From NCBI RefSeq assembly GCF_009017255.1, contig NZ_WBZB01000017.1, positions 1 to 64,000 of the forward strand: a stretch of DNA of 64,000 nucleotides. Reading direction: 5' to 3'. The notes under the pieces are model-generated. The model was not told the origin of the DNA, made no database searches, and worked only from the letters and a program-made list of their open reading frames with translations. The translations under genes were made by a program, and so were the position numbers. Positions 1 through 64,000 of the stretch are shown in pieces; positions within the stretch are counted from its first letter, which is position 1, and the number at the start of each line of letters is the position of its first letter. The DNA is from Alkaliphilus serpentinus. Lineage in GTDB: Bacteria; Bacillota; Clostridia; Peptostreptococcales; Natronincolaceae.

Positions 1-177
1 TTATTTGGTGTAAAACTCGGGAAGTTTAGATGGAGTAAAATTATATAAACTGTTATAAATGGCAGATTATTCTTTATTTATTGTAAAAATTGCTATATTA
101 TAGAAGATATGGTGTGAATAATAAGTAATATCTTGTTGACTTTAAAGAAAATTAATTTGATAAGGAGCTACTCTAAG

Positions 178-978
178 ATGAATAATTTAAAATTAAATGA
201 TTTGAAACCTGGAGATGTCTTGCTTTGTAGAGGAGAGGGTTGGGTATCTGATTTAATAGCTTTGTTAGATGGAGGACCTTATAGTCATACTGCGTTATAT
301 GTAGGTAGTAATGATGGTAAACATTATGTGATTCAGGCAACAGGGCAGGGCATAAGGAGGGATGAGATAACCATACTACAACAAGAAACCTTTACAGATG
401 TTTTTAGGTTTAATAAGAACAATCATAAGCTTGGAGATGAGGATTACCCATATCAACCCTTAGGGTCAAATGCAGAAGAATATGCCTCTGAAGGCATTAA
501 ATATGCCTATGACCACTTAATTTTATTGGCAATTTTAGCAGTAACCCGTGATATACCCCTTGATTACATGACAAAAAAGATTCTGAGAAATATAATTGAC
601 AATGCAGCAAGCTACCTATTTAAGCTATTAGATAAGGGAAAAACTCCTATGGTATGTTCAGAATTGGTTTATAGATGCTTTAGCGAAGCAGATGATCATA
701 AAAAATATCAGCTTTCTATTACAGGTCTTAAGCTACCAGATTATTCATTAGATTCCCTAGAGGGGAAGACTGAGACTTATAAAAGCAAGGAGCTTAGTGC
801 TGAGGATTTGGAATTAATGAATGCCAAGGAAGCCTTTATAGAATTATGGACTAAGGCGAAGGGATTGAATGGGCAAAACCCAACCTTTATCGGAGATCCC
901 GTAGCAGCTTGTATATCTCCTAAGGATCTATTTCATTCAAAGGATTTAGAAATTGCCGGTAGGCTTAACTATGAATAG
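178..978 (+). CDS. YiiX-like permuted papain-fold hydrolase
   Basis: This looks like a permuted NlpC/P60 (YiiX/YaeF-type, formerly DUF830) cysteine hydrolase of 266 residues. Members of this fold act on peptide, amide or lipid-ester bonds; the substrate here is unknown. Visible features are an N-terminal 'KPGDVLL' strand, the histidine motif GGPYSHTALYVG (His37), and a downstream cysteine motif PMVCSELVYRCF (Cys160). The His-before-Cys order is what marks the permuted family. No signal peptide is evident. I chose ATG 178 because AAGGAG lies about 10 bases upstream; an in-frame TTG at 133 has no such site. It is the first gene of the window, so its upstream context is unseen. The family assignment is fairly sure, the function is not. 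Confidence 0.7.
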   Translation: MNNLKLNDLKPGDVLLCRGEGWVSDLIALLDGGPYSHTALYVGSNDGKHYVIQATGQGIRRDEITILQQETFTDVFRFNKNNHKLGDEDYPYQPLGSNAEEYASEGIKYAYDHLILLAILAVTRDIPLDYMTKKILRNIIDNAASYLFKLLDKGKTPMVCSELVYRCFSEADDHKKYQLSITGLKLPDYSLDSLEGKTETYKSKELSAEDLELMNAKEAFIELWTKAKGLNGQNPTFIGDPVAACISPKDLFHSKDLEIAGRLNYE

Positions 979-1012
979 AGGAGCTTTAATATTTTTAGTG
1001 CAGTGAGGAAAG

Positions 1013-3985
1013 GTGAAGAATAAAGTGGGTAAGATTAAGATTTTGAAGGGACTAGAAAAGTATACCATCTATATAATACTACTGATTGGAATGATAAGTG
1101 TAGTGGCTGTCATTTTACTAATGAACAGTAGTCATAGTCTATACAAAATGCCTAAGGTTGAAAAAGGAGTAGTAGATTTAAATGAATGGTCCTACCAGGA
1201 TGATGGTATTATTAAGCTGAATGGTCAGTGGGAGTTTTACTATGATCAGCTATTAGCCTACCATGACTTTTATACTAAAGAACCTTTGAAACCTTCGGGC
1301 TACATTGATATGCCCAGAAGCTGGGATGGCTATAAAATAGATGGAAAAGAGATTAATAAGATGGGTTATGGGACCTATAAATTAAGGGTTATAAACAGTA
1401 GTGTTGAAAACCTAGCAATACGTCTCCCCTATAGGTTTACTGACTATACAATTATGATTGATGATGAAATAATTGCAACTAAAGAACCAGCAGATAGAAT
1501 AGTGCTAGAAACAAAAAATGTATTCTTTAAGCCCAGTTCAAGGAACTTTGATATTATAATTCAGGTTCCCAGTCAGGCCTTTTTTGATGGGGGCACCCAT
1601 CTTCCCATATATATAGGCAGTCAAGAAGCTCTTATAAATAAAGAGAAGAAGGACTTGATAAAGGATATGCTATTTTTTGCTAGTTTAATAATAATGGGTT
1701 TATACCATGTTGCATTATATGCTTTTCTAAGGCGGATGAAGTATATTCTCTATTTTGGTCTTTTATGTATAGCCGTTGCTCTCCGATCCATACATGTTCA
1801 TGAGGCTCTACTAATCAACAACTTTATGCCCCTAAGCTTTCAAACCTTTTATTATTTCAATGTAGCAAGCCTTTTACTAATTATTATACTCTTTGGAAGC
1901 TTTATCAGCGGTCTTTATCCTTTAGAATCATCAAAAAAAGTTCTAAAAGCATTCCAAGGTTACTCCATACTGATGATTATCATAACATTGGTTTTTCCAT
2001 ACCCAGTGTATGGCTATTTTAGAGGTCTAAACAACATAGTATTAATCGCGTGTGCAGTTTACTATCTTAGCGTAATGTTAAAGGCAGCCTTCCGTAACCG
2101 TGAAGGTGCTAATATCATGGTATTCGCAATGGCCTTCATGCTGGTTTCAGTGTTAAATGACGTTCTATATGTGAGTAATATGAAAATCTTCTCTTATCTT
2201 TATGGAATGACCACCTATAGTATTGTAATTTTTATTTTTGCTTTAGCAATTATACTTTCTAAAATATATGCGGATACATTTATTTCTGTAGACAATCTTT
2301 CTAAAAAGCTTATGTCCCTAGATAAAATTAAGGATGAATTTTTAGCCAATACTTCCCATGAGCTAAGAACGCCTCTAAATGGGATAATTGGAATCACAGA
2401 ATCTCTAATTGAAGGAGCTGCTGGAGAGATTACTGATGAAGTGCATAAAAACCTTTCTATTGTAGCTGCCAGTAGTAAGCGATTAAGTAATCTTGTTAAC
2501 AGTATTCTGGATTATTCAAAGCTTAAACATAAGGATATAAACCTAGACCTAAGGCCTATAAATCTTCACCAGCTGGTAGATCTCATTCTAACAGTTTTTA
2601 AGATGACAAAAGATAACAACAACATAAGCTTAAAAAATAAAGTGCCCAAAGGTTTACCTTATGTTTTAGCGGACGATGGTAGACTTCAGCAGATTCTATA
2701 CAATTTAATTGGAAATGCAATAAAGTTTACTGATGAAGGCGAGGTTTCTGTAAGTGCCAGGCTTCACCACAATCTCATTGAAGTATCCATAGAAGATACT
2801 GGAATAGGTATAGAAGAATCTAAGATAGAAGACATATTTCATTCCTACGAGCAAATTGATACTTCAATTTCAAAACAGCAAATAGGAACAGGCATAGGTT
2901 TAAGTATTACTAAAAATCTTGTAGAAATTCAGGGAGGAAGCATTAGATGTCATTCTACAGTTCGAAAAGGATCAAGCTTTATATTTACCCTGCCTATAAG
3001 TAGCCATAAACATTCACCTACTACAGAAGAGGGTTTTAAAGTTATTGAGAAGCAGCTGGATTATCAACAGGCTTCAGCCAGCTTAGACAATCTTCAATTG
3101 AACAATAATAAGCCTACAATTTTAGTGGTGGATGACGAACAAATAAATATACAAGTATTGGTTAATCAATTATCCCTGCATAATTACTACGTGGTTACTG
3201 CCACAAATGGAGAGGATGCCCTAGAGCTTGTTGATGAAATAGATTTTGACCTTGTTATACTCGATGCCATGATGCCTAAAATGTCGGGTTATGAGGTTGC
3301 TAAAAAAATAAGGGAAAGGTTTTCACTTATAGAATTACCTATACTCATTCTTACAGCCAACAATCAACTAAGTAATATATGTTTAGCATTTGACTGCGGC
3401 ACCAACGATTATGTGACGAAGCCCTTTGAAAAACAAGAATTGTTGGCTAGAATTGATACCTTAATTACAATGAAAAATGCAGTAGAACAGTCTATTAAAG
3501 ATCCTCTAACGGATATTTACAATAGAAAGCATTTATTTGCTTTGGCAGAATTAATTTTTGAAGACCATAGACGAGACAGTAAAAGCATGGCAGTAATTAT
3601 GATTGATATAGACAATTTTAAGCTTATAAATGATACCTATGGCCATGTAGAGGGAGATAATATACTAATAGAAATTGTGTCTAGATGTAAAAAAGTGATA
3701 AGGGATACAGATTTGTTTGGTCGATATGGTGGAGAAGAATTTTTGATAGTATTACCCAATATAGCTATGGATGAAGCAATAGCATTAGCTGAAAGAATAA
3801 AACAGTCTATTAGTAGTAAACCAGTTATCAGTGATGAGGGCTTAGAAATAGAGGTAACCATAAGTACAGGAATCGCAATTAATAAGCCCATATACCAAAA
3901 TCTACATGAAATGTATAAGGATGTGGATAGAGCATTGTACAAGGCAAAATTAAATGGTAAAAACAGGGTTGAAGTAGCAATGTAG
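1013..3985 (+). CDS. Hybrid sensor histidine kinase with receiver and GGDEF domains (7TMR-DISM type)
   Basis: A 990-residue membrane signalling protein. In order it shows a first TM helix (about residues 17-36), an extracellular 7TMR-DISM-like sensor region (about 50-205), a block of about seven hydrophobic segments (about 213-420), a HisKA domain with the H-box ANTSHELRTPLNG (His449), an ATPase domain with the N-box (NLIGNAIKFTDEG) and G-boxes (DTGIGI, GTGIGL), a receiver domain (VVDDEQ, phospho-acceptor Asp751 in LVILDAMMP), and a C-terminal diguanylate cyclase with an intact GGEEF motif (906-910). The protein could therefore turn a carbohydrate-like or other extracellular cue into both phosphotransfer and c-di-GMP synthesis. 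The start is GTG 1013 behind GAGGAAAG; GTG 1025 is an alternative. No partner regulator is adjacent. Confidence 0.9.
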   Translation: MKNKVGKIKILKGLEKYTIYIILLIGMISVVAVILLMNSSHSLYKMPKVEKGVVDLNEWSYQDDGIIKLNGQWEFYYDQLLAYHDFYTKEPLKPSGYIDMPRSWDGYKIDGKEINKMGYGTYKLRVINSSVENLAIRLPYRFTDYTIMIDDEIIATKEPADRIVLETKNVFFKPSSRNFDIIIQVPSQAFFDGGTHLPIYIGSQEALINKEKKDLIKDMLFFASLIIMGLYHVALYAFLRRMKYILYFGLLCIAVALRSIHVHEALLINNFMPLSFQTFYYFNVASLLLIIILFGSFISGLYPLESSKKVLKAFQGYSILMIIITLVFPYPVYGYFRGLNNIVLIACAVYYLSVMLKAAFRNREGANIMVFAMAFMLVSVLNDVLYVSNMKIFSYLYGMTTYSIVIFIFALAIILSKIYADTFISVDNLSKKLMSLDKIKDEFLANTSHELRTPLNGIIGITESLIEGAAGEITDEVHKNLSIVAASSKRLSNLVNSILDYSKLKHKDINLDLRPINLHQLVDLILTVFKMTKDNNNISLKNKVPKGLPYVLADDGRLQQILYNLIGNAIKFTDEGEVSVSARLHHNLIEVSIEDTGIGIEESKIEDIFHSYEQIDTSISKQQIGTGIGLSITKNLVEIQGGSIRCHSTVRKGSSFIFTLPISSHKHSPTTEEGFKVIEKQLDYQQASASLDNLQLNNNKPTILVVDDEQINIQVLVNQLSLHNYYVVTATNGEDALELVDEIDFDLVILDAMMPKMSGYEVAKKIRERFSLIELPILILTANNQLSNICLAFDCGTNDYVTKPFEKQELLARIDTLITMKNAVEQSIKDPLTDIYNRKHLFALAELIFEDHRRDSKSMAVIMIDIDNFKLINDTYGHVEGDNILIEIVSRCKKVIRDTDLFGRYGGEEFLIVLPNIAMDEAIALAERIKQSISSKPVISDEGLEIEVTISTGIAINKPIYQNLHEMYKDVDRALYKAKLNGKNRVEVAM

Positions 3986-4149
3986 CTATAAAAAGAAAGG
4001 TGTTATCATTACATAAATAGGAGATACTCAACATTCTCAGTTGTAAAATACTTGATATTTGTATAAAATAAATATTTTAATAAAGACCCAGTAGTTTATA
4101 AGAAAAATTGGCTACTGGCCTTTGTTATGATGAAGTAATGGGTTATAGT

Positions 4150-4177
4150 GGGACAGTAACCCTGTCCCCTTGTCCCT
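4150..4177. repeat. REP-like GGGACAG/CTGTCCC palindrome fragment
   Basis: The arms GGGACAG (4150-4156) and CTGTCCC (4162-4168) form a small hairpin, followed by another TGTCCC word. Related GGGACA words occur near 6892 and 53195. I read this as a fragment of a dispersed REP-type repeat lying just upstream of the next gene. Confidence 0.45.
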
Positions 4178-4203
4178 TAATTAAAATCGAAAGAGGTGCT
4201 AGT

Positions 4204-4614
4204 ATGAATACAATAAGCTCAGAAGCCTTTAATCAATGTTTAAAATACTGCGAAAGTAAGGAATTGGATTCAACCAATTACGGAACATTTATTAGATCCT
4301 TGGTGTATACCATGATAACAGAACAACCAGTTGAAATTATCGACAATGACGCTAATGCCACAATTAAAGCCAGAATTAAATTCTTTTCCATTGACTATAC
4401 AGAGGGTCAAGAGGGAGTTTCTGATGTTTTGAATATTGAGTATACCATAGAGGGGGAAGAGGAAAAGAAACTCTTAAAATTTGAGAAGATTGGAAGGGTA
4501 GATGTAGTTCAGGATAAGAAGAGCAGCAGCAAAAGTTTCTTTAGATACTATATAAATAAAAATGGTGGTTATCGGTTTACCTTTAATAGAAGAATTTCTA
4601 AGGCAGTCCTTTAG
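4204..4614 (+). CDS. Hypothetical protein, 136 residues
   Basis: I do not recognise a family. The protein is 136 residues, soluble, with no signal peptide or membrane helix. The N-terminal half looks helical (SEAFNQCLKYCESKELDS), followed by alternating beta-type segments and a basic, aromatic C-terminus (FFRYYINKNGGYRFTFNRR). ATG 4204 is chosen because AGAGGTG lies 6 to 7 bases upstream. The longer frame starting at 4108 would read through a REP-like repeat and is unlikely to be translated. It stands alone between the hybrid kinase and a secreted protein, both on the same strand. Confidence 0.6.
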   Translation: MNTISSEAFNQCLKYCESKELDSTNYGTFIRSLVYTMITEQPVEIIDNDANATIKARIKFFSIDYTEGQEGVSDVLNIEYTIEGEEEKKLLKFEKIGRVDVVQDKKSSSKSFFRYYINKNGGYRFTFNRRISKAVL

Positions 4615-4785
4615 TCCAATTATTTCATTGTTGTTACACTATTTTACAATTATGATATTTTGGTTACAGTTCGGCTAAAAGGGGAATATATCAACAGTTT
4701 TGGAAATAATGTACCTATATAGCTTGAGAAGTATAGGCTTGTTTTACTAAACTATATAGTAATCATTATTAAGGAGAGTGTTGAT

Positions 4786-6249
4786 ATGAAAAAATTTAAA
4801 GATGGCCTTAAACCATTGGCTATTTACATGTTAGCAATTCTAGTACTAATATCAGCTTTTTCATTTCCTGTTGGTGCCTACGGAAGTGATGATATTCAAT
4901 TAGCAAGGCTAGAATATATAGCTCTGCTGGCATCAAATGACAAATATGTTTGTGCAGAGGATGGTGGAGGAAGAGAGGTTGTAGTAAATAGAGATAAAAT
5001 CGGAAGCTGGGAAACCTTTGAAATCATTTTAGTAGAGGGAAGTACAGTAGCTTTTAAAACCAACAACGGTAGGTATCTTAATCTAGAAGACGAAGATGAC
5101 GGTGAAATTGATGCTAGAGCTACTAAAATAGGTGATGGTACTAAGTTTACCGTCTATTATCTAGGGGATAATAAAGTAGCCCTTAAAGCAAGTAACGGAA
5201 AATATGTTGCCTTAGATGATGATGAACTGGAGGCCCACCACAGTAGAGTTAAAAGTAATTCTACCTTCCAGTTAGTTCGGCTTCAGGATAAGGATGAGGA
5301 TATTTGTACTCTAGCAGCAACCCAAAGGGACAATGGGATTTTATTTAATTGGACCAAACCCGGAAAAACCAAGGATCTTATAGGCTACAATCTTTATAGG
5401 GGAACAGCATCAGGTAAGCAGTCAAAGACGCCTATAACGGATTTTCCCATAGAGGGAACCTCCTATTTAGATAAAAATATTGATCTGGATAAAACTTATT
5501 ATTATATACTGCGTCCTGTTTACAAAGATAAAGTCCTTGGTTCAGCCTCCAATGAGGTAGAGATCATAGTAAACTCTCAGATAACCTTAAGGGCTGAAGC
5601 AGTGGAAAATGGTATTGCATTAGATTGGCATAAACCCGATTATAGTAGTAATATCATTGGATATTATCTTTATAGAGGAACAAAATCTGGGAAACAATCT
5701 GCAACACCCATTACTGATTTCCCTATAGAAAAAACCAGCTACACAGATAAAAATATTGAAGATGACACCACCTATTATTATATCTTAAGAGCTGTATATA
5801 AAGATAAAACCTTAGGAGTTCCTTCAAATGAGGTTAAGGTGAAATCCAACAAGAGTTATGGAACTATTGTGCTGGAAATTGGAAGTAGGTATATGTATGT
5901 GGATGGACAACGAAGGGAAATAGATCCAGGTAAGAGAACAGAACCCATTATTAAGAACGGTAGAACCTTCCTTCCAATAAGGGCTGTGATAGAAGCTATG
6001 GGTGGAAGTATAGAATGGGAATCAAGGCAACAAAAGGTCACCATATATTATAAGAAGAATGAGATAGAGCTATGGATTGGAAATAAAAATGCAAGAGTTA
6101 ATGGTACAAGAAAAATTACTGATGTGGCACCCTATATTTCCGATAGCAATCGAACCATGCTACCATTAAGATTCATCGTGGAAAACTTGGGTTGCGAGGC
6201 GGATTGGGATGGAGTTCATAAGAGGGTGACTATTACCATAAGAGACTAA
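4786..6249 (+). CDS. Secreted fascin-like beta-trefoil, twin FN3, stalk-domain protein
   Basis: A 487-residue exported protein. An N-terminal signal peptide (Lys-rich start, hydrophobic core to about residue 30, AYG-type cleavage site) is followed by a fascin-like beta-trefoil (about 38-165) with repeated NGRYL/NGKYVAL units. Next come two near-identical fibronectin type III domains (about 170-265 and 268-355) sharing the repeated motif LYRGTxSGKQSxTPITDFPI. The C-terminal copper-amine-oxidase-N-like 'stalk' domain (about 360-487) has two halves with FLPIRAVIEAMGG and MLPLRFIVENLG. The latter domain is common in clostridial cell-surface proteins. The role is probably binding of wall or extracellular carbohydrate or protein; no catalytic residues are visible. 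The RBS AAGGAG lies upstream of ATG 4786, and a strong bidirectional terminator follows. Confidence 0.8.
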   Translation: MKKFKDGLKPLAIYMLAILVLISAFSFPVGAYGSDDIQLARLEYIALLASNDKYVCAEDGGGREVVVNRDKIGSWETFEIILVEGSTVAFKTNNGRYLNLEDEDDGEIDARATKIGDGTKFTVYYLGDNKVALKASNGKYVALDDDELEAHHSRVKSNSTFQLVRLQDKDEDICTLAATQRDNGILFNWTKPGKTKDLIGYNLYRGTASGKQSKTPITDFPIEGTSYLDKNIDLDKTYYYILRPVYKDKVLGSASNEVEIIVNSQITLRAEAVENGIALDWHKPDYSSNIIGYYLYRGTKSGKQSATPITDFPIEKTSYTDKNIEDDTTYYYILRAVYKDKTLGVPSNEVKVKSNKSYGTIVLEIGSRYMYVDGQRREIDPGKRTEPIIKNGRTFLPIRAVIEAMGGSIEWESRQQKVTIYYKKNEIELWIGNKNARVNGTRKITDVAPYISDSNRTMLPLRFIVENLGCEADWDGVHKRVTITIRD

Positions 6250-6270
6250 ACCCTTGGCTTTAGAAATAGG

Positions 6271-6316
6271 AAAGCCATTGTAATAGGTATTTTTAACCAT
6301 TACAATGGCTTTTTGT
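6271..6316. terminator. Bidirectional intrinsic terminator
   Basis: A 14-bp stem (AAAGCCATTGTAAT with its complement) and a short loop, ending in TTTTT on the + strand. It sits between convergent genes and probably serves both. Confidence 0.85.
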
Positions 6317-6334
6317 TGTGTTCTTATATCTAAT

Positions 6335-6796
6335 TTATAGAGGTATTGTATTCAGCTCAGATAAAAAATACTCCTTGTTTTCTGGTTTTGAAATTTCTTT
6401 TGATGCCCCCAATGCTAATTCATAGTTTTTTTTCATTAAGTCAAGGTTACTTCCAATAAAATATGCGCGAGTAATTGCTTCATAGGCAAAGGCTAAGTCA
6501 AAATCTCCAATATTGTTATCGATACATAGCTTTAAGGAATGCTGGGCATGAAATAATGCACTTTCTGCCATATTAAGCAATGAGTAAACCCTTGAAATTT
6601 GCCATTCACCCCTTGCCAATTCAAGGGGAGTACCTATTACTTCCCAATGGTATCGAGAAGCATGGGCTGTGTGGACCATTTTTATGTTTTCTTCAGTCCT
6701 TCGATCCTTCTTGTCAATAAGATCCCAAGTAGCATTAAAGCTTTCAACGGCTTGTTTTTTGTGCCATTCGTTTAAGGATAAATTTTTCTCTTCCAT
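6335..6796 (-). CDS. Hypothetical helical (TPR-like) protein, 153 residues
   Basis: I recognise only the general character: a 153-residue, mostly alpha-helical cytoplasmic protein with TPR-like spacing of Ala and aromatic positions (for example ISRVYSLLNMAESALFHAQHSLKL and LAFAYEAITRAYF). It has no signal peptide and no catalytic motif. ATG at 6796 has GGAGGATCC-type complementarity immediately upstream on the minus strand (AAGGAGG near 6803). It is divergent from the HTH-TPR regulator at 7008, so the pair may share a control region, but I see no direct evidence for a functional link. Confidence 0.6.
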   Translation of the reverse strand: MEEKNLSLNEWHKKQAVESFNATWDLIDKKDRRTEENIKMVHTAHASRYHWEVIGTPLELARGEWQISRVYSLLNMAESALFHAQHSLKLCIDNNIGDFDLAFAYEAITRAYFIGSNLDLMKKNYELALGASKEISKPENKEYFLSELNTIPL

Positions 6797-7007
6797 ATCG
6801 GATCCTCCTTACATAATAACCATTTAGCAGGCAAGTTAAAATTATAAGCTCTTTTATTGATGAGTATAATAAAAAAACTTATATAATTCAAGGGACACAG
6901 AGGGACATCTTAAGGTTTTATTGACATGAAGGTATGAATTATGGGAAACTTGAGGTATTCAATTAAAATTATTCATAGTTTTATCTCTTATATAGGCGGG
7001 TGGAAAA

Positions 7008-8270
7008 ATGCAAGCTAAAGGGAATATAGCTATAAACACACATTTTCTAAATAAAAGAATCATAGAGCTAGCTTTAAAAAGAAGCTGGATCGCTAAAAAA
7101 TTGGGGGTAGATCCTAAAACGGTTACTCGCTGGACAACTGGGAAGGTGAAACGAGTTTCTATTGAGAGGGTAGAAAGCTTAGCTAAGATATTAGAGTGTA
7201 GGGTAGAAGATATTGTAGACAAAGAGGACATTTATGTTTTAGGCACAGATCATGAAAAAGATCATGCTATAGAAAGTATTATATCCAAAGACTTATTACT
7301 CCTCTTATCTCCAACAGGAAACTGGGAGTTAATAGAGAACATTATAAAATCAGCTATAAGTCCCAATACAAATAAAAAGGATATCGGTAAGCTGTATAAT
7401 TGGCTATCTATTACAAAATGGCGGTTGGGAGACTATGAAACTGGTTTAATCTTTGCAAATAAAGCATTAGAGGTTGGACAGGAGTTGGAGGACAAAGGAG
7501 TATATTTTAAAGGGTTATTCAATAAGGCTACCATCTTTTCTATGATTGGGAAAAATGCCTTAGCCCTGCAACTCTTCCAAGAATGCTTAAGTATGAAGGA
7601 GTACTTTTGTACATCTAGCGATGTAGCCTCTTTATACACAAATCTTTCAATGGTATACAGAGACTTTGGAAACTTTACTGAAGGACTCAAGCATCAAAAA
7701 AAGGCTATTGAATTGTTTTCAAAGGACAATAAATACTATAACCTCTCCATTGCCTACCAATGTCTTGGATTTATTTATACTGAGATAGGGGCCTTTCCAA
7801 AGGCTATAGAAATCTATGATCAGGCTATAAGATGTGCCGAAAGGTCAAGCTATGAGAAGGGCATTATGATTATTTCCCTTTATAAGCTTGATCCATTGGT
7901 ATTGAGTAATAAACTTACTACAATAAACCCAGAGGTAGAAGGTACTATAGATGTTTTTTTAAAGGGGGACTATGCTGACCCATTTTGCTATGAGTTTATT
8001 GCAAGGTATTACCGTTTCTTTTCTAATACACAAAGGGCTTTGGAGGTAATTCATACAGGGATATCAAAAAGTAACAACAGTCCGATGGTACAAGCCAGCC
8101 TATGGCATGAAGCGGCTCGGATTGCCCTTGTAGAGAAGGACTTTGAAAAGGAAAGACTATACAGAGAGAATGGTAATGAACTGTATTCAAAGCTACAGTT
8201 ATATAATAGAGTTCATAAAGACGAGATAAAAGAGTATGGTGAGGTATTCTCTCATCATAAAACGGATTAA
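7008..8270 (+). CDS. HTH (XRE) transcriptional regulator with TPR domain
   Basis: A 420-residue regulator. An N-terminal XRE-type helix-turn-helix (about residues 15-75; IAKKLGVDPKTVTRWTTGKVKRVSIERVESLAKIL) is followed by about 330 residues of tetratricopeptide-like helices (for example GLIFANKALEVGQELEDKGVYF and YQCLGFIYTEIGAFPKAIEIYDQAI). This layout is used by RRNPP-type peptide-sensing regulators and by other HTH-TPR regulators; which one applies cannot be decided here. No obvious pheromone-precursor gene follows it. ATG 7008 is preceded by GGCGGGTGG. A second HTH-TPR protein of similar length lies at 34601-35896 (minus). Confidence 0.8.
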   Translation: MQAKGNIAINTHFLNKRIIELALKRSWIAKKLGVDPKTVTRWTTGKVKRVSIERVESLAKILECRVEDIVDKEDIYVLGTDHEKDHAIESIISKDLLLLLSPTGNWELIENIIKSAISPNTNKKDIGKLYNWLSITKWRLGDYETGLIFANKALEVGQELEDKGVYFKGLFNKATIFSMIGKNALALQLFQECLSMKEYFCTSSDVASLYTNLSMVYRDFGNFTEGLKHQKKAIELFSKDNKYYNLSIAYQCLGFIYTEIGAFPKAIEIYDQAIRCAERSSYEKGIMIISLYKLDPLVLSNKLTTINPEVEGTIDVFLKGDYADPFCYEFIARYYRFFSNTQRALEVIHTGISKSNNSPMVQASLWHEAARIALVEKDFEKERLYRENGNELYSKLQLYNRVHKDEIKEYGEVFSHHKTD

Positions 8271-8422
8271 AGACTACTAACTTTTACTAATTGTTTTTGA
8301 TTCATGGATTTTGTTAATAGGACCTATAACCTACCTATTTTCCCCTTTGTATTAAATAAAATAATTGCTTTATACTAAGTATAATATTAAGCAAAAGATG
8401 CAAAGGAAATTGGAGGGAGGGA

Positions 8423-8752
8423 ATGAAATTGGATAAGAGAATAAAAGATAAGGATAAGGGCAATGAAATACTAAAAGACGCCATAATAAGTGAAATAAGA
8501 GATCAATTAGTTGATGAAGCGATAGAAAAGGAAAAAACCATCTCAGTTGATATTGAAAAATTGAAACTAGATAATAAAGTGGAAGAAGGTAGTGATGGCG
8601 ATAGTAAGCCATTGGAAGAAGAAATAACCGATGAGGAAAAGGAAATAGCAGAAAAGGAAAATGCTAAGAAGATCAAGCTGATTGAGGAGGATCTGAATCA
8701 TAAAAAGATTAAAGAAATTAAAGATGTAGATGAGTTGGAAATAAACCTATAG
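8423..8752 (+). CDS. Hypothetical highly charged protein, 109 residues
   Basis: A 109-residue protein made almost entirely of Lys, Glu, Asp and Ile, with long predicted helical or coiled-coil stretches (such as EKEIAEKENAKKIKLIEEDL). It has no signal peptide, Cys or Trp, and no recognised family. ATG 8423 follows GGAGGGAGGG about 3-9 bases upstream, a convincing ribosome binding site. It is codirectional with the next gene, 78 bp away. It may be a small adaptor or scaffold, but that is only a guess. Confidence 0.5.
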   Translation: MKLDKRIKDKDKGNEILKDAIISEIRDQLVDEAIEKEKTISVDIEKLKLDNKVEEGSDGDSKPLEEEITDEEKEIAEKENAKKIKLIEEDLNHKKIKEIKDVDELEINL

Positions 8753-8830
8753 AAAATGATTTTATCACCTTTTTATTCAATGTCCATATTATAGTACTGC
8801 AAAAGGGGACTTTGAAAGGAGGTGAATGTA

Positions 8831-9265
8831 ATGGCTGAAATAATCGATGCTAGAGGCAGATACTCCTTAGATTTTCTAATGATACCAAGGGAGCATATTG
8901 GAAAATTTAATGAATTTATGGAGGAGTTCGGGGATGTATCAGATTATGATCTCTACAAACAAATTTTAGATACCAAATCTAAAGTATCCGCTAATGTATT
9001 AAATCAGCACATGAAAAATCTAGATGCTTTATCTAGTATGACTGGATTTGTTACCGATTCTACAAAGGGCAGAATAGAATTGGTTAAGAGGGTATTGAAT
9101 ACGGATACAGGCTCATCTAAACCTAAATCGCATGTGGAAAACCAATTTTGGGGTGGAAGTAGCCTATTGCTATGGTTTCTTATTTTAGCAGCTATATGGC
9201 GAAGGCCCTTCTTTGGTGGACCAGGTTTTGGCGGAGGTTTCTTAGGCAGAGGCCCCTTCTTCTAG
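8831..9265 (+). CDS. Small protein with C-terminal hydrophobic Gly/Phe-rich tail
   Basis: A 144-residue protein of unknown function. The first 100 residues are soluble and helical. The C-terminus has one hydrophobic segment (GGSSLLLWFLILAAIW) followed by a short Arg-Arg pair and a Gly/Phe-rich tail (about 20 residues, FFGGPGFGGGF type). The shape suggests a tail-anchored or membrane-associated protein. ATG 8831 is chosen because AAGGAGGTG lies 6 bases upstream; the in-frame GTG at 8822 is part of that ribosome binding site. I cannot assign a family. Confidence 0.6.
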   Translation: MAEIIDARGRYSLDFLMIPREHIGKFNEFMEEFGDVSDYDLYKQILDTKSKVSANVLNQHMKNLDALSSMTGFVTDSTKGRIELVKRVLNTDTGSSKPKSHVENQFWGGSSLLLWFLILAAIWRRPFFGGPGFGGGFLGRGPFF

Positions 9266-9292
9266 ATAGAATAAAATAGCAACTTTAAAATA

Positions 9293-9322
9293 TGAATCCA
9301 CCTATTTTTATAGGTGGATTCA
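9293..9322. terminator. Stem-loop, probable bidirectional terminator
   Basis: A 13-bp perfect stem (TGAATCCACCTAT with its complement) between convergent genes. The T-tract is weak on both sides, so termination strength is uncertain. Confidence 0.6.
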
Positions 9323-9349
9323 ATATTTAGAAAGCAATCGTTTTATTCA

Positions 9350-9886
9350 TTAATCCTCCAGTACTACCCCAAGACCGTCGGCGATTCGATTAACATAATT
9401 GAAATATGCAACCACTTGATTTATGTCAAAAATATCCCGGTCACTAAAGCCTGCTTTTCTTAAACCTTCAACGTCTCTTTCTTTAATGCTATAGGGTTCT
9501 TTAGTGAGCTTTTGGGCGTAAAAAAGCATTAGCTTTTCTTCCTTAGAGATATTAGCCTTTGCAAAATCCTTGGCAATTTCATTCATTAGTTCATCTTCAT
9601 TTGAAGCCAACCGGAGAGACTCTCCGTGGTGTATAGTTCAGTACTCACAACTATTGGAGCTGGATACTACTACGGCAATCATCTCCCTTTGAGCTCTAGA
9701 TAGGTCTGAGTCACCAAACATAATATTTTCATAAAGATTAAGATGGGCCTCCATAACCTCCGGGCGTACGCTATGGACCTTTAAAATATTAGCCACCCTA
9801 CCTTTGGTTCTAGTTCCTATACGATCATATAATTCCTTAAGTTTTCCTTCTGCTTCCTGTACTTCTACTTCCTTTATCCAAGCCAT
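9350..9886 (-). CDS. AhpD-like peroxidase-family selenoprotein (in-frame UGA)
   Basis: Two apparent ORFs on the minus strand form one continuous reading frame interrupted only by TGA at 9640-9638. The joined 178-residue product matches the AhpD/carboxymuconolactone-decarboxylase fold, whose redox centre is CxxC followed by xxxH. Here the motif reads NSC80-E-Y-[UGA83]-T-I-H-H87-GES, so UGA replaces exactly the second, resolving or attacking, cysteine. Both flanks are well conserved and nothing is frame-shifted. A hairpin (9626-9612; 7-bp arms CGGAGAG and CTCTCCG) begins about 11 bases after the UGA, where a bacterial SECIS element belongs. Selenocysteine insertion is the best reading; an ordinary nonsense mutation is less likely. 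Start ATG 9886 has AGGAG 7 bases upstream. It follows the DsrE-like gene by 48 bp, probably as one operon. Confidence 0.85.
9607..9629 (-). promoter_or_regulatory. Candidate bacterial SECIS hairpin
   Basis: In the mRNA the arms CGGAGAG (9626-9620) and CTCTCCG (9618-9612) pair perfectly, extended by CCA/TGG across a two-base bulge. The apex (around 9619, with G and U) is about 19 bases after the UGA, in the distance range known for bacterial SECIS elements. No folding calculation was run. Confidence 0.65.
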
Positions 9887-9934
9887 ACAATCACTCCTAT
9901 TCATTTGGTACCACCATGCTGGAATTTAATAATG

Positions 9935-10282
9935 TTATATGGTTATTACCTTCCAATCTTCTTTTAACAGCTCTGTTAAAGGCTCACCCATATACTTCAC
10001 TTCTATTCCAAGGCCCTCTAGTTTTTCTGAAACCTTATATCCATCGGCACAAGCCCTACAGGCTACAACCTCAACTCCCAATTCCAGCATTTTTTTAATA
10101 TGATCCTGTAGTTGAACATCTTGGCTTAGGAGCTTTGCGGAGGGTCCCCAGACAATGAAGGTCACATCCTCCCACCAATTTCTGATTTTGGCATTAATCA
10201 CATACATAAATGCCATATTAAGGGCTACTTCACGATCTTGGCTGGTCCAAAGGACGGCTAGCCGATTGTTTAATATTTCCAA
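9935..10282 (-). CDS. DsrE/DsrF-like sulfur-relay family protein
   Basis: A 115-residue DsrE-fold protein. The N-terminal strand (RLAVLWTSQDREVALNMAF), a central WEDVTFIVWGPSAKLLS segment, and the C-terminal CRACADGYKVSEKLEGLGIEVKYMG segment, with a CxxC pair, fit small DsrE-family proteins that carry persulfide or bind thiols. I choose TTG 10282 because GGAGGTGG lies about 8 bases upstream; the longer frame to 10315 has a poor start region. It is the first gene of a two-gene minus-strand unit with the AhpD-like selenoprotein and is divergent from rubrerythrin. The context points to thiol or peroxide stress handling, which is inference. Confidence 0.7.
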   Translation of the reverse strand: MEILNNRLAVLWTSQDREVALNMAFMYVINAKIRNWWEDVTFIVWGPSAKLLSQDVQLQDHIKKMLELGVEVVACRACADGYKVSEKLEGLGIEVKYMGEPLTELLKEDWKVITI

Positions 10283-10404
10283 AGTTATCCACCTCCATTT
10301 CGTGACTCTATTCAATTTAATTATAGCTCAAATAAGGAGGAATATCATGTGTTATGTCGAATTTGTCCCATGGCCTAAAATTAATCACATAAGGAGGAAA
10401 AACT

Positions 10405-10989
10405 ATGAAATCATTAAAGGGAACAAAAACAGCAGAAAACTTGATGAAGGCATTTGCAGGAGAATCACAAGCACGAAACCGTTATACCTATTATGCCTCT
10501 ATAGCAAAAAAAGAGGGTTATGTTCAAATACAGAACTTATTTCTTGAAACAGCTGATAACGAAAGAGAGCATGCAAAAAGGTTTTTTAAATTTTTCAATG
10601 AAAGCATGCAGGGGGAAATGGTTGAAATCACTGCTGCATTCCCCGTTGGTTTGGGAGATACAAAAGCAAATTTAAAAGCAGCAGCAGATGGTGAAAACGA
10701 GGAGTGGGTAGAGCTTTATCCAGCCTTTGCTGATGTTGCTGACGAAGAAGGTTTTCCTGAGATTGCGGTAATCTTCAGAAAAATCGCAGAGGTAGAAAAA
10801 CATCATGAGAAGAGATATAGAAAGCTATTAGAAAACCTTGAAAATAATAGAGTATTTGAAAAGGAAGCAGCAGTTGAATGGAAATGCAATAACTGTGGCT
10901 ACATACATAGGGGTGCAAAGGCAGTTCAGCTATGTCCAGCATGTGCTCATCCACAGGGGCACTTTGAAGTCTTTGTAGAAACCTACTAG
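10405..10989 (+). CDS. rbr: Rubrerythrin
   Basis: Rubrerythrin, a 194-residue non-haem diiron peroxidase that reduces hydrogen peroxide in anaerobes. The N-terminal four-helix ferritin-like domain carries the expected Glu-rich iron ligands ([32 protein letters not shown]). The C-terminal rubredoxin domain has both iron-binding pairs, CNNCGY (about residue 161) and CPACAHP (about 178). Length and order match the family. AAGGAGG sits 7-8 bases before ATG 10405, and a clear terminator follows. It is divergent from the DsrE/AhpD-like unit, consistent with an oxidative-stress neighbourhood. Confidence 0.95.
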
Positions 10990-11034
10990 GGTCTAATATC
11001 ATAATTATATAGAATAATATAGGAAGATTATGTG

Positions 11035-11066
11035 AAGCTAGCTTGAAATTTTAAGCTAGCTTTTAT
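11035..11066 (+). terminator. Intrinsic terminator of rubrerythrin
   Basis: A 10-bp stem AAGCTAGCTT/AAGCTAGCTT with an 8-base loop, followed by TTTTAT, 45 bp after the rubrerythrin stop. Confidence 0.8.
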
Positions 11067-11099
11067 AGTGGGCCAATAAATACCCCATCCTACCCTCCG

Positions 11100-11128
11100 T
11101 TTAAAATAGTTGTAAAATAGTGTATAAT
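11100..11128 (+). promoter_or_regulatory. Probable sigma-A promoter of the radical SAM operon
   Basis: A perfect TATAAT (11123-11128) with TTTAAA 17 bases upstream, 60 bp before the first radical SAM gene. The -35 match is weak. Confidence 0.5.
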
Positions 11129-11187
11129 AAAGAGATAAATTTGTCGAAAACCACAAGCTTAATATAAAGCTGTATAGGGAGATTACA

Positions 11188-12513
11188 ATGAAAATTACGA
11201 TAATTAAAGTAGGGATGTTTGAAGGTAAAGGTTATGATGCCCTTAAGCCTTTAATATTTCCGATTATTGCTGAGTTAACCCCTAAAAACATAGAATTAGA
11301 ATTCTTAGATGATCGAGTGGAGACCTTACCAGAATCTCTGAATTCTAATATAATTGCCCTTTCCTTTGACACCTTTTCCGCCAAAAGAGCCTATATATTA
11401 GCTAGAAGGTACAAAAGACCAAACAACATCATTGTCTTAGGAGGTTTTCATGCCAGTTTGCTAAAGGAGGAAGCCAAAGCCTATGGCGACGTAATTATAG
11501 TAGGGGATGCAGAGGATACGTGGCCCAGACTCATTGAGGATGCCCTAAAGGGGACTCTTCAGCCAGAGTATAGATCCTCCTCAGGCTGTACCCTTGGGTA
11601 TATAGATTTCAATCATCCAGCCTTTGGAGGGAAAAAGTATCAAAGGCTAGGAGTGGTTCAATTTTCTAGGGGTTGTAAGTTCGGGTGTGACTTTTGCTCA
11701 ATAAAAGCACTGTACCCAGGTAAGGTCCGACAAAAGGAGATTAATCTCATTATAGAAGAAATCAAAACCATTAAAGAAAAGATTCTTTTTTTTGTAGACG
11801 ATAACCTATTTTTAGATGAAGAAACAGCCATTGCCCTATTTAGAGCTATAAAGCCACTGAAGAAAAAGTGGGCTTGTCAAATTAGTATGGATGTGGCAAT
11901 GAATAATAAGCTTTTAAAGCTTATGAGGGAAAGTGGATGCGTCATGGTACTTATAGGCTTTGAATCCCTCAACAAAAACAATCTTACCACCATGAAGAAA
12001 TCCGCTAATTTAGCCATGGATAATTACCAAGAGGCAATTGACAATATCTATAACCATGGTCTATTGATTTATGCCACCTTTGTTTTAGGTTATGATGAGG
12101 ATACAATAGATAGCTTTGAGGAGATACTAGCTTTTGCAATGAACCATCGCTTTACAGTGGCAAATTTCAACCCACTGATTCCGATGCCTGGAACCCCCCT
12201 ATATAGCCGACTGGAGGGAGAAGGGCGATTAATTCATGAGAAATGGTGGTTAAGTAATTCTTATTGTTATGGAGATACAGCCTACATACCAAGGGAGCTT
12301 GCTCCAGAAGCCCTAATGGAAGGCTGCAAATCCCTACGTTATAGGTTTTATGGTTTTAAAAATATAATAAAGCGTTTGTTTGCCAATAGATTACACCTAA
12401 GGCCTTATAACTTTTTTTTATACTTGGCCCTAAACATCATCTCCAATAGGGAGATCCACAGAAAGCAAGGCAGACTACTGGGGGGAATAATAGATGAAGT
12501 TAGTACTGATTAA
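11188..12513 (+). CDS. B12-binding-type radical SAM protein 1
   Basis: A 441-residue class-B-like radical SAM enzyme. The N-terminal half (about 1-135) resembles a cobalamin-binding Rossmann domain (DDRVETLP, IVLGGFHASLL, VGDAEDTWPRL). The central TIM-barrel part carries the [4Fe-4S] motif SRGCKFGCDFCS (Cys163, Cys167, Cys170), then FFVDDNLF and GFESLNKNN, and a C-terminal segment PLIPMPGTPLYSRLEGEGRL. These features match BchE/HpnP/Fom3-type enzymes that methylate or rearrange unactivated carbons. The canonical DxHxxG base-off cobalamin motif is not obvious, so cobalamin use is inferred. It is the first gene of a seven-gene operon and overlaps the next gene by 20 bp. The substrate is unknown. 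Confidence 0.85.
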   Translation: MKITIIKVGMFEGKGYDALKPLIFPIIAELTPKNIELEFLDDRVETLPESLNSNIIALSFDTFSAKRAYILARRYKRPNNIIVLGGFHASLLKEEAKAYGDVIIVGDAEDTWPRLIEDALKGTLQPEYRSSSGCTLGYIDFNHPAFGGKKYQRLGVVQFSRGCKFGCDFCSIKALYPGKVRQKEINLIIEEIKTIKEKILFFVDDNLFLDEETAIALFRAIKPLKKKWACQISMDVAMNNKLLKLMRESGCVMVLIGFESLNKNNLTTMKKSANLAMDNYQEAIDNIYNHGLLIYATFVLGYDEDTIDSFEEILAFAMNHRFTVANFNPLIPMPGTPLYSRLEGEGRLIHEKWWLSNSYCYGDTAYIPRELAPEALMEGCKSLRYRFYGFKNIIKRLFANRLHLRPYNFFLYLALNIISNREIHRKQGRLLGGIIDEVSTD

Positions 12514-13849
12514 GCCCAATATAGGGAGAAGAGAACATAGCCTATATGTAGATGAAGGTAGGATGGAACCTCTTCAACTGGGAATTTTAGCAGCCTTAAC
12601 GCCAAGGGATGTTGAAATTGTTATGTATGACGATCGAATGGAGGAAATACCCTATGATGAAGGGGCAGACCTGGTGGCCATAACAGTAGAAACCTTTACT
12701 GCAAGGCGGGGTTATGAAATTAGTAAAGCCTATAGGGAAAGGGGAATACCCACCGTCATGGGGGGGATGCATGTTATGCTATTGCCTGAAGAGGTAAAGA
12801 ACCATGCCGATAGTATCATGATAGGAGACGCAGAAAACTTATGGCCCCAACTTATAGAGGATTTTAAAAGGGGTCAATTAAAGAAGGAATATCGGGGAGA
12901 ACAACCCCTAATCCCCCAAAAATCTATTATTACCAGAAGGGATATTTTTGAAGGGAAGGGCTACTTACCCATCACATTATTACAATTTTCTAGGGGGTGT
13001 AAATACCATTGTAATTTCTGTGCTTCAACAGCCTATTTTAAGGGAAACCATTATTGTCGGGATGTACAGGATGTGGTTCGGGAAATTAAAAGCCAAAAAA
13101 GAAAGCTGCTGTTTTTCGTAGATGACAATATTGTTGCAGATTTTGAAAAGGCCAAGGCTCTTTTTACAGCACTAATACCCTTGAAGGTTAAGTGGGTAAG
13201 TCAGGGTAGTATGGATATGCTAGAGGATCAAGAGCTTATGGAGCTAATGGTAAAGAGCGGCTGTTTAGGCTTAGTAATAGGCTTTGAATCCATTAATGAA
13301 GAGAATTTAGAGTACGCAGCTAAGGGTGCCAATAGAAAAAGGGCATTAGATCATTATAAAAAAGAGATTCAGGAGCTTAGAAAGTGGGGATTACAGACCT
13401 GGGCTGCCTTTACTCTAGGCTATGATGGGGATACTAAGGAAAGTATTATTGAAACCTGTAAATTTGCAATAGAGAACAAGTTTTGCTTTGCAGCCTTTAA
13501 TATTTTAATGCCCTATCCCAATACACCTTTGTATGCTAAGCTTCAAGAGGAAGGCAGACTCCTTTATGGTGGCAACTGGTGGCTACATGAGGATTATCGA
13601 TTCAATCATGCTGCCTTTATTCCCCAAAACCTCTCACCAGAGGACTTAACGGAGGTTTCCTTTTGGTGCAGAAGGGCCTTTAATTCACCCTGGTCAATAT
13701 TTAAAAGGGCTCTAGAGCCCCATACAAATTTACGGAACCCTTATAGGTTCTTCACCTATTTAATATATAATCCACTTTTTAGGAAGGAAGTCTTCAAAAA
13801 ACAGAGTATGCGCTTTGGACTAAAGGAGGCGGAAAAAATCAATGGCTAA
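12494..13849 (+). CDS. B12-binding-type radical SAM protein 2
   Basis: A paralogue of the previous gene (451 residues) with the same order of parts: an N-terminal Rossmann-like domain (MYDDRMEEIP, MGGMHVMLLPEEV, IGDAENLWPQL), the radical SAM cysteines SRGCKYHCNFC (Cys169, 173, 176), FFVDDNIV, a GFESINEEN motif and a C-terminal PYPNTPLYAKLQEEGRL segment. It uses ATG 12494, 20 bp inside the preceding gene, which implies translational coupling. It overlaps the following gene by 8 bp. The four radical SAM proteins of this operon are alike in layout but clearly not recent duplicates. The substrate is unknown. Confidence 0.85.
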   Translation: MKLVLIKPNIGRREHSLYVDEGRMEPLQLGILAALTPRDVEIVMYDDRMEEIPYDEGADLVAITVETFTARRGYEISKAYRERGIPTVMGGMHVMLLPEEVKNHADSIMIGDAENLWPQLIEDFKRGQLKKEYRGEQPLIPQKSIITRRDIFEGKGYLPITLLQFSRGCKYHCNFCASTAYFKGNHYCRDVQDVVREIKSQKRKLLFFVDDNIVADFEKAKALFTALIPLKVKWVSQGSMDMLEDQELMELMVKSGCLGLVIGFESINEENLEYAAKGANRKRALDHYKKEIQELRKWGLQTWAAFTLGYDGDTKESIIETCKFAIENKFCFAAFNILMPYPNTPLYAKLQEEGRLLYGGNWWLHEDYRFNHAAFIPQNLSPEDLTEVSFWCRRAFNSPWSIFKRALEPHTNLRNPYRFFTYLIYNPLFRKEVFKKQSMRFGLKEAEKING

Positions 13850-14552
13850 AGAGATCAAGGGAAGCATAGTAGAAGTCTATACATTAACCAATGAGGATAT
13901 AGAAATGATGTATCGGCTTATGGATACCTTCTATGACAATATGACGAGGGAAAACTTTTTAAGGGATTTGAAACAAAAAGATTATTCTATTGTATTAAGG
14001 GATGAAGATCACAAAATATGGGGCTTTTCCACCCAGCAAATCCTTCACATTCCCTTGAAAGATCAAGTTATTCATGGGGTCTTTTCTGGAGATACCATTA
14101 TTCATAAGGACTACTGGGGTAGTATGGAGCTCTTTATTGTCTTTGCGAGGTTCTTTTTTGAGTTTGAAGAGAAATATCAGGACTTTTATTGGTTTTTAAT
14201 TTGCAAGGGCTACAAAACCTATCGTATGCTACCAACCTTTTATAAAACATTTTATCCCAATTATAAAGAGGACACCCCACAAGATATTCAGGCTATTATG
14301 GATGCCTTTGGGAGGTACTATAGCCCAGAGGAATACGACGAAGCAACCGGGGTGCTTTGCTATAAGGGAGTTAAGGACAAGCTAAAGGAAAATGTTGCCG
14401 ACGTAAGTGAAGAGAGGTTAAGGGATAAAAATATCGCCTTCTTTGTTGAAAAAAACCCTGACTATACAAAGGGTAATGATATTGTTTGTATAACAAAGCT
14501 TAGTAAGTCTAATCTGAAGCCTCGGATGAGAAGATTTTTGCTAGGATACTAA
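13842..14552 (+). CDS. Putative GNAT-like acyltransferase, 236 residues
   Basis: A 236-residue protein with weak resemblance to the GNAT fold: an N-terminal VYTLTNEDIEMMYRLMDTFY segment, then SIVLRDEDHKIWGFSTQQIL and GVFSGDTIIHKDYWGSMELF, where the HKDYWGS stretch sits at the place of the acyl-CoA pyrophosphate loop but lacks the classical Q/RxxGxG/A. No membrane helix. It begins with ATG 13842 inside the end of the previous gene, with AAAGGAGG upstream, and lies 20 bp before the GH3-type gene. In this setting an acyl-transfer or acyl-carrier role is plausible. The family call is tentative. Confidence 0.5.
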   Translation: MAKEIKGSIVEVYTLTNEDIEMMYRLMDTFYDNMTRENFLRDLKQKDYSIVLRDEDHKIWGFSTQQILHIPLKDQVIHGVFSGDTIIHKDYWGSMELFIVFARFFFEFEEKYQDFYWFLICKGYKTYRMLPTFYKTFYPNYKEDTPQDIQAIMDAFGRYYSPEEYDEATGVLCYKGVKDKLKENVADVSEERLRDKNIAFFVEKNPDYTKGNDIVCITKLSKSNLKPRMRRFLLGY

Positions 14553-14572
14553 GGTATAGATGGGTTGATGAA

Positions 14573-16126
14573 ATGAAAAGATTAAAAACATTTGTATATT
14601 ATTGTATCAATACCCTCTGTTGTCTTCTATATAGAGGAGAATATAAAAGGTTCCAAGCCATAAAGGATGTTCATGAACTTCAAGAAGAAAAGCTTAAGGA
14701 AATTCTAAAGGCCCATGCTGAAACGGTATATGGAGAAAAATACAATTTTAAAAGCATAGATGGGATAGAAGCCTATCAAGAAAAAGTCCCAATAAGTGAT
14801 TACGAAGCCTTTAGACCCTATATTGATGTAATGGCAGAAGAGGAAGGGTGCTTTCTAACAGCTGAGGAAGTAATAGCCTTTGAGCCCACCAGTGGCTCTA
14901 CAAAAGCCGCCAAGCTTATCCCCTATACCAAGGGTCTTAAGGAAGAATTTCAAAGGGGGATTAAGCCATGGATCTACAATTTGAATACCTCCTATCCAGA
15001 AATTAGATGGGGTAAAAGTTATTGGTCCATCACCCCTGCCACTAGTGAAAGACAATATACTAAAAGGGGGATTCCCATTGGTTTCGAAGAGGATAGTGAG
15101 TATTTTGGGAAGTTAGAAAAGTATCTGATGGAAAAGATTTTTGTAAATCCAAAGGATATTCAAAAAGAAAGAGATATGAACAGATTTTATGAAAGGACCC
15201 TAGTGGAGCTTTTAAAAACCAAGGATCTTACCATGATTTCTATATGGAATCCTACCTATTTGCTGCTTTTGCTAGATTATCTAGAGAAGAATAAAGAAGG
15301 CCTTCTAAAGAAGTTAAGTGAAGGAAGACAAAGGGAAATCTATGAAGGTATTTATAATAAAGACTATAAAAAAATATGGCCAAAGCTCAAGGTTATAAGT
15401 TGTTGGTGTGATGCTTATGCTGCTCCCTACGCAGAGGCTTTAAAGAAGCTCTTTCCCAATGGGATAATTCAGCCTAAGGGCTTAATATCCACAGAAAGCT
15501 TTGTTTCCTTTCCACTGGTTGGTGAGAAGGGGGCAGTGTTAAGTGTCCATTCTCATTTTTTTGAATTTATTGAGCTGGCCACAAATAAAATTTTGTTAAT
15601 TCAAGACCTAAAGGTTGGAAGGGAATATGAAGTAGTTGTAACAACCAGTGGGGGTCTTTATCGTTATCGTAGCTACGATGTGGTAGAGGTGGTTGGCTGG
15701 TGGAAGTCTTTACCCCTCCTGATCTTTAAAGGTAAAAATGATCGGGTTAGTGATCGATTTGGTGAAAAGCTCCATGAAGCCTTTGTAAGAGAGGTTGTTG
15801 AAGAACAATCTCCAAAGGCCACCTTTTATATGGTGGCTCCCCAAGGAGATTACTATGTCCTTTATATAAAGGCCCATCAGCTTCCATCCGCCAGTAAAAT
15901 TGATGAAGAGTTAAGAAAGAGCTTTCATTATGATTACTGTAGAAAGCTGGGGCAGCTTAAAGAGCTTAAGGTATTTGCTTTAACAGGAGATCCCCAAAAG
16001 GAGTATATAGAAGGCTGTTTAAAAGCAGGCCAAAGGCTAGGAGACATTAAGCCTACCTATCTTTCCACAAGGGAAGATTGGCCTAATTTTTTTCAGGGCT
16101 ATCTTGACGTAAACCAGGAAAAATAG
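14573..16126 (+). CDS. GH3-family acyl-adenylating enzyme
   Basis: A 517-residue member of the GH3 superfamily (named after plant auxin-responsive GH3), which activates carboxylic acids as acyl-adenylates and transfers them to an amine, often of an amino acid. The evidence is the ATP-binding motif FEPTSGSTKAAKLIPYT (about residues 103-119), the WSITPATS region, LISTESF, the adenylate-binding YRYRSYDVVEVVGWW (about 363-377) and the hinge-type FKGKNDRVSDRFGEKLHE. Length matches the family. Bacterial GH3 proteins are scattered and mostly uncharacterised. It sits in the centre of a radical SAM operon, suggesting that a carboxylate made or modified there is amidated. The N-terminal hydrophobic-looking start (about 1-20) may be a membrane-proximal helix. 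Confidence 0.85.
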   Translation: MKRLKTFVYYCINTLCCLLYRGEYKRFQAIKDVHELQEEKLKEILKAHAETVYGEKYNFKSIDGIEAYQEKVPISDYEAFRPYIDVMAEEEGCFLTAEEVIAFEPTSGSTKAAKLIPYTKGLKEEFQRGIKPWIYNLNTSYPEIRWGKSYWSITPATSERQYTKRGIPIGFEEDSEYFGKLEKYLMEKIFVNPKDIQKERDMNRFYERTLVELLKTKDLTMISIWNPTYLLLLLDYLEKNKEGLLKKLSEGRQREIYEGIYNKDYKKIWPKLKVISCWCDAYAAPYAEALKKLFPNGIIQPKGLISTESFVSFPLVGEKGAVLSVHSHFFEFIELATNKILLIQDLKVGREYEVVVTTSGGLYRYRSYDVVEVVGWWKSLPLLIFKGKNDRVSDRFGEKLHEAFVREVVEEQSPKATFYMVAPQGDYYVLYIKAHQLPSASKIDEELRKSFHYDYCRKLGQLKELKVFALTGDPQKEYIEGCLKAGQRLGDIKPTYLSTREDWPNFFQGYLDVNQEK

Positions 16127-16164
16127 CAAACTTTAAATAAAATACAAGAATTATGGAGGCCAAA

Positions 16165-17496
16165 ATGAAGATAGCGTTATTAGCCCCAGCAGGGGCCATG
16201 CATAGGTATAATGGTAGTTTTGGTAAGTCGTTGCATTATGCACCCCTCACCTTAACCACCCTGGCTGCCCTTGTACCAGAAGACATTGAAGCAGAGGTGG
16301 TAATTTTTGATGAAACAGCAGATGAAATCCCTCTGGATTTAGAGGCAGACTTAGTGGGAATTACCTGTATTACAGGGACGGCACCAAGATGCTATGCCTA
16401 TGCCGATTATTTTAGAAAAAAGGGCATGAAGGTCTTCTTAGGAGGTGTGCATCCATCTCTTTTGCCCCATGAGGCAAAAGCCCATGCAGATGTGGTTTTG
16501 ACAGGCTTTGCAGAGTTTACCTTTCCCCAAATGCTGAGGGATTTTATAAAGGGAGAGCTGAAGCCCTTTTATCATCAAGACTGTAACTTTACAATAGCTA
16601 ATAGACCCATGCCAAGACGTGATTTATTAAATAAAAAAAGATATATCACCATTAATACGGTAGAAGCCGTTAGGGGCTGTAGTTACCCCTGTACCTTTTG
16701 TGCTTATCCTTCAGCCTTTGGAACCAACGTCTATAATCGTCCTATTCAGGAGGTAGTTAAAGAGGTGGAGGCCCTAAGGGCAAAGATTGTGGTTTTCCCT
16801 GATGTCAATTTAATTGCTGATAAAGCCTATGCTAAGGAGCTTTTTAAGGCCTTAATCCCCCTGAAGATTTCCTGGTTAGGTCTGGTGACCTCCTATATTG
16901 GTGTAGATGAGGAACTTATTAGAATTTTTGCAAAGAGTGGTTGTAAGGGTGTTCTTATAGGCTTTGAGTCCATTTGGCAATCCTCACAGCAATATATTAA
17001 TAAAGGAGTTAATCAGGTGCAAAGCTATGGTGAGCTTATAAAAAAATTACATGCCCATGGAATCTTGGTTCAGGGCTGCTTTGCCTTTGGTGGAGATGAC
17101 GAAGACAAGTCTGTTTTTGAAAAAACTGCAGAGATGATTACTAAAATAAAAATTGATTTACCTAGATACAGCATTTTAACCCCCTTTCCCAATACACAGC
17201 TTTACAGGGATCTTCATAAATCAGGTAGAATTATTGAAGATCATTGGGCTATGTATGATGTGGAGCATGTGGTTTTCAAACCTGCTAAGATGACAGTAGA
17301 AGATCTAGAAGAAGGAATTGTCTGGGCATGGAAGCACACCTATAGTTTAAAGGATATTGCTAAACGCTTGGCTCCCTTCAACCATAGTCCGTGGATGTCT
17401 ATTCCTCTAAACTTAGGATATAGGAAATATGCTGAAAAATTTAAGCATTTTACTCGGGATATTATGTGCGATAATTCTGATATCCCAATACTATAA
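16165..17496 (+). CDS. B12-binding-type radical SAM protein 3
   Basis: A 443-residue radical SAM protein with an N-terminal Rossmann-like domain (VVIFDETADEIP, FLGGVHPSLLPHEA), the cysteine motif VRGCSYPCTFCAYP (Cys172, 176, 179), VVFPDVNLI in place of the usual FVDDN, IGFESIWQSS and a C-terminal TPFPNTQLYRDLHKSGR. The replacement of the FVDDN motif by FPDVN sets it apart from the three paralogues, so it may act on a different substrate. ATG 16165 is preceded by GGAGG at 5 bases; the ATG at 16153 lies at that ribosome binding site. It follows the GH3 gene by 38 bp. Confidence 0.85.
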   Translation: MKIALLAPAGAMHRYNGSFGKSLHYAPLTLTTLAALVPEDIEAEVVIFDETADEIPLDLEADLVGITCITGTAPRCYAYADYFRKKGMKVFLGGVHPSLLPHEAKAHADVVLTGFAEFTFPQMLRDFIKGELKPFYHQDCNFTIANRPMPRRDLLNKKRYITINTVEAVRGCSYPCTFCAYPSAFGTNVYNRPIQEVVKEVEALRAKIVVFPDVNLIADKAYAKELFKALIPLKISWLGLVTSYIGVDEELIRIFAKSGCKGVLIGFESIWQSSQQYINKGVNQVQSYGELIKKLHAHGILVQGCFAFGGDDEDKSVFEKTAEMITKIKIDLPRYSILTPFPNTQLYRDLHKSGRIIEDHWAMYDVEHVVFKPAKMTVEDLEEGIVWAWKHTYSLKDIAKRLAPFNHSPWMSIPLNLGYRKYAEKFKHFTRDIMCDNSDIPIL

Positions 17497-17595
17497 AACT
17501 AATTTTTATTATTAACTTCGCAATATTTCTCTTTATTTAAGAATCTAGGTGTTTAAGTTAGTGCTATAGATAAGAAGAGTCAAAGGAGATAAAAG

Positions 17596-18927
17596 ATGAA
17601 GCTAACATTTATATTGCCAGCTATAGGCAAAAAACTTGGAGAAAAATATATAGGAACTTGGAAGATGGAGCCCTTAACAATAGCCGTGTTAAAAAGTCTG
17701 ACCCCCAGTGATATTGAAACGGTTTTTTATGATGACCGTGTAGAGCTGATTGATTATGATGATCCAACAGATTTGGTGGTTATTACAGTGGAAACCTATA
17801 CTGCAAGGCGTAGCTACGAGATCAGCAAGGCCTTTAGAGAGCGGGGGGCTAAGGTGATCCTTGGGGGTTACCACACCACACTAATGCCGGAGGAGGCTAT
17901 GGAGCATGCCGATGCCATAATGATGGGCAATGCGGAGGATGTATGGCAAGGAATGCTAGCGGATTTTCAAAGAAATCAGTTAAAGAAATCCTATACAGGA
18001 CAGGTTTCCTTTAGCCCTCTATTACCAGATAAGTCTATTTTTCAAGGGAAAAGTTATCTCCCGGTTTCCCTGGTGGAGACCGGTAGGGGATGCTTTAATC
18101 AATGTAATTTTTGTGCAATAGCAGGCTATTATAACTGTCAATATTATGCCAGACCCCATGAACATATCATCAGAGATATTCAACAATCCAAACACAAATA
18201 TCATTTTTTAGTGGATGATAATTTGGTGGCCAATAAGAAAAATGCCCTAGAGATTTTTGAGAAAATTACACCCTTGGGGATTAAATGGGCTGGACAAGGA
18301 ACCCTCAGCATGGCCAAGGATGAAGCCCTCCTAAAGGCCATGAAAAAAAGTGGCTGTGAAATTATTCTAATAGGCTTTGAAAGCTTAGAGGAAGAAAATC
18401 TTAGGCAGATGAATAAGCCTGTAAATCTCATTATGGAGGAGCGGGATCAGCTAGTTAAGCGGATCCATAACGCAGGCATAGGAATTTATGCCACCTTTGT
18501 ATTTGGTTACGACTATGATACTGAAGATACCATCGAAAAGGCCCTCCGATTCTCTGAAAAGCATAAGTTTTATACGGCAGCCTTTAACCATCTTTTGCCC
18601 TTTCCAGGAACAAGCCACTATCAATACTTGAAGGACGAAAAAAGACTATTGGTGGATAAATGGTGGCTACAGGAGGACTACAATTATGGAGAACTGGCCT
18701 TTAAACCGAAAAACATGTCACCAGAAAGGCTTAGTAAGCTCTGTAGAGATGCAAGAAAGGATTTTGCCAATGGTAAAAACCTACTAAGGAGGGGCTTTGC
18801 CTCCATGGCAAGAACCAGTCCCCTTTTATGGTTCCTCTTCTGGACAATGAACTTAAGCATTGGGGGAGAGATAGACGAAAAAATGAATGTACCCATAGGG
18901 AGGAATTTAGATGAACTTCCCAAATGA
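17596..18927 (+). CDS. B12-binding-type radical SAM protein 4
   Basis: A 443-residue radical SAM protein closest in motifs to number 2: N-terminal FYDDRVELIDY, ILGGYHTTLMPEEA and MGNAEDVWQGM, cysteines GRGCFNQCNFCA (Cys166, 170, 173), FLVDDNLV, IGFESLEEEN, and C-terminal LPFPGTSHYQYLKDEKRL. It starts at ATG 17596 with AAAGGAGA upstream. The 99-bp gap before it is the largest in the operon and contains no clear terminator. The end overlaps the following GNAT-like gene by 17 bp, indicating coupling. The exact reaction cannot be read from sequence. Confidence 0.85.
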   Translation: MKLTFILPAIGKKLGEKYIGTWKMEPLTIAVLKSLTPSDIETVFYDDRVELIDYDDPTDLVVITVETYTARRSYEISKAFRERGAKVILGGYHTTLMPEEAMEHADAIMMGNAEDVWQGMLADFQRNQLKKSYTGQVSFSPLLPDKSIFQGKSYLPVSLVETGRGCFNQCNFCAIAGYYNCQYYARPHEHIIRDIQQSKHKYHFLVDDNLVANKKNALEIFEKITPLGIKWAGQGTLSMAKDEALLKAMKKSGCEIILIGFESLEEENLRQMNKPVNLIMEERDQLVKRIHNAGIGIYATFVFGYDYDTEDTIEKALRFSEKHKFYTAAFNHLLPFPGTSHYQYLKDEKRLLVDKWWLQEDYNYGELAFKPKNMSPERLSKLCRDARKDFANGKNLLRRGFASMARTSPLLWFLFWTMNLSIGGEIDEKMNVPIGRNLDELPK

Positions 18928-19981
18928 TAAATATCAGTTGGTTTTAGCTGAAGAAAAGGATTTAGCCGAAATAAAGTCCATTTTTGAAGATGGGCAATTT
19001 GACGGTGGAATAGCCGTTCAATATTTAAGAAATCCTAATCCCATTACTTCCTTTGAAAGGGAAGGAGACAAGGTGTTTTTCTTAGTCCTAAAGGATAATA
19101 TTCATCAGAAACTAATGGGCTTGGGGGCTTGTATCGTGCGGAGGGTTTATAAGGGGGGGGAAGTCTTAAGGATGGGGTATTTAGCAGGTCTTAAGCTTTT
19201 ACCGGAATATCAGAAAAAGCTTCTTTTTATCCCCCATATCTACCAGCAGCTTTATGAGGCAACCAAAGATCATGTAGATTTCTATTTCACCACTATATTA
19301 AAGGATAATGTAGCGGCCCAGACTATGCTGGAAAAGCCCAGAAAAGTCATGCCCCTATACCAGTATTTGGGTGACTATAGAGTGTATTTTTGTAAGGCAG
19401 GGATAAAAAAGACCATAGAAAGAGATGATCAGTATAGTGTTAGACGTTGCAGCAAAGAGGAGATAAAAACCTTTTATTTAGAGGAAGCCCATAAGGCTGA
19501 TTTATCCCTTGAGGCCATAGATGCCTATGATTTAAAAAATGCCACCTATTATGGGTTGTTTAAAGATAATAGTATAGTAGGCTGTGGCTATGTGCTAAAT
19601 CAACAGGACTATAAGCAGTATGTTGTTAAGAAATATAATGGTGTTTATAAGCTTCTTTCTAAGCTTCCAACCAGATTACTTGGTTATCCTTCTTTGCCAG
19701 CCATTAATGAAACAGCCAATTGTGGCAGCGCAGGAATATGGGTAAAGGATCATGATGCATTCCTGGCCCATAAGCTGTGGCAATTTATTCGGCAGAATTC
19801 AAAAGAACTGGATTTTCTCATGATAGGCTTTTATGAGAAGCATCCCCTTAGGGCCTATTTTGAAAAAACAAAGCACATTCAATATGATAGTCGATGTTAT
19901 ATTGTAGACTGGCAGCGTAATAGAAAGGTTTATGAGGAGCTTCAAGGGAAAAATCTCTACATCGATGTGGCCTTTTTATAG
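18911..19981 (+). CDS. GNAT-like acetyltransferase-fold protein, 356 residues
   Basis: A 356-residue protein that probably contains a GNAT-type N-terminal domain: YQLVLAEEKDLAEIKSIFEDGQ, then FFLVLKDNIHQKLMGLGACIVRRVYKGGEVLRMGYLAGLKLLPEYQ, in which strand 4 and the following helix occupy the acyl-CoA binding region. The C-terminal half (about 190-356) looks like a second, related domain (TYYGLFKDNSIVGCGYVLNQ). No membrane helix. ATG 18911 is inside the last codons of radical SAM 4 with AGGGAGG upstream, so it belongs to the operon and is its last gene. Two GNAT-like proteins beside a GH3 ligase suggest acyl transfer to an amine. Function is not established. Confidence 0.6.
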   Translation: MNFPNDKYQLVLAEEKDLAEIKSIFEDGQFDGGIAVQYLRNPNPITSFEREGDKVFFLVLKDNIHQKLMGLGACIVRRVYKGGEVLRMGYLAGLKLLPEYQKKLLFIPHIYQQLYEATKDHVDFYFTTILKDNVAAQTMLEKPRKVMPLYQYLGDYRVYFCKAGIKKTIERDDQYSVRRCSKEEIKTFYLEEAHKADLSLEAIDAYDLKNATYYGLFKDNSIVGCGYVLNQQDYKQYVVKKYNGVYKLLSKLPTRLLGYPSLPAINETANCGSAGIWVKDHDAFLAHKLWQFIRQNSKELDFLMIGFYEKHPLRAYFEKTKHIQYDSRCYIVDWQRNRKVYEELQGKNLYIDVAFL

Positions 19982-20103
19982 GTTTCCTTGGATAGAGGGG
20001 CTCAAGTTTCATTAAGATTTGTGGTTGCTAAGTTCAACTAGGGGGCCATTGGAATCTATCAAAAATTAGAATTTAAGAAAATTGATGAATTATTTGGGAT
20101 GTA
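19982..20103 (+). pseudogene. Decayed GNAT acetyltransferase C-terminus
   Basis: Directly after the stop of the preceding gene, and in the same frame, the DNA reads as the last 40 or so residues of a GNAT protein: VSLRFVVAKFN, a TAG, then GAIGIYQKLEFKKIDELF and a stop. The pattern 'SLxVxxxNxxAIxxYxKLxF' is the typical GNAT C-terminus. There is no start codon or N-terminal part nearby, so this is a relic, perhaps left after a deletion that joined it to the operon end. Confidence 0.7.
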
Positions 20104-20110
20104 AATGGGG

Positions 20111-20141
20111 AAAAGATACTAAATTAATAGTATCTTTTTTC
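20111..20141 (+). terminator. Intrinsic terminator
   Basis: The stem AAAGATACT/AGTATCTTT with an 8-base loop followed by TTTTTT closes the radical SAM operon and the GNAT relic. Confidence 0.85.
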
Positions 20142-20271
20142 TATCGAGAAATATCTATATATTCTCTTTCTTTCTTTGAATAATTCTTTATTAATAAGCA
20201 GAATGGGTATCTTATATTATAGATTAGACTTTAAATAGATCCCATAAAGAAATAAGTAAGGAGGAAGAGAA

Positions 20272-20970
20272 ATGTTAAAAAAGATAGAGAGTAGTAGCTT
20301 GGGTAAAAACAATTTAGATTGGCTAAAAGCATCCTTTCATTTTTCCTTTGGAGATTATCATAATCCAGAGCGGATGGGCTTCGGGGTATTGAGGGTCTTA
20401 AATGACGATTTAATAGGTGGTAATAAAGGTTTTGACACCCATCCCCATAGAGATATGGAGATTATAACCTATGTCATTGAAGGAAAGCTAACCCATGAGG
20501 ATAGTATGGGGAACAGTGGCTCAATTGAACGGGGACATGTTCAATATATGAGTGCCGGAACTGGAGTATACCATAGCGAGTATAACAACGAGGATGAAAC
20601 TATTAGAAGCCTTCAAATATGGATTATTCCAGATGAAAAGGGTCACACCCCCAATTATGGAGATTACAAATTTCCATGGGAATTAAGAAAAAATAAATGG
20701 CTTCATATGATTTCTAGTCACAGAGGTGACGCTCCAATAAAAATTAATCAAGATGCAAATTTCTATGTAACTGAATTGCAAAAAGGAAAAGAAACGAAGT
20801 TTTCGGTAGGACCCAATAGACAGGCTTATCTTCTTCAGATAGAAGGGATTACTGATATAAACTCGATTAGCTTAAGTACCAGGGATGCGCTGGAGATCGT
20901 TGAAGAAGAACTAGTTATTAAAGCTAAAGAAACATCTCATATATTAGTGATAGAAATGGCTAAGCCCTAG
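20272..20970 (+). CDS. Pirin family (YhhW-type) cupin protein
   Basis: A 232-residue pirin-like bicupin. Pirins bind a metal, and some (YhhW) oxidise quercetin; others act as redox-sensing cofactors, so the cellular role is uncertain. The metal-binding set in the N-terminal cupin is visible: FDTHPHRDMEIITYVIEG (two His and Glu) and the later GTGVYHSEYN (His). The C-terminal cupin is the shorter, metal-free type. Length fits the family. AAGGAGGAAG precedes ATG 20272. It stands alone between two terminated units. Confidence 0.85.
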   Translation: MLKKIESSSLGKNNLDWLKASFHFSFGDYHNPERMGFGVLRVLNDDLIGGNKGFDTHPHRDMEIITYVIEGKLTHEDSMGNSGSIERGHVQYMSAGTGVYHSEYNNEDETIRSLQIWIIPDEKGHTPNYGDYKFPWELRKNKWLHMISSHRGDAPIKINQDANFYVTELQKGKETKFSVGPNRQAYLLQIEGITDINSISLSTRDALEIVEEELVIKAKETSHILVIEMAKP

Positions 20971-21079
20971 GGTATGAAAACTGTAGCAAACGATCACTTT
21001 TTAGATGACTTTTCAAAATATTTGTGATACTATATAATAAGAATAGTGCTATAGCACTAGAGACATATCTAAACCAAAT

Positions 21080-21161
21080 CAAAAAAGGCAAACTTATCGA
21101 AAGGTAAGGACGCAAAGCCAAGGGCCTAAGATAATGATTTATTAAGGTAGCCGGTTGCTAA
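21080..21161 (+). promoter_or_regulatory. Class I cyclic di-GMP riboswitch (GEMM-I)
   Basis: The stretch contains the conserved GEMM-I core in order: GGCAAAC, a GNRA-capped hairpin (TTATCGAAAGGTAAG), GGACGCAAAGCC, GGGCCTAAG, a variable stem, and GGTAGCCGGTTGCT. This arrangement is distinctive. A probable TATAAT promoter lies at 21033-21038. A terminator hairpin follows, so the expression platform acts on transcription. It controls the adjacent diguanylate cyclase gene. Confidence 0.93.
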
Positions 21162-21172
21162 GTTATGTAACT

Positions 21173-21199
21173 AAGCCCTTTTTTTGAAAGGGTTTTTTT
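21173..21199 (+). terminator. Riboswitch-controlled terminator
   Basis: The stem AGCCCTTT/AAAGGGTT with a short loop is followed by seven T. It lies between the c-di-GMP aptamer and the start of the GGDEF gene 28 bp further on. Confidence 0.85.
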
Positions 21200-21226
21200 A
21201 TTTCATATCTAAAGGGTGATGATAAA

Positions 21227-22636
21227 ATGTTAAAATCTAAGTTTCGGAAACTAAGGATATTAATAAAAAATAAAACCATACAAGTTTCAATCTTACTATC
21301 AGTTATAATCATTGGATTATTAGTAGGAATAGCTTCCCATAGAATCAAAGAATCTCTCACTTCCCAGATGCTAAAGGAAAACTATAAAATCGTAAAACAA
21401 GTTAATAATGGGATTCATTTATTCTATTCTTTTGATAAAGAAAAGACTATAAAGAATATTAAAAGCATAGGACAATGGGTTCTTTATAATATTGATGAAA
21501 TGGATAATGAAAAGCTGTACTTATTGGCTGACACCTTTAATGTAGCTGAAATTAACATTATTGATGAGTCAGGAGTAATCACCAGCTCTAGTGATTTTAC
21601 TAAAGTAGGAGAAGCTTTAAGTCACAATTCAATTCACAAGCTAGCTAATAGCTTGGACTCTTTAATAATTGAAAATACGGAAAAGGAAGAAGGAACTGGA
21701 AGGTATATTAAAAGGGGCTATATTAAAAATTTTACAGGTGGATACATCCAAGTAAGTGTTGAAAGAAATTTTTCTGAATTGCATCTTTATAGTTATCAAA
21801 TGATTCTTGATGAATTAGTGAAGGATGGTAAGGTGATTTACGGACTATTTGTAAATACAGATTTAGTTGCCACCGCCCATAGTAATATTGATCATATAGG
21901 AGAAGAGATTGATAATAAAGGTAGTAGATTGGCTGCAATAGATGGGATGACCTATGCAACGGAGTACTACAACGAAGATAAAGATTATTTCACCTATGAA
22001 ATATTCTTCCCTGTAAGGATTGATGAAGAATTAATTGGAGCCATTATTTTAGGTGCATCTATGAAGAGGGTTTATAATTTGATTTTTGGTCATATTTTAA
22101 CAATTATAATAGTGGGAGTAATAATATTAGCTTTGATAATTATTCTAATTGTAAAGCTGTCTAACTATAAGGAATATGCAATTAAAGATACCTTAACGGG
22201 AGCATATTCAAGACTATTTTTAGAAAAGTGGCTATCCACCAGTGAAAAAGAAAATAGAAAAGAGGAAAATACACTAGTTGTTATGATAGATATTGACAAT
22301 TTTAAGGTTATTAATGATACCTATGGTCATTCTGCAGGCGACTTAGCCTTGATTGAGCTGACTAATTTACTGAAGGCATCCCTAAGGAAGGGAGATTTTG
22401 TAGTTCGATATGGAGGAGATGAGTTTATATTAATACTTAAGAATTGCAAAAAAGATGTAGCTGAGAAAATCATGGAGCGGATAGAAGAGAGAGTAGCTTT
22501 AATAAATATAAAGGGTCAGGATATGGAGATCGGCTTATCCTATGGTATTGAAGAACTAAAGCGTAAAAAAGACTTTGTAGAGTATTTTAATGCTGTAGAT
22601 GAAAGAATGTATTATTCAAAAAATGATAAAAAATGA
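21227..22636 (+). CDS. Membrane diguanylate cyclase with extracellular sensor domain
   Basis: A 469-residue sensor diguanylate cyclase that makes c-di-GMP from two GTP. TM1 is at about residues 15-33, a CACHE/PAS-like extracellular domain spans about 35-280 (ADTFNVAEINIIDESGVITSSS and AIDGMTYATEYY resemble CACHE signatures), TM2 is at about 288-312, and a GGDEF domain follows with DIDNFKVINDTYGHSAGD and an intact active site GGDEF (396-400). An RxxD product-inhibition site is not obvious. The gene lies directly behind a c-di-GMP riboswitch plus terminator, so its expression probably responds to its own product. ATG 21227 follows AAAGGGTGATG. Confidence 0.92.
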   Translation: MLKSKFRKLRILIKNKTIQVSILLSVIIIGLLVGIASHRIKESLTSQMLKENYKIVKQVNNGIHLFYSFDKEKTIKNIKSIGQWVLYNIDEMDNEKLYLLADTFNVAEINIIDESGVITSSSDFTKVGEALSHNSIHKLANSLDSLIIENTEKEEGTGRYIKRGYIKNFTGGYIQVSVERNFSELHLYSYQMILDELVKDGKVIYGLFVNTDLVATAHSNIDHIGEEIDNKGSRLAAIDGMTYATEYYNEDKDYFTYEIFFPVRIDEELIGAIILGASMKRVYNLIFGHILTIIIVGVIILALIIILIVKLSNYKEYAIKDTLTGAYSRLFLEKWLSTSEKENRKEENTLVVMIDIDNFKVINDTYGHSAGDLALIELTNLLKASLRKGDFVVRYGGDEFILILKNCKKDVAEKIMERIEERVALINIKGQDMEIGLSYGIEELKRKKDFVEYFNAVDERMYYSKNDKK

Positions 22637-22664
22637 TAAATAACCAACTATAGTATTGTTGAAG

Positions 22665-22698
22665 AACCTCTAAATTTTAATAAAATTTAGGGGTTTTA
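22665..22698 (+). terminator. Intrinsic terminator
   Basis: The 14-bp stem AACCTCTAAATTTT with its complement, a 3-base loop and a TTTTATT tail, 28 bp after the GGDEF gene. Confidence 0.85.
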
Positions 22699-22799
22699 TT
22701 AACCATAGTTCTAGCGGGAGGTATGTTAGATTTTGTTTTAAATTACATAGTTAATAGGTTATAATCATATTGTAGAAAGATATGGGTAGGGGGAAGGAT

Positions 22800-24176
22800 A
22801 TGGAACAACAAGCATCATTAGAGCTGCAGGAGGGGAGCATTTCAAAAAATTTAGTTTCTCTTGCTGCACCAACAATATTAGGGTATACCTTTCAAATGTT
22901 TTATGATTTAGTAGATATGATGTGGATAGGGAGAATTTCTGCTGAAGCAGTAGCTGGAGTTACAATATTCACAACGATGTTTTGGATTGTAAATGTTTTA
23001 AATGAAATCATAGGCACCAGCTCTATTTCTTTGATTTCCCAGAGCTATGGACGGAGGGATGAGGATAGAACAAGTCTATGTGTAGAGCAAACCTTAACCT
23101 TTAAGGCGCTGGTTGCAATTATTGCGATGATTATTTTCTCCATTATCTTGAGGCCCTTGCTAAGTTTCTTTACCAAGGACCCTGTAGTTTCGGAAGCAGC
23201 CTTGAGCTATGGGTATATAAGAGTTTTCTTCTTACCCATTATGTTTTCCTCCTATACGGTGAACACTGCCTTTAGGTGTGTAGGTGATGCAAAAAAACCC
23301 ATGATTATTATGGTAATAGCCGCGGTATTAAATATTATATTAGATCCAATTTTAATGTTTGATGTTGTTCCTGGAACATCCATTCCCGGATTTGGTTTAG
23401 GTGTATTTGGTGCGGCATTAGCGACAGTGATTTCCATTACTGTAACCTTTATAGTTGGATTTGCATTTATACTATCCAATAAAACTAGGGTAAAGATCAA
23501 GGTTAAGAGGCTATTTAAACTCAATTTAGAAATTGATAAGAAGCTTATAACAATTGGTCTTCCCAATGGAGTGGAAGCCCTTTTAAGAAATCTAGTAGGG
23601 ATTTTTACCCTAAAGTTTATTACCTATTATGGTACAGAAACGGTGGCCGCCATGGGCATCGGCAATAGACTAATTGGTTTCGCTTTTATGCCTCTGTTAG
23701 GGCTATCTATGGCCAGTAGTACAATTGTAGGCCAATCCCTGGGTTATGAAAATTTAAAGAGGGCAAAGGCAACAGCTAGAACTGCAACCCTATTTGGATC
23801 AAGCCTTATGATGCTGGTAAGTATTATTGTACTTATATTTCCTCAACACATTATGGGAATTTTCATTAGTGATTCCCCGGAGGGTATTGAAATCGGAAAA
23901 ACCATGATGAGGATTATTTTCCCAGGGTTGATATTGGCAGGGGTATTGATGGGCCATGGAAGTGTATTTTCAGGTTCTGGATACAATGCTCCCTATCTTT
24001 TTGCCAGTGTTGCCGGTAGGTGGTGTGTTCAAATCCCTTTAATGTATATAATCGTTAATATGCTAAAGCTACAGGTAGAGTGGGTATGGGTAACCTTTTT
24101 AATTGCTGAGTTTGTGGAGGTTCTAGTTATATTATATTTTTACAAACAGGGAAAATGGGAACTTAATAGGGTTTAA
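22800..24176 (+). CDS. MATE family multidrug/cation exporter
   Basis: A 458-residue integral membrane protein of the MATE (NorM/DinF-like) family, which exports drugs or organic cations using a Na+ or H+ gradient. About twelve hydrophobic helices are visible. Family signatures include SISKNLVSLAAPTILGYTFQMFYDLVDMMWIGRI near the N-terminus, AVAGVTIFTT, and the pseudo-symmetric second half (AAMGIGNRLIGFAFMPLLGLSMASSTIVGQSLG). ATG 22800 gives the usual family start; an in-frame ATG at 22782 is possible. The gene is monocistronic and sits before an ABC-F antibiotic-resistance-type gene, so both may concern ribosome-targeting or toxic compounds, although each has its own control. Confidence 0.9.
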   Translation: MEQQASLELQEGSISKNLVSLAAPTILGYTFQMFYDLVDMMWIGRISAEAVAGVTIFTTMFWIVNVLNEIIGTSSISLISQSYGRRDEDRTSLCVEQTLTFKALVAIIAMIIFSIILRPLLSFFTKDPVVSEAALSYGYIRVFFLPIMFSSYTVNTAFRCVGDAKKPMIIMVIAAVLNIILDPILMFDVVPGTSIPGFGLGVFGAALATVISITVTFIVGFAFILSNKTRVKIKVKRLFKLNLEIDKKLITIGLPNGVEALLRNLVGIFTLKFITYYGTETVAAMGIGNRLIGFAFMPLLGLSMASSTIVGQSLGYENLKRAKATARTATLFGSSLMMLVSIIVLIFPQHIMGIFISDSPEGIEIGKTMMRIIFPGLILAGVLMGHGSVFSGSGYNAPYLFASVAGRWCVQIPLMYIIVNMLKLQVEWVWVTFLIAEFVEVLVILYFYKQGKWELNRV

Positions 24177-24285
24177 TCGTAAATAAATTGGATATTATAA
24201 TTGTAATTAAAGTATACTTGTTATCATATTTACTAGATGCTACCTCTAATGAAAATTAATCATTTCTAAGAGGGAAAGGTAATAG

Positions 24286-24314
24286 TTGCCAATATGAAAA
24301 TCATGGTATATAAT
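24286..24314 (+). promoter_or_regulatory. Sigma-A promoter of the ABC-F leader transcript
   Basis: TTGCCA (24286-24291), a 17-base spacer and TATAAT (24309-24314) form a near-consensus promoter. Transcription would begin near 24321, about 400 bases before the ABC-F gene, leaving a long structured leader. Confidence 0.8.
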
Positions 24315-24349
24315 GAATTAGTAGAGAAAAAGCCATGGGAGTGTTAACA

Positions 24350-24409
24350 ATGAAAAAAATAACTGCAAGCCCATTGGCACGCTGTCTTGGAATTTGCTCC
24401 GTACATTGA
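24350..24409 (+). CDS. Leader peptide of the ABC-F attenuator (19 residues)
   Basis: A short ORF encoding MKKITASPLARCLGICSVH, with GGGAG 8 bases before its ATG and a strong promoter 36 bases upstream. It lies inside the leader RNA of the ABC-F gene. Its second half overlaps a segment, GCTCCG (24395-24400), that can pair with CGGAGC downstream, and GGCACG that can pair with CGTGTC near 24461. This is the layout of leader peptides whose stalling by a drug-bound ribosome refolds the RNA and lets transcription pass the terminator at 24592-24626. The peptide is too short to match to a family with confidence. Confidence 0.7.
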   Translation: MKKITASPLARCLGICSVH

Positions 24410-24591
24410 CCAACAATGCATAAAGGCGATCCTTTGTCCGGAGCTTTAATAACCAGTAGCCGTGTCAAAGCAAAATTGGAAATCTGAAGTTTTCAACCTA
24501 TTTTTGCATATTAGTATAGGTTTATTTCCTATTTCTTTGAAACCGCTAATGAGAAGGTTATTTTAGTATACACTTTTTTGGTATGCTTATT

Positions 24592-24626
24592 AAGCCGTGG
24601 ACGATAAGGCTAGTCTGCGGCTTTTT
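24592..24626 (+). terminator. Attenuator terminator upstream of the ABC-F gene
   Basis: An 11-bp stem, AAGCCGTGGAC (24592-24602) with GTCTGCGGCTT (24613-24623), including two G-T pairs, a 10-base loop and TTTTT. It stands 92 bp before the ABC-F start and after its promoter, so it must be bypassed for expression. Confidence 0.85.
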
Positions 24627-24718
24627 CAATGGATATATCTATTGAGGAGGCCCCTGTGCTGGTGGTCTTTTTTGTTGCCAAAATAATGTATAGGAGATAT
24701 CCAAGGAGGTTGTAAATA

Positions 24719-26608
24719 ATGAGTTTAATAACTTTTAACAATATATATAAGGAATACGTAGGAAATGTAGTTTTAAACAATGTGAGTTTAAGTATCCATA
24801 AAGGAGAAAGGCTTGCTTTAGTAGGGGAAAATGGGGCTGGAAAAACCACTTTATTAAGGATTGCCATGAAGCTTGAAGAGGCTGATGGTGGCGAAATCAT
24901 CATTGGAAAAAACACTAAGGTAGGATATTTAAGCCAAAGCATGGGGGAGATCCTATGTGAGTCACCCAATAATACCGCTGTATCCTATGAAAAAGTGGTT
25001 ATACTAGAAAAGAAAATCAGAAGTATTGAAGAAAAAATGGCAAGCATAAAGGCCGAAGATCAGCTTCAAGACGCCATGAGGGAATATACAAGATTGATAG
25101 AAATCTATGAGGCTATCGATGGCTATACAATAGAAACAAAAATAAAAACCATATTATTGGGTTTAGGTTTAAGACAACAGGCTTTGGAAATACCCATCGA
25201 TAAGCTTAGTGGTGGAGAAAGGATGCGAGTGGCCTTAGCTAGGATTCTATTAGAGGAACCGGATCTATTAATTCTAGATGAGCCCACCAACCATTTAGAT
25301 ATCAAAGCTGTTGAGTGGTTGGAGAACTTTTTAAAAACCTTTAAGGGTGGGGTTTTAATAGTATCCCATGATCGATACTTTCTAGATCAAATGGCTACAC
25401 GGGTGGCTGAGCTCCATAGGGGAAGTATCATAGAGAGAAGTGGCAATTACACATCCTATATGAACCAAAAGGAGATTAGAAGGGAATTCGTACTAAACGA
25501 GAAAAAACGCCTTCAAAGAGAAATAAGAGAAACCGATGAGCTAGTGCAAAGTCTTATGAGCATGAGAAAGATCAAGCAAGCTAGAAGTCGACAGAAGGAA
25601 AAGGCTAGATTGCAGGCAGAGCTTAATAAGCAGCAAAATTCTAGTGTATCAGAGCATCTGAAAAAGTCGACACGACCACTATTAAGCTTTAATCAGGCTA
25701 GACATATCAGTGCCAACATTGCCTGGGCCAATAATTTATATAAGAGCTTTGAAAGTGTGGTTCTATTCAACAATGCAAGCTTTCAAATCCATGGAGGAGA
25801 AAAAATTGGAATCATTGGGCCCAATGGATGTGGAAAAACAACCCTATTAAATATCCTTCTGGGAAAGGATAAGGACTTTAAGGGAGAAGCTAAACTGGGC
25901 AACTGGGTTAAATATGGTTATGTGGGACAGGAAATTACCTTTGAGGATGAAGAAAGGTCTGTTATTCAAGAAATTATTCATCATAAGGAGCAAACCGAGA
26001 AGGAAGCTAAGGACTATATGGCTAAATATCAGTTTTTTGGTGATGAAGTTCATAAAAGTATTTCTGTTCTTAGTGGAGGAGAAAGGGTTAGGGTATACTT
26101 GGCCACCTTAATGTTAAATGAACCCTATTGCCTTATTATGGATGAGCCAACCAATCATTTGGATATGGCAGCAAGGGATGCGTTGGAGGCAGCCCTCCTA
26201 AGGTTTAAGGGGACGGTGATTGCAATCTCCCACGATCGTTATTTTCTGAATAAATGCGTTACCCGCATCCTCGAAATTTCTGATGGGAGGGTTCACTCGT
26301 ATTTAGGGAACTACGAAGGTTACAAAGCTGAAAAGTCTAAAAATGAGACTGCTATAAATCATTCAAATGAAGAAAAAGCAAAGTCATCTACCAGAAATAA
26401 ACCTGTTATAGATAAAAAGTCAGCCAATACTGAATCTATTAATTCCTTGGAGGAAAAAATAACTGTTTTAGAAGAGAGGATAAAGGAAGTTGAGAAATCC
26501 TTTGGCCCCGAAGCTGCGGTGGAGGTTTATAAAGAGTATCACCAGTTATCTACAGGGTTGAAGGAACTCTATGGCTTATGGGAGAAGGCCATTTCTAAGG
26601 GATATTAA
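24719..26608 (+). CDS. ABC-F family ATP-binding protein (likely ribosome protection or translation factor)
   Basis: A 629-residue soluble twin-ATPase with no membrane domain, typical of ABC-F proteins that bind the ribosomal E site. Domain 1 has Walker A GENGAGKTTLL, signature LSGGERMRVALA, and Walker B LLILDEPTNHLD. A linker of charged helices (about 245-325; ETDELVQSLMSMRKIKQARSRQKEKAR) is the P-site tRNA interaction motif region. Domain 2 has GPNGCGKTTLLN, LSGGERVRVYLA and CLIMDEPTNHLD. The C-terminus ends in a coiled coil (about 575-625). AAGGAGG precedes ATG 24719. The long leader with its leader peptide and terminator suggests antibiotic-inducible attenuation, as described for resistance-type ABC-F genes. 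A housekeeping role cannot be excluded. Confidence 0.93.
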   Translation: MSLITFNNIYKEYVGNVVLNNVSLSIHKGERLALVGENGAGKTTLLRIAMKLEEADGGEIIIGKNTKVGYLSQSMGEILCESPNNTAVSYEKVVILEKKIRSIEEKMASIKAEDQLQDAMREYTRLIEIYEAIDGYTIETKIKTILLGLGLRQQALEIPIDKLSGGERMRVALARILLEEPDLLILDEPTNHLDIKAVEWLENFLKTFKGGVLIVSHDRYFLDQMATRVAELHRGSIIERSGNYTSYMNQKEIRREFVLNEKKRLQREIRETDELVQSLMSMRKIKQARSRQKEKARLQAELNKQQNSSVSEHLKKSTRPLLSFNQARHISANIAWANNLYKSFESVVLFNNASFQIHGGEKIGIIGPNGCGKTTLLNILLGKDKDFKGEAKLGNWVKYGYVGQEITFEDEERSVIQEIIHHKEQTEKEAKDYMAKYQFFGDEVHKSISVLSGGERVRVYLATLMLNEPYCLIMDEPTNHLDMAARDALEAALLRFKGTVIAISHDRYFLNKCVTRILEISDGRVHSYLGNYEGYKAEKSKNETAINHSNEEKAKSSTRNKPVIDKKSANTESINSLEEKITVLEERIKEVEKSFGPEAAVEVYKEYHQLSTGLKELYGLWEKAISKGY

Positions 26609-26731
26609 CTTGGGATCTATGGATGGTATAAACCGATGGTAATTTTAACCTTGTTAAAAAATCAAGTGAATTTTTCAAGATGCTTTTACAATTTCCTTTC
26701 TTGTAAATACTATCTCTAGGGAGGTGTATTT

Positions 26732-27817
26732 ATGAAAATCGCCATAATGGGTGCTGGACTTTCTGGGCTGGCATGCGGAATAACCTTGGAGAAGCATGGG
26801 ATGAGTCCAACCATTTTTGAAAGAAGAGGAGTTGTGGGTGACCGCTTTGTAAATGGAGAAATTATGCTGTCGATTCTAAATAGACCAATTAATAATAGTA
26901 TTGGCTACCTATCAGAAGAGTATGGAATACATTTAAAGCCAACAGGAAACATTAAGGAGCTTAGGATTTTTTCGGAAAATAAAGAAGCTTCCATTAAGGG
27001 GCAGCTTGGATTTTCCAATATAAGGGGAAGGGATGAGGATTCCTATGAGATGCAACTATATAAGCAATTTAGAGGAAATGTGGTCTTCAATTCAAGATAC
27101 ACCTATGAGGAACTGTTACAGGACTTTACCCATGTAATTCTAGCTACGGGAGACGCAGCAGATGCTAAAAAAATTCAGAATTACAAGGAGGAGTTAACAG
27201 TAACCATAAGGGGTGTAATGGTGGAGGGAGACTTTGACCGATATAAGGCAGCTGCTTGGCTTGATAATAATTTTGCCCCCCAGGGTTATGGGTATTGTAT
27301 CCCCATCTCGGAAGAAGAGGCCAATATTGTAATTGCCTATCCTGATTATCCTCACAATAAAGAGATGGATATTAATCAATTATGGAGTAATTTCTATGAT
27401 AGAGCTTGTAGAGATTTAAAGCAAGATTTAAGAATTACTGATAAGTTTGAGATCACACGTTATATCATTGGAATGTGTCAGTACCCCCGCATTGGCAACA
27501 CTTTTTTTGTAGGTAATAACTTCGGTTCAATTATGCCATTTTTAGGCTTTGGACAATTTGCCGCCATCCTTACTGGAGTCTATGGGGCTAAGGATATTTT
27601 AGGTCAGGGGAAATATGAAGAATTAACCAATCATTTACGAAAGTCCTATAATAACTCTCTGGTTCTTAGAAGAAGCCTCGAGAAGTTGAATAATCAAAAG
27701 CTAGACTTATTGGTTGGAAGTATGAATAACAGAGTAGTTGAACGAATTTTTAATACAAAACATGCGGATCCTTTGAGGTATTTAGCGTATCTTCTAAGAC
27801 CCTTGTCGAGAAAATGA
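26732..27817 (+). CDS. FAD-dependent oxidoreductase (geranylgeranyl-reductase-like)
   Basis: A 361-residue flavoprotein. The N-terminal dinucleotide fold is clear: MKIAIMGAGLSGLACGITLEKHG with GxGxxG, followed by the acidic residue in TIFERR. A second conserved stretch, THVILATGDAAD (about 136-147), and a C-terminal IGNTFFVGNNFGSIMPFLGFGQFAAILTGVYGAKDIL (GD-like motif variant) match the geranylgeranyl reductase or p-hydroxybenzoate hydroxylase group. The substrate is unknown; members reduce polyprenyl chains or hydroxylate. ATG 26732 follows GGGAGG. A terminator follows. It has no obvious functional link to the ABC-F gene upstream. Confidence 0.8.
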   Translation: MKIAIMGAGLSGLACGITLEKHGMSPTIFERRGVVGDRFVNGEIMLSILNRPINNSIGYLSEEYGIHLKPTGNIKELRIFSENKEASIKGQLGFSNIRGRDEDSYEMQLYKQFRGNVVFNSRYTYEELLQDFTHVILATGDAADAKKIQNYKEELTVTIRGVMVEGDFDRYKAAAWLDNNFAPQGYGYCIPISEEEANIVIAYPDYPHNKEMDINQLWSNFYDRACRDLKQDLRITDKFEITRYIIGMCQYPRIGNTFFVGNNFGSIMPFLGFGQFAAILTGVYGAKDILGQGKYEELTNHLRKSYNNSLVLRRSLEKLNNQKLDLLVGSMNNRVVERIFNTKHADPLRYLAYLLRPLSRK

Positions 27818-27838
27818 AATATCTGTTGAAATAGAGTT

Positions 27839-27866
27839 GGAGTTGACTATCAACTCCTTTTTTATT
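27839..27866 (+). terminator. Intrinsic terminator
   Basis: The stem GGAGTTGA/TCAACTCC with a 3-base loop followed by TTTTTT. Confidence 0.85.
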
Positions 27867-27981
27867 TTACAAAAATAAACAAAATTACAAAAAATAATAC
27901 AAAATGTTAAATGAAGGGTTTAGAATATTTTTGTTGAATATTAATATCAAAACCATATAAATCTAATGGAGGGAAGAACAA

Positions 27982-28392
27982 TTGAAAATTTTACTAAATA
28001 ATCTAGATAAACTTGAGGAATATGCAGAAATACTATCAACGGCAGCATCTTATACAAAAATGGATTTTCTTGAAACTCCCTTAGTTTATGGAGGTGCAGA
28101 ACGATTTATCTTAATGGGTTATCAAAATATCCTTGAAAGCTGTTATTTGGTAATTCAGGATAGTAATCATAAAAGTCCATTAAATCAACTAGATATTGTA
28201 TCGGTGCTGGAGGATAAAAGAGTTATTCCACCTTGGCTAAGCAGTAATCTAAAAGAAAGAATTAAATATATATATACATTGGAATATGACTTATTAAGGC
28301 ACATTAGTAAAGATGAGTTATATATTCTTCTAGAGAACTATGTCAGTGATTTTAGAAACTTTAAGAAATATGTACTTGAATATATCAAATAA
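27982..28392 (+). CDS. HepT-like (DUF86) protein, degenerate
   Basis: A 136-residue, all-helical protein resembling the HepT/DUF86 toxin family of HepT-MntA systems (segment AERFILMGYQNILESCYLVIQD in the place of the family's four-helix core). The RNase motif of active HepT, Rx4-6HxY, is not intact: where it should be the protein reads RIKYIYTLEYDL, which has Arg and Tyr but no His. There is no MNT-type nucleotidyltransferase gene next to it, so this may be an orphan or non-toxic derivative. TTG 27982 is chosen because GGAGGG lies 9 to 10 bases upstream. The call rests on overall similarity and is moderate. Confidence 0.5.
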   Translation: MKILLNNLDKLEEYAEILSTAASYTKMDFLETPLVYGGAERFILMGYQNILESCYLVIQDSNHKSPLNQLDIVSVLEDKRVIPPWLSSNLKERIKYIYTLEYDLLRHISKDELYILLENYVSDFRNFKKYVLEYIK

Positions 28393-28689
28393 TCAAAACC
28401 GCTAATAGAGATTGTGTGAATAATTAACAATAGAAATTCTAGGCAATTGTTAAATGTTACAAAATTATTAAAGGCATAGGTTAGTGATGCATGAAAGAGT
28501 ATATAAAAAGGGCTTGCCTAGTAAATTTAAATACAAGCATAAATATTATGACAAGAAGCTTTAGTTTAGAAGAAATATACTACACTAAGGTTTTTCTTAT
28601 AAAAACCATTAATAAGGAGGTGGAAGTAGGTAGATAAAATAATTAGGTTTTTGCATATTGTAAAGTAGAAAAGAAGGGGTGAAGAAACA
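28393..28689. other. Intergenic region, 297 bp
   Basis: No gene seen. It contains a small hairpin GGTTTTT/AAAAACC near 28590-28610 and an isolated AAGGAGGTG (28615-28623) that is followed only by a five-codon frame. It is probably the untranslated leader of the large secreted protein downstream. Confidence 0.4.
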
Positions 28690-31600
28690 ATGGGAAGAAA
28701 GATTTTTAGGGGATGGAGCTTAATATTAATTTTTGCTCTAGTTATAAGTAGCGTTTTTTCCTTTGCAAAAGTGGACTATGTATTAGGTGAGGAAAATCCA
28801 ATTACTGTTGCAGAAGCAATTGTAAATAATACTGGGACGAAATCTGTGGTTGGTTACATTGTGGGAACAGTGACAACTGGCCCAACTTATCAACGTGAAG
28901 GACCCTTTACTGTTTATACAAACTTAGCTATTGCAGATAGTCCAGAGGAGACAGATGCCTCAAAGATTCTGCCAGTTCAATTGCCTAGTGGTTCCATAAG
29001 AACAGAGCTGAACTTGGTGGATAATCCACAAAATCTAGGCAAAAAAATTGTTATCAATGGAAGTCTAGAAGCTTACTTTGGTGTCTCAGGGCTGAAATCG
29101 CCTACAGGCTATCAGTGGGTTCCAGAGGAAGGTGGGGTTCTGTCAATTAGTCACACACCAGTAGCTACTGCTAGGGAAGGTGAAGATATACCTATTAATT
29201 TCACTGTTGCCAATGAAACAGGCAGTGTAACAGGAGCGGTATATCATAAATATACAAATGAAATAACTTATAATTTTATTAATACAACTGGAAGTGCTAT
29301 TATACCAGCAGCTGAGGTTGTAGAAGGAGAAATAGAATACTACATAGAGGTCCAGGATGATAATGATATAGTCAGGAGTCCTGAAACAGGTGCTCATATT
29401 ATCACCATTCAACCGCAACTGGTAGTCAGTACCATAGCGGAAATAAAGGGATTACCAGTAGGTACTGAGATGGCTGTTGAAGGTATTGTAACCACAAATC
29501 CAGGGAGCTTTGGAGGAAAAGGCTTTTACCTACAGGATTCAACGGCTGGAGTCTACTCTTTCCACTTTTCAAATGATTTTGGAGTTGAAAGAGGAAACCT
29601 CATAAGGCTGGTTGGAACAACCTCAGAATATAATGGAGGGTTTCAAATATCACCAACGGCTGTTGAAATCCTAAGTACCAGTACTGTTGAACCAACTGCT
29701 AGGGAGATTGCTATTTCAGATATCGGTCTAAATAATGAAGGACAGTTGGTGACAGTGAATGCTGTAACGGTAACCAGCTTTGATTCCGACAACTACAAAA
29801 CTGCAATGCTAACCATTACAGATGGTATCAATACAGGCATTATCAAATTAGACAATAGAACTGGATACAATTCTGACCAGCTGGCTGCTAAGGTTACTGT
29901 TGGTGATGAGCTGGATGTTGTTGGTGTAGTAGGGTATCAGAGTAACGAATATAGAGTTTTATTACGTGATTTAGATGATGTAACAGTTCTTGGGGCATCT
30001 ACTGTAGCTCCAGTAGTTGCTACACCCGAGGCGGGAGCAGTTACAGCTGGCACTCAGGTTACATTGACCACTGCTACTGAAGGTGCAGCTATTCTATATA
30101 CAACTGGAGCTGGAGACCCAGATACAGAATATACACAACCAATCGTTATAAATGAAGCCACTACAATTAAGGCTATGGCAACAAAAGAAGGTTTGAATAA
30201 TAGTAGTATTAGTACCTTTGCTTATACAATGAGAGAAGAGGGAGTTTTACCTATATTAGAGGTTAAAAAGCTTCCATTAAACTCTACTGCAGAGTTAAGG
30301 GGAGTTGTAACAGCCTTAACGGGTAGCAGTAATAGAGAGGCCTATATTCAAGATGAAATGGCTGGTCTTCAAATTAACCTACCTGATATAGCAACTAAAG
30401 TAAAGGTAGGAGATATAATTAAGGCTTCTGGTCAATTGCAGGAATATAGGGGAGAACTACAATTTGTTCCAGCTAGTCTAGAGGATGTTATTGTTGAAAG
30501 CGGCAATAATCCATTGCCACAAGTAATGGATGTATCCTTAAAACAGGTTTCTCAAGCTAATGGAAGGATTTCAGTAGATACAGCCCTGATTAATTATCAA
30601 GGTAATGAGGGGACAATCACTGTAAGGGGTGTTATTACTGATGTGTTGCCAAATGGTCAATATGCAATGGAGATTGCAGACCAAGTCGATCCTACAAGGG
30701 TTATGTCTGTAGCCTTGCCGGCAGAATATAGAGAGGAATTTAGTCCCTATAGCAATCCATCGGCTGTTGGTAGAATAGTTCTGGTAACAGGCCAAGAAAA
30801 GAACTATTTTAACAAGCCTGCCATTAGACAAGTAAGTAGCTATGATCCCAATACTGGAATTTCGACCAAAGGAGAGTTCCATGTAGGTTATGATATAGAA
30901 GGCATGATGGTTGCTACAGAAGCCTTTGAAGTAGTTTCTAAGGATGGCTATGGCTTTATAGGAAAGACAGGTGAAGTCGAAGCTTATATTTACACCGGTA
31001 GAGCTACCAATTTCAATCTATCAGAAATAGAGATTGGTGATTGGTACTCAGCTAAAGGAATAGTAGCCTATTACAACCGCCCTCAATTAAAGCTCATTGA
31101 CGGTGGGGATTTAAAGGCTGAACTTCCTCCAAATGGAAAAGATCCAAGTAATCCTTTGGTGTTAGATGCTAAACCAGGTAACTTTGTATCAACCTTTAAT
31201 CAAAGCCCCTTGATATCTGCAAGACTAGAGGCTACAGCAGCTGCTATTGATTTCAACAATGTAAGACTTCTGTTTAATGGGATAAGGGTCGAGCATACAT
31301 TAGATGCTTCAACAGGCATCATATCTTATCAAACAGCAAATCTAGATTATGGTGAGCATGATGTAGTTATTTATGTACCTGATGTTGAGGGTAGAATGAA
31401 GGAGTTTAACTGGTTCTTTAGGGTTGAAAAGGAAAATCCTAATTATAATTTCTACTATGGAATACCCCATGCCCATACAGCCTATTCTGATGGAGCAGGT
31501 ACTCCTAATGAGGCCTATGAGTATGCAAAGACTAATAATCTAGATTGGTTATTTATAACCGATCATTCCAATTGGTTGGATGGAGTAACAGAGGGTAACT

Positions 31601-34524
31601 ATGAGTATGATCCAGTTGCCAATGAGTATGTTGAAGTGGTAGGCTCCCAATGGCACTCAACAAGACTAGAAGCTGAAGCCATTAATGAAAAATATGCCGG
31701 TGAATTCTTAGCAATAAGGGGCTTTGAAATGACCTCCAGTATTTGGGGTCACACCAATAGCATTAATAGTGATACCTATGTTGAAGCAAAAAAACAAATG
31801 GTACCATTAAGTGAATACTATGACTGGGTAACAGATGTATCAACAAGATCAGGGGCTAAAGTATTTAATGCCTTTAACCATCCCAATTGGCCCGACGATT
31901 CCTTTAATAATCTAGCCTATGTAGCAAGTCTGGATAGATACTTTAACGGTATAGAGGTAGGAAATGGGGCACCCCCATATAGCTACGCTAGAGCAGAAGG
32001 TCACTACTTTAAAGCCCTGGATAATGGCTGGAGATTAGGAGCCTTAAATGGTCAGGATAACCATGCTAAAAACTGGGGAGATCCAGATTCCTTAACGGTC
32101 GTAATAGCTGAATCATTAGATACAGATACGCTAATCGATGCAATGAATGCAAGAAGGATGTATTCTACAGAGACAAGGACTTTAGAACTGACGGTGAAGG
32201 GTAACGGACATTGGATGGGGAGCGTTCTTGATGTAAATGCAGGTGATGAAATTAATTTAGATATCCTTGCAGAGGATTCGATGGTTAAGATAGATAAACT
32301 ACAATTAATAACAAATGGTGGTAATATCCTAGATGAAAAGGTATTTAGTGGTGGAACCAACAGTGCTGCATGGAATTTAACTCTAAATGCCAGTGGAGGG
32401 GCCCAATGGTTTGTTGTTAAGGTAATTCACTCCAATGGAGGATGGGGCCATGCATCACCTATATTCACTGCTGCTGGAGAAAATGATGTTAAGCTAACCA
32501 ATATTACTGTAAATCCAAATCCTACTCTGCCAGGATTCAATACTGAGGTTGAAGCCACAGTTTCAAATATGGGGTTACGGGCTGTTGACGGCATTGAGGT
32601 CAATTTCTATGCTAACAGCATCAGTAGCGAAAACTTAATAGATGTTGTAGCCTTAGATGGAAAATTGGACCCAGGAGCCAGTACAAAGCTAAGCACAACA
32701 TGGCTACCCGTCACCCATGGAGAACAAAGAGTTTTTGCAGTTTTAACCCCTATAAGTGGCGTAACCACAGTAACTGAGATATCCACAAATGTTAAGGTGG
32801 TAAAGCCCATAGGTAAAAAGATCCTCTTTGACGGTGGTCATAATAATGCAGATGTACCTGGAACAGTTGTTAAGATAATAGAAATGCTTAGATTATATGG
32901 CTATGAGGCAGTAATCAATACCAAAAAATATACTCCAGAGCTATTAGAAAATGTAGACGTACTAATCATTAATACACCATTAAATGCTGATAATGGATTT
33001 ACCGAAGCAGAAGAAGAGGCAATTGCTGCTTGGGTTAATGCAGGTGGAGCAATAATGATGGCATCAAAATCCAATTATAATCAAGATAGTACAATATTAA
33101 ACAGCTTGATGACTGAAATCGGTTCCACCATCAGATTCAATAATGATAATATCTACGAGCCAGAGGGTTCTAGCAAGTATACTGGTGGTATGGTTTGGTC
33201 CATTATCATGGAGAACTTACCATCTACCCCTAGTGGATTAAATGAGAACATGGAGGCTATAAGAATATTTAGTGGATGCTCCTTAGTAACAGAGGTTAAT
33301 GGTGGGTTTGGACCATTGGTTAATAATCCAGAAACGGGCTTGGAAATATTACTATACGCCAACGATACCTCCTACAATGCCTTGGCTGGATCAAATGCTT
33401 ACATTTATAACGAAGAGGGCCAGCTTAATGGAGATACAATTCCTGTTATTGCAACTGAAAGAGTTGGTAACGGTAGGCTGGTTGCAGCGGGTAGACACTT
33501 CTATTCAGACTTTGAAATTGGTAACAATGTAAGTAATACAGTATTAACCCTACAGACAATAGATTGGCTTGCTGGTTATGACAGGGTTAGAACCATTACT
33601 GATATTAGAGAAAATGCCGTGGTGGGGGATGTTGTTACTGTAAGGGGTATTGTTACAGCACCTACAAATCATTTCTTTGATGTTGTTTACATTCAGGATG
33701 AAACCTCTGGCGTAGCCATATATGGTTCGCAGCTTCATGATAACCTACCTATTGGAACAGAAATTATCGCAACCGGTAAGGTAACTTACTTTGAAGGTGA
33801 ATTGGAATTAGCCTTTGAAAATTATGATTATGAGGTACTGTATATAGGACCGATAGAACCGGTAATTCCAACAAAAGTTTCTACAAATGAAGCAATGGCC
33901 GCCGGAGTAGAAGGTAAGTTGGTAACCACAGAGGGTATCATTGTTAACTATAACGAAGTAGATGGTAATTTTTCAATAGATGATGGAAGCGGAGAGGCTT
34001 TTGTTCAAATTGATGGATATCTAAACTTAGGTATGGATAGATTTAAATTAGGAGATCGGGTTTCTGTAACGGGTGTTGTCTCCCATGGGTCTGTTGGACC
34101 AAGAATTAGGGTTAGATTCTATGATGACCTGGAGTTGGCTGAAGAAATTATAACTCCTACTATTCAATTGGAGGGAGTTATAGCTAATAAAACAAACTTC
34201 CAACCAAAATCCACTATACCCTTTAAGTTTAGTATTCTTAATGTAGATGGAGTGCCAGAAGCTATGGATGATGTAACGGTAAAAATCTATGATGGAGACA
34301 ATTTAATTGTAATCTTTGAAGAGGGAAGAGGTCCTAATAGGATCCACAGAGCTGGTAAACCAGGGCAGTACAAGGTAAATATCCATACCAATTCTTTGAA
34401 AATACAGGAAGGGGAATATACAATCGTTATAGAATTTAACTACGATGATGAAAGGATTAGTCTCCACGCTGTAGATATAACAATAGGCAAAAATAAGGAT
34501 GAGCAAAAGGGTAAAAATAAATAA
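28690..34524 (+). CDS. Giant secreted multidomain PHP-family metallohydrolase
   Basis: A 1944-residue exported protein. A signal peptide (residues 1 to about 28) is followed by a DUF6359-like domain (about 37-145), an OB-fold (about 252-435), a chitobiase C-terminal-type beta domain (437-515), a second OB-fold (about 519-630) and further beta domains. Then comes a CehA/McbA-type PHP metallohydrolase (about 925-1190) with metal ligands His927-x-His929 (PHAHTAYSDG), Asp958-His959 (TDHSNW), GFEMTS, FNHPNW and NGQDNH. A CARDB-type domain (about 1265-1370), a DUF4350/GATase-like domain (about 1377-1630) and two more OB-folds (about 1633-1810) complete it. The mixture resembles YhcR-type extracellular nucleases and phosphoesterases; a nucleotide or phosphate-ester substrate is likely but unproved. 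No SLH or sortase motif is seen. AAGGGGTG precedes ATG 28690. Confidence 0.85.
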   Translation: MGRKIFRGWSLILIFALVISSVFSFAKVDYVLGEENPITVAEAIVNNTGTKSVVGYIVGTVTTGPTYQREGPFTVYTNLAIADSPEETDASKILPVQLPSGSIRTELNLVDNPQNLGKKIVINGSLEAYFGVSGLKSPTGYQWVPEEGGVLSISHTPVATAREGEDIPINFTVANETGSVTGAVYHKYTNEITYNFINTTGSAIIPAAEVVEGEIEYYIEVQDDNDIVRSPETGAHIITIQPQLVVSTIAEIKGLPVGTEMAVEGIVTTNPGSFGGKGFYLQDSTAGVYSFHFSNDFGVERGNLIRLVGTTSEYNGGFQISPTAVEILSTSTVEPTAREIAISDIGLNNEGQLVTVNAVTVTSFDSDNYKTAMLTITDGINTGIIKLDNRTGYNSDQLAAKVTVGDELDVVGVVGYQSNEYRVLLRDLDDVTVLGASTVAPVVATPEAGAVTAGTQVTLTTATEGAAILYTTGAGDPDTEYTQPIVINEATTIKAMATKEGLNNSSISTFAYTMREEGVLPILEVKKLPLNSTAELRGVVTALTGSSNREAYIQDEMAGLQINLPDIATKVKVGDIIKASGQLQEYRGELQFVPASLEDVIVESGNNPLPQVMDVSLKQVSQANGRISVDTALINYQGNEGTITVRGVITDVLPNGQYAMEIADQVDPTRVMSVALPAEYREEFSPYSNPSAVGRIVLVTGQEKNYFNKPAIRQVSSYDPNTGISTKGEFHVGYDIEGMMVATEAFEVVSKDGYGFIGKTGEVEAYIYTGRATNFNLSEIEIGDWYSAKGIVAYYNRPQLKLIDGGDLKAELPPNGKDPSNPLVLDAKPGNFVSTFNQSPLISARLEATAAAIDFNNVRLLFNGIRVEHTLDASTGIISYQTANLDYGEHDVVIYVPDVEGRMKEFNWFFRVEKENPNYNFYYGIPHAHTAYSDGAGTPNEAYEYAKTNNLDWLFITDHSNWLDGVTEGNYEYDPVANEYVEVVGSQWHSTRLEAEAINEKYAGEFLAIRGFEMTSSIWGHTNSINSDTYVEAKKQMVPLSEYYDWVTDVSTRSGAKVFNAFNHPNWPDDSFNNLAYVASLDRYFNGIEVGNGAPPYSYARAEGHYFKALDNGWRLGALNGQDNHAKNWGDPDSLTVVIAESLDTDTLIDAMNARRMYSTETRTLELTVKGNGHWMGSVLDVNAGDEINLDILAEDSMVKIDKLQLITNGGNILDEKVFSGGTNSAAWNLTLNASGGAQWFVVKVIHSNGGWGHASPIFTAAGENDVKLTNITVNPNPTLPGFNTEVEATVSNMGLRAVDGIEVNFYANSISSENLIDVVALDGKLDPGASTKLSTTWLPVTHGEQRVFAVLTPISGVTTVTEISTNVKVVKPIGKKILFDGGHNNADVPGTVVKIIEMLRLYGYEAVINTKKYTPELLENVDVLIINTPLNADNGFTEAEEEAIAAWVNAGGAIMMASKSNYNQDSTILNSLMTEIGSTIRFNNDNIYEPEGSSKYTGGMVWSIIMENLPSTPSGLNENMEAIRIFSGCSLVTEVNGGFGPLVNNPETGLEILLYANDTSYNALAGSNAYIYNEEGQLNGDTIPVIATERVGNGRLVAAGRHFYSDFEIGNNVSNTVLTLQTIDWLAGYDRVRTITDIRENAVVGDVVTVRGIVTAPTNHFFDVVYIQDETSGVAIYGSQLHDNLPIGTEIIATGKVTYFEGELELAFENYDYEVLYIGPIEPVIPTKVSTNEAMAAGVEGKLVTTEGIIVNYNEVDGNFSIDDGSGEAFVQIDGYLNLGMDRFKLGDRVSVTGVVSHGSVGPRIRVRFYDDLELAEEIITPTIQLEGVIANKTNFQPKSTIPFKFSILNVDGVPEAMDDVTVKIYDGDNLIVIFEEGRGPNRIHRAGKPGQYKVNIHTNSLKIQEGEYTIVIEFNYDDERISLHAVDITIGKNKDEQKGKNK

Positions 34525-34549
34525 TGAAGGCATAAAACTCTAAAGATGG

Positions 34550-34580
34550 AAGCTCTTCAGTTAACTCTGAAGAGCTTTCA
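34550..34580. terminator. Bidirectional terminator
   Basis: The 11-bp stem AAGCTCTTCAG with its complement and a 6-base loop, between convergent genes. T-runs are short on both sides. Confidence 0.7.
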
Positions 34581-34600
34581 AACTTGAAAATTATTTTGAC

Positions 34601-35896
34601 TTAAATTACAGAATCCTCCTCATCAAGGTGAGAAAGATAATTAATAGATAAATTATAATACTTCTTTGCTTCTATAGGATCAATATCAATTAGAATATCT
34701 GCCAATAGCTTGGAATACTTGACGATGAAGTGTATTTCACCTAATTCTATGTACCCATTGATGGCTAAAGCAAGATATTTTATAGCTATGCTATTTTCTC
34801 CCTTCAATCTGTACAATTTCCCTAGCTGACTATACAGCTTATAGCAGGGAGCTAAATTATCTGCCCTTTGAAGAGCCTCAAGATGCTTTAATGCAAAGGC
34901 CTCTGCCTCAATCAGCTGGTTGGCATCTACAAGCACTAGAACTTTATCGGCTATATTGGCATTTATACCAAACTCATTATTGATTTTGCTGGCAATGTCT
35001 CTACTCTTCTTTAATAATTTTAATCCATCCTTTATTCTTCCCTCGGCAGCCACCACAAGACCGAGAATATTATTGACTTCACAGCTTATAATTTCGTAAT
35101 TTAGAGACTTATTGATAGCGATCGCCTTCGAGATATGGACCTTCGAAGTAATATAGTCTCCAATCATATAGCTACAGTAACCTATACGAACATGACAGTC
35201 TAGTAGGGTATCGGTTATGTACTGCATCTGGCAATGGTGGATATTTTTTTTAAAGGCCTTAAGGGCCCTTTTAAATCTACCAGTATTTGAGTAGGCTGTA
35301 CCTATATTTAGATAAGCCTTAGCCTGTAAAGAAGGTATATTTAAATGGTTTTCTTCAATTACCCTTAAGGAGCGTTTAAACTCTCCAATAGATCGTTCAT
35401 AATGGTTTAAGCTAAAATAACTGAGGCCTAGAAAACTGTAGCCTTCGGCCAAGGCCTCTAATAAAGATAAATCCTCCATGGGAGAAAGGGACTTTTGAAG
35501 GATCTCAATGGCCTCTAAATATCTTTCTGATGAATATAAAGATTTCCCTAGATAGAACATTGATAAACAATAAAAGGAGCTTTGGCTTCTAGAATACCTA
35601 GTGACAATATCTTCAAAGACCTTTAGGGCTTTAGGGTACTGTTTTTGCAAATAATAATTCTCTCCTTTTATGAAGGCCCTTTGTATTTCACTAGTGGCTT
35701 CATTAGCCTCATCTAAAAAATAAGAAATGGGAGCATCTAATCGCTGGGATATTAAAGTTAAAACCTTCATTGAGGGCTCTACAATACCTTTTTCAATTTG
35801 ACTTATATATCCCTTAGTGAATTCTTGACCCCCAAGCTGTTGTTGAGTTAAGCCGGCTTCCCTTCTTTTTGCTTTAATTCTCTCGCCTATATTCAT
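34601..35896 (-). CDS. HTH (XRE) regulator with C-terminal TPR array
   Basis: A 431-residue regulator. The N-terminal XRE-type helix-turn-helix (about 3-60: MNIGERIKAKRREAGLTQQQ, then FTKGYISQIEKG) is followed by at least seven TPR-like helix pairs (for example ALKVFEDIVTRYSRS, AYLNIGTAYSNTGRFKRALKAFKKN). The family includes Clostridial and Bacillus regulators that sense peptides or interact with partner proteins. ATG 35896 is preceded on the minus strand by a purine-rich GGAGGGAT site. Divergent transcription from the GNAT gene at 36034 leaves a shared 137-bp control region. Target genes are unknown. It parallels the regulator at 7008-8270 in layout. Confidence 0.85.
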   Translation of the reverse strand: MNIGERIKAKRREAGLTQQQLGGQEFTKGYISQIEKGIVEPSMKVLTLISQRLDAPISYFLDEANEATSEIQRAFIKGENYYLQKQYPKALKVFEDIVTRYSRSQSSFYCLSMFYLGKSLYSSERYLEAIEILQKSLSPMEDLSLLEALAEGYSFLGLSYFSLNHYERSIGEFKRSLRVIEENHLNIPSLQAKAYLNIGTAYSNTGRFKRALKAFKKNIHHCQMQYITDTLLDCHVRIGYCSYMIGDYITSKVHISKAIAINKSLNYEIISCEVNNILGLVVAAEGRIKDGLKLLKKSRDIASKINNEFGINANIADKVLVLVDANQLIEAEAFALKHLEALQRADNLAPCYKLYSQLGKLYRLKGENSIAIKYLALAINGYIELGEIHFIVKYSKLLADILIDIDPIEAKKYYNLSINYLSHLDEEDSVI

Positions 35897-35960
35897 TTAT
35901 ATCCCTCCTGATGATATCAGAAATTATCCACCATAATGTTTAATTATATTAAACTTTATA

Positions 35961-35989
35961 TTGACCAATGTATAACTATATTATACAAT
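35961..35989 (+). promoter_or_regulatory. Probable sigma-A promoter of the GNAT gene
   Basis: TTGACC (35961-35966), 17 bases, TACAAT (35984-35989), placed 45 bp before the GNAT start and within the divergent region shared with the HTH-TPR regulator. Confidence 0.6.
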
Positions 35990-36033
35990 AAAATTGAGTT
36001 AAAATATAGAAAATATTACTAGGGGGTTGCTAT

Positions 36034-36843
36034 ATGAGTCATAGAGATGTATTTAAAAGGGCTGAGGGGATGAAATATAAGTTTTTATTTCATTCTCAAG
36101 AGCATGGAGATGAGTTCTTCAATAACTCGAAAAACATCATTATTGATGATGAAGAAGTTCTCCTTTTTCTAGAGGTTGATGAGAGCATCAATGTATATTG
36201 GGCTGGAAGTTCTTTCAAAACCATTGCAGATGCCTTTGGTAAGTTGGAAGAAAGGCTTCCAAAGGGAACAACTGTGAAGATAAATGCAGGAGAAGATCAA
36301 TATACGAAGGGTTTAGCTGTAGAGACTATTAATTCCTTTACTAAAGTGGGTTGTGAATTGGAATTTCATCGTATGGGTATGCGAACCCAAAATCTTGAGG
36401 GGGTAAACGCTGATACCAGTGGGTTGGAGGAGGCTTCATTAGAGGACAGTAAAGCTATTTTTAGAATTATTGCCACTGCTTTGGGGGATGAAAAATTTGG
36501 AATGGATGCTGAAGAATTTAAGGAGTACATTCAAAAGGAAGGCAACCATGTTTTTATAATTAAATCAGCCTCGGAGATTGCTGGAATAGTATTTGCCAGT
36601 ATTTATAAAAGTAGGGATAGAAAAACTGTATTCATTAGGGGTCTTGCAGTTGACGAAGCTCATCGAGGTAAGGGTTACTCAAAAAGCCTATTATATAAGG
36701 CCTTTCAATGGGCAAAGGAAAACGGAGCAACTGATTCTATGCTATGGGTGGAGAAGGATAATGATGTAGCAATTAATCTGTATGAGAAGTTTGGTTATTC
36801 CCCCTATGGTGATGAGGAGCTAATTTTTACTTATACAATTTAG
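36034..36843 (+). CDS. GNAT family N-acetyltransferase with N-terminal partner domain
   Basis: A 269-residue protein with a GNAT domain in its C-terminal half (about 130-269): EASLEDSKAIFRIIATAL, FIRGLAVDEAHRGKGYSKSLLYKAFQWAKENG with the acetyl-CoA binding RGKGYS, and the closing AINLYEKFGYSPYGDEELIF. The N-terminal 125 residues (HSQEHGDEFFNNSKN and later) are not a classical GNAT and may bind the substrate. The acceptor is unknown. It is divergent from an HTH-TPR regulator, which might control it. ATG 36034 follows AGGGGG. Confidence 0.85.
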   Translation: MSHRDVFKRAEGMKYKFLFHSQEHGDEFFNNSKNIIIDDEEVLLFLEVDESINVYWAGSSFKTIADAFGKLEERLPKGTTVKINAGEDQYTKGLAVETINSFTKVGCELEFHRMGMRTQNLEGVNADTSGLEEASLEDSKAIFRIIATALGDEKFGMDAEEFKEYIQKEGNHVFIIKSASEIAGIVFASIYKSRDRKTVFIRGLAVDEAHRGKGYSKSLLYKAFQWAKENGATDSMLWVEKDNDVAINLYEKFGYSPYGDEELIFTYTI

Positions 36844-36851
36844 TTATGAAA

Positions 36852-37123
36852 AGAGAATCTCTAAATAGATTCTCTCAGACCATCGAAAAAGTATAAAACT
36901 ACAATTAAACACCTATATTCTTAGATAATGAGAAATCTGCGGAGATAAGAATAAAAGAACGAGAAAATTACAGAATAGTATTTTCAATGTTTGAGCCGAA
37001 GGTGAGTTTTGAAAATACCTGTAATTTTTAAGTTCATCCTGCCTTTTGACCAAGAGCCAATTTTTCAGTTTTAAAATATAGGGGTTTTTCGATAACCTCA
37101 GAGAATCTCTAAATAGATTCTCT
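36852..37123. mobile_element. MITE-like element flanked by duplicated terminator hairpins
   Basis: A 24-bp palindromic terminator sequence occurs twice, at 36852-36875 and 37100-37123, identical in both. The 224 bp between carries terminal inverted repeats ATCGAAAAA (36882-36890) and TTTTTCGAT (37085-37093), and a long central hairpin at 36964-37028 (arms AAAATTACAG...GTATTTTCAA). No ORF lies inside. This is the build of a short non-autonomous insertion element that landed in the terminator after the GNAT gene, but the 24-bp duplication is unusually long for a target-site repeat. Confidence 0.65.
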
Positions 37124-37294
37124 TTTTATTTGCCTTTTTATAAATGATAGAAAGGAAAAATATCATCTGAATAGAAGATATAAAATAGATTCATAAGAAA
37201 ATATTGAGGAGGCTTTATTGGGGAATATAAAACCATAGAGAGTTGATTATATCATCAGATTTATTGAATGATTATGGGAATACCTGAAGGATAA

Positions 37295-38818
<1,524 letters not shown>

Positions 38819-39196
38819 TTTACATATAACTTAAAAGAATGAATAAGATAATAAAGAAAATGTTATTGTCAGAGACTTGGAGAGCCATATAAGATACCCA
38901 ATTAATAAGGGGTTGTTTTGTATGGTTTTTTTATGTTCATTTAAATGAGAGAGTAGATCTACTAATTACAACTGTAGAGAAACTACAAAAGAAATTTTTA
39001 ATAATTGCCATCCTGTAATATAATAAAGTACAATAGAAAGTGAAGATATTAATAGAATGACTGATGTTTAATAAGATTTACCACTAATTATCATATTATT
39101 TTATGTTGATATAAGGTGAGTAGTTATTGTATATTTTATATAAGAGTCTAAAAAAATTTCGAGTGAGCCTTATGGCCAACTGAAGGAGCTGGTAGG
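38819..39196. other. Intergenic region between glpK and pucR, 378 bp
   Basis: No gene found. Around 38886-38932 a GCCATA ... CCC/GGG ... TATGGT imperfect hairpin followed by TTTTTTT probably terminates glpK. The rest is A+T-rich and presumably contains the promoter and leader of the PucR-type regulator. No purine riboswitch core was found. Confidence 0.4.
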
Positions 39197-40852
39197 ATGA
39201 AAAGGCAAAATGGAATAACCGTGGATGACATCATGAAATTAAAATGTATGGAAAATTGCAAAGTGATTGCTGGGGCCAATGGTCTTAATAATCCCGTTGC
39301 AAAGGTTAACATGACTGTGGATCCGGATATTCTAGCATGGCTAGATGCAGGAGAATTCTTATTAACAACTGCTTATTCCTTTAAGACTGAAGATATAGAG
39401 GTTCAAAAGAACCTTATAACCCATTGCGCCCAGAAAGGGGTGGCAGGCATAGGTATAAAGGTATATCCTTATGTAGAGGCTCTTCCTGAAGAAATAATCG
39501 AAACAGCCAACCAATTGAATTTTCCAATAGTTGATATATATCATGAGACTCCCTTGTCGGATATAACTTCCGACATCTTTAAGGAAATTTTTAATAAGCA
39601 GGCCTCCCTTCTTCAAAGGTTAGAGAAAATCCATGAGCAACTGATGCATGTTGTTCTTAGTGGAGGAGAGATTAAGGATGTAGTAAGGGTGGTTCATGAA
39701 AATCTGCAAAATCCAATACTGGTTAAGATAGAGCATCAAGAAGAAGTGACTATGGGGCTTAATGAGTATATCAAAGACACAAGTGCTTCCTTGTTAAGTA
39801 ATTATACCCGATTTTACGATAGTATGGAGAATAAGGTTAAGGAAAGGAAGTTCAATGAGACAATTGAGCTTATAAATGGTCAACGGGTAAGGCGTATGGT
39901 TATGCCAATCATTGTTAAAAACAATGTCTATGGACATATATTCTCTTGGGCCCTTAAAACTCCCTTGGGAGGCTTCGACCTATCGGTATTGGAGACTGCT
40001 TCAACAACTATTGCTTTAGAGGTATTAAAACAGCTTTCTATAAGAGATGTTGAAAATCGCCATAGGGCTGAATTTATGGAGGATCTTTTATCCTTAGATA
40101 TGAATCGAAAGGAAAAGGCCCTTGAAAAGGCAACTGTGTTTAAGTTGGGATACGATCAAAAATATGCAATGATCTTGATACAGCTGGAGAACATAGGAGA
40201 CACAATGATTGAAGATATTCTGCAAAAGGTTGCTCTAATCAATAATGATATAGATCGATTGTCGACTGAATTAAAGCTAAACTCCTTTATTGTTAGCAAA
40301 ACCGACGGTATCTATATAATGCTTTCCTTTAATAATGAAAAGAGCCCCTACAATATTATTCCTGAATTCTGCAATAAATTGGAAAAGCTATTGAGTTTAA
40401 GATTAAAAAAGGATGAATATAAAATTGGTATCGGTCGATTATATAATGGGTTATCAAAGGTTTACAAAAGCTATATTGATGCTTCCAAGGCTATAGTAAG
40501 TGGTGGCTTAATTGGTGAGGAGAATGTTGTTTATTTCGAAAAACTGGGAATCTACAAAATCCTATGCCAGGATGTTTTAAAGGAGGAGCTGGAAAAGTTC
40601 TATTCGGTAACCCTAGAGCCTTTAGTGGAGTATGATAGAAAGAAATCAACAGAGCTGGTTAAAACCTTAGAATCTTATTATTTTAACAATGGTAATCTTA
40701 AAAAGCTATCGGATGATTTATATACCCACTACAATACAACCCTGTACCGTCTTCAAAGGATTCAGGATATTACTGGAATGCAGTTGGATAATCATAAGGA
40801 TCGTTTGAATTTGGAAATTGCCTTAAAAATTAAAAGAATATTAAAAAAATAA
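39197..40852 (+). CDS. pucR: PucR family transcriptional regulator
   Basis: A 551-residue PucR/CdaR-type regulator. The N-terminal PucR domain (about 8-130; MKLKCMENCKVIAGANGLNNPVAKVNM and AWLDAGEFLLTTAYSF) is classic for purine-catabolism regulators. A central GGDEF-related domain (about 270-400) and the C-terminal HTH_30 domain (about 480-550; LESYYFNNGNLKKLSDDLY..NTTLYRLQRIQDITG) follow. In Bacillus subtilis PucR responds to purine intermediates such as allantoin. Here it stands directly before the purine/BMC cluster, so it is the best candidate for its activator or repressor. ATG 39197 follows AAGGAG by 9 bases. The true ligand is unknown. Confidence 0.88.
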   Translation: MKRQNGITVDDIMKLKCMENCKVIAGANGLNNPVAKVNMTVDPDILAWLDAGEFLLTTAYSFKTEDIEVQKNLITHCAQKGVAGIGIKVYPYVEALPEEIIETANQLNFPIVDIYHETPLSDITSDIFKEIFNKQASLLQRLEKIHEQLMHVVLSGGEIKDVVRVVHENLQNPILVKIEHQEEVTMGLNEYIKDTSASLLSNYTRFYDSMENKVKERKFNETIELINGQRVRRMVMPIIVKNNVYGHIFSWALKTPLGGFDLSVLETASTTIALEVLKQLSIRDVENRHRAEFMEDLLSLDMNRKEKALEKATVFKLGYDQKYAMILIQLENIGDTMIEDILQKVALINNDIDRLSTELKLNSFIVSKTDGIYIMLSFNNEKSPYNIIPEFCNKLEKLLSLRLKKDEYKIGIGRLYNGLSKVYKSYIDASKAIVSGGLIGEENVVYFEKLGIYKILCQDVLKEELEKFYSVTLEPLVEYDRKKSTELVKTLESYYFNNGNLKKLSDDLYTHYNTTLYRLQRIQDITGMQLDNHKDRLNLEIALKIKRILKK

Positions 40853-40882
40853 GCCCAGATGGGCTTATTTTAGGTTATGATT

Positions 40883-41575
40883 TTATTCTTCTAGTAAGGC
40901 AACTGCTCTTATGGGAGATCCAGAGCCTCCTCTAATTTTCAAAGGTAGACCAAAATATAAGAATCTCTTATTTACCAAAAGATGAAGATTTAAAAGATTT
41001 TCCGTGTTGGTTATGTCATATTCACCACATACTAAGTGACCGGAGAAGTTGATATCATCTGGATGATCAATGGCAGGTGCATCCACCCCGATATTAACCA
41101 CACCAGCTTCTGCTAACCATTTAGCTGCTGCATAGCTTAAACCGGTATAGGTGGTTTGCCATTTGTCAGTACCATAATGACGATCATGATGGCCGGTATA
41201 CATAAGTAAAATATCGCCCTTTTCTATTTTTAAACCAGACTTGGCAACGGCTTGCTCTAAATCTTTGGGTTCAATATAGCGAGTAGGGGGTATGTGGGAG
41301 AGATCGATGCAAATTGCGCTTCCCCAGAAATACTCCAAAGGCATATTTTCAATAGTAGCACCAGAGGGCTTATATTCCCAAACAGCATCGCAATGGGTGC
41401 CACCATGCTCGCTTATAAGCAAATTTCTAGCTGAAAAGCCTAAAGCCTTACTACCAGTTGTCTGCATATTCTCCTCGTGGGTCATATTGGTCATAATAAA
41501 GGTAGGTTGATGCATGGGGAATACAGACATTCCTTGAAAAATTTCCTGTGATAAATCGATTAGCTTTAATGGCAT
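40883..41575 (-). CDS. Cyclase-family metal-dependent hydrolase
   Basis: A 230-residue protein of the cyclase family (Pfam cyclase; kynurenine formamidase and isatin hydrolase relatives), metal-dependent hydrolases of amides and lactams. The metal-binding motif is plain: SEHGGTHCDAVWEY (HxxxHxD-type, about residues 54-68), with a later DAPAIDHP and GDILLMYTGHHDRHYG. It is divergent from the chemoreceptor, lies between the PucR gene and the BMC locus, and converges with pucR. Isatin hydrolase opens a lactam ring, which makes opening of 4-imidazolone to formiminoglycine a reasonable but untested role here. It has no signal peptide. Confidence 0.85.
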   Translation of the reverse strand: MPLKLIDLSQEIFQGMSVFPMHQPTFIMTNMTHEENMQTTGSKALGFSARNLLISEHGGTHCDAVWEYKPSGATIENMPLEYFWGSAICIDLSHIPPTRYIEPKDLEQAVAKSGLKIEKGDILLMYTGHHDRHYGTDKWQTTYTGLSYAAAKWLAEAGVVNIGVDAPAIDHPDDINFSGHLVCGEYDITNTENLLNLHLLVNKRFLYFGLPLKIRGGSGSPIRAVALLEE

Positions 41576-41974
41576 TTTCTATTCTCCCTTCTTAATTTTA
41601 TTTCTCTGGGATAAGTAAATTAATTATAAAGGTAGCTTGGGGTCAAGAATAATATTATTATACATTTTTTTTTATAGAATTCCTACTAAATATATTACCC
41701 GTCTTTCATTACTTAAAACTAAATAATAATTGTTATACATCCTTTGAAGTTAGTAATTAGAATGCGTGAATATAAATGGTGCTAAAAAAAACAAAAGAAC
41801 AGTTTTTTAAAAAATTATAAAAACTATACAAAGGCAATGGGGATATTAAGAAAGTAATCCTATGAATTTTATGTACAAACTACAAAGTATTTTTTTGATT
41901 TTTGTGATAACTTATAAGAGTGTAGATTAATTATGAAAACGTATACAACTAAACAGTGGATAAGGGGGAGTTGG
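41576..41974. other. Divergent control region between cyclase and chemoreceptor genes
   Basis: About 400 bp, very A+T-rich, with no gene seen. Both the minus-strand cyclase gene and the plus-strand chemoreceptor/BMC genes start from it. I find no convincing PucR operator or sigma-54 site and no riboswitch. An in-frame ATG at 41933 could extend the chemoreceptor by 14 residues but lacks a ribosome binding site. Confidence 0.4.
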
Positions 41975-43555
41975 ATGAAGGGGTCAAGAGCAAAGGTTCT
42001 ATTTTTTGTTGTATTGATATCTGCTTTAATAACATCTCTAGTGATTTACGGGTCGAAGGCAATTTCTGGGATAATACCACTAGTATTGCTTGGTGGGGCA
42101 GTATTGTTGGGAACTACCTCAATATTATATCAGGTTTTTTTAAAACCCTTGAATAAAATTCAAGAATACATTCAAAAAATAAATCAGAATGACCTAATGT
42201 TTGAGGTTAAGGATGAAAACCTAGGGATATATAATGGAATAGTTGAAGATTTTAAAACCATGATATCCAACATGAAGAAGAATTTCAGGCAGGAGGTCCA
42301 TATTGCAACAGAGATTGCAGAGGTTACCGGTCAGCTAAATGTTGTATCTAATGAATCTACCGAAACCATGTCAGCAATAGCCGCTTCTACAGAGATAACC
42401 TGTAAAAGAGGTGAAGAGCAATTTGCAATGCTGAATGAAATTGCAAAGGAAAATATGGGGATGATGGAAACCCTTAATAAAGTTAGTGCAGAAATGAATG
42501 GTACTACTGCCTTTACAACTGAAACCATCAGGGAAGCCCAAAGGGGAATAAATGCTACTGCTATAATTAAAGAAAAGATGGAAGAAATTAAAAAAGCTGT
42601 TGAAGAAACTGCCCAAAGAGTTGATAAGCTTAAAGGGGATTCCACTAAAATGGGAAGTATGATGGAGCTGATTGGTGATATAACAGAGCAAACCAACCTA
42701 CTGGCATTAAATGCCTCTATAGAAGCAGCCAGGGCTGGAGAGCATGGAAGGGGCTTTATGGTTGTAGCTCAAGAGGTATCTAAGCTTTCACAGGATACTA
42801 AAGGAGTTTCAACAGAGATTGAAGAGATCCTTACAGTTCTACAAAAGGAAGTAGCCCTAATAGGCGAATGGATGAAGAAGGAAAAGCTTCAGGTGGAGGA
42901 AAGCTATAGATTAATAAATGAAACAGTAGAGGATTTTTATAAGGTTAATAATGCATTACAGTTAAGTGTTGACAAGGTTGAAAATATGAATAAAAGCATC
43001 ATCAAGGTTAACGAACGAGGCAATAGCTTTGCAAAAAACATCGAGGATGCAGCAGCCTTCTCAAAGGAGATTTCAGCCCAGATGCAGCACTCCACAGCAG
43101 AGGTTCTTATGCAGGATGAAAGGCTTCTTAATCTTAAAACCATTACAAGCAAGCTATATGAGAATGCAGACAATATGCAGCAGTATATTACCAGTCAGGT
43201 AATGGAGGGTAAAATGCTGAAGGCAGTTAACTACATTAAAAATACCACAATAAATACCCCATTAAATCATCAAAGGGTTTCAGATCTACTAAAGGAAACT
43301 GGAATGGACGCTATTTATATTACCGACAACAAGGGTGTAGTATCCTATTGTAATAATCAAGATACCATAGGATTAAACCTATATGAGGTTGACAAGAGCT
43401 TCAGTGCCCTAAGGGAAGGAAAGGCTAAATACGTAGCAACTCCGGTGAAGAAAAGAGTAGAGGATGGTAGGCTTTTTAAATTCCTTGCCATCATAGATGA
43501 AAAAGGAATTATATACCAGGTGGGACTTTCGATAGAATCCTTATTAAAGTTTTAA
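41975..43555 (+). CDS. Methyl-accepting chemotaxis protein
   Basis: A 526-residue chemoreceptor. Two TM helices near the N-terminus (about 8-25 and 30-48) are nearly adjacent, so there is almost no outer domain; the family-typical HAMP-like segment and signalling domain follow, with the tip [25 protein letters not shown] (about 230-258). At the C-terminus there is an additional CACHE/PAS-like fold (about 410-525: [18 protein letters not shown] and [15 protein letters not shown]), so sensing is likely cytoplasmic. Start ATG 41975 has AGGGGGAG at 5 bases. It is placed just before the purine/BMC cluster and is co-directional with it, which suggests it senses a purine or a product of the pathway. 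Confidence 0.88.
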
Positions 43556-43606
43556 ATTTGAGAAAGATATTTTTATATACATATAAATTAAGGAGGAATA
43601 ATCATC

Positions 43607-44512
43607 ATGAAAGAAAAACAATATGTATTAGCTGTGCCAAACTTCAGTGACGGAAGAAGAAAAGAGGTTATAGAAGCTGTGGTTGAGCCCTTTAGAAATG
43701 CTGAGGGAGTTACTCTAGTTAGCTATGAACCAGAGCATGATTTCAACAGAACAGTAGTTACCGTGATCGGTGAGCCAGAGCCTTTAAAAGAAGCATTGCT
43801 ACAAATGGCAGGCAAGTGCTATGAATTAATCAACATGGAGGAGCAAGAAGGAAGTCATCCGAGGATTGGTGCCCATGATACAATTCCGCTATTCCCCTTC
43901 AAAAACATCACCCTTGAAGAGTGTACTGCCTTGGCTGAAGAAATTGGAAAAGAAGTTTATGCAAGATACCAAGTTCCAGTATATTTCTCAGGACAAAATG
44001 CTCGAAATGAAGATAGAAAGGCTTTATCTTTCATTAGAAAGGGTCAATATGAAGGGTTAAAAAAGGTAGCCCATACCGATGAAAGAAAACCGGATATAGG
44101 ACCAGCTGCCCTTCACCCAACAGCAGGTGCAACTATTGTTAGTGCAGATAGTGAAGGTTTAACAGCTTATAATGTTTTCTTAGCCACAGAAGATTTAAAT
44201 ATTGCTAAAGCCATTGCTAAAGGAGTTAGAGGACCAAGTGGTGGATTCTCAACAATCAGAGCAGTGGGAATCAAGTTCCCAGAGAGATCTGGTGTGGTTG
44301 TATCAATGAATATGTTTGACTGTGGAGCAACTCCTTTATATAGAGCCTTTAATTTTGTGAAACAAGAAGCAGCAAGATATGGGGTTATTGTAACAGGGTC
44401 AGAAATTGTTGGGCCAATAAAACTGGACTATGTCTTGAATTCTTTTGAATATTACTTAGGCTTAGAGAACTTCAGAAAAGATCAAATTCTTGAAACACAC
44501 CTAATGAAATAA
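43607..44512 (+). CDS. ftcD: Glutamate formimidoyltransferase-type enzyme (formiminoglycine transferase candidate)
   Basis: A 301-residue monofunctional formiminotransferase that moves a formimino group to tetrahydrofolate. The catalytic histidine lies in EGSHPRIGAHDTIPLFP (His84, matching the known His82 of the pig enzyme). The N-terminal PNFSDGRRKEVIEAVV and PNFS-type folate region are conserved. The usual substrate is formiminoglutamate from histidine breakdown, but no other hut gene is here. Its place at the head of the BMC cluster suggests formiminoglycine, the last intermediate of xanthine fermentation, is the donor. AAGGAGG precedes ATG 43607. The cyclodeaminase half found in eukaryotic FTCD is absent, as is usual in bacteria. 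Confidence 0.9.
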   Translation: MKEKQYVLAVPNFSDGRRKEVIEAVVEPFRNAEGVTLVSYEPEHDFNRTVVTVIGEPEPLKEALLQMAGKCYELINMEEQEGSHPRIGAHDTIPLFPFKNITLEECTALAEEIGKEVYARYQVPVYFSGQNARNEDRKALSFIRKGQYEGLKKVAHTDERKPDIGPAALHPTAGATIVSADSEGLTAYNVFLATEDLNIAKAIAKGVRGPSGGFSTIRAVGIKFPERSGVVVSMNMFDCGATPLYRAFNFVKQEAARYGVIVTGSEIVGPIKLDYVLNSFEYYLGLENFRKDQILETHLMK

Positions 44513-44572
44513 ATAATAGTTTTTTTATATAACTAATATATCAATCAAAATTAATTAAAGGGGGACAAATTT

Positions 44573-45988
44573 ATGAAGTATGATGTTGTTTTAAAAAATG
44601 CTAGAATTCCTCAGGGAAATGAAACTGTAGTAACACATATTCTGGTAAAGGATGAAAAAATCGCAGGTTTTGTTACTGACTTAGAAGGTATAGAATATGG
44701 AAGAGAAATCGATGCAGAGGGACATTTAACCCTTCCAGGCTGCTTTGACTCTCATACCCACTTTATGGATCCTGGCTTTACCCATAGAGAAACCTTCTTA
44801 ACAGGATCATCCTCTGCTGCAGCTGGTGGATTAACCATGATTATGGATATGCCCTGCTGCTCAAAGCCTTCAGTAAGAGGTGTAGAAGAGCTAGAGCACA
44901 AGCTGAATGCCATTAAGGATCAAGCGGTTATTGACTATGCTATGTGGGGTGGAGTAACTGGCGAAGACATTAGAGCTGGTAAGAAGCAAATTGTAAAAGA
45001 ACAAGCTGATTACGGTGTATGCGCCTTTAAAGTTTATATGACTCCTTCAGTACCTACCTATGAAAGGGTAACGGATCCTGAAATGCTTGAAGCCTTTAGA
45101 TGGGTTGCAGAAACTGGAGTTCCAGTAGGAATCCATGCTGAAAACTTTGCGATGTGCGATTATTTTGTGAAGAAGTTCCAAAAGGAAGGTAGAACCGATG
45201 GTCCAGCTTGGGCAGAAGCAAGATGCGTAGAAGCTGAGCAGGCAGCCATTGAACTAGGAATTAACTTTGCTGAATCTACTGGTGCAAGACTTCACATTGT
45301 TCATATGAGTGCAGGAGTTGGTGCAAGATTGATAGGAGCTGCTAAAAAGAGGGGATTAAGTGTTACATCAGAAACCTGCCCTCACTATTTAATGCTTAAC
45401 TATCAAGATGCAATGACCGAGCATAGACAATTTGCAAAAATCGCACCACCTTTAAGAACTAAGAAGGATAATGAAGAGCTTTGGGAAGGGTTAAGGAATG
45501 GAAGCGTAGACTTCATGGCTACAGACCACGCTCCATATGAAATTGCAACTGAGAAGGAAGGTCCAGGAATGGATATATGGTCAGCCTTCCCAGGTATCCC
45601 AGGTGTTGAAACTTTAGTTCCGATAGTAGTTAGTGAAGGGTATAACAAGGGAAGATTATCCTTAAGCAGACTTGTTGAAGTGCTTAGTACAGCACCTGCA
45701 AGACAATATGGTTTATATCCTAAAAAGGGTGCCACTATGATCGGTTCTGATGCAGATTTCACCATCATTGATTTAGAAAAAGAATGGACCATCGATCAAA
45801 AGGAAACCTATTCTATGGCTAAATACAATCCATTGCACGGAATTAAGCTAAAGGGTAAGCCAGTTAAAACGATTGTACGTGGAACCTTAGTATATGACGA
45901 TAAGGAAGGTATTGTTGTTGAGCCAGGTTTTGGTCAATTTGTAAGACGTCAAAGAATAGAAAAGCTTGAAAGAACAATAACATACTAA
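44573..45988 (+). CDS. Dihydroorotase/hydantoinase/allantoinase-family cyclic amidohydrolase
   Basis: A 471-residue binuclear metal amidohydrolase. The metal ligands are DSHTHF (His61, His63), a probable carboxylated Lys153 (CAFKVYM), GIHAEN, HIVHMS and ATDHAP (Asp318). This is the full set for cyclic-amide hydrolases such as allantoinase, hydantoinase and dihydroorotase. Pyrimidine genes are absent, and the gene sits between formimidoyltransferase and an isochorismatase-family amidase inside a purine cluster. The simplest reading is that it opens the pyrimidine ring of xanthine to 4-ureido-5-imidazolecarboxylate ('xanthine amidohydrolase'). That assignment is inference; allantoin is the main alternative, though no uricase is nearby. 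Confidence 0.85.
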   Translation: MKYDVVLKNARIPQGNETVVTHILVKDEKIAGFVTDLEGIEYGREIDAEGHLTLPGCFDSHTHFMDPGFTHRETFLTGSSSAAAGGLTMIMDMPCCSKPSVRGVEELEHKLNAIKDQAVIDYAMWGGVTGEDIRAGKKQIVKEQADYGVCAFKVYMTPSVPTYERVTDPEMLEAFRWVAETGVPVGIHAENFAMCDYFVKKFQKEGRTDGPAWAEARCVEAEQAAIELGINFAESTGARLHIVHMSAGVGARLIGAAKKRGLSVTSETCPHYLMLNYQDAMTEHRQFAKIAPPLRTKKDNEELWEGLRNGSVDFMATDHAPYEIATEKEGPGMDIWSAFPGIPGVETLVPIVVSEGYNKGRLSLSRLVEVLSTAPARQYGLYPKKGATMIGSDADFTIIDLEKEWTIDQKETYSMAKYNPLHGIKLKGKPVKTIVRGTLVYDDKEGIVVEPGFGQFVRRQRIEKLERTITY

Positions 45989-46019
45989 TTAGAGAACTAT
46001 GAAAAATGGAGGAAAGAAA

Positions 46020-46622
46020 ATGCCAAGACACGCGATATTAGTAATAGACATGTTAAACGACTTTGTAGGAGTTAAGGCTCCATTAAGATGCCCAGGTGGA
46101 GAAGAAATCGTTGCTGATCTACAAAAGCTATTTAAATGGGTAAGAAGCAGAAATAACGACGATGTTCAATTAGTTCATATTCAAGAAGCCCATAGAAAAA
46201 ATGATGCAGACTTTAGAGTAAGACCCGTTCATGCTGTTAAGGGTTCTTGGGGTTCAGACTTCATCCCTGAGCTATATCCAGAGGGTGAAGAATATATTGT
46301 ACAAAAAAGAAGACATAGTGCCTTTGCCCACACTGACTTAGATTTATTCTTACGTGAAGAAGCAATTGATACAGTAGTTGTTACGGGTGTTTGGACAAAT
46401 GTATGCGTAAGAAGCTCTGCTACCGATGCTTTAGCAAATGCATACAAGGTAATCACCTTAAGTGATGCCTGCGCTTCTAAAACGGAAGAGATGCATTTAA
46501 ATGGATTAAAGGACCTAAGTATATTCACCAAGATTATGACAGTTGATGAATATATTCAAGCTTGGGAAAAAGGTGAAGATCCATGGCTTGGCGGCGGAGA
46601 CGCTGAAAATAAAGTAGAATAG
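46020..46622 (+). CDS. Isochorismatase/N-carbamoyl amidase-family hydrolase
   Basis: A 200-residue cysteine hydrolase of the isochorismatase superfamily with its full catalytic triad, Asp10 (LVIDML), Lys96 (VQKRRHSAF) and Cys129 (TNVCVRSS). The group includes N-carbamoylsarcosine amidase, ureidoacrylate amidase and nicotinamidase, which cleave amide or ureido groups. It follows the cyclic amidohydrolase by 31 bp, so removal of the ureido group of 4-ureido-5-imidazolecarboxylate is a natural proposal. ATG 46020 has GGAGG 7 to 8 bases upstream. The C-terminal tail is acidic (about 25 residues); whether it serves targeting is unknown. Confidence 0.88.
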   Translation: MPRHAILVIDMLNDFVGVKAPLRCPGGEEIVADLQKLFKWVRSRNNDDVQLVHIQEAHRKNDADFRVRPVHAVKGSWGSDFIPELYPEGEEYIVQKRRHSAFAHTDLDLFLREEAIDTVVVTGVWTNVCVRSSATDALANAYKVITLSDACASKTEEMHLNGLKDLSIFTKIMTVDEYIQAWEKGEDPWLGGGDAENKVE

Positions 46623-46630
46623 TTTTAGCT

Positions 46631-46664
46631 AGAACCTGCCTATCCAATAAGATAGGCGGGTTCT
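46631..46664 (+). other. Strong intergenic hairpin without T-tract
   Basis: A 14-bp stem, AGAACCTGCCTATC with GATAGGCGGGTTCT, and a 6-base loop, located between the amidase and ubiX-type genes. The lack of a T-tract argues against a simple terminator; mRNA processing or stability control is more likely. Confidence 0.65.
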
Positions 46665-46700
46665 AATGATAGTATGCCAACACTAGAAAGTGGTGAGGAG

Positions 46701-47258
46701 ATGCGGATAGTTGTAGGAATATCTGGAGGAAGCTGTGGGATTTATGGTGTGGGACTCTTAAAGGTTTTACAGGAGCTTAATATAGAAACCCATCTTGTAG
46801 TTTCTACAATGGGGGAATATGTTGTTAAGCACGAATGTGGTATGGACTTAGATGAGCTAAAAGGCCTTGCAACCCATTATCACAATAATAAAGACCTTGC
46901 TGCACCAATATCCAGTGGATCCTTTAAAACCAACGGAATGATTATTATACCCTCCTCAATGAGAACCTTAGCAGCAGTAGCAAATGGTATTTCTGATAAT
47001 CTACTGACAAGGGCAGCCGATGTAACGATAAAAGAGAGTAGAAGGCTTGTAATCGTCCCTCGGGAGACACCATTAAGCGTAATTCATTTAGAAAACATGC
47101 TAAAGCTCGCTAAGATGGGGGTTAGGATAATGCCAGCAGCACCAGGCTTTTACCATCAACCAGAAACCATTGAAGAGATTGTAAGCATTATAGTTGGACG
47201 AGCCCTAGACCAACTGGATATAGAGCATAATTTACTAAAAAGATGGGGCGGAGTTTAA
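46701..47258 (+). CDS. ubiX: UbiX-type flavin prenyltransferase
   Basis: A 185-residue UbiX/Pad1 family protein, which makes the prenylated flavin (prFMN) needed by UbiD decarboxylases. Signatures are the N-terminal MRIVVGISGGSCGIYG (a variant of the usual GxTGASG), IIIPSSMRTLAAVANGISDNLLTRAADVTIKE, RRLVIVPRETPLS and the C-terminal GFYHQPETIEEIV. The start ATG 46701 is chosen because the family normally begins here; an ATG at 46674 is in frame but has no ribosome binding site. It is separated from the UbiD gene by 173 bp filled with repeats. It should supply prFMN to that enzyme, which is the only UbiD in view. Confidence 0.9.
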   Translation: MRIVVGISGGSCGIYGVGLLKVLQELNIETHLVVSTMGEYVVKHECGMDLDELKGLATHYHNNKDLAAPISSGSFKTNGMIIIPSSMRTLAAVANGISDNLLTRAADVTIKESRRLVIVPRETPLSVIHLENMLKLAKMGVRIMPAAPGFYHQPETIEEIVSIIVGRALDQLDIEHNLLKRWGGV

Positions 47259-47261
47259 AAC

Positions 47262-47291
47262 GCACAACGGGGACGGTTCTTATTGGGCAAT
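47262..47291. repeat. REP-like repeat copy A (intergenic)
   Basis: Thirty bases beginning GCACAACGGGGACGGTTCTT match 57045-57074 at all but one position. The intergenic patch to about 47400 also holds AATTAAGAAT words and a tandem of CAACAATT, so it looks like a mosaic of dispersed repeats inserted between ubiX and ubiD. Confidence 0.75.
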
Positions 47292-47431
47292 ATAAACAAC
47301 TCAAAAAGCAATAATATAGGTATAATTAAGAATTAAGAATATAAGACCGAAATTTGCAACTGCAAATATCCTCAACAATTCAACAATTCAACATTCAATA
47401 TAATAGATTCTTATCAGAAAGGAGGGGCTAG

Positions 47432-48787
47432 ATGGAAAGACAAATGCTGAGGGCTGCTTTAGATAAGTTAAAAAGAAAGGGCGTACTTCTAGAATGTAAT
47501 AAGGAAGTAGACCCAAAGTTTGAGCTAGGAGCAGTCTTAAAACACTTTAGTAACGAGGTACCAATCCTATTCAAAAAGGTTAAAGGTAGTAAAATACCGG
47601 TTGTTGGGGCTATGTTTGGTGAAAGAAAAATCTATTATGATATGCTGGGAATCACCCATGAGGAAAGAATCTTTAAAATGATGGATGCTATAGCCAATCC
47701 AAAGCCAACAAAGCTATTGACAAAGGGCCCAGTAATGGAGAACATCATTACAAAAAATATCGATTTGCCTAAAATGTTTCCGATTCCAACCTTCCATGAA
47801 GAAGATTCTTCAAGCTACATAACAGCTGGCCTTGTAGTGATAAAGGATCCAGAAACCGGTCAAAGACATGTGTCTGTTAGAAGGCTTCAGATTAATGGCG
47901 GAAATGAAATGAGCGTACTGGTGGCATCGCCCCTTGCAAACAAGCAATATTTAGAGATGGAAAAGTTAAACAAACCACTGGAGATTGCTGTCGTTTTAGG
48001 GTATGATTATAGTATATTGTTAGCGTCTCAAATAAGCAGTGAAACCTATGGTGTAGATAAATATGAAGTGGATAGCGCCCTGCGGGGAGAACCATTGGAG
48101 CTTGTTAAGTGTCATAGCATAGATTTAGAGGTTCCAGCCCACGCAGAAATTGTATTTGAAGGTATTATGCCTCCCCATCGACGAGTTACTGAAGGCCCCT
48201 TTGGGGAGTTAATGGGATACTACGGCAATGTTGGTCCCCATCCAGTTATGGAGGTTAAAGCCATCATGCACCGTAACAACCCAATCTTTCAAACTGCCTT
48301 CCCTTCAAGGGAGGAGCATTTATCTAATGGGCTAATTAGAGAAATAGAGTTATACTCTGCTTTAAAGACCATGGTGGATGTAAAGGATGTCAATGTAACT
48401 GTATCTGGAGGCTGTAGATTCCATGCCTTTGCAGCTATAAACAAGCGAAATGCTGGAGATGGTAAAAGTGCCATTATAGCCGCACTAGCCAGCAGTAAGG
48501 ATGTAAAGCACGTAGTAATCGTAGATAACGATGTAGATATATTTAGTCATGATGATATGGAATGGGCAATAGCATCAAGAGTGCAGGCATCAAGAGATTT
48601 AGTGGTTATACCTGGCGCCTTAGGGTCAGGACTGGAACCATCCCATGGATTGAATGGCGTAACCGACAAAATCGGTATAGATGCTACTAAACCACTAGGT
48701 GACGCTGGTAAAAAATTTGAAAGAGCAAAAATTCCTGGATTTGAAAAAATCGATATTGAAAAATATCTTCCAGGAATCAAATTATAG
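47432..48787 (+). CDS. ubiD: UbiD-family prFMN-dependent decarboxylase (aminoimidazolecarboxylate decarboxylase candidate)
   Basis: A 451-residue UbiD-type decarboxylase. The N-terminal helix (RAALDKLKRKGVLLE), VSVRRLQING (candidate catalytic Arg150/151) and EGPFGELMGYYG with Glu254 and Glu259 correspond to the Arg-Glu-Glu set of the family; GALGSGLEPS near the C-terminus is also typical. UbiD proteins remove CO2 from aromatic or unsaturated acids using prFMN made by UbiX. In this cluster, 4-amino-5-imidazolecarboxylate is a chemically suitable substrate, because the classical xanthine pathway has exactly that decarboxylation. AAAGGAGG precedes ATG 47432. The gene lies immediately before the first shell gene. 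The substrate is an inference. Confidence 0.88.
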   Translation: MERQMLRAALDKLKRKGVLLECNKEVDPKFELGAVLKHFSNEVPILFKKVKGSKIPVVGAMFGERKIYYDMLGITHEERIFKMMDAIANPKPTKLLTKGPVMENIITKNIDLPKMFPIPTFHEEDSSSYITAGLVVIKDPETGQRHVSVRRLQINGGNEMSVLVASPLANKQYLEMEKLNKPLEIAVVLGYDYSILLASQISSETYGVDKYEVDSALRGEPLELVKCHSIDLEVPAHAEIVFEGIMPPHRRVTEGPFGELMGYYGNVGPHPVMEVKAIMHRNNPIFQTAFPSREEHLSNGLIREIELYSALKTMVDVKDVNVTVSGGCRFHAFAAINKRNAGDGKSAIIAALASSKDVKHVVIVDNDVDIFSHDDMEWAIASRVQASRDLVVIPGALGSGLEPSHGLNGVTDKIGIDATKPLGDAGKKFERAKIPGFEKIDIEKYLPGIKL

Positions 48788-48805
48788 TAAGGGTGGTAAT
48801 GGACA

Positions 48806-49072
48806 ATGAAGCAAGCCTTAGGTTTTGTTGAAACTCGAAGTCTTGTTGCAGCAATTGAAGCAGCTGATGCCATGGTTAAGTCTGCAAATGTAAGAATCGT
48901 TGAATTTAACTATGTAGGATCAGGTGTAGTGGCAGTAGTTGTAGCAGGAGAGGTTGCTGCAGTGCAAGCAGCTGTAGCAAGTGGAGCTGAATCAGCAGCT
49001 CAAGTATCAGAGGTTATTTCCACTAACGTAATTGCAAGACCCCACGATGAGGTGGACAAGCTTTTAGATTAA
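48806..49072 (+). CDS. BMC-H shell protein 1
   Basis: An 88-residue bacterial microcompartment hexamer protein (single BMC domain, Pfam BMC). The start [28 protein letters not shown], the central GEVAAVQAAVASGAESA and the end NVIARPHDEVDKLL all match the family. The pore-loop position reads YVGSGVV, that is the common GSG pore. Hexamers tile the facets and let small molecules through. It is first of three BMC-H genes here, 18 bp after the UbiD gene. ATG 48806 follows AGGGTGG. Confidence 0.96.
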   Translation: MKQALGFVETRSLVAAIEAADAMVKSANVRIVEFNYVGSGVVAVVVAGEVAAVQAAVASGAESAAQVSEVISTNVIARPHDEVDKLLD

Positions 49073-49099
49073 AGTAAATTTTAGATGGTGGTGATAGGT

Positions 49100-49486
49100 T
49101 TGGCAAATCCATTGACAAGGGTCATAATGAATAATATTGCTGGAAAATCCATTCCCAATCATAAAGGTACCAGCAATGAAATAACTACCAGCTTAAAGGA
49201 TCATGAAGAGCAATTGTTAAAGGGCATCATTAACAAAAATAAAAGAGTTGATAATATTAGGGATAAGAGCTATTCCACCAATAGACCACAACAGGTACAT
49301 TTAACTTCTCTTACAGAGCTTGCTTCTAAATCCAGCAAGAATCCAGAGATGCTAGAAGATCCAGGGAAGGAAGGATTTACTCCTCCGGTTAAAAATGACG
49401 TCATGGTGAAAAAGCACGTAATTGCAGGGAATCACGTAGACCTGCTATCCCTTGGCTCCATGGCAAAAAAAGGTTCTATAAAGTAA
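49100..49486 (+). CDS. Unknown protein between shell genes, 128 residues
   Basis: I do not recognise this family. The 128-residue product is rich in Lys, Asn, Ser and Pro, with few hydrophobic blocks, and seems largely disordered apart from short helical ends (NPLTRVIMNNIAGK and HVDLLSLGSMAKKG). It has no BMC domain, membrane helix, Cys or catalytic motif. It is flanked by two BMC-H genes (27 bp before the second) and belongs to the shell set, which suggests a scaffold, linker or cargo adaptor. TTG 49100 is chosen because GGTGGTG lies 7-8 bases upstream; ATG 49085 is an alternative that would add five residues. Confidence 0.65.
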   Translation: MANPLTRVIMNNIAGKSIPNHKGTSNEITTSLKDHEEQLLKGIINKNKRVDNIRDKSYSTNRPQQVHLTSLTELASKSSKNPEMLEDPGKEGFTPPVKNDVMVKKHVIAGNHVDLLSLGSMAKKGSIK

Positions 49487-49511
49487 TGAACTCTTAATAG
49501 GAGGTGTGTAA

Positions 49512-49889
49512 ATGAAGGCAGCATTAGGATTAATAGAAGCCATTGGTCTAACATCAGCCGTAGCAGCTTTGGACGCAGCCAGTAAGGCCGCCGATGTTAA
49601 GCTTGTAGGTTATGAAAAGGTAATAGGGGTTGATAAGGTTGTAAGTGTTACAATTCAGATTGCAGGTGAGGTAGCAGCCGTTAAGGCCGGTGTTGAGGCT
49701 GGTGTAGCTGCAGCCAATAAAATAGGCAGAATTGTATCAAGCCATGTAATTCCAAGACCCCATGAAGAGGTTGAGATGCTTATTAAAATCTTTGAGCAAA
49801 ACTTAAAGGATAAAAAGGCTCCAGCATCAAACCCAGAGGTGGCAGAAAAACCCCAGGGTAAAACTAAAAAACAAGAAGCCAATAAATAA
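49512..49889 (+). CDS. BMC-H shell protein 2 with C-terminal extension
   Basis: A 125-residue BMC-domain protein. Its core (about 1-92; [34 protein letters not shown] and [15 protein letters not shown]) is the hexamer type. The pore-loop region reads [11 protein letters not shown] in place of the usual GSG, with extra residues, so the pore is probably of different size and charge. A C-terminal tail of about 30 residues, rich in Lys, Pro and Ala ([20 protein letters not shown]), may lie on the shell face or bind cargo. AGGAGG precedes ATG 49512. Confidence 0.93.
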
Positions 49890-49927
49890 AAAGTCTAATA
49901 AAGATAAAAAATAAGGAGGATTTTAAT

Positions 49928-50203
49928 ATGAGTCAAGCATTAGGTTTGGTAGAAACTAAAGGTTTAGTAGGAGCAGTTGAGGCAGCAGATGCAATGGTAA
50001 AAGCTGCAAATGTTACAATCGTTGGATACGAAAAAATCGGTTTTGGTTTGGTAACTGTAATGGTAAGAGGAGATGTTGGAGCAGTAAAGGCAGCAACAGA
50101 CGCTGGAGCAGAAGCAGCTAGAGCAGTAGGAGAGCTTTATTCTGTACATGTAATCCCAAGACCACACTCAGAAGTAGAAAGAGTTCTATTAAAGGGTGAA
50201 TAA
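49928..50203 (+). CDS. BMC-H shell protein 3
   Basis: A 91-residue canonical BMC hexamer protein ([63 protein letters not shown]). The pore loop reads KIGFGLV, with Phe where Ser is usual, which would narrow the pore and make it hydrophobic. AGGAGG precedes ATG 49928. It is probably the major facet protein because it is closest to the family consensus. It is followed within 50 bp by the flavoprotein-like gene. Confidence 0.96.
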
Positions 50204-50249
50204 TCTCTACAATCTCTATAGGTAGATACTCCATATGAGGGGGTAAAGC

Positions 50250-51038
50250 ATGAGTCGATATAATCAGACCCAAAGAATCATAGAGCACCTAATACTAAGA
50301 AGCAATAGTTCCATAAGTAATCAGGGAGGCACCAAGCATTTGATGGTTGCATTAACTGGTACCAATATCAGCAGAGATCAGGTTTTTAATGATTTATCTT
50401 CCTTAAGCAAGGAAGGCTTTACCTATGATATTGTTCTTTCGGATAGCGGAGAAGAAATCAATGATATCAGTGAAATTCGCCGTTACTTAAATCCAAAGGA
50501 ACTCTATACAGAAAAGCTTCCCCTAGCTAGAGAAGGATATCTGGAGGGTATTGATGGCTTTCTAGTGCCTTTAATAACTCAAAACACTGCTATTAAGCTA
50601 TCCCTTGGTATACAGGATCAGTTGGTGCCTAGAATGCTATGGCAGGCTCTATGGCAGGATAAGCCTGTATGGATGAACTTCAAAGATCTATTACAATATA
50701 AAGGTCTAGCAACCAATAACCCCCATTTAATTGAAAAGCTGAAGGGAACAATTGCTGAATTAAAGAAGATGGGTGTTAGAGCCTACGAATTTCCTTTTAA
50801 TATGGGGGAAGTCAAAAAGGTATTAAACTTTAATAAGAATAATACGGGGGACATGAAAGGATCAAACAATCCTAAGGTTGAGTTTAAAGGCAATGAAGAA
50901 CGCAGGGTAATAACAGAGAGTGACATCTTGACTTCTAAGCCTTCCAATGGTGAAATAATGATTCCAGCAGGAGCTATTATTACACCCCTAGCTAAGGATA
51001 CAGCAAAGGCACTGGGGCTTAAAATAGTTAGAAAGTAA
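50250..51038 (+). CDS. BMC-associated flavoprotein-like protein
   Basis: A 262-residue protein that appears to have a flavoprotein-type fold (about 28-185; MVALTGTNISRDQVFNDL, GFLVPLITQNTAIKLSLG, LWQALWQDKPVWM) and a short C-terminal segment (about 215-262; RRVITESDILTSKP, IMIPAGAIITPLAKDTAKALG). The second, 'ITPLAxDxAKxxG', is a phrase I know from several BMC-locus proteins. Flavoprotein-like genes recur in BMC operons, where their role is unclear. No conserved active-site residues could be assigned. ATG 50250 follows GAGGGGG. It lies between the third hexamer gene and the vertex gene, so it is a shell-set protein. Confidence 0.6.
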   Translation: MSRYNQTQRIIEHLILRSNSSISNQGGTKHLMVALTGTNISRDQVFNDLSSLSKEGFTYDIVLSDSGEEINDISEIRRYLNPKELYTEKLPLAREGYLEGIDGFLVPLITQNTAIKLSLGIQDQLVPRMLWQALWQDKPVWMNFKDLLQYKGLATNNPHLIEKLKGTIAELKKMGVRAYEFPFNMGEVKKVLNFNKNNTGDMKGSNNPKVEFKGNEERRVITESDILTSKPSNGEIMIPAGAIITPLAKDTAKALGLKIVRK

Positions 51039-51062
51039 ACCCCGTCTAAAGGAGAGGGTACA

Positions 51063-51347
51063 ATGCATATTGGCAGAGTCATTGGAACGATAGTGGCTAC
51101 GAGAAAGGATGAAAGGCTTGTAGGGAGTAAGCTAATGCTTACCCAGCCTTTAAATATTGATGAAGTGCCTGTAGGTGATCCACTAATTGCAGTAGATACC
51201 GTTGGGGCTGGAATCGGAGAATTAGTTATTTATGCTAAGGGTACAGCCGCTAGACATGCTGCAGAAAAGCTTCAATCCCCAATCGACGCAGCTATTGTAG
51301 GAATTATAGACAATATAGATGTTTATCGTGATTTAATTAAAAAATAA
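51063..51347 (+). CDS. BMC-P vertex protein (EutN/CcmL family)
   Basis: A 94-residue EutN/CcmL-type pentamer that caps the vertices of microcompartments. The N-terminal MHIGRVIGTIVATRKDERLVGSKL, the central DEVPVGDPLIAVDTVGAGIGELV and GTAARHAA, and C-terminal DAAIVGIIDNIDVY are diagnostic. A single BMC-P and three BMC-H genes are enough for a closed shell. GGAGAGGG precedes ATG 51063. It stands 20 bp before the divergent adenine-deaminase paralogue. Confidence 0.95.
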   Translation: MHIGRVIGTIVATRKDERLVGSKLMLTQPLNIDEVPVGDPLIAVDTVGAGIGELVIYAKGTAARHAAEKLQSPIDAAIVGIIDNIDVYRDLIKK

Positions 51348-51367
51348 ATAAGGAGGGGAGTAATAAA

Positions 51368-53182
51368 TTGTTAGACGTTAAATGTATAAAAACAGCTATG
51401 GAGTATAGAGAGCTGATAGATATACTAATGTCAGATAAGCACTTTGCTGATGTAGTATTATATCAAGGAAACGTTGTTAATGTACTAACTAGAGAAATCT
51501 ATAGAGCAGATATCGCCTTTAAAGGAAAATATATTCTAATGGTTGGAGATGCAGAAAAGCTTATTGGACCGGATACGATTGTTGTAGATGTTCAAGGTAA
51601 GTATCTATCTCCTGGTTTTATCGACTCCCATATGCACTTCGAAAGTAGTATGTTAACGATTACAGAGTTCTCGAGGCTATCCATACCCTCAGGAACAACA
51701 ACCCTTGTGGCGGATCCCCATGAAATTGGGAATGCCTTAGGACCAATAGGAATCAAAGCCATGGCTGAAGAAGCCAGTGTTGTTCCAAACCATGTACATT
51801 TGGTGGTGCCAGCCCTAACTCCAGATTCCCCGGATTTAGAGACAGCAGGCTATGACATTACCTCCAAGGATATGAAGGAAATTTTAGGCTATCCAAATGT
51901 TATTGGTATAGGAGAGCTACAGGGCTTTAGTAATGCCAAGCACGTTTATAGAAATACACCTGAAGTAATTACAGATTTATTAGCCTCCACCATATATGCT
52001 AGAAGTATTGGTAAAATGGTGGATGGAAATGCTCCTGAGCTTTTTGGGAATGAACTGGCAGCCCATATTATCTCCACAGCGGGTGAGTGCTCATGTCATG
52101 AGACCACTACAAAGGCAGAGTGTGTAGAAAAGCTACGTCAAGGCGTATATGTATTTATGCGGGAAGGATCCACCCAAAGGAATATGGCAGAATGTATTAG
52201 AGCCGTTACTGAAGAGGGTTTTGATTCAAGACGATGCATTTTAGCAACTGATGATATGGTGGCAGAGGATTTAGAAAAGCTAGGCCACATGAATGAAATT
52301 GTTAAGAGAACCATCAATGAAGGTGTTAATCCAGTCGAAGCTATTCAAATGGTAACCATAAATCCTGCAACATACTTTGGATTAAAAGACAGGGGAATAT
52401 TGGCTCCAGGTAAGCTGGCTGATGTAGCCATCATAAGTGACATTAATAATATGGTAGTAGATGCTGTTTTCCTTGAAGGAAAGCTTGTGGCATCTCAGGG
52501 TAAGCTACTAATTGATCTGCCTACCTATACCTATCCAGATGAGGTTAAGCATTCTGTAAAGCGTAACCCAGTTACTGAAGAGGAGTTAAAGATTCCTGCC
52601 AATGGTAGCGAAGCAACAGTAAGATGTATTGGGTTAATTCCAGATCAAAACCTTTCAGATGATCATGAGGTGAGAGTAAAGGTTCAGCAAGGAGCAGTTC
52701 AAGCTGATGTAAGACAGGATGCCCTTTATATTGTTTGTGTTGAAAGGTATGGCAGAAACGGCAGTATCGGAAAGGCTTTAGTTAAGGGCTTTGGTTTAGA
52801 GCAAGGAGCCTTTGCAGAAAGTGTTGCCCACGATACCCATAATATTATGGCCGTTGGCACCAATCTAAAGGATATGGCAGCTGCGATAAACCATGTTATT
52901 GAAATGGGTGGCGGTTTAGCAGTAGCCAAAGGTGGAAGAGTGATTGATGATTTAAGACTTCCAGTTGGTGGCTTAATAACCGATGAGCTAACCGGACCAG
53001 AGGTAAGCTTAAAGATTGCTTCCATTGAAAAAACCGTTAAAGATCAATTAGGTGGTAAGGTTCATGCGCCATTTATGCATTTATCCTTCTTAGCTTTATC
53101 AACAAGTCCTAAGTGGAAAATTACCGATCAAGGCTTAATTGATGTTAACAACTTTGAAATTCTACCTCCTGTTGTAGAATAG
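51368..53182 (+). CDS. Divergent adenine-deaminase paralogue (aminoimidazole deaminase candidate)
   Basis: A 604-residue AdeC-type amidohydrolase with the metal-binding DSHMHFESS (about residues 91-99) and VADPHEIGN, and an adenine-deaminase C-terminal domain. Compared with the canonical adenine deaminase at 59842, residues around the active site differ: CSCHETT instead of TEHECST, ATDDMVAEDL instead of CTDDKHPDDI, and GHMNE instead of GHIDN. It also has an extra N-terminal segment of about 18 residues (VKCIKTAMEYRELIDILM) that could form an amphipathic helix, the usual form of a BMC encapsulation peptide. It lies directly after the vertex gene. Deamination of 4-aminoimidazole to 4-imidazolone is my suggested reaction. 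TTG 51368 follows GGAGGGG. Confidence 0.8.
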   Translation: MLDVKCIKTAMEYRELIDILMSDKHFADVVLYQGNVVNVLTREIYRADIAFKGKYILMVGDAEKLIGPDTIVVDVQGKYLSPGFIDSHMHFESSMLTITEFSRLSIPSGTTTLVADPHEIGNALGPIGIKAMAEEASVVPNHVHLVVPALTPDSPDLETAGYDITSKDMKEILGYPNVIGIGELQGFSNAKHVYRNTPEVITDLLASTIYARSIGKMVDGNAPELFGNELAAHIISTAGECSCHETTTKAECVEKLRQGVYVFMREGSTQRNMAECIRAVTEEGFDSRRCILATDDMVAEDLEKLGHMNEIVKRTINEGVNPVEAIQMVTINPATYFGLKDRGILAPGKLADVAIISDINNMVVDAVFLEGKLVASQGKLLIDLPTYTYPDEVKHSVKRNPVTEEELKIPANGSEATVRCIGLIPDQNLSDDHEVRVKVQQGAVQADVRQDALYIVCVERYGRNGSIGKALVKGFGLEQGAFAESVAHDTHNIMAVGTNLKDMAAAINHVIEMGGGLAVAKGGRVIDDLRLPVGGLITDELTGPEVSLKIASIEKTVKDQLGGKVHAPFMHLSFLALSTSPKWKITDQGLIDVNNFEILPPVVE

Positions 53183-53293
53183 GAGGCTATGAAAGGGGGA
53201 CAGTCATAAACTTTACAGCTTTAGGTGGCACAAAAAAAGAAAGGTTGTATTAGCTTCAAAAAACATATACCAAAAATATGAGGGGGTTTTTTT

Positions 53294-54613
53294 GTGAGTT
53301 TAAGAACCGAAAGTAGTTTCTTAGAAAGAAGGTTTAAGTTAAGTGAACACAAAACCAATGTAAAAACAGAAATCCTTGCTGGTATTACAACTTTCATGAC
53401 AATGGCGTATATCTTAATTGTAAACCCATTGATTCTGTCTGATGCAGGAATGGATTTTGGTGCAGTTTTCACTGCTACTGCACTTTCATCAATTGTCGCA
53501 ATTTTAGTAATGGCTTTTTATGCTAATTATCCCTTTGCTTTAGCACCTGGTATGGGATTAAATGCATTTTTTGCCTACACAGTTGTTCTGCAAATGGGTT
53601 ATTCTTGGGAATTTGCCCTTACAGCAGTTTTAATTGAAGGTATAATTTTTATACTAATGTCTTTTGTTAATGTAAGGGAAGCAATTATTAACTCTATTCC
53701 AATCAATCTTAAGCATGCAGTATCCGTTGGAATTGGATTATTTATTGCATTCATAGGATTAACTGGTGCTGGAGTAGTTAAAACAGGAAATGGAACCATT
53801 GTTGCCTTAGGAGACTTAACAGCAGCAGCTCCTTTACTAGCCCTTTTAGGTATTGTTATTACAGGATTCCTATTGGCTAAAAAGGTAAAGGGTGCTCTTC
53901 TATTCGGTATCCTTGCTACTACCATCATAGGTATACCAATGGGAGTAACCCAATGGCCAGGTTGGAATCTTATAAGTGCTCCTCCTTCATTATCACCAAT
54001 ATTCTTCAAATTTGATTTTGCCAATATATTCACCTTTGATATGCTAGTTGTTGTATTTACCTTCTTATTTGTAGATGTGTTTGACACAGTTGGTACATTA
54101 ATAGGTGTATCATCAAAGGCAAATATGCTAGATAAAGAAGGTAAACTTCCAAGGGCAAAGCAAGCTTTATTTGCTGATGCTATAGGAACAACAGTAGGTG
54201 CTTGTTTAGGAACCAGTACAGTTACAACCTATGTTGAAAGTGCTTCTGGAGTTGCAGAAGGTGGAAGAACTGGTTTAACAGCCCTTTCAACTGGAGCCAT
54301 GTTTGCAATAGCTCTATTCCTTTCACCGCTATTCATCATGATCCCTTCAGCAGCAACTGCACCAGCATTGGTATTAGTAGGTCTATTCATGATGTCACCT
54401 ATCAAGAATATAGATCTTGATGATTTTACAGAAGCCATTCCAGCCTTCCTAACAATCATCATGATGCCTTTAGGCTACAGTATTGCTGATGGTATAGTAT
54501 TTGGTATCGTTTCATATGTATTATTAAAGCTTTTCACTGGTAAAGGTGGTAAAGTATCTCCAATACTATATATATTAGCTGTGCTATTTGTCTTAAAATT
54601 CCTTGTTCACTAA
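53294..54613 (+). CDS. AzgA/PbuG-type purine (NCS2) permease
   Basis: A 439-residue membrane transporter of the NCS2 family, in the hypoxanthine/guanine/adenine subgroup (AzgA, PbuG). Signatures: ETEILAGITTFMTMAYILIVNP, FALAPGMGLNAFFAYTV, VGIGLFIAFIGLTGAGVV, FLFVDVFDTVGTLIGVSSKANMLD and GTSTVTTYVESASGVAEGGRTGL. About twelve to fourteen helices. GTG 53294 follows GAGGGGG. It presumably imports purines for the cluster. The 110-bp gap before it has a GGGGGACAG REP-type word and no purine riboswitch core, so control by the usual PurR/xpt-type riboswitch is not supported. Confidence 0.93.
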   Translation: MSLRTESSFLERRFKLSEHKTNVKTEILAGITTFMTMAYILIVNPLILSDAGMDFGAVFTATALSSIVAILVMAFYANYPFALAPGMGLNAFFAYTVVLQMGYSWEFALTAVLIEGIIFILMSFVNVREAIINSIPINLKHAVSVGIGLFIAFIGLTGAGVVKTGNGTIVALGDLTAAAPLLALLGIVITGFLLAKKVKGALLFGILATTIIGIPMGVTQWPGWNLISAPPSLSPIFFKFDFANIFTFDMLVVVFTFLFVDVFDTVGTLIGVSSKANMLDKEGKLPRAKQALFADAIGTTVGACLGTSTVTTYVESASGVAEGGRTGLTALSTGAMFAIALFLSPLFIMIPSAATAPALVLVGLFMMSPIKNIDLDDFTEAIPAFLTIIMMPLGYSIADGIVFGIVSYVLLKLFTGKGGKVSPILYILAVLFVLKFLVH

Positions 54614-54652
54614 TAGTGGATTATAGGCCATAGGAAGTTAAGGAATAATTTA

Positions 54653-54738
54653 TAGCTCCCATTCCCTTGGGATGGGAGCTAACTTATATCCATAATTTAT
54701 GAGTAGCTATCAAGCTGGTATTGATACTTGCTTGATAG
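54653..54738 (+). other. Two intergenic hairpins before the guanine-deaminase-like gene
   Basis: Hairpin one pairs TAGCTCCCAT (54653-54662) with ATGGGAGCTA (54672-54681). Hairpin two pairs CTATCAAGC (54707-54715) with GCTTGATAG (54730-54738). Neither is followed by a T-tract. They lie in the 186-bp gap between permease and deaminase genes and could stabilise or partition the transcript. Confidence 0.5.
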
Positions 54739-54799
54739 GTGCCCATAAGGCAGCTTAAAGACTTATATTGAAGGAAGCAAAATTTAGGAGGCTAATACG

Positions 54800-56137
54800 A
54801 TGAATAAAATATTAATTAAAAATGCACTTATAGTTACTATGAATAATAGGAGGGATATATTCAAAGGCGACATCTTAATTGAGGGAGATAGAATTAAGGA
54901 AATGTCCCCTAAGTTAGAGATGGAGGCCGATACGGTTATAGATGCCACCGGCAAAACGGTTATACCTGGTATGATACAAACCCATATTCACTTAACCCAA
55001 ACCCTTTACAGAGGTCAAGCAGATGATCTAGAGCTTTTAGACTGGTTAAAACAGAGGGTATGGCCATTGGAGGGATCCCATACAGCAGAGTCTAATTATG
55101 TTTCTGCAAAGTTAGGAATTGCTGAGCTTATTAAGGGAGGAACAACCTCTATAATTGATATGGGGACAGTAAACCACTCTGATTCAATTTTTGAAGCCAT
55201 TGAAGAAAGTGGGTTTAGAGCAATATCTGGTAAGTGTATGATGGACTACGGAATTGGTGTTCCAGACACCCTAATGGAGGATACCAATGAATCTATCAAG
55301 GAAAGTGAAAGGCTGCTGAAAAAGTGGCATGGTAAGGCAAACAACAGAATCCAATATGCTTTTGCACCAAGGTTTGTGGTATCTTGTACCGAAGAGCTTT
55401 TAGTGAAGGTAAGGGATTTGAGTAAGGAATATGGTGTGATGGTTCATACCCATGCTTCTGAAAATAGAGGAGAAATTGAATTGGTTCAAAGGGATAGAGG
55501 CATGAGAAATGTACTATATCTCGACAAACTGGGAATGACTGGTGATCAGCTGATTCTTGCCCATTGTATCTGGTTGGATGACGAGGAAATGAAGATTTTA
55601 GCAGCAACTGGTACGAAGATTTCCCACTGTCCAAACTCTAATTTAAAGCTTGCATCAGGGATTGCAAAAATACCAGAGTTATTGGAGATGAATGCTTCTG
55701 TATCAATTGCAGCCGATGGAGCTCCTTGCAATAATAACCTTGACATCTTTAAGGAGATGAGAAGTGCAGCCCTGATTCAAAAAGCAAGATTATTAAGCCC
55801 AACTGTAATGCCAGCCCATAAGGTATTTGAGTTAGCAACCATCGGTGGAGCTCAAGCAATGGGAATGGAAAAGGAACTTGGAAGTCTAGAAGTAGGTAAA
55901 AAGGCAGATATAGTTATTCTAGATTTAAATAAAATCCACTGCAGTCCTTCCGATGAGGTGGATGTTGTATCGAGAATTGTTTATTCAGCTGATGCCTGTG
56001 ATGTTGACACTACAATAATTGACGGAAAAATTGTAATGAAAAATCGGGAGCTTTTAACCTTGTCGGAGAAGGAAATTATGGAGGACTCCAACAGACTGGT
56101 AAAACAGCAAATTCAATTGGCCAATGTAAAAAAATAA
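54800..56137 (+). CDS. Amidohydrolase of the guanine deaminase/SsnA/MtaD group
   Basis: A 445-residue mononuclear metal amidohydrolase of the group containing guanine deaminase, SsnA, methylthioadenosine/S-adenosylhomocysteine deaminase and 5'-deoxyadenosine deaminase. Metal ligands: MIQTHIHLTQT (two His), VHTHASEN, LAHCIWLDD, and the aspartate in SIAADGAPCNNN. In a purine-degradation cluster guanine-to-xanthine deamination is the natural role, but the NNNLDIFKEMR segment is also seen in nucleoside-type members, so a deaminase for guanine or a related purine is as far as I go. AGGAGG precedes ATG 54800. Next are the purine hydroxylase subunits. Confidence 0.85.
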   Translation: MNKILIKNALIVTMNNRRDIFKGDILIEGDRIKEMSPKLEMEADTVIDATGKTVIPGMIQTHIHLTQTLYRGQADDLELLDWLKQRVWPLEGSHTAESNYVSAKLGIAELIKGGTTSIIDMGTVNHSDSIFEAIEESGFRAISGKCMMDYGIGVPDTLMEDTNESIKESERLLKKWHGKANNRIQYAFAPRFVVSCTEELLVKVRDLSKEYGVMVHTHASENRGEIELVQRDRGMRNVLYLDKLGMTGDQLILAHCIWLDDEEMKILAATGTKISHCPNSNLKLASGIAKIPELLEMNASVSIAADGAPCNNNLDIFKEMRSAALIQKARLLSPTVMPAHKVFELATIGGAQAMGMEKELGSLEVGKKADIVILDLNKIHCSPSDEVDVVSRIVYSADACDVDTTIIDGKIVMKNRELLTLSEKEIMEDSNRLVKQQIQLANVKK

Positions 56138-56193
56138 TGTTTGATAAGGGGGAGAGGATACTTCCCCCCTTTCATATAGAGGAGTGAAAAGTA

Positions 56194-57114
56194 ATGGATA
56201 TAAAAAACGTATTCCAAGCAAAAGATGTACCTGAGGCTATTAACTTATTAGATCAATACGGGGAAGCTGCAAAGGTTATTGCTGGAGGTACAGACATTAT
56301 AATTGCTTTAAGAGAAAATCACGTTAAGGTATCGGTTTTAGTTGACATATCATCCATTAAAGAGCTAAAGGAAATAAAGACTTCAGATGATTGGGTTGAA
56401 ATGGGGGCGGCTGTTACCTTTACAGAGGTGATGGATTATTTTAAGGGTCATAAGGAATACTCAGGTTTAATTGAAGCTGCTTCATTAGTAGGATCACCCC
56501 AAATAAGAAATGCAGCTACTATTGGCGGGAATATATGTAACGCCTCACCAGCGGCCGACTTTGTACCACCTTTACTGGCTTTAGACGCAGTTCTTACAGT
56601 AGAAGGTAAAGAAGGTAAAAGAGAAGTTCGATTAGAGGATTTCCTTTTAGACAAGGGTAGGGTAGATTTAAACAAAGGAGAGCTTCTTACTACCATTAAA
56701 TTTATAAGGCTTCGGAAGGGTCAAACTGTGACCTTTAGTAAGCTAGGCTTAAGAAAGGCTCTAGCCATATCAAGACTTTCTACAGCGGTTTATTTGGAAA
56801 TAGATGATGACGAAAAGTGTGCAGAGGTGAGAGTTGCCAGTGGGTCCATCGGAAAGCATGGCCTTAGAGAAAGGGTTGCAGAAGAATCCCTAAAGGGAAA
56901 GAATTTAGATAAAGCTGCTATAGATGAAGCCTCAAAGGTTTTAAGTAACGAAGTAGAAAAAAGACTTGCTGGCCGTTCCAGCTGTGAGTTTAAAAAGGAC
57001 GCAGTAGAGGGAATATTCCTGAAGGCAGTAGAAAAGGCAATGGTGCACAACGGGGACGGTTCTTATTGTGCAATGGGCACTCAATATTATCCCAGAGCAG
57101 CGGGAAAGGAATGA
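56194..57114 (+). CDS. xdhB: Purine hydroxylase FAD-binding subunit
   Basis: A 306-residue FAD-binding subunit of a molybdenum hydroxylase (xanthine dehydrogenase/CoxM family). AGGTDIIIALRE (FAD pyrophosphate loop), GSPQIRNAATIGGNICNASPAAD and RKALAISRLSTAVYLEI mark the domain. The last about 20 residues are abnormal: a REP-type repeat (57044-57072) reads in frame as VHNGDGSYCAM-type sequence near residues 284-293, replacing or extending the normal end. GAGGAGTGA precedes ATG 56194. Its partner genes follow immediately. The enzyme would oxidise hypoxanthine (or another purine) to xanthine and pass electrons through FAD. Confidence 0.92.
   Translation: MDIKNVFQAKDVPEAINLLDQYGEAAKVIAGGTDIIIALRENHVKVSVLVDISSIKELKEIKTSDDWVEMGAAVTFTEVMDYFKGHKEYSGLIEAASLVGSPQIRNAATIGGNICNASPAADFVPPLLALDAVLTVEGKEGKREVRLEDFLLDKGRVDLNKGELLTTIKFIRLRKGQTVTFSKLGLRKALAISRLSTAVYLEIDDDEKCAEVRVASGSIGKHGLRERVAEESLKGKNLDKAAIDEASKVLSNEVEKRLAGRSSCEFKKDAVEGIFLKAVEKAMVHNGDGSYCAMGTQYYPRAAGKE
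57044..57074. repeat. REP-like repeat copy B inside xdhB
   Basis: This copy has inverted ends TGCACAA (57044-57050) and TTGTGCA (57066-57072) around a GGGGACGGTT core and matches the intergenic copy at 47262-47291 in 29 of 30 bases. It is read in frame as the C-terminal part of the FAD subunit. Confidence 0.8.
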
Positions 57115-57121
57115 TAATAAA

Positions 57122-57598
57122 ATGAAAACCATAAATGTAAAGATCAACGGTGAAAATTACACCCGTGAAATTAACGAAGATATGAGATTACTGGATTTTA
57201 TTAGAGATGAGCTAAAGCTCTATGGTACAAAAGAAGGCTGTGGTGAAGGTGAATGTGGTGCCTGCACTGTGATAATGGATGGAGTAACAGTGAACTCTTG
57301 TATGGTGATGGCCTTTCAAGCTAATAACAAGGAAATATTAACAATAGAAGGTATGGAGGATGAAAAGGGTCTTCATCCTATTCAACAAGCTTTTTTAGAT
57401 GAAGGAGCAGTTCAATGTGGTTTTTGCATACCAGGGATGGTACTGTCAGCTAAAGCCCTCTTAGACAAAAATCCAAAGCCTTCACGAAAGGAAATTAAAG
57501 AAGGTATATCTGGAAACCTATGCAGATGTACAGGTTATAACAAAATCGTGGATAGTATCGAAAAGGCTTCCCAATATTTAGAGGGGGAGGATCAATAA
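57122..57598 (+). CDS. xdhC: Purine hydroxylase [2Fe-2S] subunit
   Basis: A 158-residue iron-sulfur subunit of a molybdenum hydroxylase. It has the plant-type ferredoxin cluster (GCGEGECGACTVIMDGVTVNSC) in the first half and the helical second cluster (CGFCIPGMVLSAKALL, NLCRCTGYNKIV) in the second. It carries electrons between Mo and FAD. I choose ATG 57122 because the family starts with MKTINVKINGE; a longer frame from 57068 overlaps the FAD gene. It overlaps the following gene by one base (ATGA-type junction). The symbol follows the common naming and may differ between species. Confidence 0.93.
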   Translation: MKTINVKINGENYTREINEDMRLLDFIRDELKLYGTKEGCGEGECGACTVIMDGVTVNSCMVMAFQANNKEILTIEGMEDEKGLHPIQQAFLDEGAVQCGFCIPGMVLSAKALLDKNPKPSRKEIKEGISGNLCRCTGYNKIVDSIEKASQYLEGEDQ

Positions 57599-58860
57599 TG
57601 AAGAAAAATCTAGAGGTTGTAGGAAAAAGCGTCATCAGAGTGGATGGATTTTCAAAGGTTACCGGCAAGGCCACCTACTCTCAGGATTTAACGATGGATA
57701 ATATGCTATGGGGAAAAACCCTAAGATCTACAAAGCCCCATGCTAACATAAAGCTGAATTTAACAAAGGCAGAGGTCATTCCTGGAGTGGTACGTATTCT
57801 AACCTATAAGGATGTACCCCATAATCATCATGGAGTGGTTTTTAAGGACCACGAAGTTTTAAGTAGTGGAAGGGTTCGCTCAATAGGTACTCCCATTGCC
57901 TTTGTGGTGGCAGAAACCGAAAAAATTGCGGTAGAAGCAATGAAGGCAATAGAAGTGGAATATCAGGAGTTGGAGGCAGTCTTCGATCCTGTTGAAGCCA
58001 TGAAGGAGGATGCACCTAAGGTCCATGAAAATGGCAATCTTCTCTATCACTATAAGCTTAGATTGGGAGATGTAGATGCTGCCTTTAAGGAATGTGCTGT
58101 AATTGTTGAGAATCAATACAAAACCTCAATGGTTGACCATGCTTTTTTACAGCCAGAGGCAGGTATAGCTTATTTAGAGGAGGATATGGTGGTGGTTTGT
58201 GCTGCTACTCAATACCCCCATTTTGATCAGCTTGAAATTGCTGAGGCGCTGGAAGTTCCTACAGAAAAGGTGAAGGTATTAAATCCAGCCGTTGGTGGTG
58301 CCTTTGGTGGTAGAGAAGATATTACAATGCAAATACATCTGGCATTGGCTTCAAAGCTAACGGGAAGGCCAGTAAAAACGGTTTACTCTAGAGAAGAATC
58401 CTTTGTAGCCCATAGTAAAAGACACCCAATGATTATGAGCTATAAAACCGGAGCAGATAAAAACGGTAAGCTTATAGCTATGGAGGCTAAGATTGTAGGA
58501 GATACTGGAGCCTATGCATCATGGGCCATTAACGTTTTAAGAAAGGCAGGAGTCCACGCAACTGGGCCCTATGAAATACCCAATGTCAAGGTTGATAGCT
58601 ATGCCGTTTATACCAATAATCCCTTTGCAGGGGCCATGAGGGGCTTTGGTGCAACTCAAACACCTATTGGTCATGAGCAGCAAATGGATATGTTAGCAGA
58701 AAAGCTTAATATGAACCCTTTAGAAATAAGATTTTTAAATGCATTAAAAAAAGGCTCAAAAACTGCAACCGGTCAGATTCTAGAAGAGAGCTTCCCTTTG
58801 AAGGAATGCTTAGAGGTATTAGAAAAAGCCTTTAAAAAAGATGCAAAGGGGGTTGAATAA
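57598..58860 (+). CDS. Purine hydroxylase molybdenum subunit, N-terminal part (split)
   Basis: A 420-residue protein equal to the first half of the large molybdenum-cofactor subunit of xanthine-dehydrogenase-type enzymes: the ab-hammerhead domain (SVIRVDGFSKVTGKATYSQDL) and the first Mo-binding domain (AATQYPHFDQLEIAEAL, NPAVGGAFGGREDITMQIH, FAGAMRGFGATQTPIGHEQQMDMLAEKL). It ends where other proteins continue with the second Mo domain, which is encoded by the next gene. A clean stop and a new ribosome binding site show that this is a true split, as in nicotinate dehydrogenase of Eubacterium barkeri, rather than a sequencing error. Confidence 0.9.
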   Translation: MKKNLEVVGKSVIRVDGFSKVTGKATYSQDLTMDNMLWGKTLRSTKPHANIKLNLTKAEVIPGVVRILTYKDVPHNHHGVVFKDHEVLSSGRVRSIGTPIAFVVAETEKIAVEAMKAIEVEYQELEAVFDPVEAMKEDAPKVHENGNLLYHYKLRLGDVDAAFKECAVIVENQYKTSMVDHAFLQPEAGIAYLEEDMVVVCAATQYPHFDQLEIAEALEVPTEKVKVLNPAVGGAFGGREDITMQIHLALASKLTGRPVKTVYSREESFVAHSKRHPMIMSYKTGADKNGKLIAMEAKIVGDTGAYASWAINVLRKAGVHATGPYEIPNVKVDSYAVYTNNPFAGAMRGFGATQTPIGHEQQMDMLAEKLNMNPLEIRFLNALKKGSKTATGQILEESFPLKECLEVLEKAFKKDAKGVE

Positions 58861-58861
58861 T

Positions 58862-59836
58862 ATGAAGAAACGTGGATTTGGCTACGGATGCATCTTTTAT
58901 GGAACAGGTTACGGCAATGGCTTCCCCGACATATCTAGATCTATTGCTGAGCTTGATACAAAGGGGCATATTAATATTTATGTAGGAGCAACAGAAGTGG
59001 GGCAAGGGGCTAAGACAATTCTAGGACAAATAGCTGCAGAAGCCCTGGATGTACCTGTTGAAATCGTTACTTTAATCCATGAAGACACCAGCATTACCCC
59101 TGATGCAGGTACAGCTGCTGCCAGTCGACAAACCTATAATACAGGAAATGCTGTTAAGATCTCTGCTGAGGAGTTAAAGAAGGAAATCATAGTTGTTGCC
59201 AAGGGTTTATTAAATGAAGACCACCTAGAAATCAGTAATGGAGTAATTAGATCTAATACTTCTGATAAAACCCTGACGCTAAAGGACATTGCCGAAGCTT
59301 CTGGCGGAGGTTTTTTAAGAAAAGACGGGATATTTCAGGCCAACACAACAGAAATGGACCCGGAAACAGGTCAAGGGAATCCCTATTGGCCTTACACTAT
59401 AAATGCCTATGCAGTTGAGGTTGAGGTAGATACAACAACTGGAATAGTAGATATCATCAGAGCTGCATGCAGTCAGGACGTTGGTAGAGCCATTAACCCT
59501 AGTCTTGTTGAAGGTCAGATAGATGGCGGTTTTGCAATGGGGTTAGGCTATGCAATCTTTGAAGATATTAATTTAGATAAAGGTAGAATAAAGCATAATC
59601 GCTTTACCAATTATTTAATTCCAACAGCTTTAGATATGCCAGAGATAGAAAAAATTATTGTAGAGGATCCTGAGTCTACAGGACCCTTCGGAGCAAAGGG
59701 AATAGGGGAGCCTGTTATGATAGCCGCTGCACCGGCAATACTAAATGCTATATATGATGCAGTGGGTGTAAGGTTAACAGAGATTCCTGTAACTCCTGAA
59801 AAGCTTTTAAAGGCCTTAAAGAAAAGGGAGGGATAA
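58862..59836 (+). CDS. Purine hydroxylase molybdenum subunit, C-terminal part (split)
   Basis: A 324-residue protein equal to the second Mo-binding domain of a molybdenum hydroxylase: VGATEVGQGAKTILGQIAAEAL, AASRQTYNTGNAVK, SQDVGRAINPSLVEGQIDGGFAMGLGYAIFED, and the catalytic glutamate in GPFGAKGIGEP. It works with the preceding gene product as one large subunit. ATG 58862 has AAAGGGGG 9 bases before it. In the similarly organised clostridial enzymes the Mo carries a labile selenium ligand (not selenocysteine); whether that holds here cannot be seen from sequence. The following adenine deaminase begins after six bases. Confidence 0.9.
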   Translation: MKKRGFGYGCIFYGTGYGNGFPDISRSIAELDTKGHINIYVGATEVGQGAKTILGQIAAEALDVPVEIVTLIHEDTSITPDAGTAAASRQTYNTGNAVKISAEELKKEIIVVAKGLLNEDHLEISNGVIRSNTSDKTLTLKDIAEASGGGFLRKDGIFQANTTEMDPETGQGNPYWPYTINAYAVEVEVDTTTGIVDIIRAACSQDVGRAINPSLVEGQIDGGFAMGLGYAIFEDINLDKGRIKHNRFTNYLIPTALDMPEIEKIIVEDPESTGPFGAKGIGEPVMIAAAPAILNAIYDAVGVRLTEIPVTPEKLLKALKKREG

Positions 59837-59841
59837 ATTGT

Positions 59842-61566
59842 ATGAAGGAAGCTATAAAAAAGAGAATTGATATAGCCGCTGGAAGAGAAAAGGCAGATCT
59901 AGTATTAAAGAATGGAAGAATTATCAATGTATTTTCTCAAGAGATCATAGAGGGGGATATTGCAATACAGGATGGTGTAATAGTGGGCATAGGCAGCTAC
60001 GAAGGTGAAGTCGAAGAGGAACTAAATGGAAAATTTGTTTCTCCAGGCTTAATTGATGGTCACGTTCATATTGAATCCTCAATGGTATCTCCCGGACAGT
60101 TTGCTAGAGCTATTGTTCCGAGAGGAACAACTACTATAGTTGCTGATCCCCATGAAATTGCCAATGTTTGCGGAGTTGAAGGGATTGAGTATATTATAAG
60201 GTCTAGCCAGGACCTACCATTAAATGTTTATGTTATGCTGCCCTCCTGTGTTCCAGCCACACCATTTGAAAATTCAGGAGCCGTTTTAGGGGCTAAGGAG
60301 CTGGCTCCTCTAATGGGTCATGAAAGAGTCTTAGGCTTAGGTGAGTTAATGAATTACGTAGGAGTTGCAGCAGCAGATGAAGAAATCATCAATAAAATTC
60401 TGGTGGCTGGTGATAAAATCATAGATGGTCATGGACCTAGTATAGAAGGTAAAGACCTAAATGCATACGTGGCTGCAGGGGTTAGAACAGAGCATGAATG
60501 CTCCACAGTTGAAGAAATGAAAAACCGCTTGAATCTTGGAATGTATATATTAGTAAGACAAGGATCAGCTGCTAGGGATCTAGAAACCCTGGTAAGGGGA
60601 ATTACAAAGGAAAATTCTAGAAGATGCCTCTTCTGCACAGATGATAAGCACCCTGACGATATCATTTTAGGAGGTCATATAGACAACAACCTTCGTCTAG
60701 CCGTAAAGCATGGAATTGATCCTATAACGGCAATTCAAATGGCTACAATTAATGCAGCAGAATGCTATCGCTTAAAAAATACAGGAGCTCTAGCTCCTGG
60801 ATATAAGGCAGATATTGTGATATTTGACGATTTGAAGAATTTTGAGGTATCGAAGGTTTACAAGGATGGTAAGCTGGTGGCTGATAATAAAAAAGCATTG
60901 TTCGACGTTAATCCATCGGATTATTCTAAGGTCATCAATACAGTGAACCTTAAGGAAATAACCAAGGAGGACCTACAGTTAAAGGTTACCTCCGATATTG
61001 TAAATGTAATAAAGCTTCTGCCCCACAGTATCGTAACTGAAAAGGTTGTTAGAAAGGTAGAAACAGAGAATAGCAAATTTAAATACCATAAGAGCTTAGA
61101 TATCTTAAAGCTTGCCGTTATTGAAAGACATAAGGCAACAGGAAATATTGGCCTTGGCTTGGTGGAGGATTTCAAGCTTAAGGGTGGGGCTATTGCATCT
61201 ACCATAGCCCATGATTCTCACAACTTAATTGTTATTGGGGATAATGATGAGGATATGCTTCTGGCCATTCAAGAAGTAGAAAGAGTAGGTGGAGGAATCA
61301 CCATTTGTAGTAATGGAGAGGTTAATAGAACCTTATCTCTACCAATAGGGGGCTTAATTTCTGATGGGACAATGGAGGAGGTAAATCAGCAGCTTAATGA
61401 AATGCTGGATATTGCCTATAACCGTCTAGGGGTAAGTACTGAAATTGATCCATTTATGACATTATCCTTCTTGGCTCTGCCAGTTATACCACAAATTAAA
61501 CTCACCGATGAAGGATTGTTTGATGTAACGGTGTTTGATTTTATTGACCTTAGTATTAAAGAGTAA
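59842..61566 (+). CDS. ade: Adenine deaminase
   Basis: A 574-residue adenine deaminase (AdeC type) that converts adenine to hypoxanthine and ammonia. It has the canonical motifs: SPGLIDGHVHIESSM (metal-binding His), VADPHEIANVCG, GELMNYVGV, the TEHECST loop, LFCTDDKHPDDIILGGHIDNNLRLAV and a C-terminal AHDSHNLIVIGDND region. The presence of the full adenine signature here, and its loss in the paralogue at 51368, separates the two. ATG 59842 lies six bases after the previous stop and is the last gene of the cluster, feeding hypoxanthine into the purine hydroxylase. Confidence 0.94.
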   Translation: MKEAIKKRIDIAAGREKADLVLKNGRIINVFSQEIIEGDIAIQDGVIVGIGSYEGEVEEELNGKFVSPGLIDGHVHIESSMVSPGQFARAIVPRGTTTIVADPHEIANVCGVEGIEYIIRSSQDLPLNVYVMLPSCVPATPFENSGAVLGAKELAPLMGHERVLGLGELMNYVGVAAADEEIINKILVAGDKIIDGHGPSIEGKDLNAYVAAGVRTEHECSTVEEMKNRLNLGMYILVRQGSAARDLETLVRGITKENSRRCLFCTDDKHPDDIILGGHIDNNLRLAVKHGIDPITAIQMATINAAECYRLKNTGALAPGYKADIVIFDDLKNFEVSKVYKDGKLVADNKKALFDVNPSDYSKVINTVNLKEITKEDLQLKVTSDIVNVIKLLPHSIVTEKVVRKVETENSKFKYHKSLDILKLAVIERHKATGNIGLGLVEDFKLKGGAIASTIAHDSHNLIVIGDNDEDMLLAIQEVERVGGGITICSNGEVNRTLSLPIGGLISDGTMEEVNQQLNEMLDIAYNRLGVSTEIDPFMTLSFLALPVIPQIKLTDEGLFDVTVFDFIDLSIKE

Positions 61567-61581
61567 TTTCAAGCTGTTAAA

Positions 61582-61712
61582 GTAGGCTATTGATAAGTAC
61601 CCATCTTCTGTGTTGCTTCAAAAACCTAGTATCCTCACGTATTAGCATATACGCTGCGGTACTAGGTTTTCTTGCGCCTTGAATCTGAATACTTTTGAAT
61701 AGCCTACCCGAA
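61582..61712. repeat. Hairpin repeat element, copy 1 (MITE-like)
   Basis: A palindromic unit with terminal inverted repeats GTAGGCTATT (61582-61591) and AATAGCCTAC (61699-61708), an internal hairpin AAAACCTAGTA...TACTAGGTTTT, and a direct-repeat tail shared with copy 2. There is no ORF inside. It lies after the last BMC-cluster gene. Confidence 0.7.
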
Positions 61713-61805
61713 ATGGAAAATAGCTAAGTGAAATGGCACCTTGCTGAGCTCTCTGAAAAACAAAAAAAAGGGGAAAATGCTTGTAGAAATTATTGTATGT
61801 TTTAT

Positions 61806-61895
61806 AAACCTAGTATCCTAGCGTATAGTATATACCCTACGGTACTAGGTTTTCTTGCGCCTTGAATCTGAATACTTTTGAATAGCCTATCCGAA
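61806..61895. repeat. Hairpin repeat element, copy 2
   Basis: About 90 bases nearly identical to 61622-61712, with the same hairpin and the same tail (TTGCGCCTTGAATCTGAATA). The loop sequences differ while the pairing is kept. The left inverted end is missing. The two copies occupy most of a 490-bp gap that has no gene. Confidence 0.75.
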
Positions 61896-62056
61896 GATTT
61901 CGAAGGGATGGGGAAGCTCACACAAAGTTTTTGTGCAGTAACTATTAACAACAGCCTGTAAAGTTTGTTATTAGGCTCCTTGAGGCATTGTGTAAATAGT
62001 AGTAAATATATGATAAAATAACTATTAGTATTATCGAAAGAAGGGGGATTTTTAAA

Positions 62057-62743
62057 ATGACTATTCTAAAAAACGATTGGCAGCAGCTTTTAGAGGAAGA
62101 GTTTAAAAAGGACTATTACTTAAAGCTAAGACAAGCTTTAGTAAAGGAATATAAAGAGCATCCAATATATCCAGATAAGTATGATATTTTCAACGCCCTT
62201 CATTATACAGCCTATAAAGATACTAAGGCAGTAATTCTAGGGCAGGATCCCTATCATGGACCTGGACAGGCCCATGGCCTTAGCTTCTCAGTAAAGCCTG
62301 GGATAAAGCAGCCCCCATCCCTGCAGAATATCTTTAAAGAGCTACAGGAGGACCTAGGCTATAGCATCCCCAACAATGGATATCTAGTAAAATGGGCCCA
62401 AGAGGGGGTTCTGCTGTTAAACACAGTACTAACGGTAAGACAAAGTCAACCCAATTCCCATAAGGATTTAGGCTGGCAAATCTTCACCGATAGGATTATT
62501 TCATTATTAAATGAAAGGGAAAACCCTGTGGTCTTTATTTTATGGGGTAAAAATGCCCATGACAAGGAGGGTATAATAACCAATAAGCATCACTATATTA
62601 TAAAATCTCCCCACCCTAGTCCCTTCTCAGTATATCGGGGTTTCTATGGAAGCAAACCCTTTTCTAAAACCAATAGCTTCCTTAAAAAACAGGGTTTCAG
62701 GGAAATCGATTGGCAAATAGAAGACATAAAACCCAATGAATAA
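62057..62743 (+). CDS. ung: Uracil-DNA glycosylase
   Basis: A 228-residue family-1 uracil-DNA glycosylase that removes uracil from DNA. The water-activating loop [18 protein letters not shown] holds Asp64, and the DNA-intercalating loop [13 protein letters not shown] holds His186; both match the Escherichia coli enzyme (Asp64 and His187). [12 protein letters not shown] is also conserved. AAGAAGGGGG precedes ATG 62057. It is not related to the purine cluster. Confidence 0.97.
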
Positions 62744-62885
62744 AGAATAATTAGTAATGAATAATTTGTAATGACAACCCATTAAAAGTCCATTAAGCCA
62801 TCCTCCTTTGTTTTATTGTAATGATAATAGGGTATTCAATAAATATGAAGTTATTTATCAGAAATGTTCTATAAGGAGGGAGACA

Positions 62886-64000
62886 ATGAAACTTTTTACG
62901 AGGCAACAATTGGCACGACTAACTGAAAGCAAAGAGGGCCATCATATATCTCTTTATGTCCCCACTGAAGTAAAGGGGGAGGAAAAACTAGGCAGAATAA
63001 AGCTGAAAAATCTATTAGCTGAGGCAAGGGATATATTAAAGGCCAAAAACTTGAGGGGCAAAACTATAGATGATTTACTTTCACCTGCTGAAAAGCTTCT
63101 TGAAGATAGGATGTTTTGGAGTTATCAAAGCCAAGGATTAGCAATTTTTTTAAGGGAGGATTTCTTTCAGTATTATCAAGTCCCCATCCAATTATCTCAA
63201 CAGGTGACAGTAGGTAATTTCTTTAATGTTAAGCCACTATTTCCACTATACAATGGTGATCAAAAATTCTATGTTTTAGCATTGAGTCAAAATTCCATTC
63301 GGCTTCTTCAATGCACCAGTCAATTATATCAAGAGCTTCCCCTTGAGGATGTTCCAAAAAGCTTAGAAGAAGCCATGAGATATGATGTTTACCAGAAGCA
63401 TATTGAAATGTTTGGCCAAGGAGGAGAAGGAGTTGCCTACCATGGTCAGGGATATGGTATGGAAAATACAAAAGATCAGGTCCTTAGATTCTTCTATGAT
63501 ATTGATTCGGGAGTAAGGAAAATTCTCCAACGAGAGGAGGCACCCTTAATTTTAGCAGGGGTAGAATATCTTTTCCCTATCTATCGTGAAGCAAACTCCT
63601 ATCACAACCTAATGGATGAAGGGATCGTAGGCAATCCTGATGAAAAAACGTCAAAGGAGCTTCATAAAAGGGCCTTGACTATTATAGAACCCTATTATAG
63701 AAGTCAGAGGAAGGAGGCCCTAGAGGAGTTTAGCAACCTTTTAGGTACTGGTAAAACTTCGGGATCATTAGAGGAGGTTCTAAATGCCTCTCTTGCAAAG
63801 AGGATTGATAAACTGTTTGTTGCAAAGGATAAAATCCTATATGGAAGGCTGGATGGTTACGGTAAGGTTCAATTACATGAAAAAATACAAACTGATAGCG
63901 AGGATCTACTGAATATTGCTGCCCTTCAAACTTTGGCAAATGGTGGAAGGGTATATGCTTTAGAGGAGGATAGGCTTCCTACCGAAGAACCTATTGCAGC
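62886..64000 (+). CDS. baeRF-type (release-factor-fold) protein, truncated by window end
   Basis: An open frame of at least 371 codons runs off the end of the window. It starts at ATG 62886 with AAGGAGG upstream (KLFTRQQLARLTESKEGHHISLYVPTE). The middle part FGQGGEGVAYHGQGYGMENTKDQVLRFFYDIDSGVRKIL and the segment LILAGVEYLFPIYREANSYHN are typical of bacterial archaeo-eukaryotic release factor (baeRF) family proteins, which share the eRF1 fold but whose role in bacteria is poorly known. No catalytic claim can be made. The C-terminus is not seen. Confidence 0.75.
   Translation, partial: MKLFTRQQLARLTESKEGHHISLYVPTEVKGEEKLGRIKLKNLLAEARDILKAKNLRGKTIDDLLSPAEKLLEDRMFWSYQSQGLAIFLREDFFQYYQVPIQLSQQVTVGNFFNVKPLFPLYNGDQKFYVLALSQNSIRLLQCTSQLYQELPLEDVPKSLEEAMRYDVYQKHIEMFGQGGEGVAYHGQGYGMENTKDQVLRFFYDIDSGVRKILQREEAPLILAGVEYLFPIYREANSYHNLMDEGIVGNPDEKTSKELHKRALTIIEPYYRSQRKEALEEFSNLLGTGKTSGSLEEVLNASLAKRIDKLFVAKDKILYGRLDGYGKVQLHEKIQTDSEDLLNIAALQTLANGGRVYALEEDRLPTEEPIA

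Follow-up and report, generated by a model that had tools for sequence, protein, structure and literature searches.

Gene content and layout of the locus

The window, by which we mean the whole stretch of 64,000 nucleotides of Alkaliphilus serpentinus DNA that was analysed, carries seven genes between positions 11188 and 19981. Their coordinates and their orientation on the plus strand, as given in the first-pass annotation, were found to be correct. The features of the locus are the following:

11100-11128, plus strand: promoter-like TTTAAA-N17-TATAAT, a consensus match only
11188-12513, plus strand: RS1, Pfam Radical_SAM with a B12-binding-like N-terminal domain, CxxxCxxC motif reading CKFGCDFC; optional module
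12494-13849, plus strand: RS2, Pfam Radical_SAM with a B12-binding-like N-terminal domain; optional module
13842-14552, plus strand: GN1, putative acyltransferase with a single GNAT fold (AF2 model), co-occurring with GH3
14573-16126, plus strand: GH3, Pfam GH3/GH3_M, member of the acyl-adenylating amide ligase family with intact catalytic motifs
16153-17496, plus strand: RS3, core radical SAM protein with the FPDVN motif and a conserved DNSDIP tail
17596-18927, plus strand: RS4, core radical SAM protein with the fixed C-terminus LDELPK, its end overlapping the start of GN2
18911-19981, plus strand: GN2, double GNAT of the N-myristoyltransferase (NMT) type (AF2 model) with a conserved terminal leucine
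20107-20142, plus strand: AT-rich, intrinsic-terminator-like hairpin with a T-run (-15.2 kcal/mol, z-score -5.4)

The intergenic gaps from RS1 to GN2 amount, in order, to -20, -8, +20, +26, +99 and -17 nt. The genes had been described as overlapping or nearly touching; the junction RS3-RS4, with its 99 nt, is not an overlap. A shared promoter and terminator had also been proposed. The hairpin could indeed be found, 126 nt past the end of GN2, the last gene of the operon; the promoter rests on its consensus match alone, and a single transcript over the seven genes is plausible and has not been shown. Base composition was also considered as a sign of recent foreign acquisition. This idea was rejected, as the GC content of the operon (39.3%) is not distinctive against that of the window (37.6%).

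Conservation, distribution and variants of the operon

Relatives were collected by scanning an RS3 alignment against a collection of 84,980 species, which returned 168 relatives, 80 of them kept. The same kind of scan with GH3 alone gave zero relatives, its patterns being too specific. The comparison was carried out on 82 distinct operon loci. In every one of these (82/82) the operon genes lie on one strand, and 394 of the 434 gaps between them measure 30 nt or less, with a median of -4. Pairwise divergence is correlated for all gene pairs of the seven-gene set (Spearman 0.86-0.94), part of this signal being shared ancestry. Close relatives of GN2 in the genome searches sit nearly always inside the operon. 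Had the same proteins occurred mostly in unrelated contexts, the functional link inferred in the first-pass annotation would have been refuted; the refutation failed, and the gene neighbourhood is strongly conserved across loci. That the seven genes represent one pathway inherited as a unit is well supported and close to certain.

The carriers span several phyla. Among them are Ruminococcus flavefaciens 007c, Peptoclostridium litorale DSM 5388 and Anaerotalea alkaliphila, many Oscillospiraceae and Lachnospiraceae from the guts of herbivores (ruminant, deer), and members of Limnochordia, Propionibacterium, Actinomycetales and UBP9. The operon was found in none of the same-family relatives listed in the genome searches. 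This distribution bears on one possible reading of the pathway, namely that its product is a cofactor or redox lipid required inside the cells of certain anaerobes and that it belongs to housekeeping instead of specialised metabolism. Most versions do lack a recurrent dedicated transporter or regulator, and several loci adjoin ribosomal or other core genes. Against such a role stands a very patchy occurrence, with 7 of 297 genomes positive within the order (GH3 search) and the GN2 search giving 3 of 291 genomes at class level and 7 of 348 at phylum level. We consider this reading improbable.

To describe architectures, only the 53 loci not interrupted by a contig end were counted. The full set of RS1, RS2, GN1, GH3, RS3, RS4 and GN2 is present in 36 of these, most of which add a fifth radical SAM gene in front. 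Six loci hold GN1, GH3, RS3, RS4 and GN2 without RS1 and RS2 (the form with two radical SAM genes), and seven keep RS3, RS4 and GN2 in the absence of GN1 and GH3. The remaining loci are exceptions, partly due to assembly gaps. RS3-RS4-GN2 is thus the common core, and the minimal unit has two radical SAM enzymes, RS3 and RS4. GN1 and GH3 travel together, as do RS1 and RS2 in most loci.

In the case of the seven loci without GN1 and GH3, a protein of 376-386 residues is encoded directly before RS3, and the four proteins of this kind that were scanned all belong to the Trp_Tyr_perm family (4/4). These permeases form one cluster in eight loci, and a ninth (L110) was assigned by sequence resemblance. 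The three small open reading frames that make up one cluster map within the permease gene and have the appearance of an out-of-frame shadow. In the genomes of the permease versions no GH3 turned up at another place, in a search without a positive control among those genomes.

The radical SAM proteins

All four radical SAM proteins passed the Pfam Radical_SAM model (4/4), carry CxxxCxxC and are 30-42% identical to each other over their length, i.e. they are paralogues. Within the operon they form their own orthologous groups. The B12-binding model PF02310 is passed by RS3 (36.1 bits against a cut-off of 32.1), with RS1, RS2 and RS4 scoring 29.7-30.9. In domain layout, CxxxCxxC motif and size (about 440-450 residues) they resemble radical SAM enzymes of the BchE, HpnJ, HpnR, PhpK and AprD4 type; unlike these, they remain below every equivalog cut-off, as the models for these families and for the ladderane enzyme gave 17-97 bits where 360-650 are needed. 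The nearest families are BchE, HpnJ, PhpK and AprD4, all far below cut-off, and many families of differing chemistry are matched about equally. The nearest solved chains are AprD4, which is closest to RS3, and 9ccb.

These proteins had been described as four B12-type enzymes of the BchE/HpnP/Fom3 layout. Their paralogy and radical SAM nature are confirmed, while the nearest families are BchE/HpnJ/PhpK/AprD4, no score suffices for membership in any of them and cobalamin use has not been shown. The FPDVN motif of RS3 is real and is kept in 73 of 81 RS3 orthologues, with FPDIN in 3 more. The accompanying statement that the other three proteins read FVDDN does not apply to RS4 of the window, which reads LVDDN. 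The residue under the cobalt differs among characterised enzymes, so that no single motif is diagnostic for cobalamin (PMC13331322). No cobalamin or SAM riboswitch was detected upstream in the window or in 15 other loci. We regard the use of cobalamin by the radical SAM enzymes of the operon as somewhat favoured, with binding not established.

The radical SAM enzyme of the ladderane lipid cluster (TIGR04072) is a likeness in that enzymes of the B12 type are tied to lipid synthesis there; the operon proteins differ from it, reaching only 55-65 bits where 360 are required. To our knowledge, a GH3 enzyme and an NMT-type GNAT are not part of the ladderane cluster.

The GH3 ligase

The assignment of GH3 to the family of acyl-adenylating enzymes, already made in the first-pass annotation, is unambiguous. 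The N-terminal and central Pfam domains scored 163.5 and 66.8 bits against a gathering score of 23.6, homology to plant GH3 structures reached E 1e-31, and the N-terminal and central parts align to AtGH3.15. Residues E104, SGS107-109, K114, T307E308, Y363R364Y365, D369 and K493 are conserved in at least 93% of 65 homologues. The catalytic motifs TSGS..K, TES, YRY..D and the C-terminal GD.K (Gly-Asp-x-Lys) are kept.

The only NCBIfam match of GH3 is OlsH (NF052613), whose cut-off of 620 bits is far above the 54 bits reached, so that GH3 is no member of this family by score. OlsH is a characterised bacterial GH3 enzyme which makes N-acyl ornithine (PMC12493201). With the OlsH/OlsI ornithine lipid pathway of planctomycetes the operon shares a bacterial GH3 ligase encoded together with a second acyltransferase, and the formation of an amide between fatty acid and amino acid may be counted as a further likeness (PMC12493201). 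Unlike that pathway, the operon has no OlsI or OlsG, and two to five radical SAM enzymes are added.

The two GNAT proteins

In the case of GN1 and GN2 of this genome, no Pfam model was matched above cut-off. AF2 models were more informative and bear out the earlier description of both as GNAT-like. GN1 is predicted with confidence as a single GNAT fold (pLDDT 96.4), and its homologues match Acetyltransf_9. Its structural matches are GNATs at Z of about 11-13, including LasI and FeeM. A substrate class was also sought from this fold search and had to be abandoned, since GCN5, AAC(2'), LasI and FeeM lie within about 2 Z units and do not discriminate.

GN2, with 356 residues, is predicted as a confident, full double-GNAT fold (pLDDT 94.3). 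In the structural search, the best 50 PDB entries were all eukaryotic NMTs (Z 21-22.8). The top match aligned 296 of the 356 residues (Z 22.8, rmsd 3.6), with the arrangement of two GNAT domains preserved over the full length. HisAT was not among these best 50 matches and is not thereby excluded. The Pfam NMT model found no match among 44 GN2 homologues, which match GNAT models (Acetyltransf_1/9) instead. GN2 and NMT thus have the fold in common without detectable sequence similarity.

According to a GNAT review, the C-terminal carboxylate of NMT could act as general base, a feature it calls unique in the superfamily (PMC4964394). In the GN2 model the last long strand ends at 333 and the chain at 356, and residue 356 aligned with the final residue of the yeast, Candida and human enzymes (NMT residues 451, 455, 492, 496). 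The terminal leucine falls in the same column in 69 of 69 complete GN2 homologues from operons. Among 26 representatives with less than 60% identity it is one of 7 invariant columns out of 352, and an Asp or Glu always stands four residues ahead of it. Homologues in another phylum, 23% identical, end in LELAWL or YEVAWL, the leucine being kept across phyla, as ..ELAWL. As for double GNATs outside the operon, the one at L109 ends in DPIDI and the one at L137 in LDVRDL, the latter being also Leu-terminal. It is important to add that RS4 has a fixed C-terminus as well and overlaps the start of GN2 there; a fixed end alone therefore proves little.

GN2 thus shares with eukaryotic NMT the double-GNAT fold over its full length, a C-terminal residue at the equivalent position and a CoA-binding loop that lacks the glycines usual in GNATs. 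It differs in being a bacterial protein of 356 residues in a biosynthetic operon, and nothing points to a protein substrate. Double GNATs of the NMT type from bacteria and archaea have been reported as structures only (PMC12219266). GN2 has in common with the bacterial ones the structural class and, as inferred from the alignment of its end with that of NMT, a C-terminus that would enter the active site; it differs in that its lineage belongs to a conserved pathway, those proteins having only been counted as structures (PMC12219266). That GN2 catalyses by an NMT-like mechanism is inferred, with chances about even. Protein myristoylation as such was considered as the task of GN2 and set aside: there is no evidence for a substrate, and the place of GN2 in the operon speaks for a step in the pathway.

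The likeness to NMT also raises the question of a RiPP, in which GN2 would N-acylate a peptide as NMT does proteins. B12-dependent radical SAM enzymes are common in RiPP pathways, which counts for this reading, and peptide N-termini are the acceptors of NMT (PMC4964394). Against it, no conserved small open reading frame occurs upstream, downstream or between the genes of the operon loci, the 735 small frames around and between them giving no conserved family. Nor is a protease or peptide-processing family recurrent in the neighbourhood clusters. We judge a RiPP very improbable.

Genomic context and nature of the product

The best clue for a fatty chain comes from a distant phylum, the one containing UBP9. 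In its 8-Mb genomes, at loci L131-L133, L135 and L136, GN2 or GN1 together with GH3 adjoin genes for a fatty acid desaturase (FA_desaturase), a phosphatase of the PAP2 type and a cytochrome P450, and RS1, RS3 and RS4 are near this lipid-enzyme neighbourhood in four of them. At L134, a fusion of AMP-ligase, ACP and PlsC acyltransferase is followed by RS4-GN2-GN1-GH3. This desaturase, PAP2 and P450 context points to a lipid as the product. Neighbours were scanned with Pfam only for L131, L134 and L136 and were assigned at other loci by position and sequence resemblance; moreover, the linkage to lipid enzymes is limited to this one distant group and absent from Firmicutes loci.

The first-pass annotation had suggested a modified lipid or small natural product with an amide bond. 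For the lipid, support is given by GH3 with OlsH as its nearest NCBIfam model (far below cut-off), by the NMT-like GN2 and by the lipid-enzyme context; the product itself remains unproven. A soluble metabolite derived from an amino acid (signal, osmolyte or antibiotic-like amide) has to be weighed against it. Here GH3 would form an amino-acid conjugate, the radical SAM enzymes would reshape its amino-acid part and the GNATs would only acetylate. The Trp_Tyr_perm-family permease, a core partner in nine loci, fits such a product, as do AAC(2') and AprD4, which have small polar substrates, among the nearest solved relatives; acetylation of free amino acids is an activity of double GNATs, HisAT being an example (PMC12219266). 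The desaturase/PAP2/PlsC/ACP context in another phylum and the C-terminus of GN2, which is of the NMT and not of the HisAT type, speak against it, and no exporter or self-resistance gene is recurrent with the GH3 versions in the neighbourhood clusters. A soluble metabolite is possible, if unlikely. The reading we favour, at about even odds and with substrate and product unknown, is a small molecule that is acylated through an amide link, in the first place an aminolipid of the membrane or cell surface.

Proposed pathway and significance

For such an acylated amide, the following steps may be envisaged. RS3 and RS4 would use a SAM-derived radical, possibly with cobalamin, and would be helped in the larger versions by RS1, RS2 and the fifth radical SAM enzyme. 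At this step C-C bonds would be made, or methyl groups placed on unactivated carbons, in an amine or acyl building block. GH3 would convert a carboxylate to an acyl-AMP and then join it to an amine, and GN1 and GN2 would acylate amines with donors bound to CoA or ACP, the base in GN2 presumably being the carboxylate of its own C-terminus, as in NMT. The permease versions without GN1 and GH3 would either import an amino-acid precursor or make a product without that amide. The full proposal, a hitherto unknown class of aminolipids tailored by radical SAM enzymes, common in rumen and gut Firmicutes and made by GH3 together with an NMT-type GN2 using its own C-terminal carboxylate, is put forward only tentatively, with the odds somewhat against it.

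The literature searched, which largely left out subscription papers, held no description, name or model of this gene combination. Operons with this gene set are recurrent in numerous bacteria from guts and the environment, and as far as this literature goes they are undescribed. With two enzymes only, the radical SAM pair RS3 and RS4 is compact and lends itself to biochemical work. Should the product turn out to be a new class of lipid, present-day lipidomes of rumen and gut ought to show it. Through GN2 the bacterial NMT-type double GNATs, so far structures without a function, would gain a pathway, and GN2 would bear on the origin of protein myristoylation in eukaryotes.

C-terminal ends of RS4 and RS3

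In the homologue alignment, the chain of RS4, the fourth radical SAM paralogue of the operon (17596-18927), ends at the identical column in all 70 homologues, with Lys as the last residue in 69 of them. The RS4 of the window finishes in LDELPK, and its coding end overlaps the conserved start of GN2, the double-GNAT gene. This fixed end may reflect merely the overlap with GN2, or it may be a functional tail. RS3 orthologues (window RS3, 16153-17496) have a conserved C-terminal M.D(N/D)SDI motif in common, to which no role was assigned.

Among the operon loci of other genomes, RS4 is present as two neighbouring copies in L062, and in L113 stop codons or a frameshift break the GN2 reading frame.

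Features 3' of GN2

20045-20104, broken single-GNAT-like gene, tail only, between GN2 and the terminator; reads AIGIYQKLEFKKIDELFGM, then stop
21077-21162, c-di-GMP-I riboswitch (82.8 bits), gene 21227-22636 directly downstream
28690-34524, 1944-aa protein; its domains are DUF6359, Fn3-associated and chitobiase C-terminal-like
39197-62743, gene cluster with a PucR-type regulator, amidohydrolases and two adenine-deaminase-like genes

The remnant is probably a decayed acetyltransferase, and the 1944-aa protein is probably surface-associated. Judged by sequence, gene 21227-22636 has a GGDEF domain; it is possible that the riboswitch gives feedback on a diguanylate cyclase. The cluster also encodes a subunit of a molybdopterin hydroxylase along with a UbiD-like decarboxylase, and its gene content suggests catabolism of a purine or related heterocycle.

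Follow-up and report, generated by a model that had tools for sequence, protein, structure and literature searches.

A predicted anaerobic xanthine-degradation cluster with shell-protein genes in Alkaliphilus serpentinus

Known xanthine pathways and the cluster in the window

In 2012, no gene was assignable in C. acidurici (PMC3519856). Ravcheev et al. 2019 later predicted a xanthine compartment, with gene names Xau (PMC6620236), and the compartment is called BUF1 (PMC8156839). Recently, a xanthinase pathway cluster was identified in Clostridia and Bacilli, with a kcat of 0.1 per s for xanthinase (PMC12507026, citing Tong et al. 2023). The gap thus persisted until recently but has since been closed. 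The first-pass annotation of this DNA had presented the two genes at 44573-46622 as candidates for the "long-sought" steps that open xanthine and remove the ureido group. As a prediction of function, this is well supported by genomic context, clade-specific residues and chemistry; "long-sought," however, is outdated, since PMC12507026 credits the identification of the cluster to Tong et al. 2023.

The window, by which we mean the whole stretch of 64,000 nucleotides analyzed here, holds a complete anaerobic xanthine-degradation cluster, with every enzyme class needed by the pathway. Its genes are as follows, with step numbers referring to the proposed pathway described below.

39197-40852, + strand: PucR-family transcriptional regulator, likely purine-responsive (PF07905, PF13556)
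40883-41575, - strand: cyclase-family hydrolase, proposed 4-imidazolone hydrolase, step 5 (PF04199, 2e-36)
43607-44512, + strand: formiminotransferase (FTCD), proposed formiminoglycine formiminotransferase, step 6 (TIGR02024, 311.6 bits, cut-off 221.25)
44573-45988, + strand: amidohydrolase of 471 aa, proposed xanthine amidohydrolase, step 1 (PF01979)
46020-46622, + strand: isochorismatase-family hydrolase of 200 aa, proposed 4-ureido-5-imidazolecarboxylate amidohydrolase, step 2 (PF00857, 6.5e-43)
46674-47258, + strand: UbiX-type flavin prenyltransferase, prenyl-FMN for UbiD (NF004685, 246.6 bits, cut-off 188)
47432-48787, + strand: UbiD-family decarboxylase, proposed 4-amino-5-imidazolecarboxylate decarboxylase, step 3 (TIGR00148, 320 bits, cut-off 244.85; PF01977)
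48806-49072, + strand: BMC-H shell protein 1 (PF00936, 83.8 bits at 48815-49042)
49085-49486, + strand: disordered multi-motif protein, candidate cargo/shell adaptor, with counterparts at the equivalent position in most Xau loci
49512-49889, + strand: BMC-H shell protein 2 (PF00936, 1.9e-22)
49928-50203, + strand: BMC-H shell protein 3 (PF00936, 8.8e-30)
50250-51038, + strand: TIGR02536-like microcompartment accessory protein (31.5 bits, under the TIGR02536 cut-off of 152.6)
51063-51347, + strand: BMC-P (EutN/CcmL) vertex protein (PF03319, 4.7e-32)
51368-53182, + strand: adenine-deaminase-like enzyme, proposed 4-aminoimidazole deaminase, step 4 (PF13382, PF01979)
53294-54613, + strand: xanthine/uracil-type permease (PF00860, 1.7e-48)
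54800-56137, + strand: 5'-deoxyadenosine/guanine-deaminase-like amidohydrolase (NF005557, 719.9 bits, cut-off 522)
56194-59836, + strand: xanthine dehydrogenase (PF00941, PF01799, PF02738, PF20256), made up of
56194-57114, + strand: FAD subunit
57068-57598, + strand: 2Fe-2S subunit
57598-58860 and 58841-59836, + strand: Mo subunit in two genes, the second probably starting from ATG 58862

Shell genes are thus clustered with Xau enzymes, the permease and xanthine dehydrogenase, as in a Xau (BUF1) locus. The described locus, Amet_4568-4587, has the same enzyme classes, apparently in the same order, together with shell proteins, permease and xanthine dehydrogenase (PMC6620236). In the xanthinase pathway, too, xanthine is opened by hydrolysis, and further hydrolytic and decarboxylative steps lead on to glycine (PMC12507026). 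The pair in the window is a further case of a pathway and a compartment that are already known.

At the downstream end, the two halves of the Mo subunit are overlapping genes in different frames (57598-59836). We considered a frameshift artefact and rejected it, since the same short second frame occurs in 13 of 20 genomes of the family, that of A. serpentinus included; the other matches there are frames of 750-914 aa, and in 2 of the 13 genomes a stop lies within the match. A second adenine-deaminase-like gene (59842-61566) directly follows the xanthine dehydrogenase genes.

Assignment of the pathway steps

The pair very probably encodes a predicted xanthine amidohydrolase followed by a predicted 4-ureido-5-imidazolecarboxylate amidohydrolase, which would carry out the two hydrolyses that begin the anaerobic breakdown of xanthine. 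The intermediates are those of the clostridial literature, and each substrate is assigned here by prediction. In step 1, the amidohydrolase would hydrolyze the imide bond between N1 and C6 of xanthine, giving 4-ureido-5-imidazolecarboxylate. The cysteine hydrolase, with C129 as nucleophile, would then take off the ureido group as ammonia and CO2, leaving 4-amino-5-imidazolecarboxylate (step 2), which UbiD, using prenyl-FMN made by UbiX, would decarboxylate to 4-aminoimidazole (step 3). The adenine-deaminase-like enzyme is expected to turn this into 4-imidazolone (step 4), and the cyclase-family enzyme to open 4-imidazolone to formiminoglycine (step 5). Finally, the formiminotransferase would move the formimino group to tetrahydrofolate and leave glycine (step 6). 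Some of these steps probably take place inside a protein-shelled microcompartment. The cluster of Tong et al. 2023 (Cell Chem Biol 30:1104) reportedly comprises four hydrolases of different families and a prenyl-FMN decarboxylase, an enzyme set that matches the genes of the window in enzyme class. If the assignments are right, the pair would let anaerobes take xanthine to glycine without uric acid as an intermediate. Such enzymes have already been placed in an engineered probiotic (PMC11688493).

Which of the two ring-opening hydrolases acts on xanthine? Ravcheev et al. 2019 give xanthine opening, their second step, to Amet_4587 and imidazolone opening, their sixth, to Amet_4584 (PMC6620236). 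From the order of the genes, we infer that Amet_4587 is the cyclase-family enzyme and Amet_4584 the hydantoinase-like one. On this reading of their account, the two roles are opposite to those favored here: the cyclase-family enzyme would open xanthine and the hydantoinase-like enzyme 4-imidazolone. The presence of both genes in almost all loci fits such a swap as well, but we consider it improbable on two grounds, namely the gene pairings in two rearranged loci and the chemistry of the two families. In Brenneria sp. 4F2 (locus L073) and in a Rhodospirillales metagenome-assembled genome (MAG; L074), the hydantoinase-like amidohydrolase stays with the isochorismatase-family gene, whereas the cyclase-family gene adjoins the adenine-deaminase-like gene, as expected if steps 1-2 and steps 4-5 are grouped. 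Hydantoinase-type enzymes cut cyclic imides, such as the N1-C6 bond of xanthine; isatin hydrolase, a member of the cyclase family, acts by opening a five-membered lactam. These rearrangements and the imide chemistry lead us to favor the amidohydrolase for the xanthine step, which gives backing to one of two competing step assignments.

L073 and L074, both labeled proteobacterial, have no formiminotransferase in the stretch examined, and no FTCD_N match was found in the L074 genome. Both clusters carry a DUF1989 gene, and that of L073 also carries an M20-family amidase gene (coordinates of these genes: 9647-10258 and 5624-6898 in L073, 9044-9655 in L074). DUF1989 may handle formiminoglycine in loci of this type. 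Among 385 genomes of the class to which this FTCD-less proteobacterial type belongs, the amidohydrolase was found in the starting genome only.

The nearest solved structures to the cyclase-family hydrolase are kynurenine formamidases, with isatin hydrolases lower down. The usual cyclase-family motif is HxGTHxDxPxH; in each of the 45 aligned rows that extend as far as its last His, Glu stands there instead. This Glu is possibly a mark of a predicted imidazolone hydrolase clade.

Linkage and conserved residues of the pair

To what extent do the two genes travel together? We compared 81 loci, which reduce to 56 distinct genes, the window's own included, because several genomes had been entered more than once. 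Loci were taken from the matches at order level (30, including the window), with some further ones added; two matches of 39 and 25 residues (L081, L082) and a paralogue in the same genome (L039/L098) were dropped before counting. At order level, the amidohydrolase has matches in 45 of 393 genomes (E 1e-100), and at class level in 13 of 391 (E 1e-120). In the named collection, matches come from Alkaliphilus, Anaerovirgula, Natronincola, Anoxynatronum, Thermotalea, Tissierella, Schnuerera, Acidaminobacter and Andreesenia, among others. The Alkaliphilus pronyensis protein is 92% identical to the amidohydrolase, and a MAG labeled Andreesenia angusta (L077) has both members of the pair, at 62% and 72% identity. 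Andreesenia angusta ferments uric acid, xanthine and guanine (PMC5256209).

The isochorismatase-family gene neighbors that of the amidohydrolase in every distinct locus (56 of 56). It is always downstream, on the same strand and within 1200 bases, with gaps of 15 to 580 bases between aligned ends across the 81 loci. As a control, only 1 of 30 dihydropyrimidinase loci from the same order (stretches of 3.0-4.4 kb each) has any isochorismatase homologue, at 26% identity. The metal ligands of the first enzyme and the triad of the second are identical in every alignable row (80 or 81) of the 81 loci, so that the pair and its residues go beyond chance. The remaining pathway genes are also frequent in the distinct loci of more than 12 kb: out of 35, UbiX, BMC-P and the adenine-deaminase-like gene are each found in 34, the cyclase-family gene and UbiD each in 33, the permease in 30 and the formiminotransferase in 24. 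We take some of the absences to be ends of a contig or stretch.

For the isochorismatase-family gene, the 31 bp between the amidohydrolase stop (45988) and ATG 46020, as well as the triad Asp10, Lys96 and Cys129 counted from that ATG, are as the first-pass annotation had them. A GGAGG at 46008 precedes ATG 46020; an in-frame upstream ATG at 45999 would give 207 aa and has no GGAGG-type site just upstream. PF00857 scores 147.3 bits against a cut-off of 27, and D10, K96 and C129 are kept in 81 of 81 rows. The family is broad, and structure matches include nicotinamidase and biuret, ureidoacrylate and N-carbamoylsarcosine hydrolases. Could the enzyme then act on some other carbamoyl or amide compound, with the ureido step done elsewhere? 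We consider this very unlikely: no other PF00857 gene was found in the genome as a whole, the gene follows the amidohydrolase in every distinct locus, and its two best NCBIfam matches, biuret amidohydrolase and RutB, act on ureido-type substrates, though both score far under their cut-offs. The predicted role in removing the ureido group also bears on PDB 3hb7, which matches the protein over its full length (E 1.4e-114) with the same triad in the alignment and is labeled in its file just "Isochorismatase hydrolase," with function unassigned. The match suggests that this orphan structure is a candidate ureidoimidazolecarboxylate hydrolase and so gives it a putative function. Among 72,556 plasmid records, the isochorismatase-family protein had no match at E 1e-30.

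The amidohydrolase has the binuclear site that had been claimed for it, with His61, His63, Lys153 and Asp318 at the positions given; H188 and H244 are the remaining two metal ligands expected for the fold. In the aligned rows of the 81 loci, one of which is partial, H61, H63, K153 and H188 are invariant in 80 of 80, and H244 and D318 in 81 of 81. The four-His/Lys/Asp binuclear site of cyclic amidohydrolases is thus present, with carboxylation of the Lys itself as a prediction. An AlphaFold2 model (pLDDT 85, pTM 0.88; low-confidence loops at 68-70 and 158-161) has the metal-dependent TIM-barrel hydrolase fold. Its best PDB match is L-hydantoinase 1gkr (Z 52.1, rmsd 1.8 over 448 residues), and allantoinases are also among the best matches, such as 3e74 from E. 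coli (Z 51.5). The protein shares fold and six metal ligands with both, at 36% identity to 1gkr and 30-32% to E. coli allantoinase (3e74, 8hfd).

The top curated library matches are allantoinase, hydantoinase and dihydropyrimidinase models, all below cut-off: the allantoinase models TIGR03178 and NF004839 score 342.6 (cut-off 357.85) and 368.1 bits (cut-off 631), and the dihydropyrimidinase/D-hydantoinase model TIGR02033 scores 317.1 (cut-off 393.25). The broad dihydroorotase-like model TIGR00857 scores 306.2, above its cut-off of 279.05, which indicates superfamily membership and nothing more. In a maximum-likelihood tree of 18 of the 35 aligned clade rows, 29 dihydropyrimidinases and E. coli HyuA and AllB, the amidohydrolase clade is set apart by a branch with 100/100 support. 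The placement of AllB, a long branch, is unsure, and L123 was left out because its extracted frame failed the length filter. Dihydropyrimidinase contacts its substrate through Tyr155 and Asn337, and the amidohydrolase lacks both. At position 158, all 18 clade rows have Pro, whereas the 30 dihydropyrimidinase and HyuA rows all have Tyr; none of the 35 aligned clade rows has the "PNG" Asn. Loss of the Tyr is by itself no pointer to xanthine, since E. coli allantoinase also lacks it and has Thr instead. Other residues are invariant in the clade and rare or absent in the controls, e.g., R72, C95, C96, W125, W213 and W336, and many clade-invariant residues differ in E. coli AllB. Thus, although fold, metal site and top library matches are those of hydantoinases and allantoinases, the least likely reading of all, with a very small chance indeed, is that an ordinary dihydropyrimidinase, hydantoinase or allantoinase is located here by chance, given the scores under the curated cut-offs, the separate clade without the Tyr and Asn, and the linkage to the xanthine cluster.

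The paralogue in the A. serpentinus genome (contig C31:76035-77444, minus strand; L039 9476-10948) is 69% identical to the amidohydrolase, keeps the metal ligands and is nested in the Xau clade beside the L064 gene. Its single neighborhood contains no isochorismatase-family gene (0 of 1) and no other Xau gene, so that belonging to the clade does not by itself point to the pathway. The clade also varies in length: the amidohydrolases of L065, L067-L070, L077 and L080 have an insertion of about 60 residues directly before the conserved C-terminal tail, whereas those of L066, L071-L075 and L078 have a C-terminal extension of about 24 residues instead. These could possibly be encapsulation or tethering segments.

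A candidate adaptor, and other features of the window

The ORF at 49085-49486, between the first two shell genes, has no match in Pfam or NCBIfam. Among 36 loci having UbiD and BMC2, a pattern search picked out 31 (30 of them distinct) with a counterpart in the position following BMC-H1. Five loci escaped the pattern: a comparable short ORF is present in L042, L054 and L068 and a different one, of 281 aa, in L074; L079 yielded none. The counterparts are only 19-50% identical to the window's protein, yet their motifs keep the same order. These are an "ANPLxxxIMxNI" helix at the N terminus, an "LxxxEExLLxxII" helix and "LDELA"-type motifs, separated by disordered linkers. The "LxxxEExLLxxII" second helix is visible in the alignment, and a "SLxSIGK" tail occurs in 5 of 32 members, with the window counted as the 32nd. 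AlphaFold2, run on an alignment of 25 members, gives isolated helices at 9-22, 39-51 and 76-84 (mean pLDDT 67, pTM 0.21). Isolated helices with a low pTM are what would be expected of a chain of short motifs joined by disordered segments.

PMC8217296 describes encapsulation peptides as short, amphipathic helices that are attached by flexible linkers. We tentatively propose, at somewhat less than an even chance, that the disordered protein represents a previously undescribed adaptor family that assembles the xanthine compartment and would tether the pair and the other enzymes to one another or to the shell; binding to cargo or shell is what we infer. The carboxysome linkers CsoS2 and CcmN follow a like logic, without evident homology. 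The available sections of the Xau account make no mention of the protein (PMC6620236), and a search by title found no paper on such a protein in Xau/BUF1 loci, which is weak evidence of novelty. As a candidate adaptor of the Xau compartment, it is directly testable.

Elsewhere in the window, the one match of an Rfam search for purine or xanthine riboswitches is a c-di-GMP-I riboswitch (21077-21162), which lies at a distance from the cluster and directly upstream of a gene for a GGDEF-domain protein (21227-22636). Between this gene and the cluster, at 28690-34524, is a very long ORF of 1944 aa.

Follow-up and report, generated by a model that had tools for sequence, protein, structure and literature searches.

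A UbiX-UbiD pair as the probable prFMN-dependent imidazolecarboxylate decarboxylase of a clostridial xanthine-utilization locus

Ravcheev et al. 2019 (PMC6620236) describe in their main text a locus from five genomes that they assigned to anaerobic xanthine use, and they gave the fourth step to XauD (Amet_4581), the only decarboxylase of the locus. The names UbiX and UbiD do not appear in that main text, and its relevant section contains no phylogeny of the decarboxylase, which we provide here. According to a 2025 paper (PMC12507026) that cites Tong et al. 2023, the gene cluster of a xanthinase pathway, which likewise degrades xanthine independently of oxygen in Clostridia and Bacilli, was recently identified. 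For Clostridium acidurici, which ferments purines, the published genome paper names no genes that carry out these steps, and we found no literature that connects UbiD with microcompartments or aminoimidazole with xanthine.

The window analyzed here, a stretch of 64,000 nucleotides from Alkaliphilus serpentinus, carries a xanthine-utilization compartment (Xau/BUF1) locus, with the shell genes, decarboxylase, amidases, ring-opening hydrolases, formiminotransferase, and xanthine dehydrogenase of that gene set (Table 1). It matches the XauD locus in locus type, in the step assigned to the decarboxylase, and, as far as the locus tags allow, in the gene order around the decarboxylase. An earlier reading made from the sequence alone had placed a UbiX/UbiD pair at 46701-48787, between an amidase and the first shell gene and with no ubiquinone or aromatic-acid genes nearby. 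Our analysis agreed on each point, since the pair is recognized by UbiX models, by the UbiD Pfam domains, and by TIGR00148, lies between the amidase (45999-46622) upstream and the shell gene (48806-49072) downstream, and has purine genes as its neighbors. Such a pair was to be expected here after the 2019 prediction of the role and the 2023 identification of the gene set. The imidazolecarboxylate decarboxylase role is very probably right and already in the literature, and the window holds an orthologue, to which we add as new evidence the conserved linkage in 80 relatives, the shell-free loci, and the UbiD clade.

Table 1. Features of the xanthine-utilization locus in the window
Feature	Position	Strand	Basis
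PucR-type purine catabolism regulator	39197..40852	+	PF07905, PF13556
Cyclase-family metal hydrolase, second ring-opening hydrolase	40883..41575	-	PF04199; weak match to kynurenine formamidases
Formiminotransferase (glycine formiminotransferase candidate)	43607..44512	+	FTCD_N, TIGR02024 311.6 bits
Hydantoinase/allantoinase-like cyclic amidohydrolase, ring-opening step	44573..45988	+	Allantoinase/hydantoinase models; solved hydantoinase 1GKR
Isochorismatase-family amidase, probable 4-ureido-5-imidazolecarboxylate amidohydrolase	45999..46622	+	PF00857; adjoins UbiX in related loci
UbiX flavin prenyltransferase, makes prFMN	46701..47258	+	NF004685 246.6 bits, TIGR00421 237 bits
UbiD-family decarboxylase (XauD), probable substrate 4-amino-5-imidazolecarboxylate	47432..48787	+	UbiD_N/UbiD/UbiD_C, TIGR00148
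BMC shell protein 1	48806..49072	+	PF00936
BMC shell protein 2	49512..49889	+	PF00936
BMC shell protein 3	49928..50203	+	PF00936
EutN/CcmL pentameric vertex protein	51063..51347	+	PF03319
Adenine-deaminase-like hydrolase, candidate 4-aminoimidazole deaminase	51368..53182	+	TIGR01178 477 bits
Xanthine/uracil permease	53294..54613	+	PF00860
TRZ/ATZ amidohydrolase (purine deaminase type)	54800..56137	+	NF005557 720 bits
Xanthine dehydrogenase subunits: FAD, Fe-S, Mo subunit in two ORFs	56194..59836	+	XdhB, XdhC, XdhA/PucD models

Both curated UbiX models, NF004685 (cut-off 188 bits) and TIGR00421, matched the first gene of the pair above their cut-offs, and its nearest solved structures are those of UbiX (1SBZ and 6M8V). 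The longest UbiX ORF spans 46674-47258 on the forward strand, but the family-model match begins at residue 10 of that ORF; the tenth codon, at 46701, is therefore the better start, as the earlier reading had chosen. In UbiD, the N-terminal (PF20695), central (PF01977), and C-terminal (PF20696) Pfam domains all scored over their cut-offs, and the TIGR00148 score was 320 bits against a cut-off of 244.85. The genome encodes one UbiD and three proteins with a Flavoprotein domain, namely UbiX, which is its sole UbiX-like gene product, an open frame of 410 amino acids that resembles CoaBC and lies on a different contig, and a weakly matching protein of the UbiX operon (50250-51038), whose C-terminal part matches an uncharacterised ethanolamine-compartment family. 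In the 173 bases that separate UbiX from UbiD, no sign of a VdcD-like subunit was detected; no ORF of at least 80 amino acids was listed there, and there is room for a 57-residue peptide at most.

Other genes of the locus showed features of their own. The amidase aligned with the solved structure 3HB7 at 385 bits, so a structure already exists for a very close homologue of a pathway enzyme. Between the shell genes, a 133-amino-acid protein (49085-49486) has no Pfam or NCBIfam match; since just 8 of the 80 related loci yielded a relative, it is fast evolving or local, and it is possibly a cargo linker. Xanthine dehydrogenase has its molybdenum subunit divided between two ORFs (57598-58860 and 58841-59836), with a G-rich stretch (AAAGGGGG) upstream of the ATG at 58862; among comparable related loci, this subunit is split in 23 of 34 and forms a single frame in the other 11.

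The 2023 abstract on the xanthinase gene set reportedly names four hydrolases and a prFMN-dependent decarboxylase. For the window, we put at roughly 0.9 the probability that UbiX makes prFMN and that UbiD uses it to decarboxylate 4-amino-5-imidazolecarboxylate to 4-aminoimidazole in the clostridial xanthinase pathway. This is the role proposed by the sequence-only reading, and gene context, conservation, and phylogeny support it; the substrate, the mechanism, and the location of UbiD inside the shell are what we infer. Xanthine would first be opened to 4-ureido-5-imidazolecarboxylate, from which the amidase would take off the carbamoyl group. UbiD with prFMN would then remove CO2 from the resulting 4-amino-5-imidazolecarboxylate, a deaminase would convert 4-aminoimidazole to 4-imidazolone, a second hydrolase would yield formiminoglycine, and the formiminotransferase would produce glycine and formimino-THF. 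As an alternative to the assignment of the ring-opening hydrolases by Ravcheev et al. 2019, we considered that the hydantoinase acts on xanthine and the cyclase-type enzyme on imidazolone, a choice that leaves the decarboxylation step unaffected. In that step, the electron-rich ring carbon likely attacks the prFMN iminium by electrophilic aromatic substitution before CO2 leaves, and a glutamate (Glu259 or Glu254) likely reprotonates the ring carbon. The pyrrole-2-carboxylate decarboxylase HudA shows that an imidazole substrate is feasible, since it forms an adduct between prFMN and imidazole and turns over 1.3% of imidazole-4-carboxylate; the amino group would raise the reactivity of the ring.

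A search of bacterial genomes recovered 80 loci whose UbiD is 47 to 81% identical to that of the window, 51 of them with full flanks. All 80 of these closest relatives found are linked to xanthine genes in the same kind of locus, and UbiX adjoins UbiD in 79, the remaining locus being interrupted by a contig end. UbiX, EutN, shell genes, and the adenine-deaminase-like gene were each present in 51/51 full-flank loci, and the amidase, hydantoinase, and cyclase-type hydrolase in 50, 49, and 48, respectively; nine genomes of the same class had the same gene order. When we searched for xanthine genes around HmfF-group relatives of 41 to 48% identity, we found none. G451 and G523, two genomes from a single genus, encode no BMC-domain protein, yet both carry the hydantoinase, amidase, and UbiD genes side by side. 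UbiX and the cyclase-type gene lie elsewhere in these genomes, the latter next to the formiminotransferase gene in G523 and next to the adenine-deaminase-like gene, at contig ends, in G451. That these enzymes stay together without a shell supports a shared pathway.

In a tree of 67 UbiD sequences, the window UbiD fell in a clade with 100/100 support that holds all compartment-linked sequences and the shell-free pair. The sequence-only reading had recognized that its proposal would be undermined by a UbiD lying among phenolic decarboxylases, but the tree placed none of these inside the clade; AroY, VdcC, and AnInD branch far outside it, on long branches. A general housekeeping function on a phenolic or quinone precursor, which the family name alone would suggest, is thus extremely unlikely, because no such genes lie nearby and the UbiD gene travels with the purine operon, and we rejected such a role on gene context and tree. 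The clade of the furan-dicarboxylate decarboxylase HmfF is the probable sister group, with weak support (90/68). HmfF (PDB 6H6V) was also the best structural match of the predicted UbiD structure (mean pLDDT of 86), with 43 to 44% identity, a TM-score of 0.92, and a Z of about 50, and the two enzymes share the fold and the catalytic residues. As the nearest characterised relative, HmfF raises the question of whether the window UbiD might be an HmfF-type decarboxylase for furan, pyrrole, or other heteroaromatic acids and sit in the locus by chance. We consider this very improbable, given the separate clade at 100/100, which rules out membership of the HmfF clade, the xanthine-gene linkage of all the closest relatives found, and the invariant Arg150 and Lys210 at positions where HmfF has His and Glu.

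The catalytic residues R151, E254, and E259, equivalent to R173, E277, and E282 of Fdc1, were invariant in 88/88 relatives, a set of aligned rows that includes three duplicate pairs. The Mn2+-binding residues of Fdc1 include N168, H191, and E233 (PMC4947166), and their counterparts, assigned by alignment, are H146, L168, and K210 in the window UbiD. In the xanthine-linked clade, none of the 88 rows has Asn at the Asn168 position, where His, Tyr, or Phe mostly stands instead; the His191 position varies, with His in 6 rows, and the Glu233 position is Lys in all 88. Invariant as well is Arg150, which immediately precedes the catalytic Arg151. HmfF, in contrast, retains Asn148, His169, and Glu210 at the metal-ligand positions. 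These three ligands are a usual rather than a defining feature of the UbiD family, as most members keep them, with AroY carrying Asp in place of Asn and the His column of VdcC being poorly aligned. Lys for the metal-binding Glu was also seen in 2 of the 12 distant UbiDs aligned (L126-L137), so the change may have arisen more than once; in one of the two, L135, His also replaces Asn and Pro replaces His.

Judging from the alignment, the standard metal site appears to be gone in the xanthine-linked clade, with basic residues perhaps holding on to the phosphate of the cofactor in place of a metal. Since the canonical ligands are altered, cofactor binding may be unusual. We tentatively suggest, at somewhat less than even odds, that prFMN binding in the clade dispenses with the usual divalent metal, the invariant Lys210, perhaps together with Arg150, taking over from Mn2+ in bridging to the phosphate of the cofactor in a metal-independent variant tuned to the imidazole acid. 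The altered Asn168, His191, and Glu233 equivalents might otherwise signify a degenerate site in an enzyme that has lost prFMN chemistry, the acid being decarboxylated in another way, for example, spontaneously; indeed, aminoimidazolecarboxylic acid is labile in acid. This explanation is a shade less probable than a chance HmfF-type enzyme, because the Arg-Glu-Glu triad is intact in all relatives and UbiX stands beside UbiD in every locus that does not end with its contig there. The altered metal site is the one lead for which we found no report in the accessible literature, the decarboxylase role itself being already published.

Together, these results point to a natural imidazole substrate for a UbiD enzyme and would tie the anaerobic breakdown of purines to a prFMN enzyme, which bears on the handling of uric acid by gut bacteria. 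If the altered metal site is confirmed, the Mn2+ of other UbiD enzymes would be dispensable.
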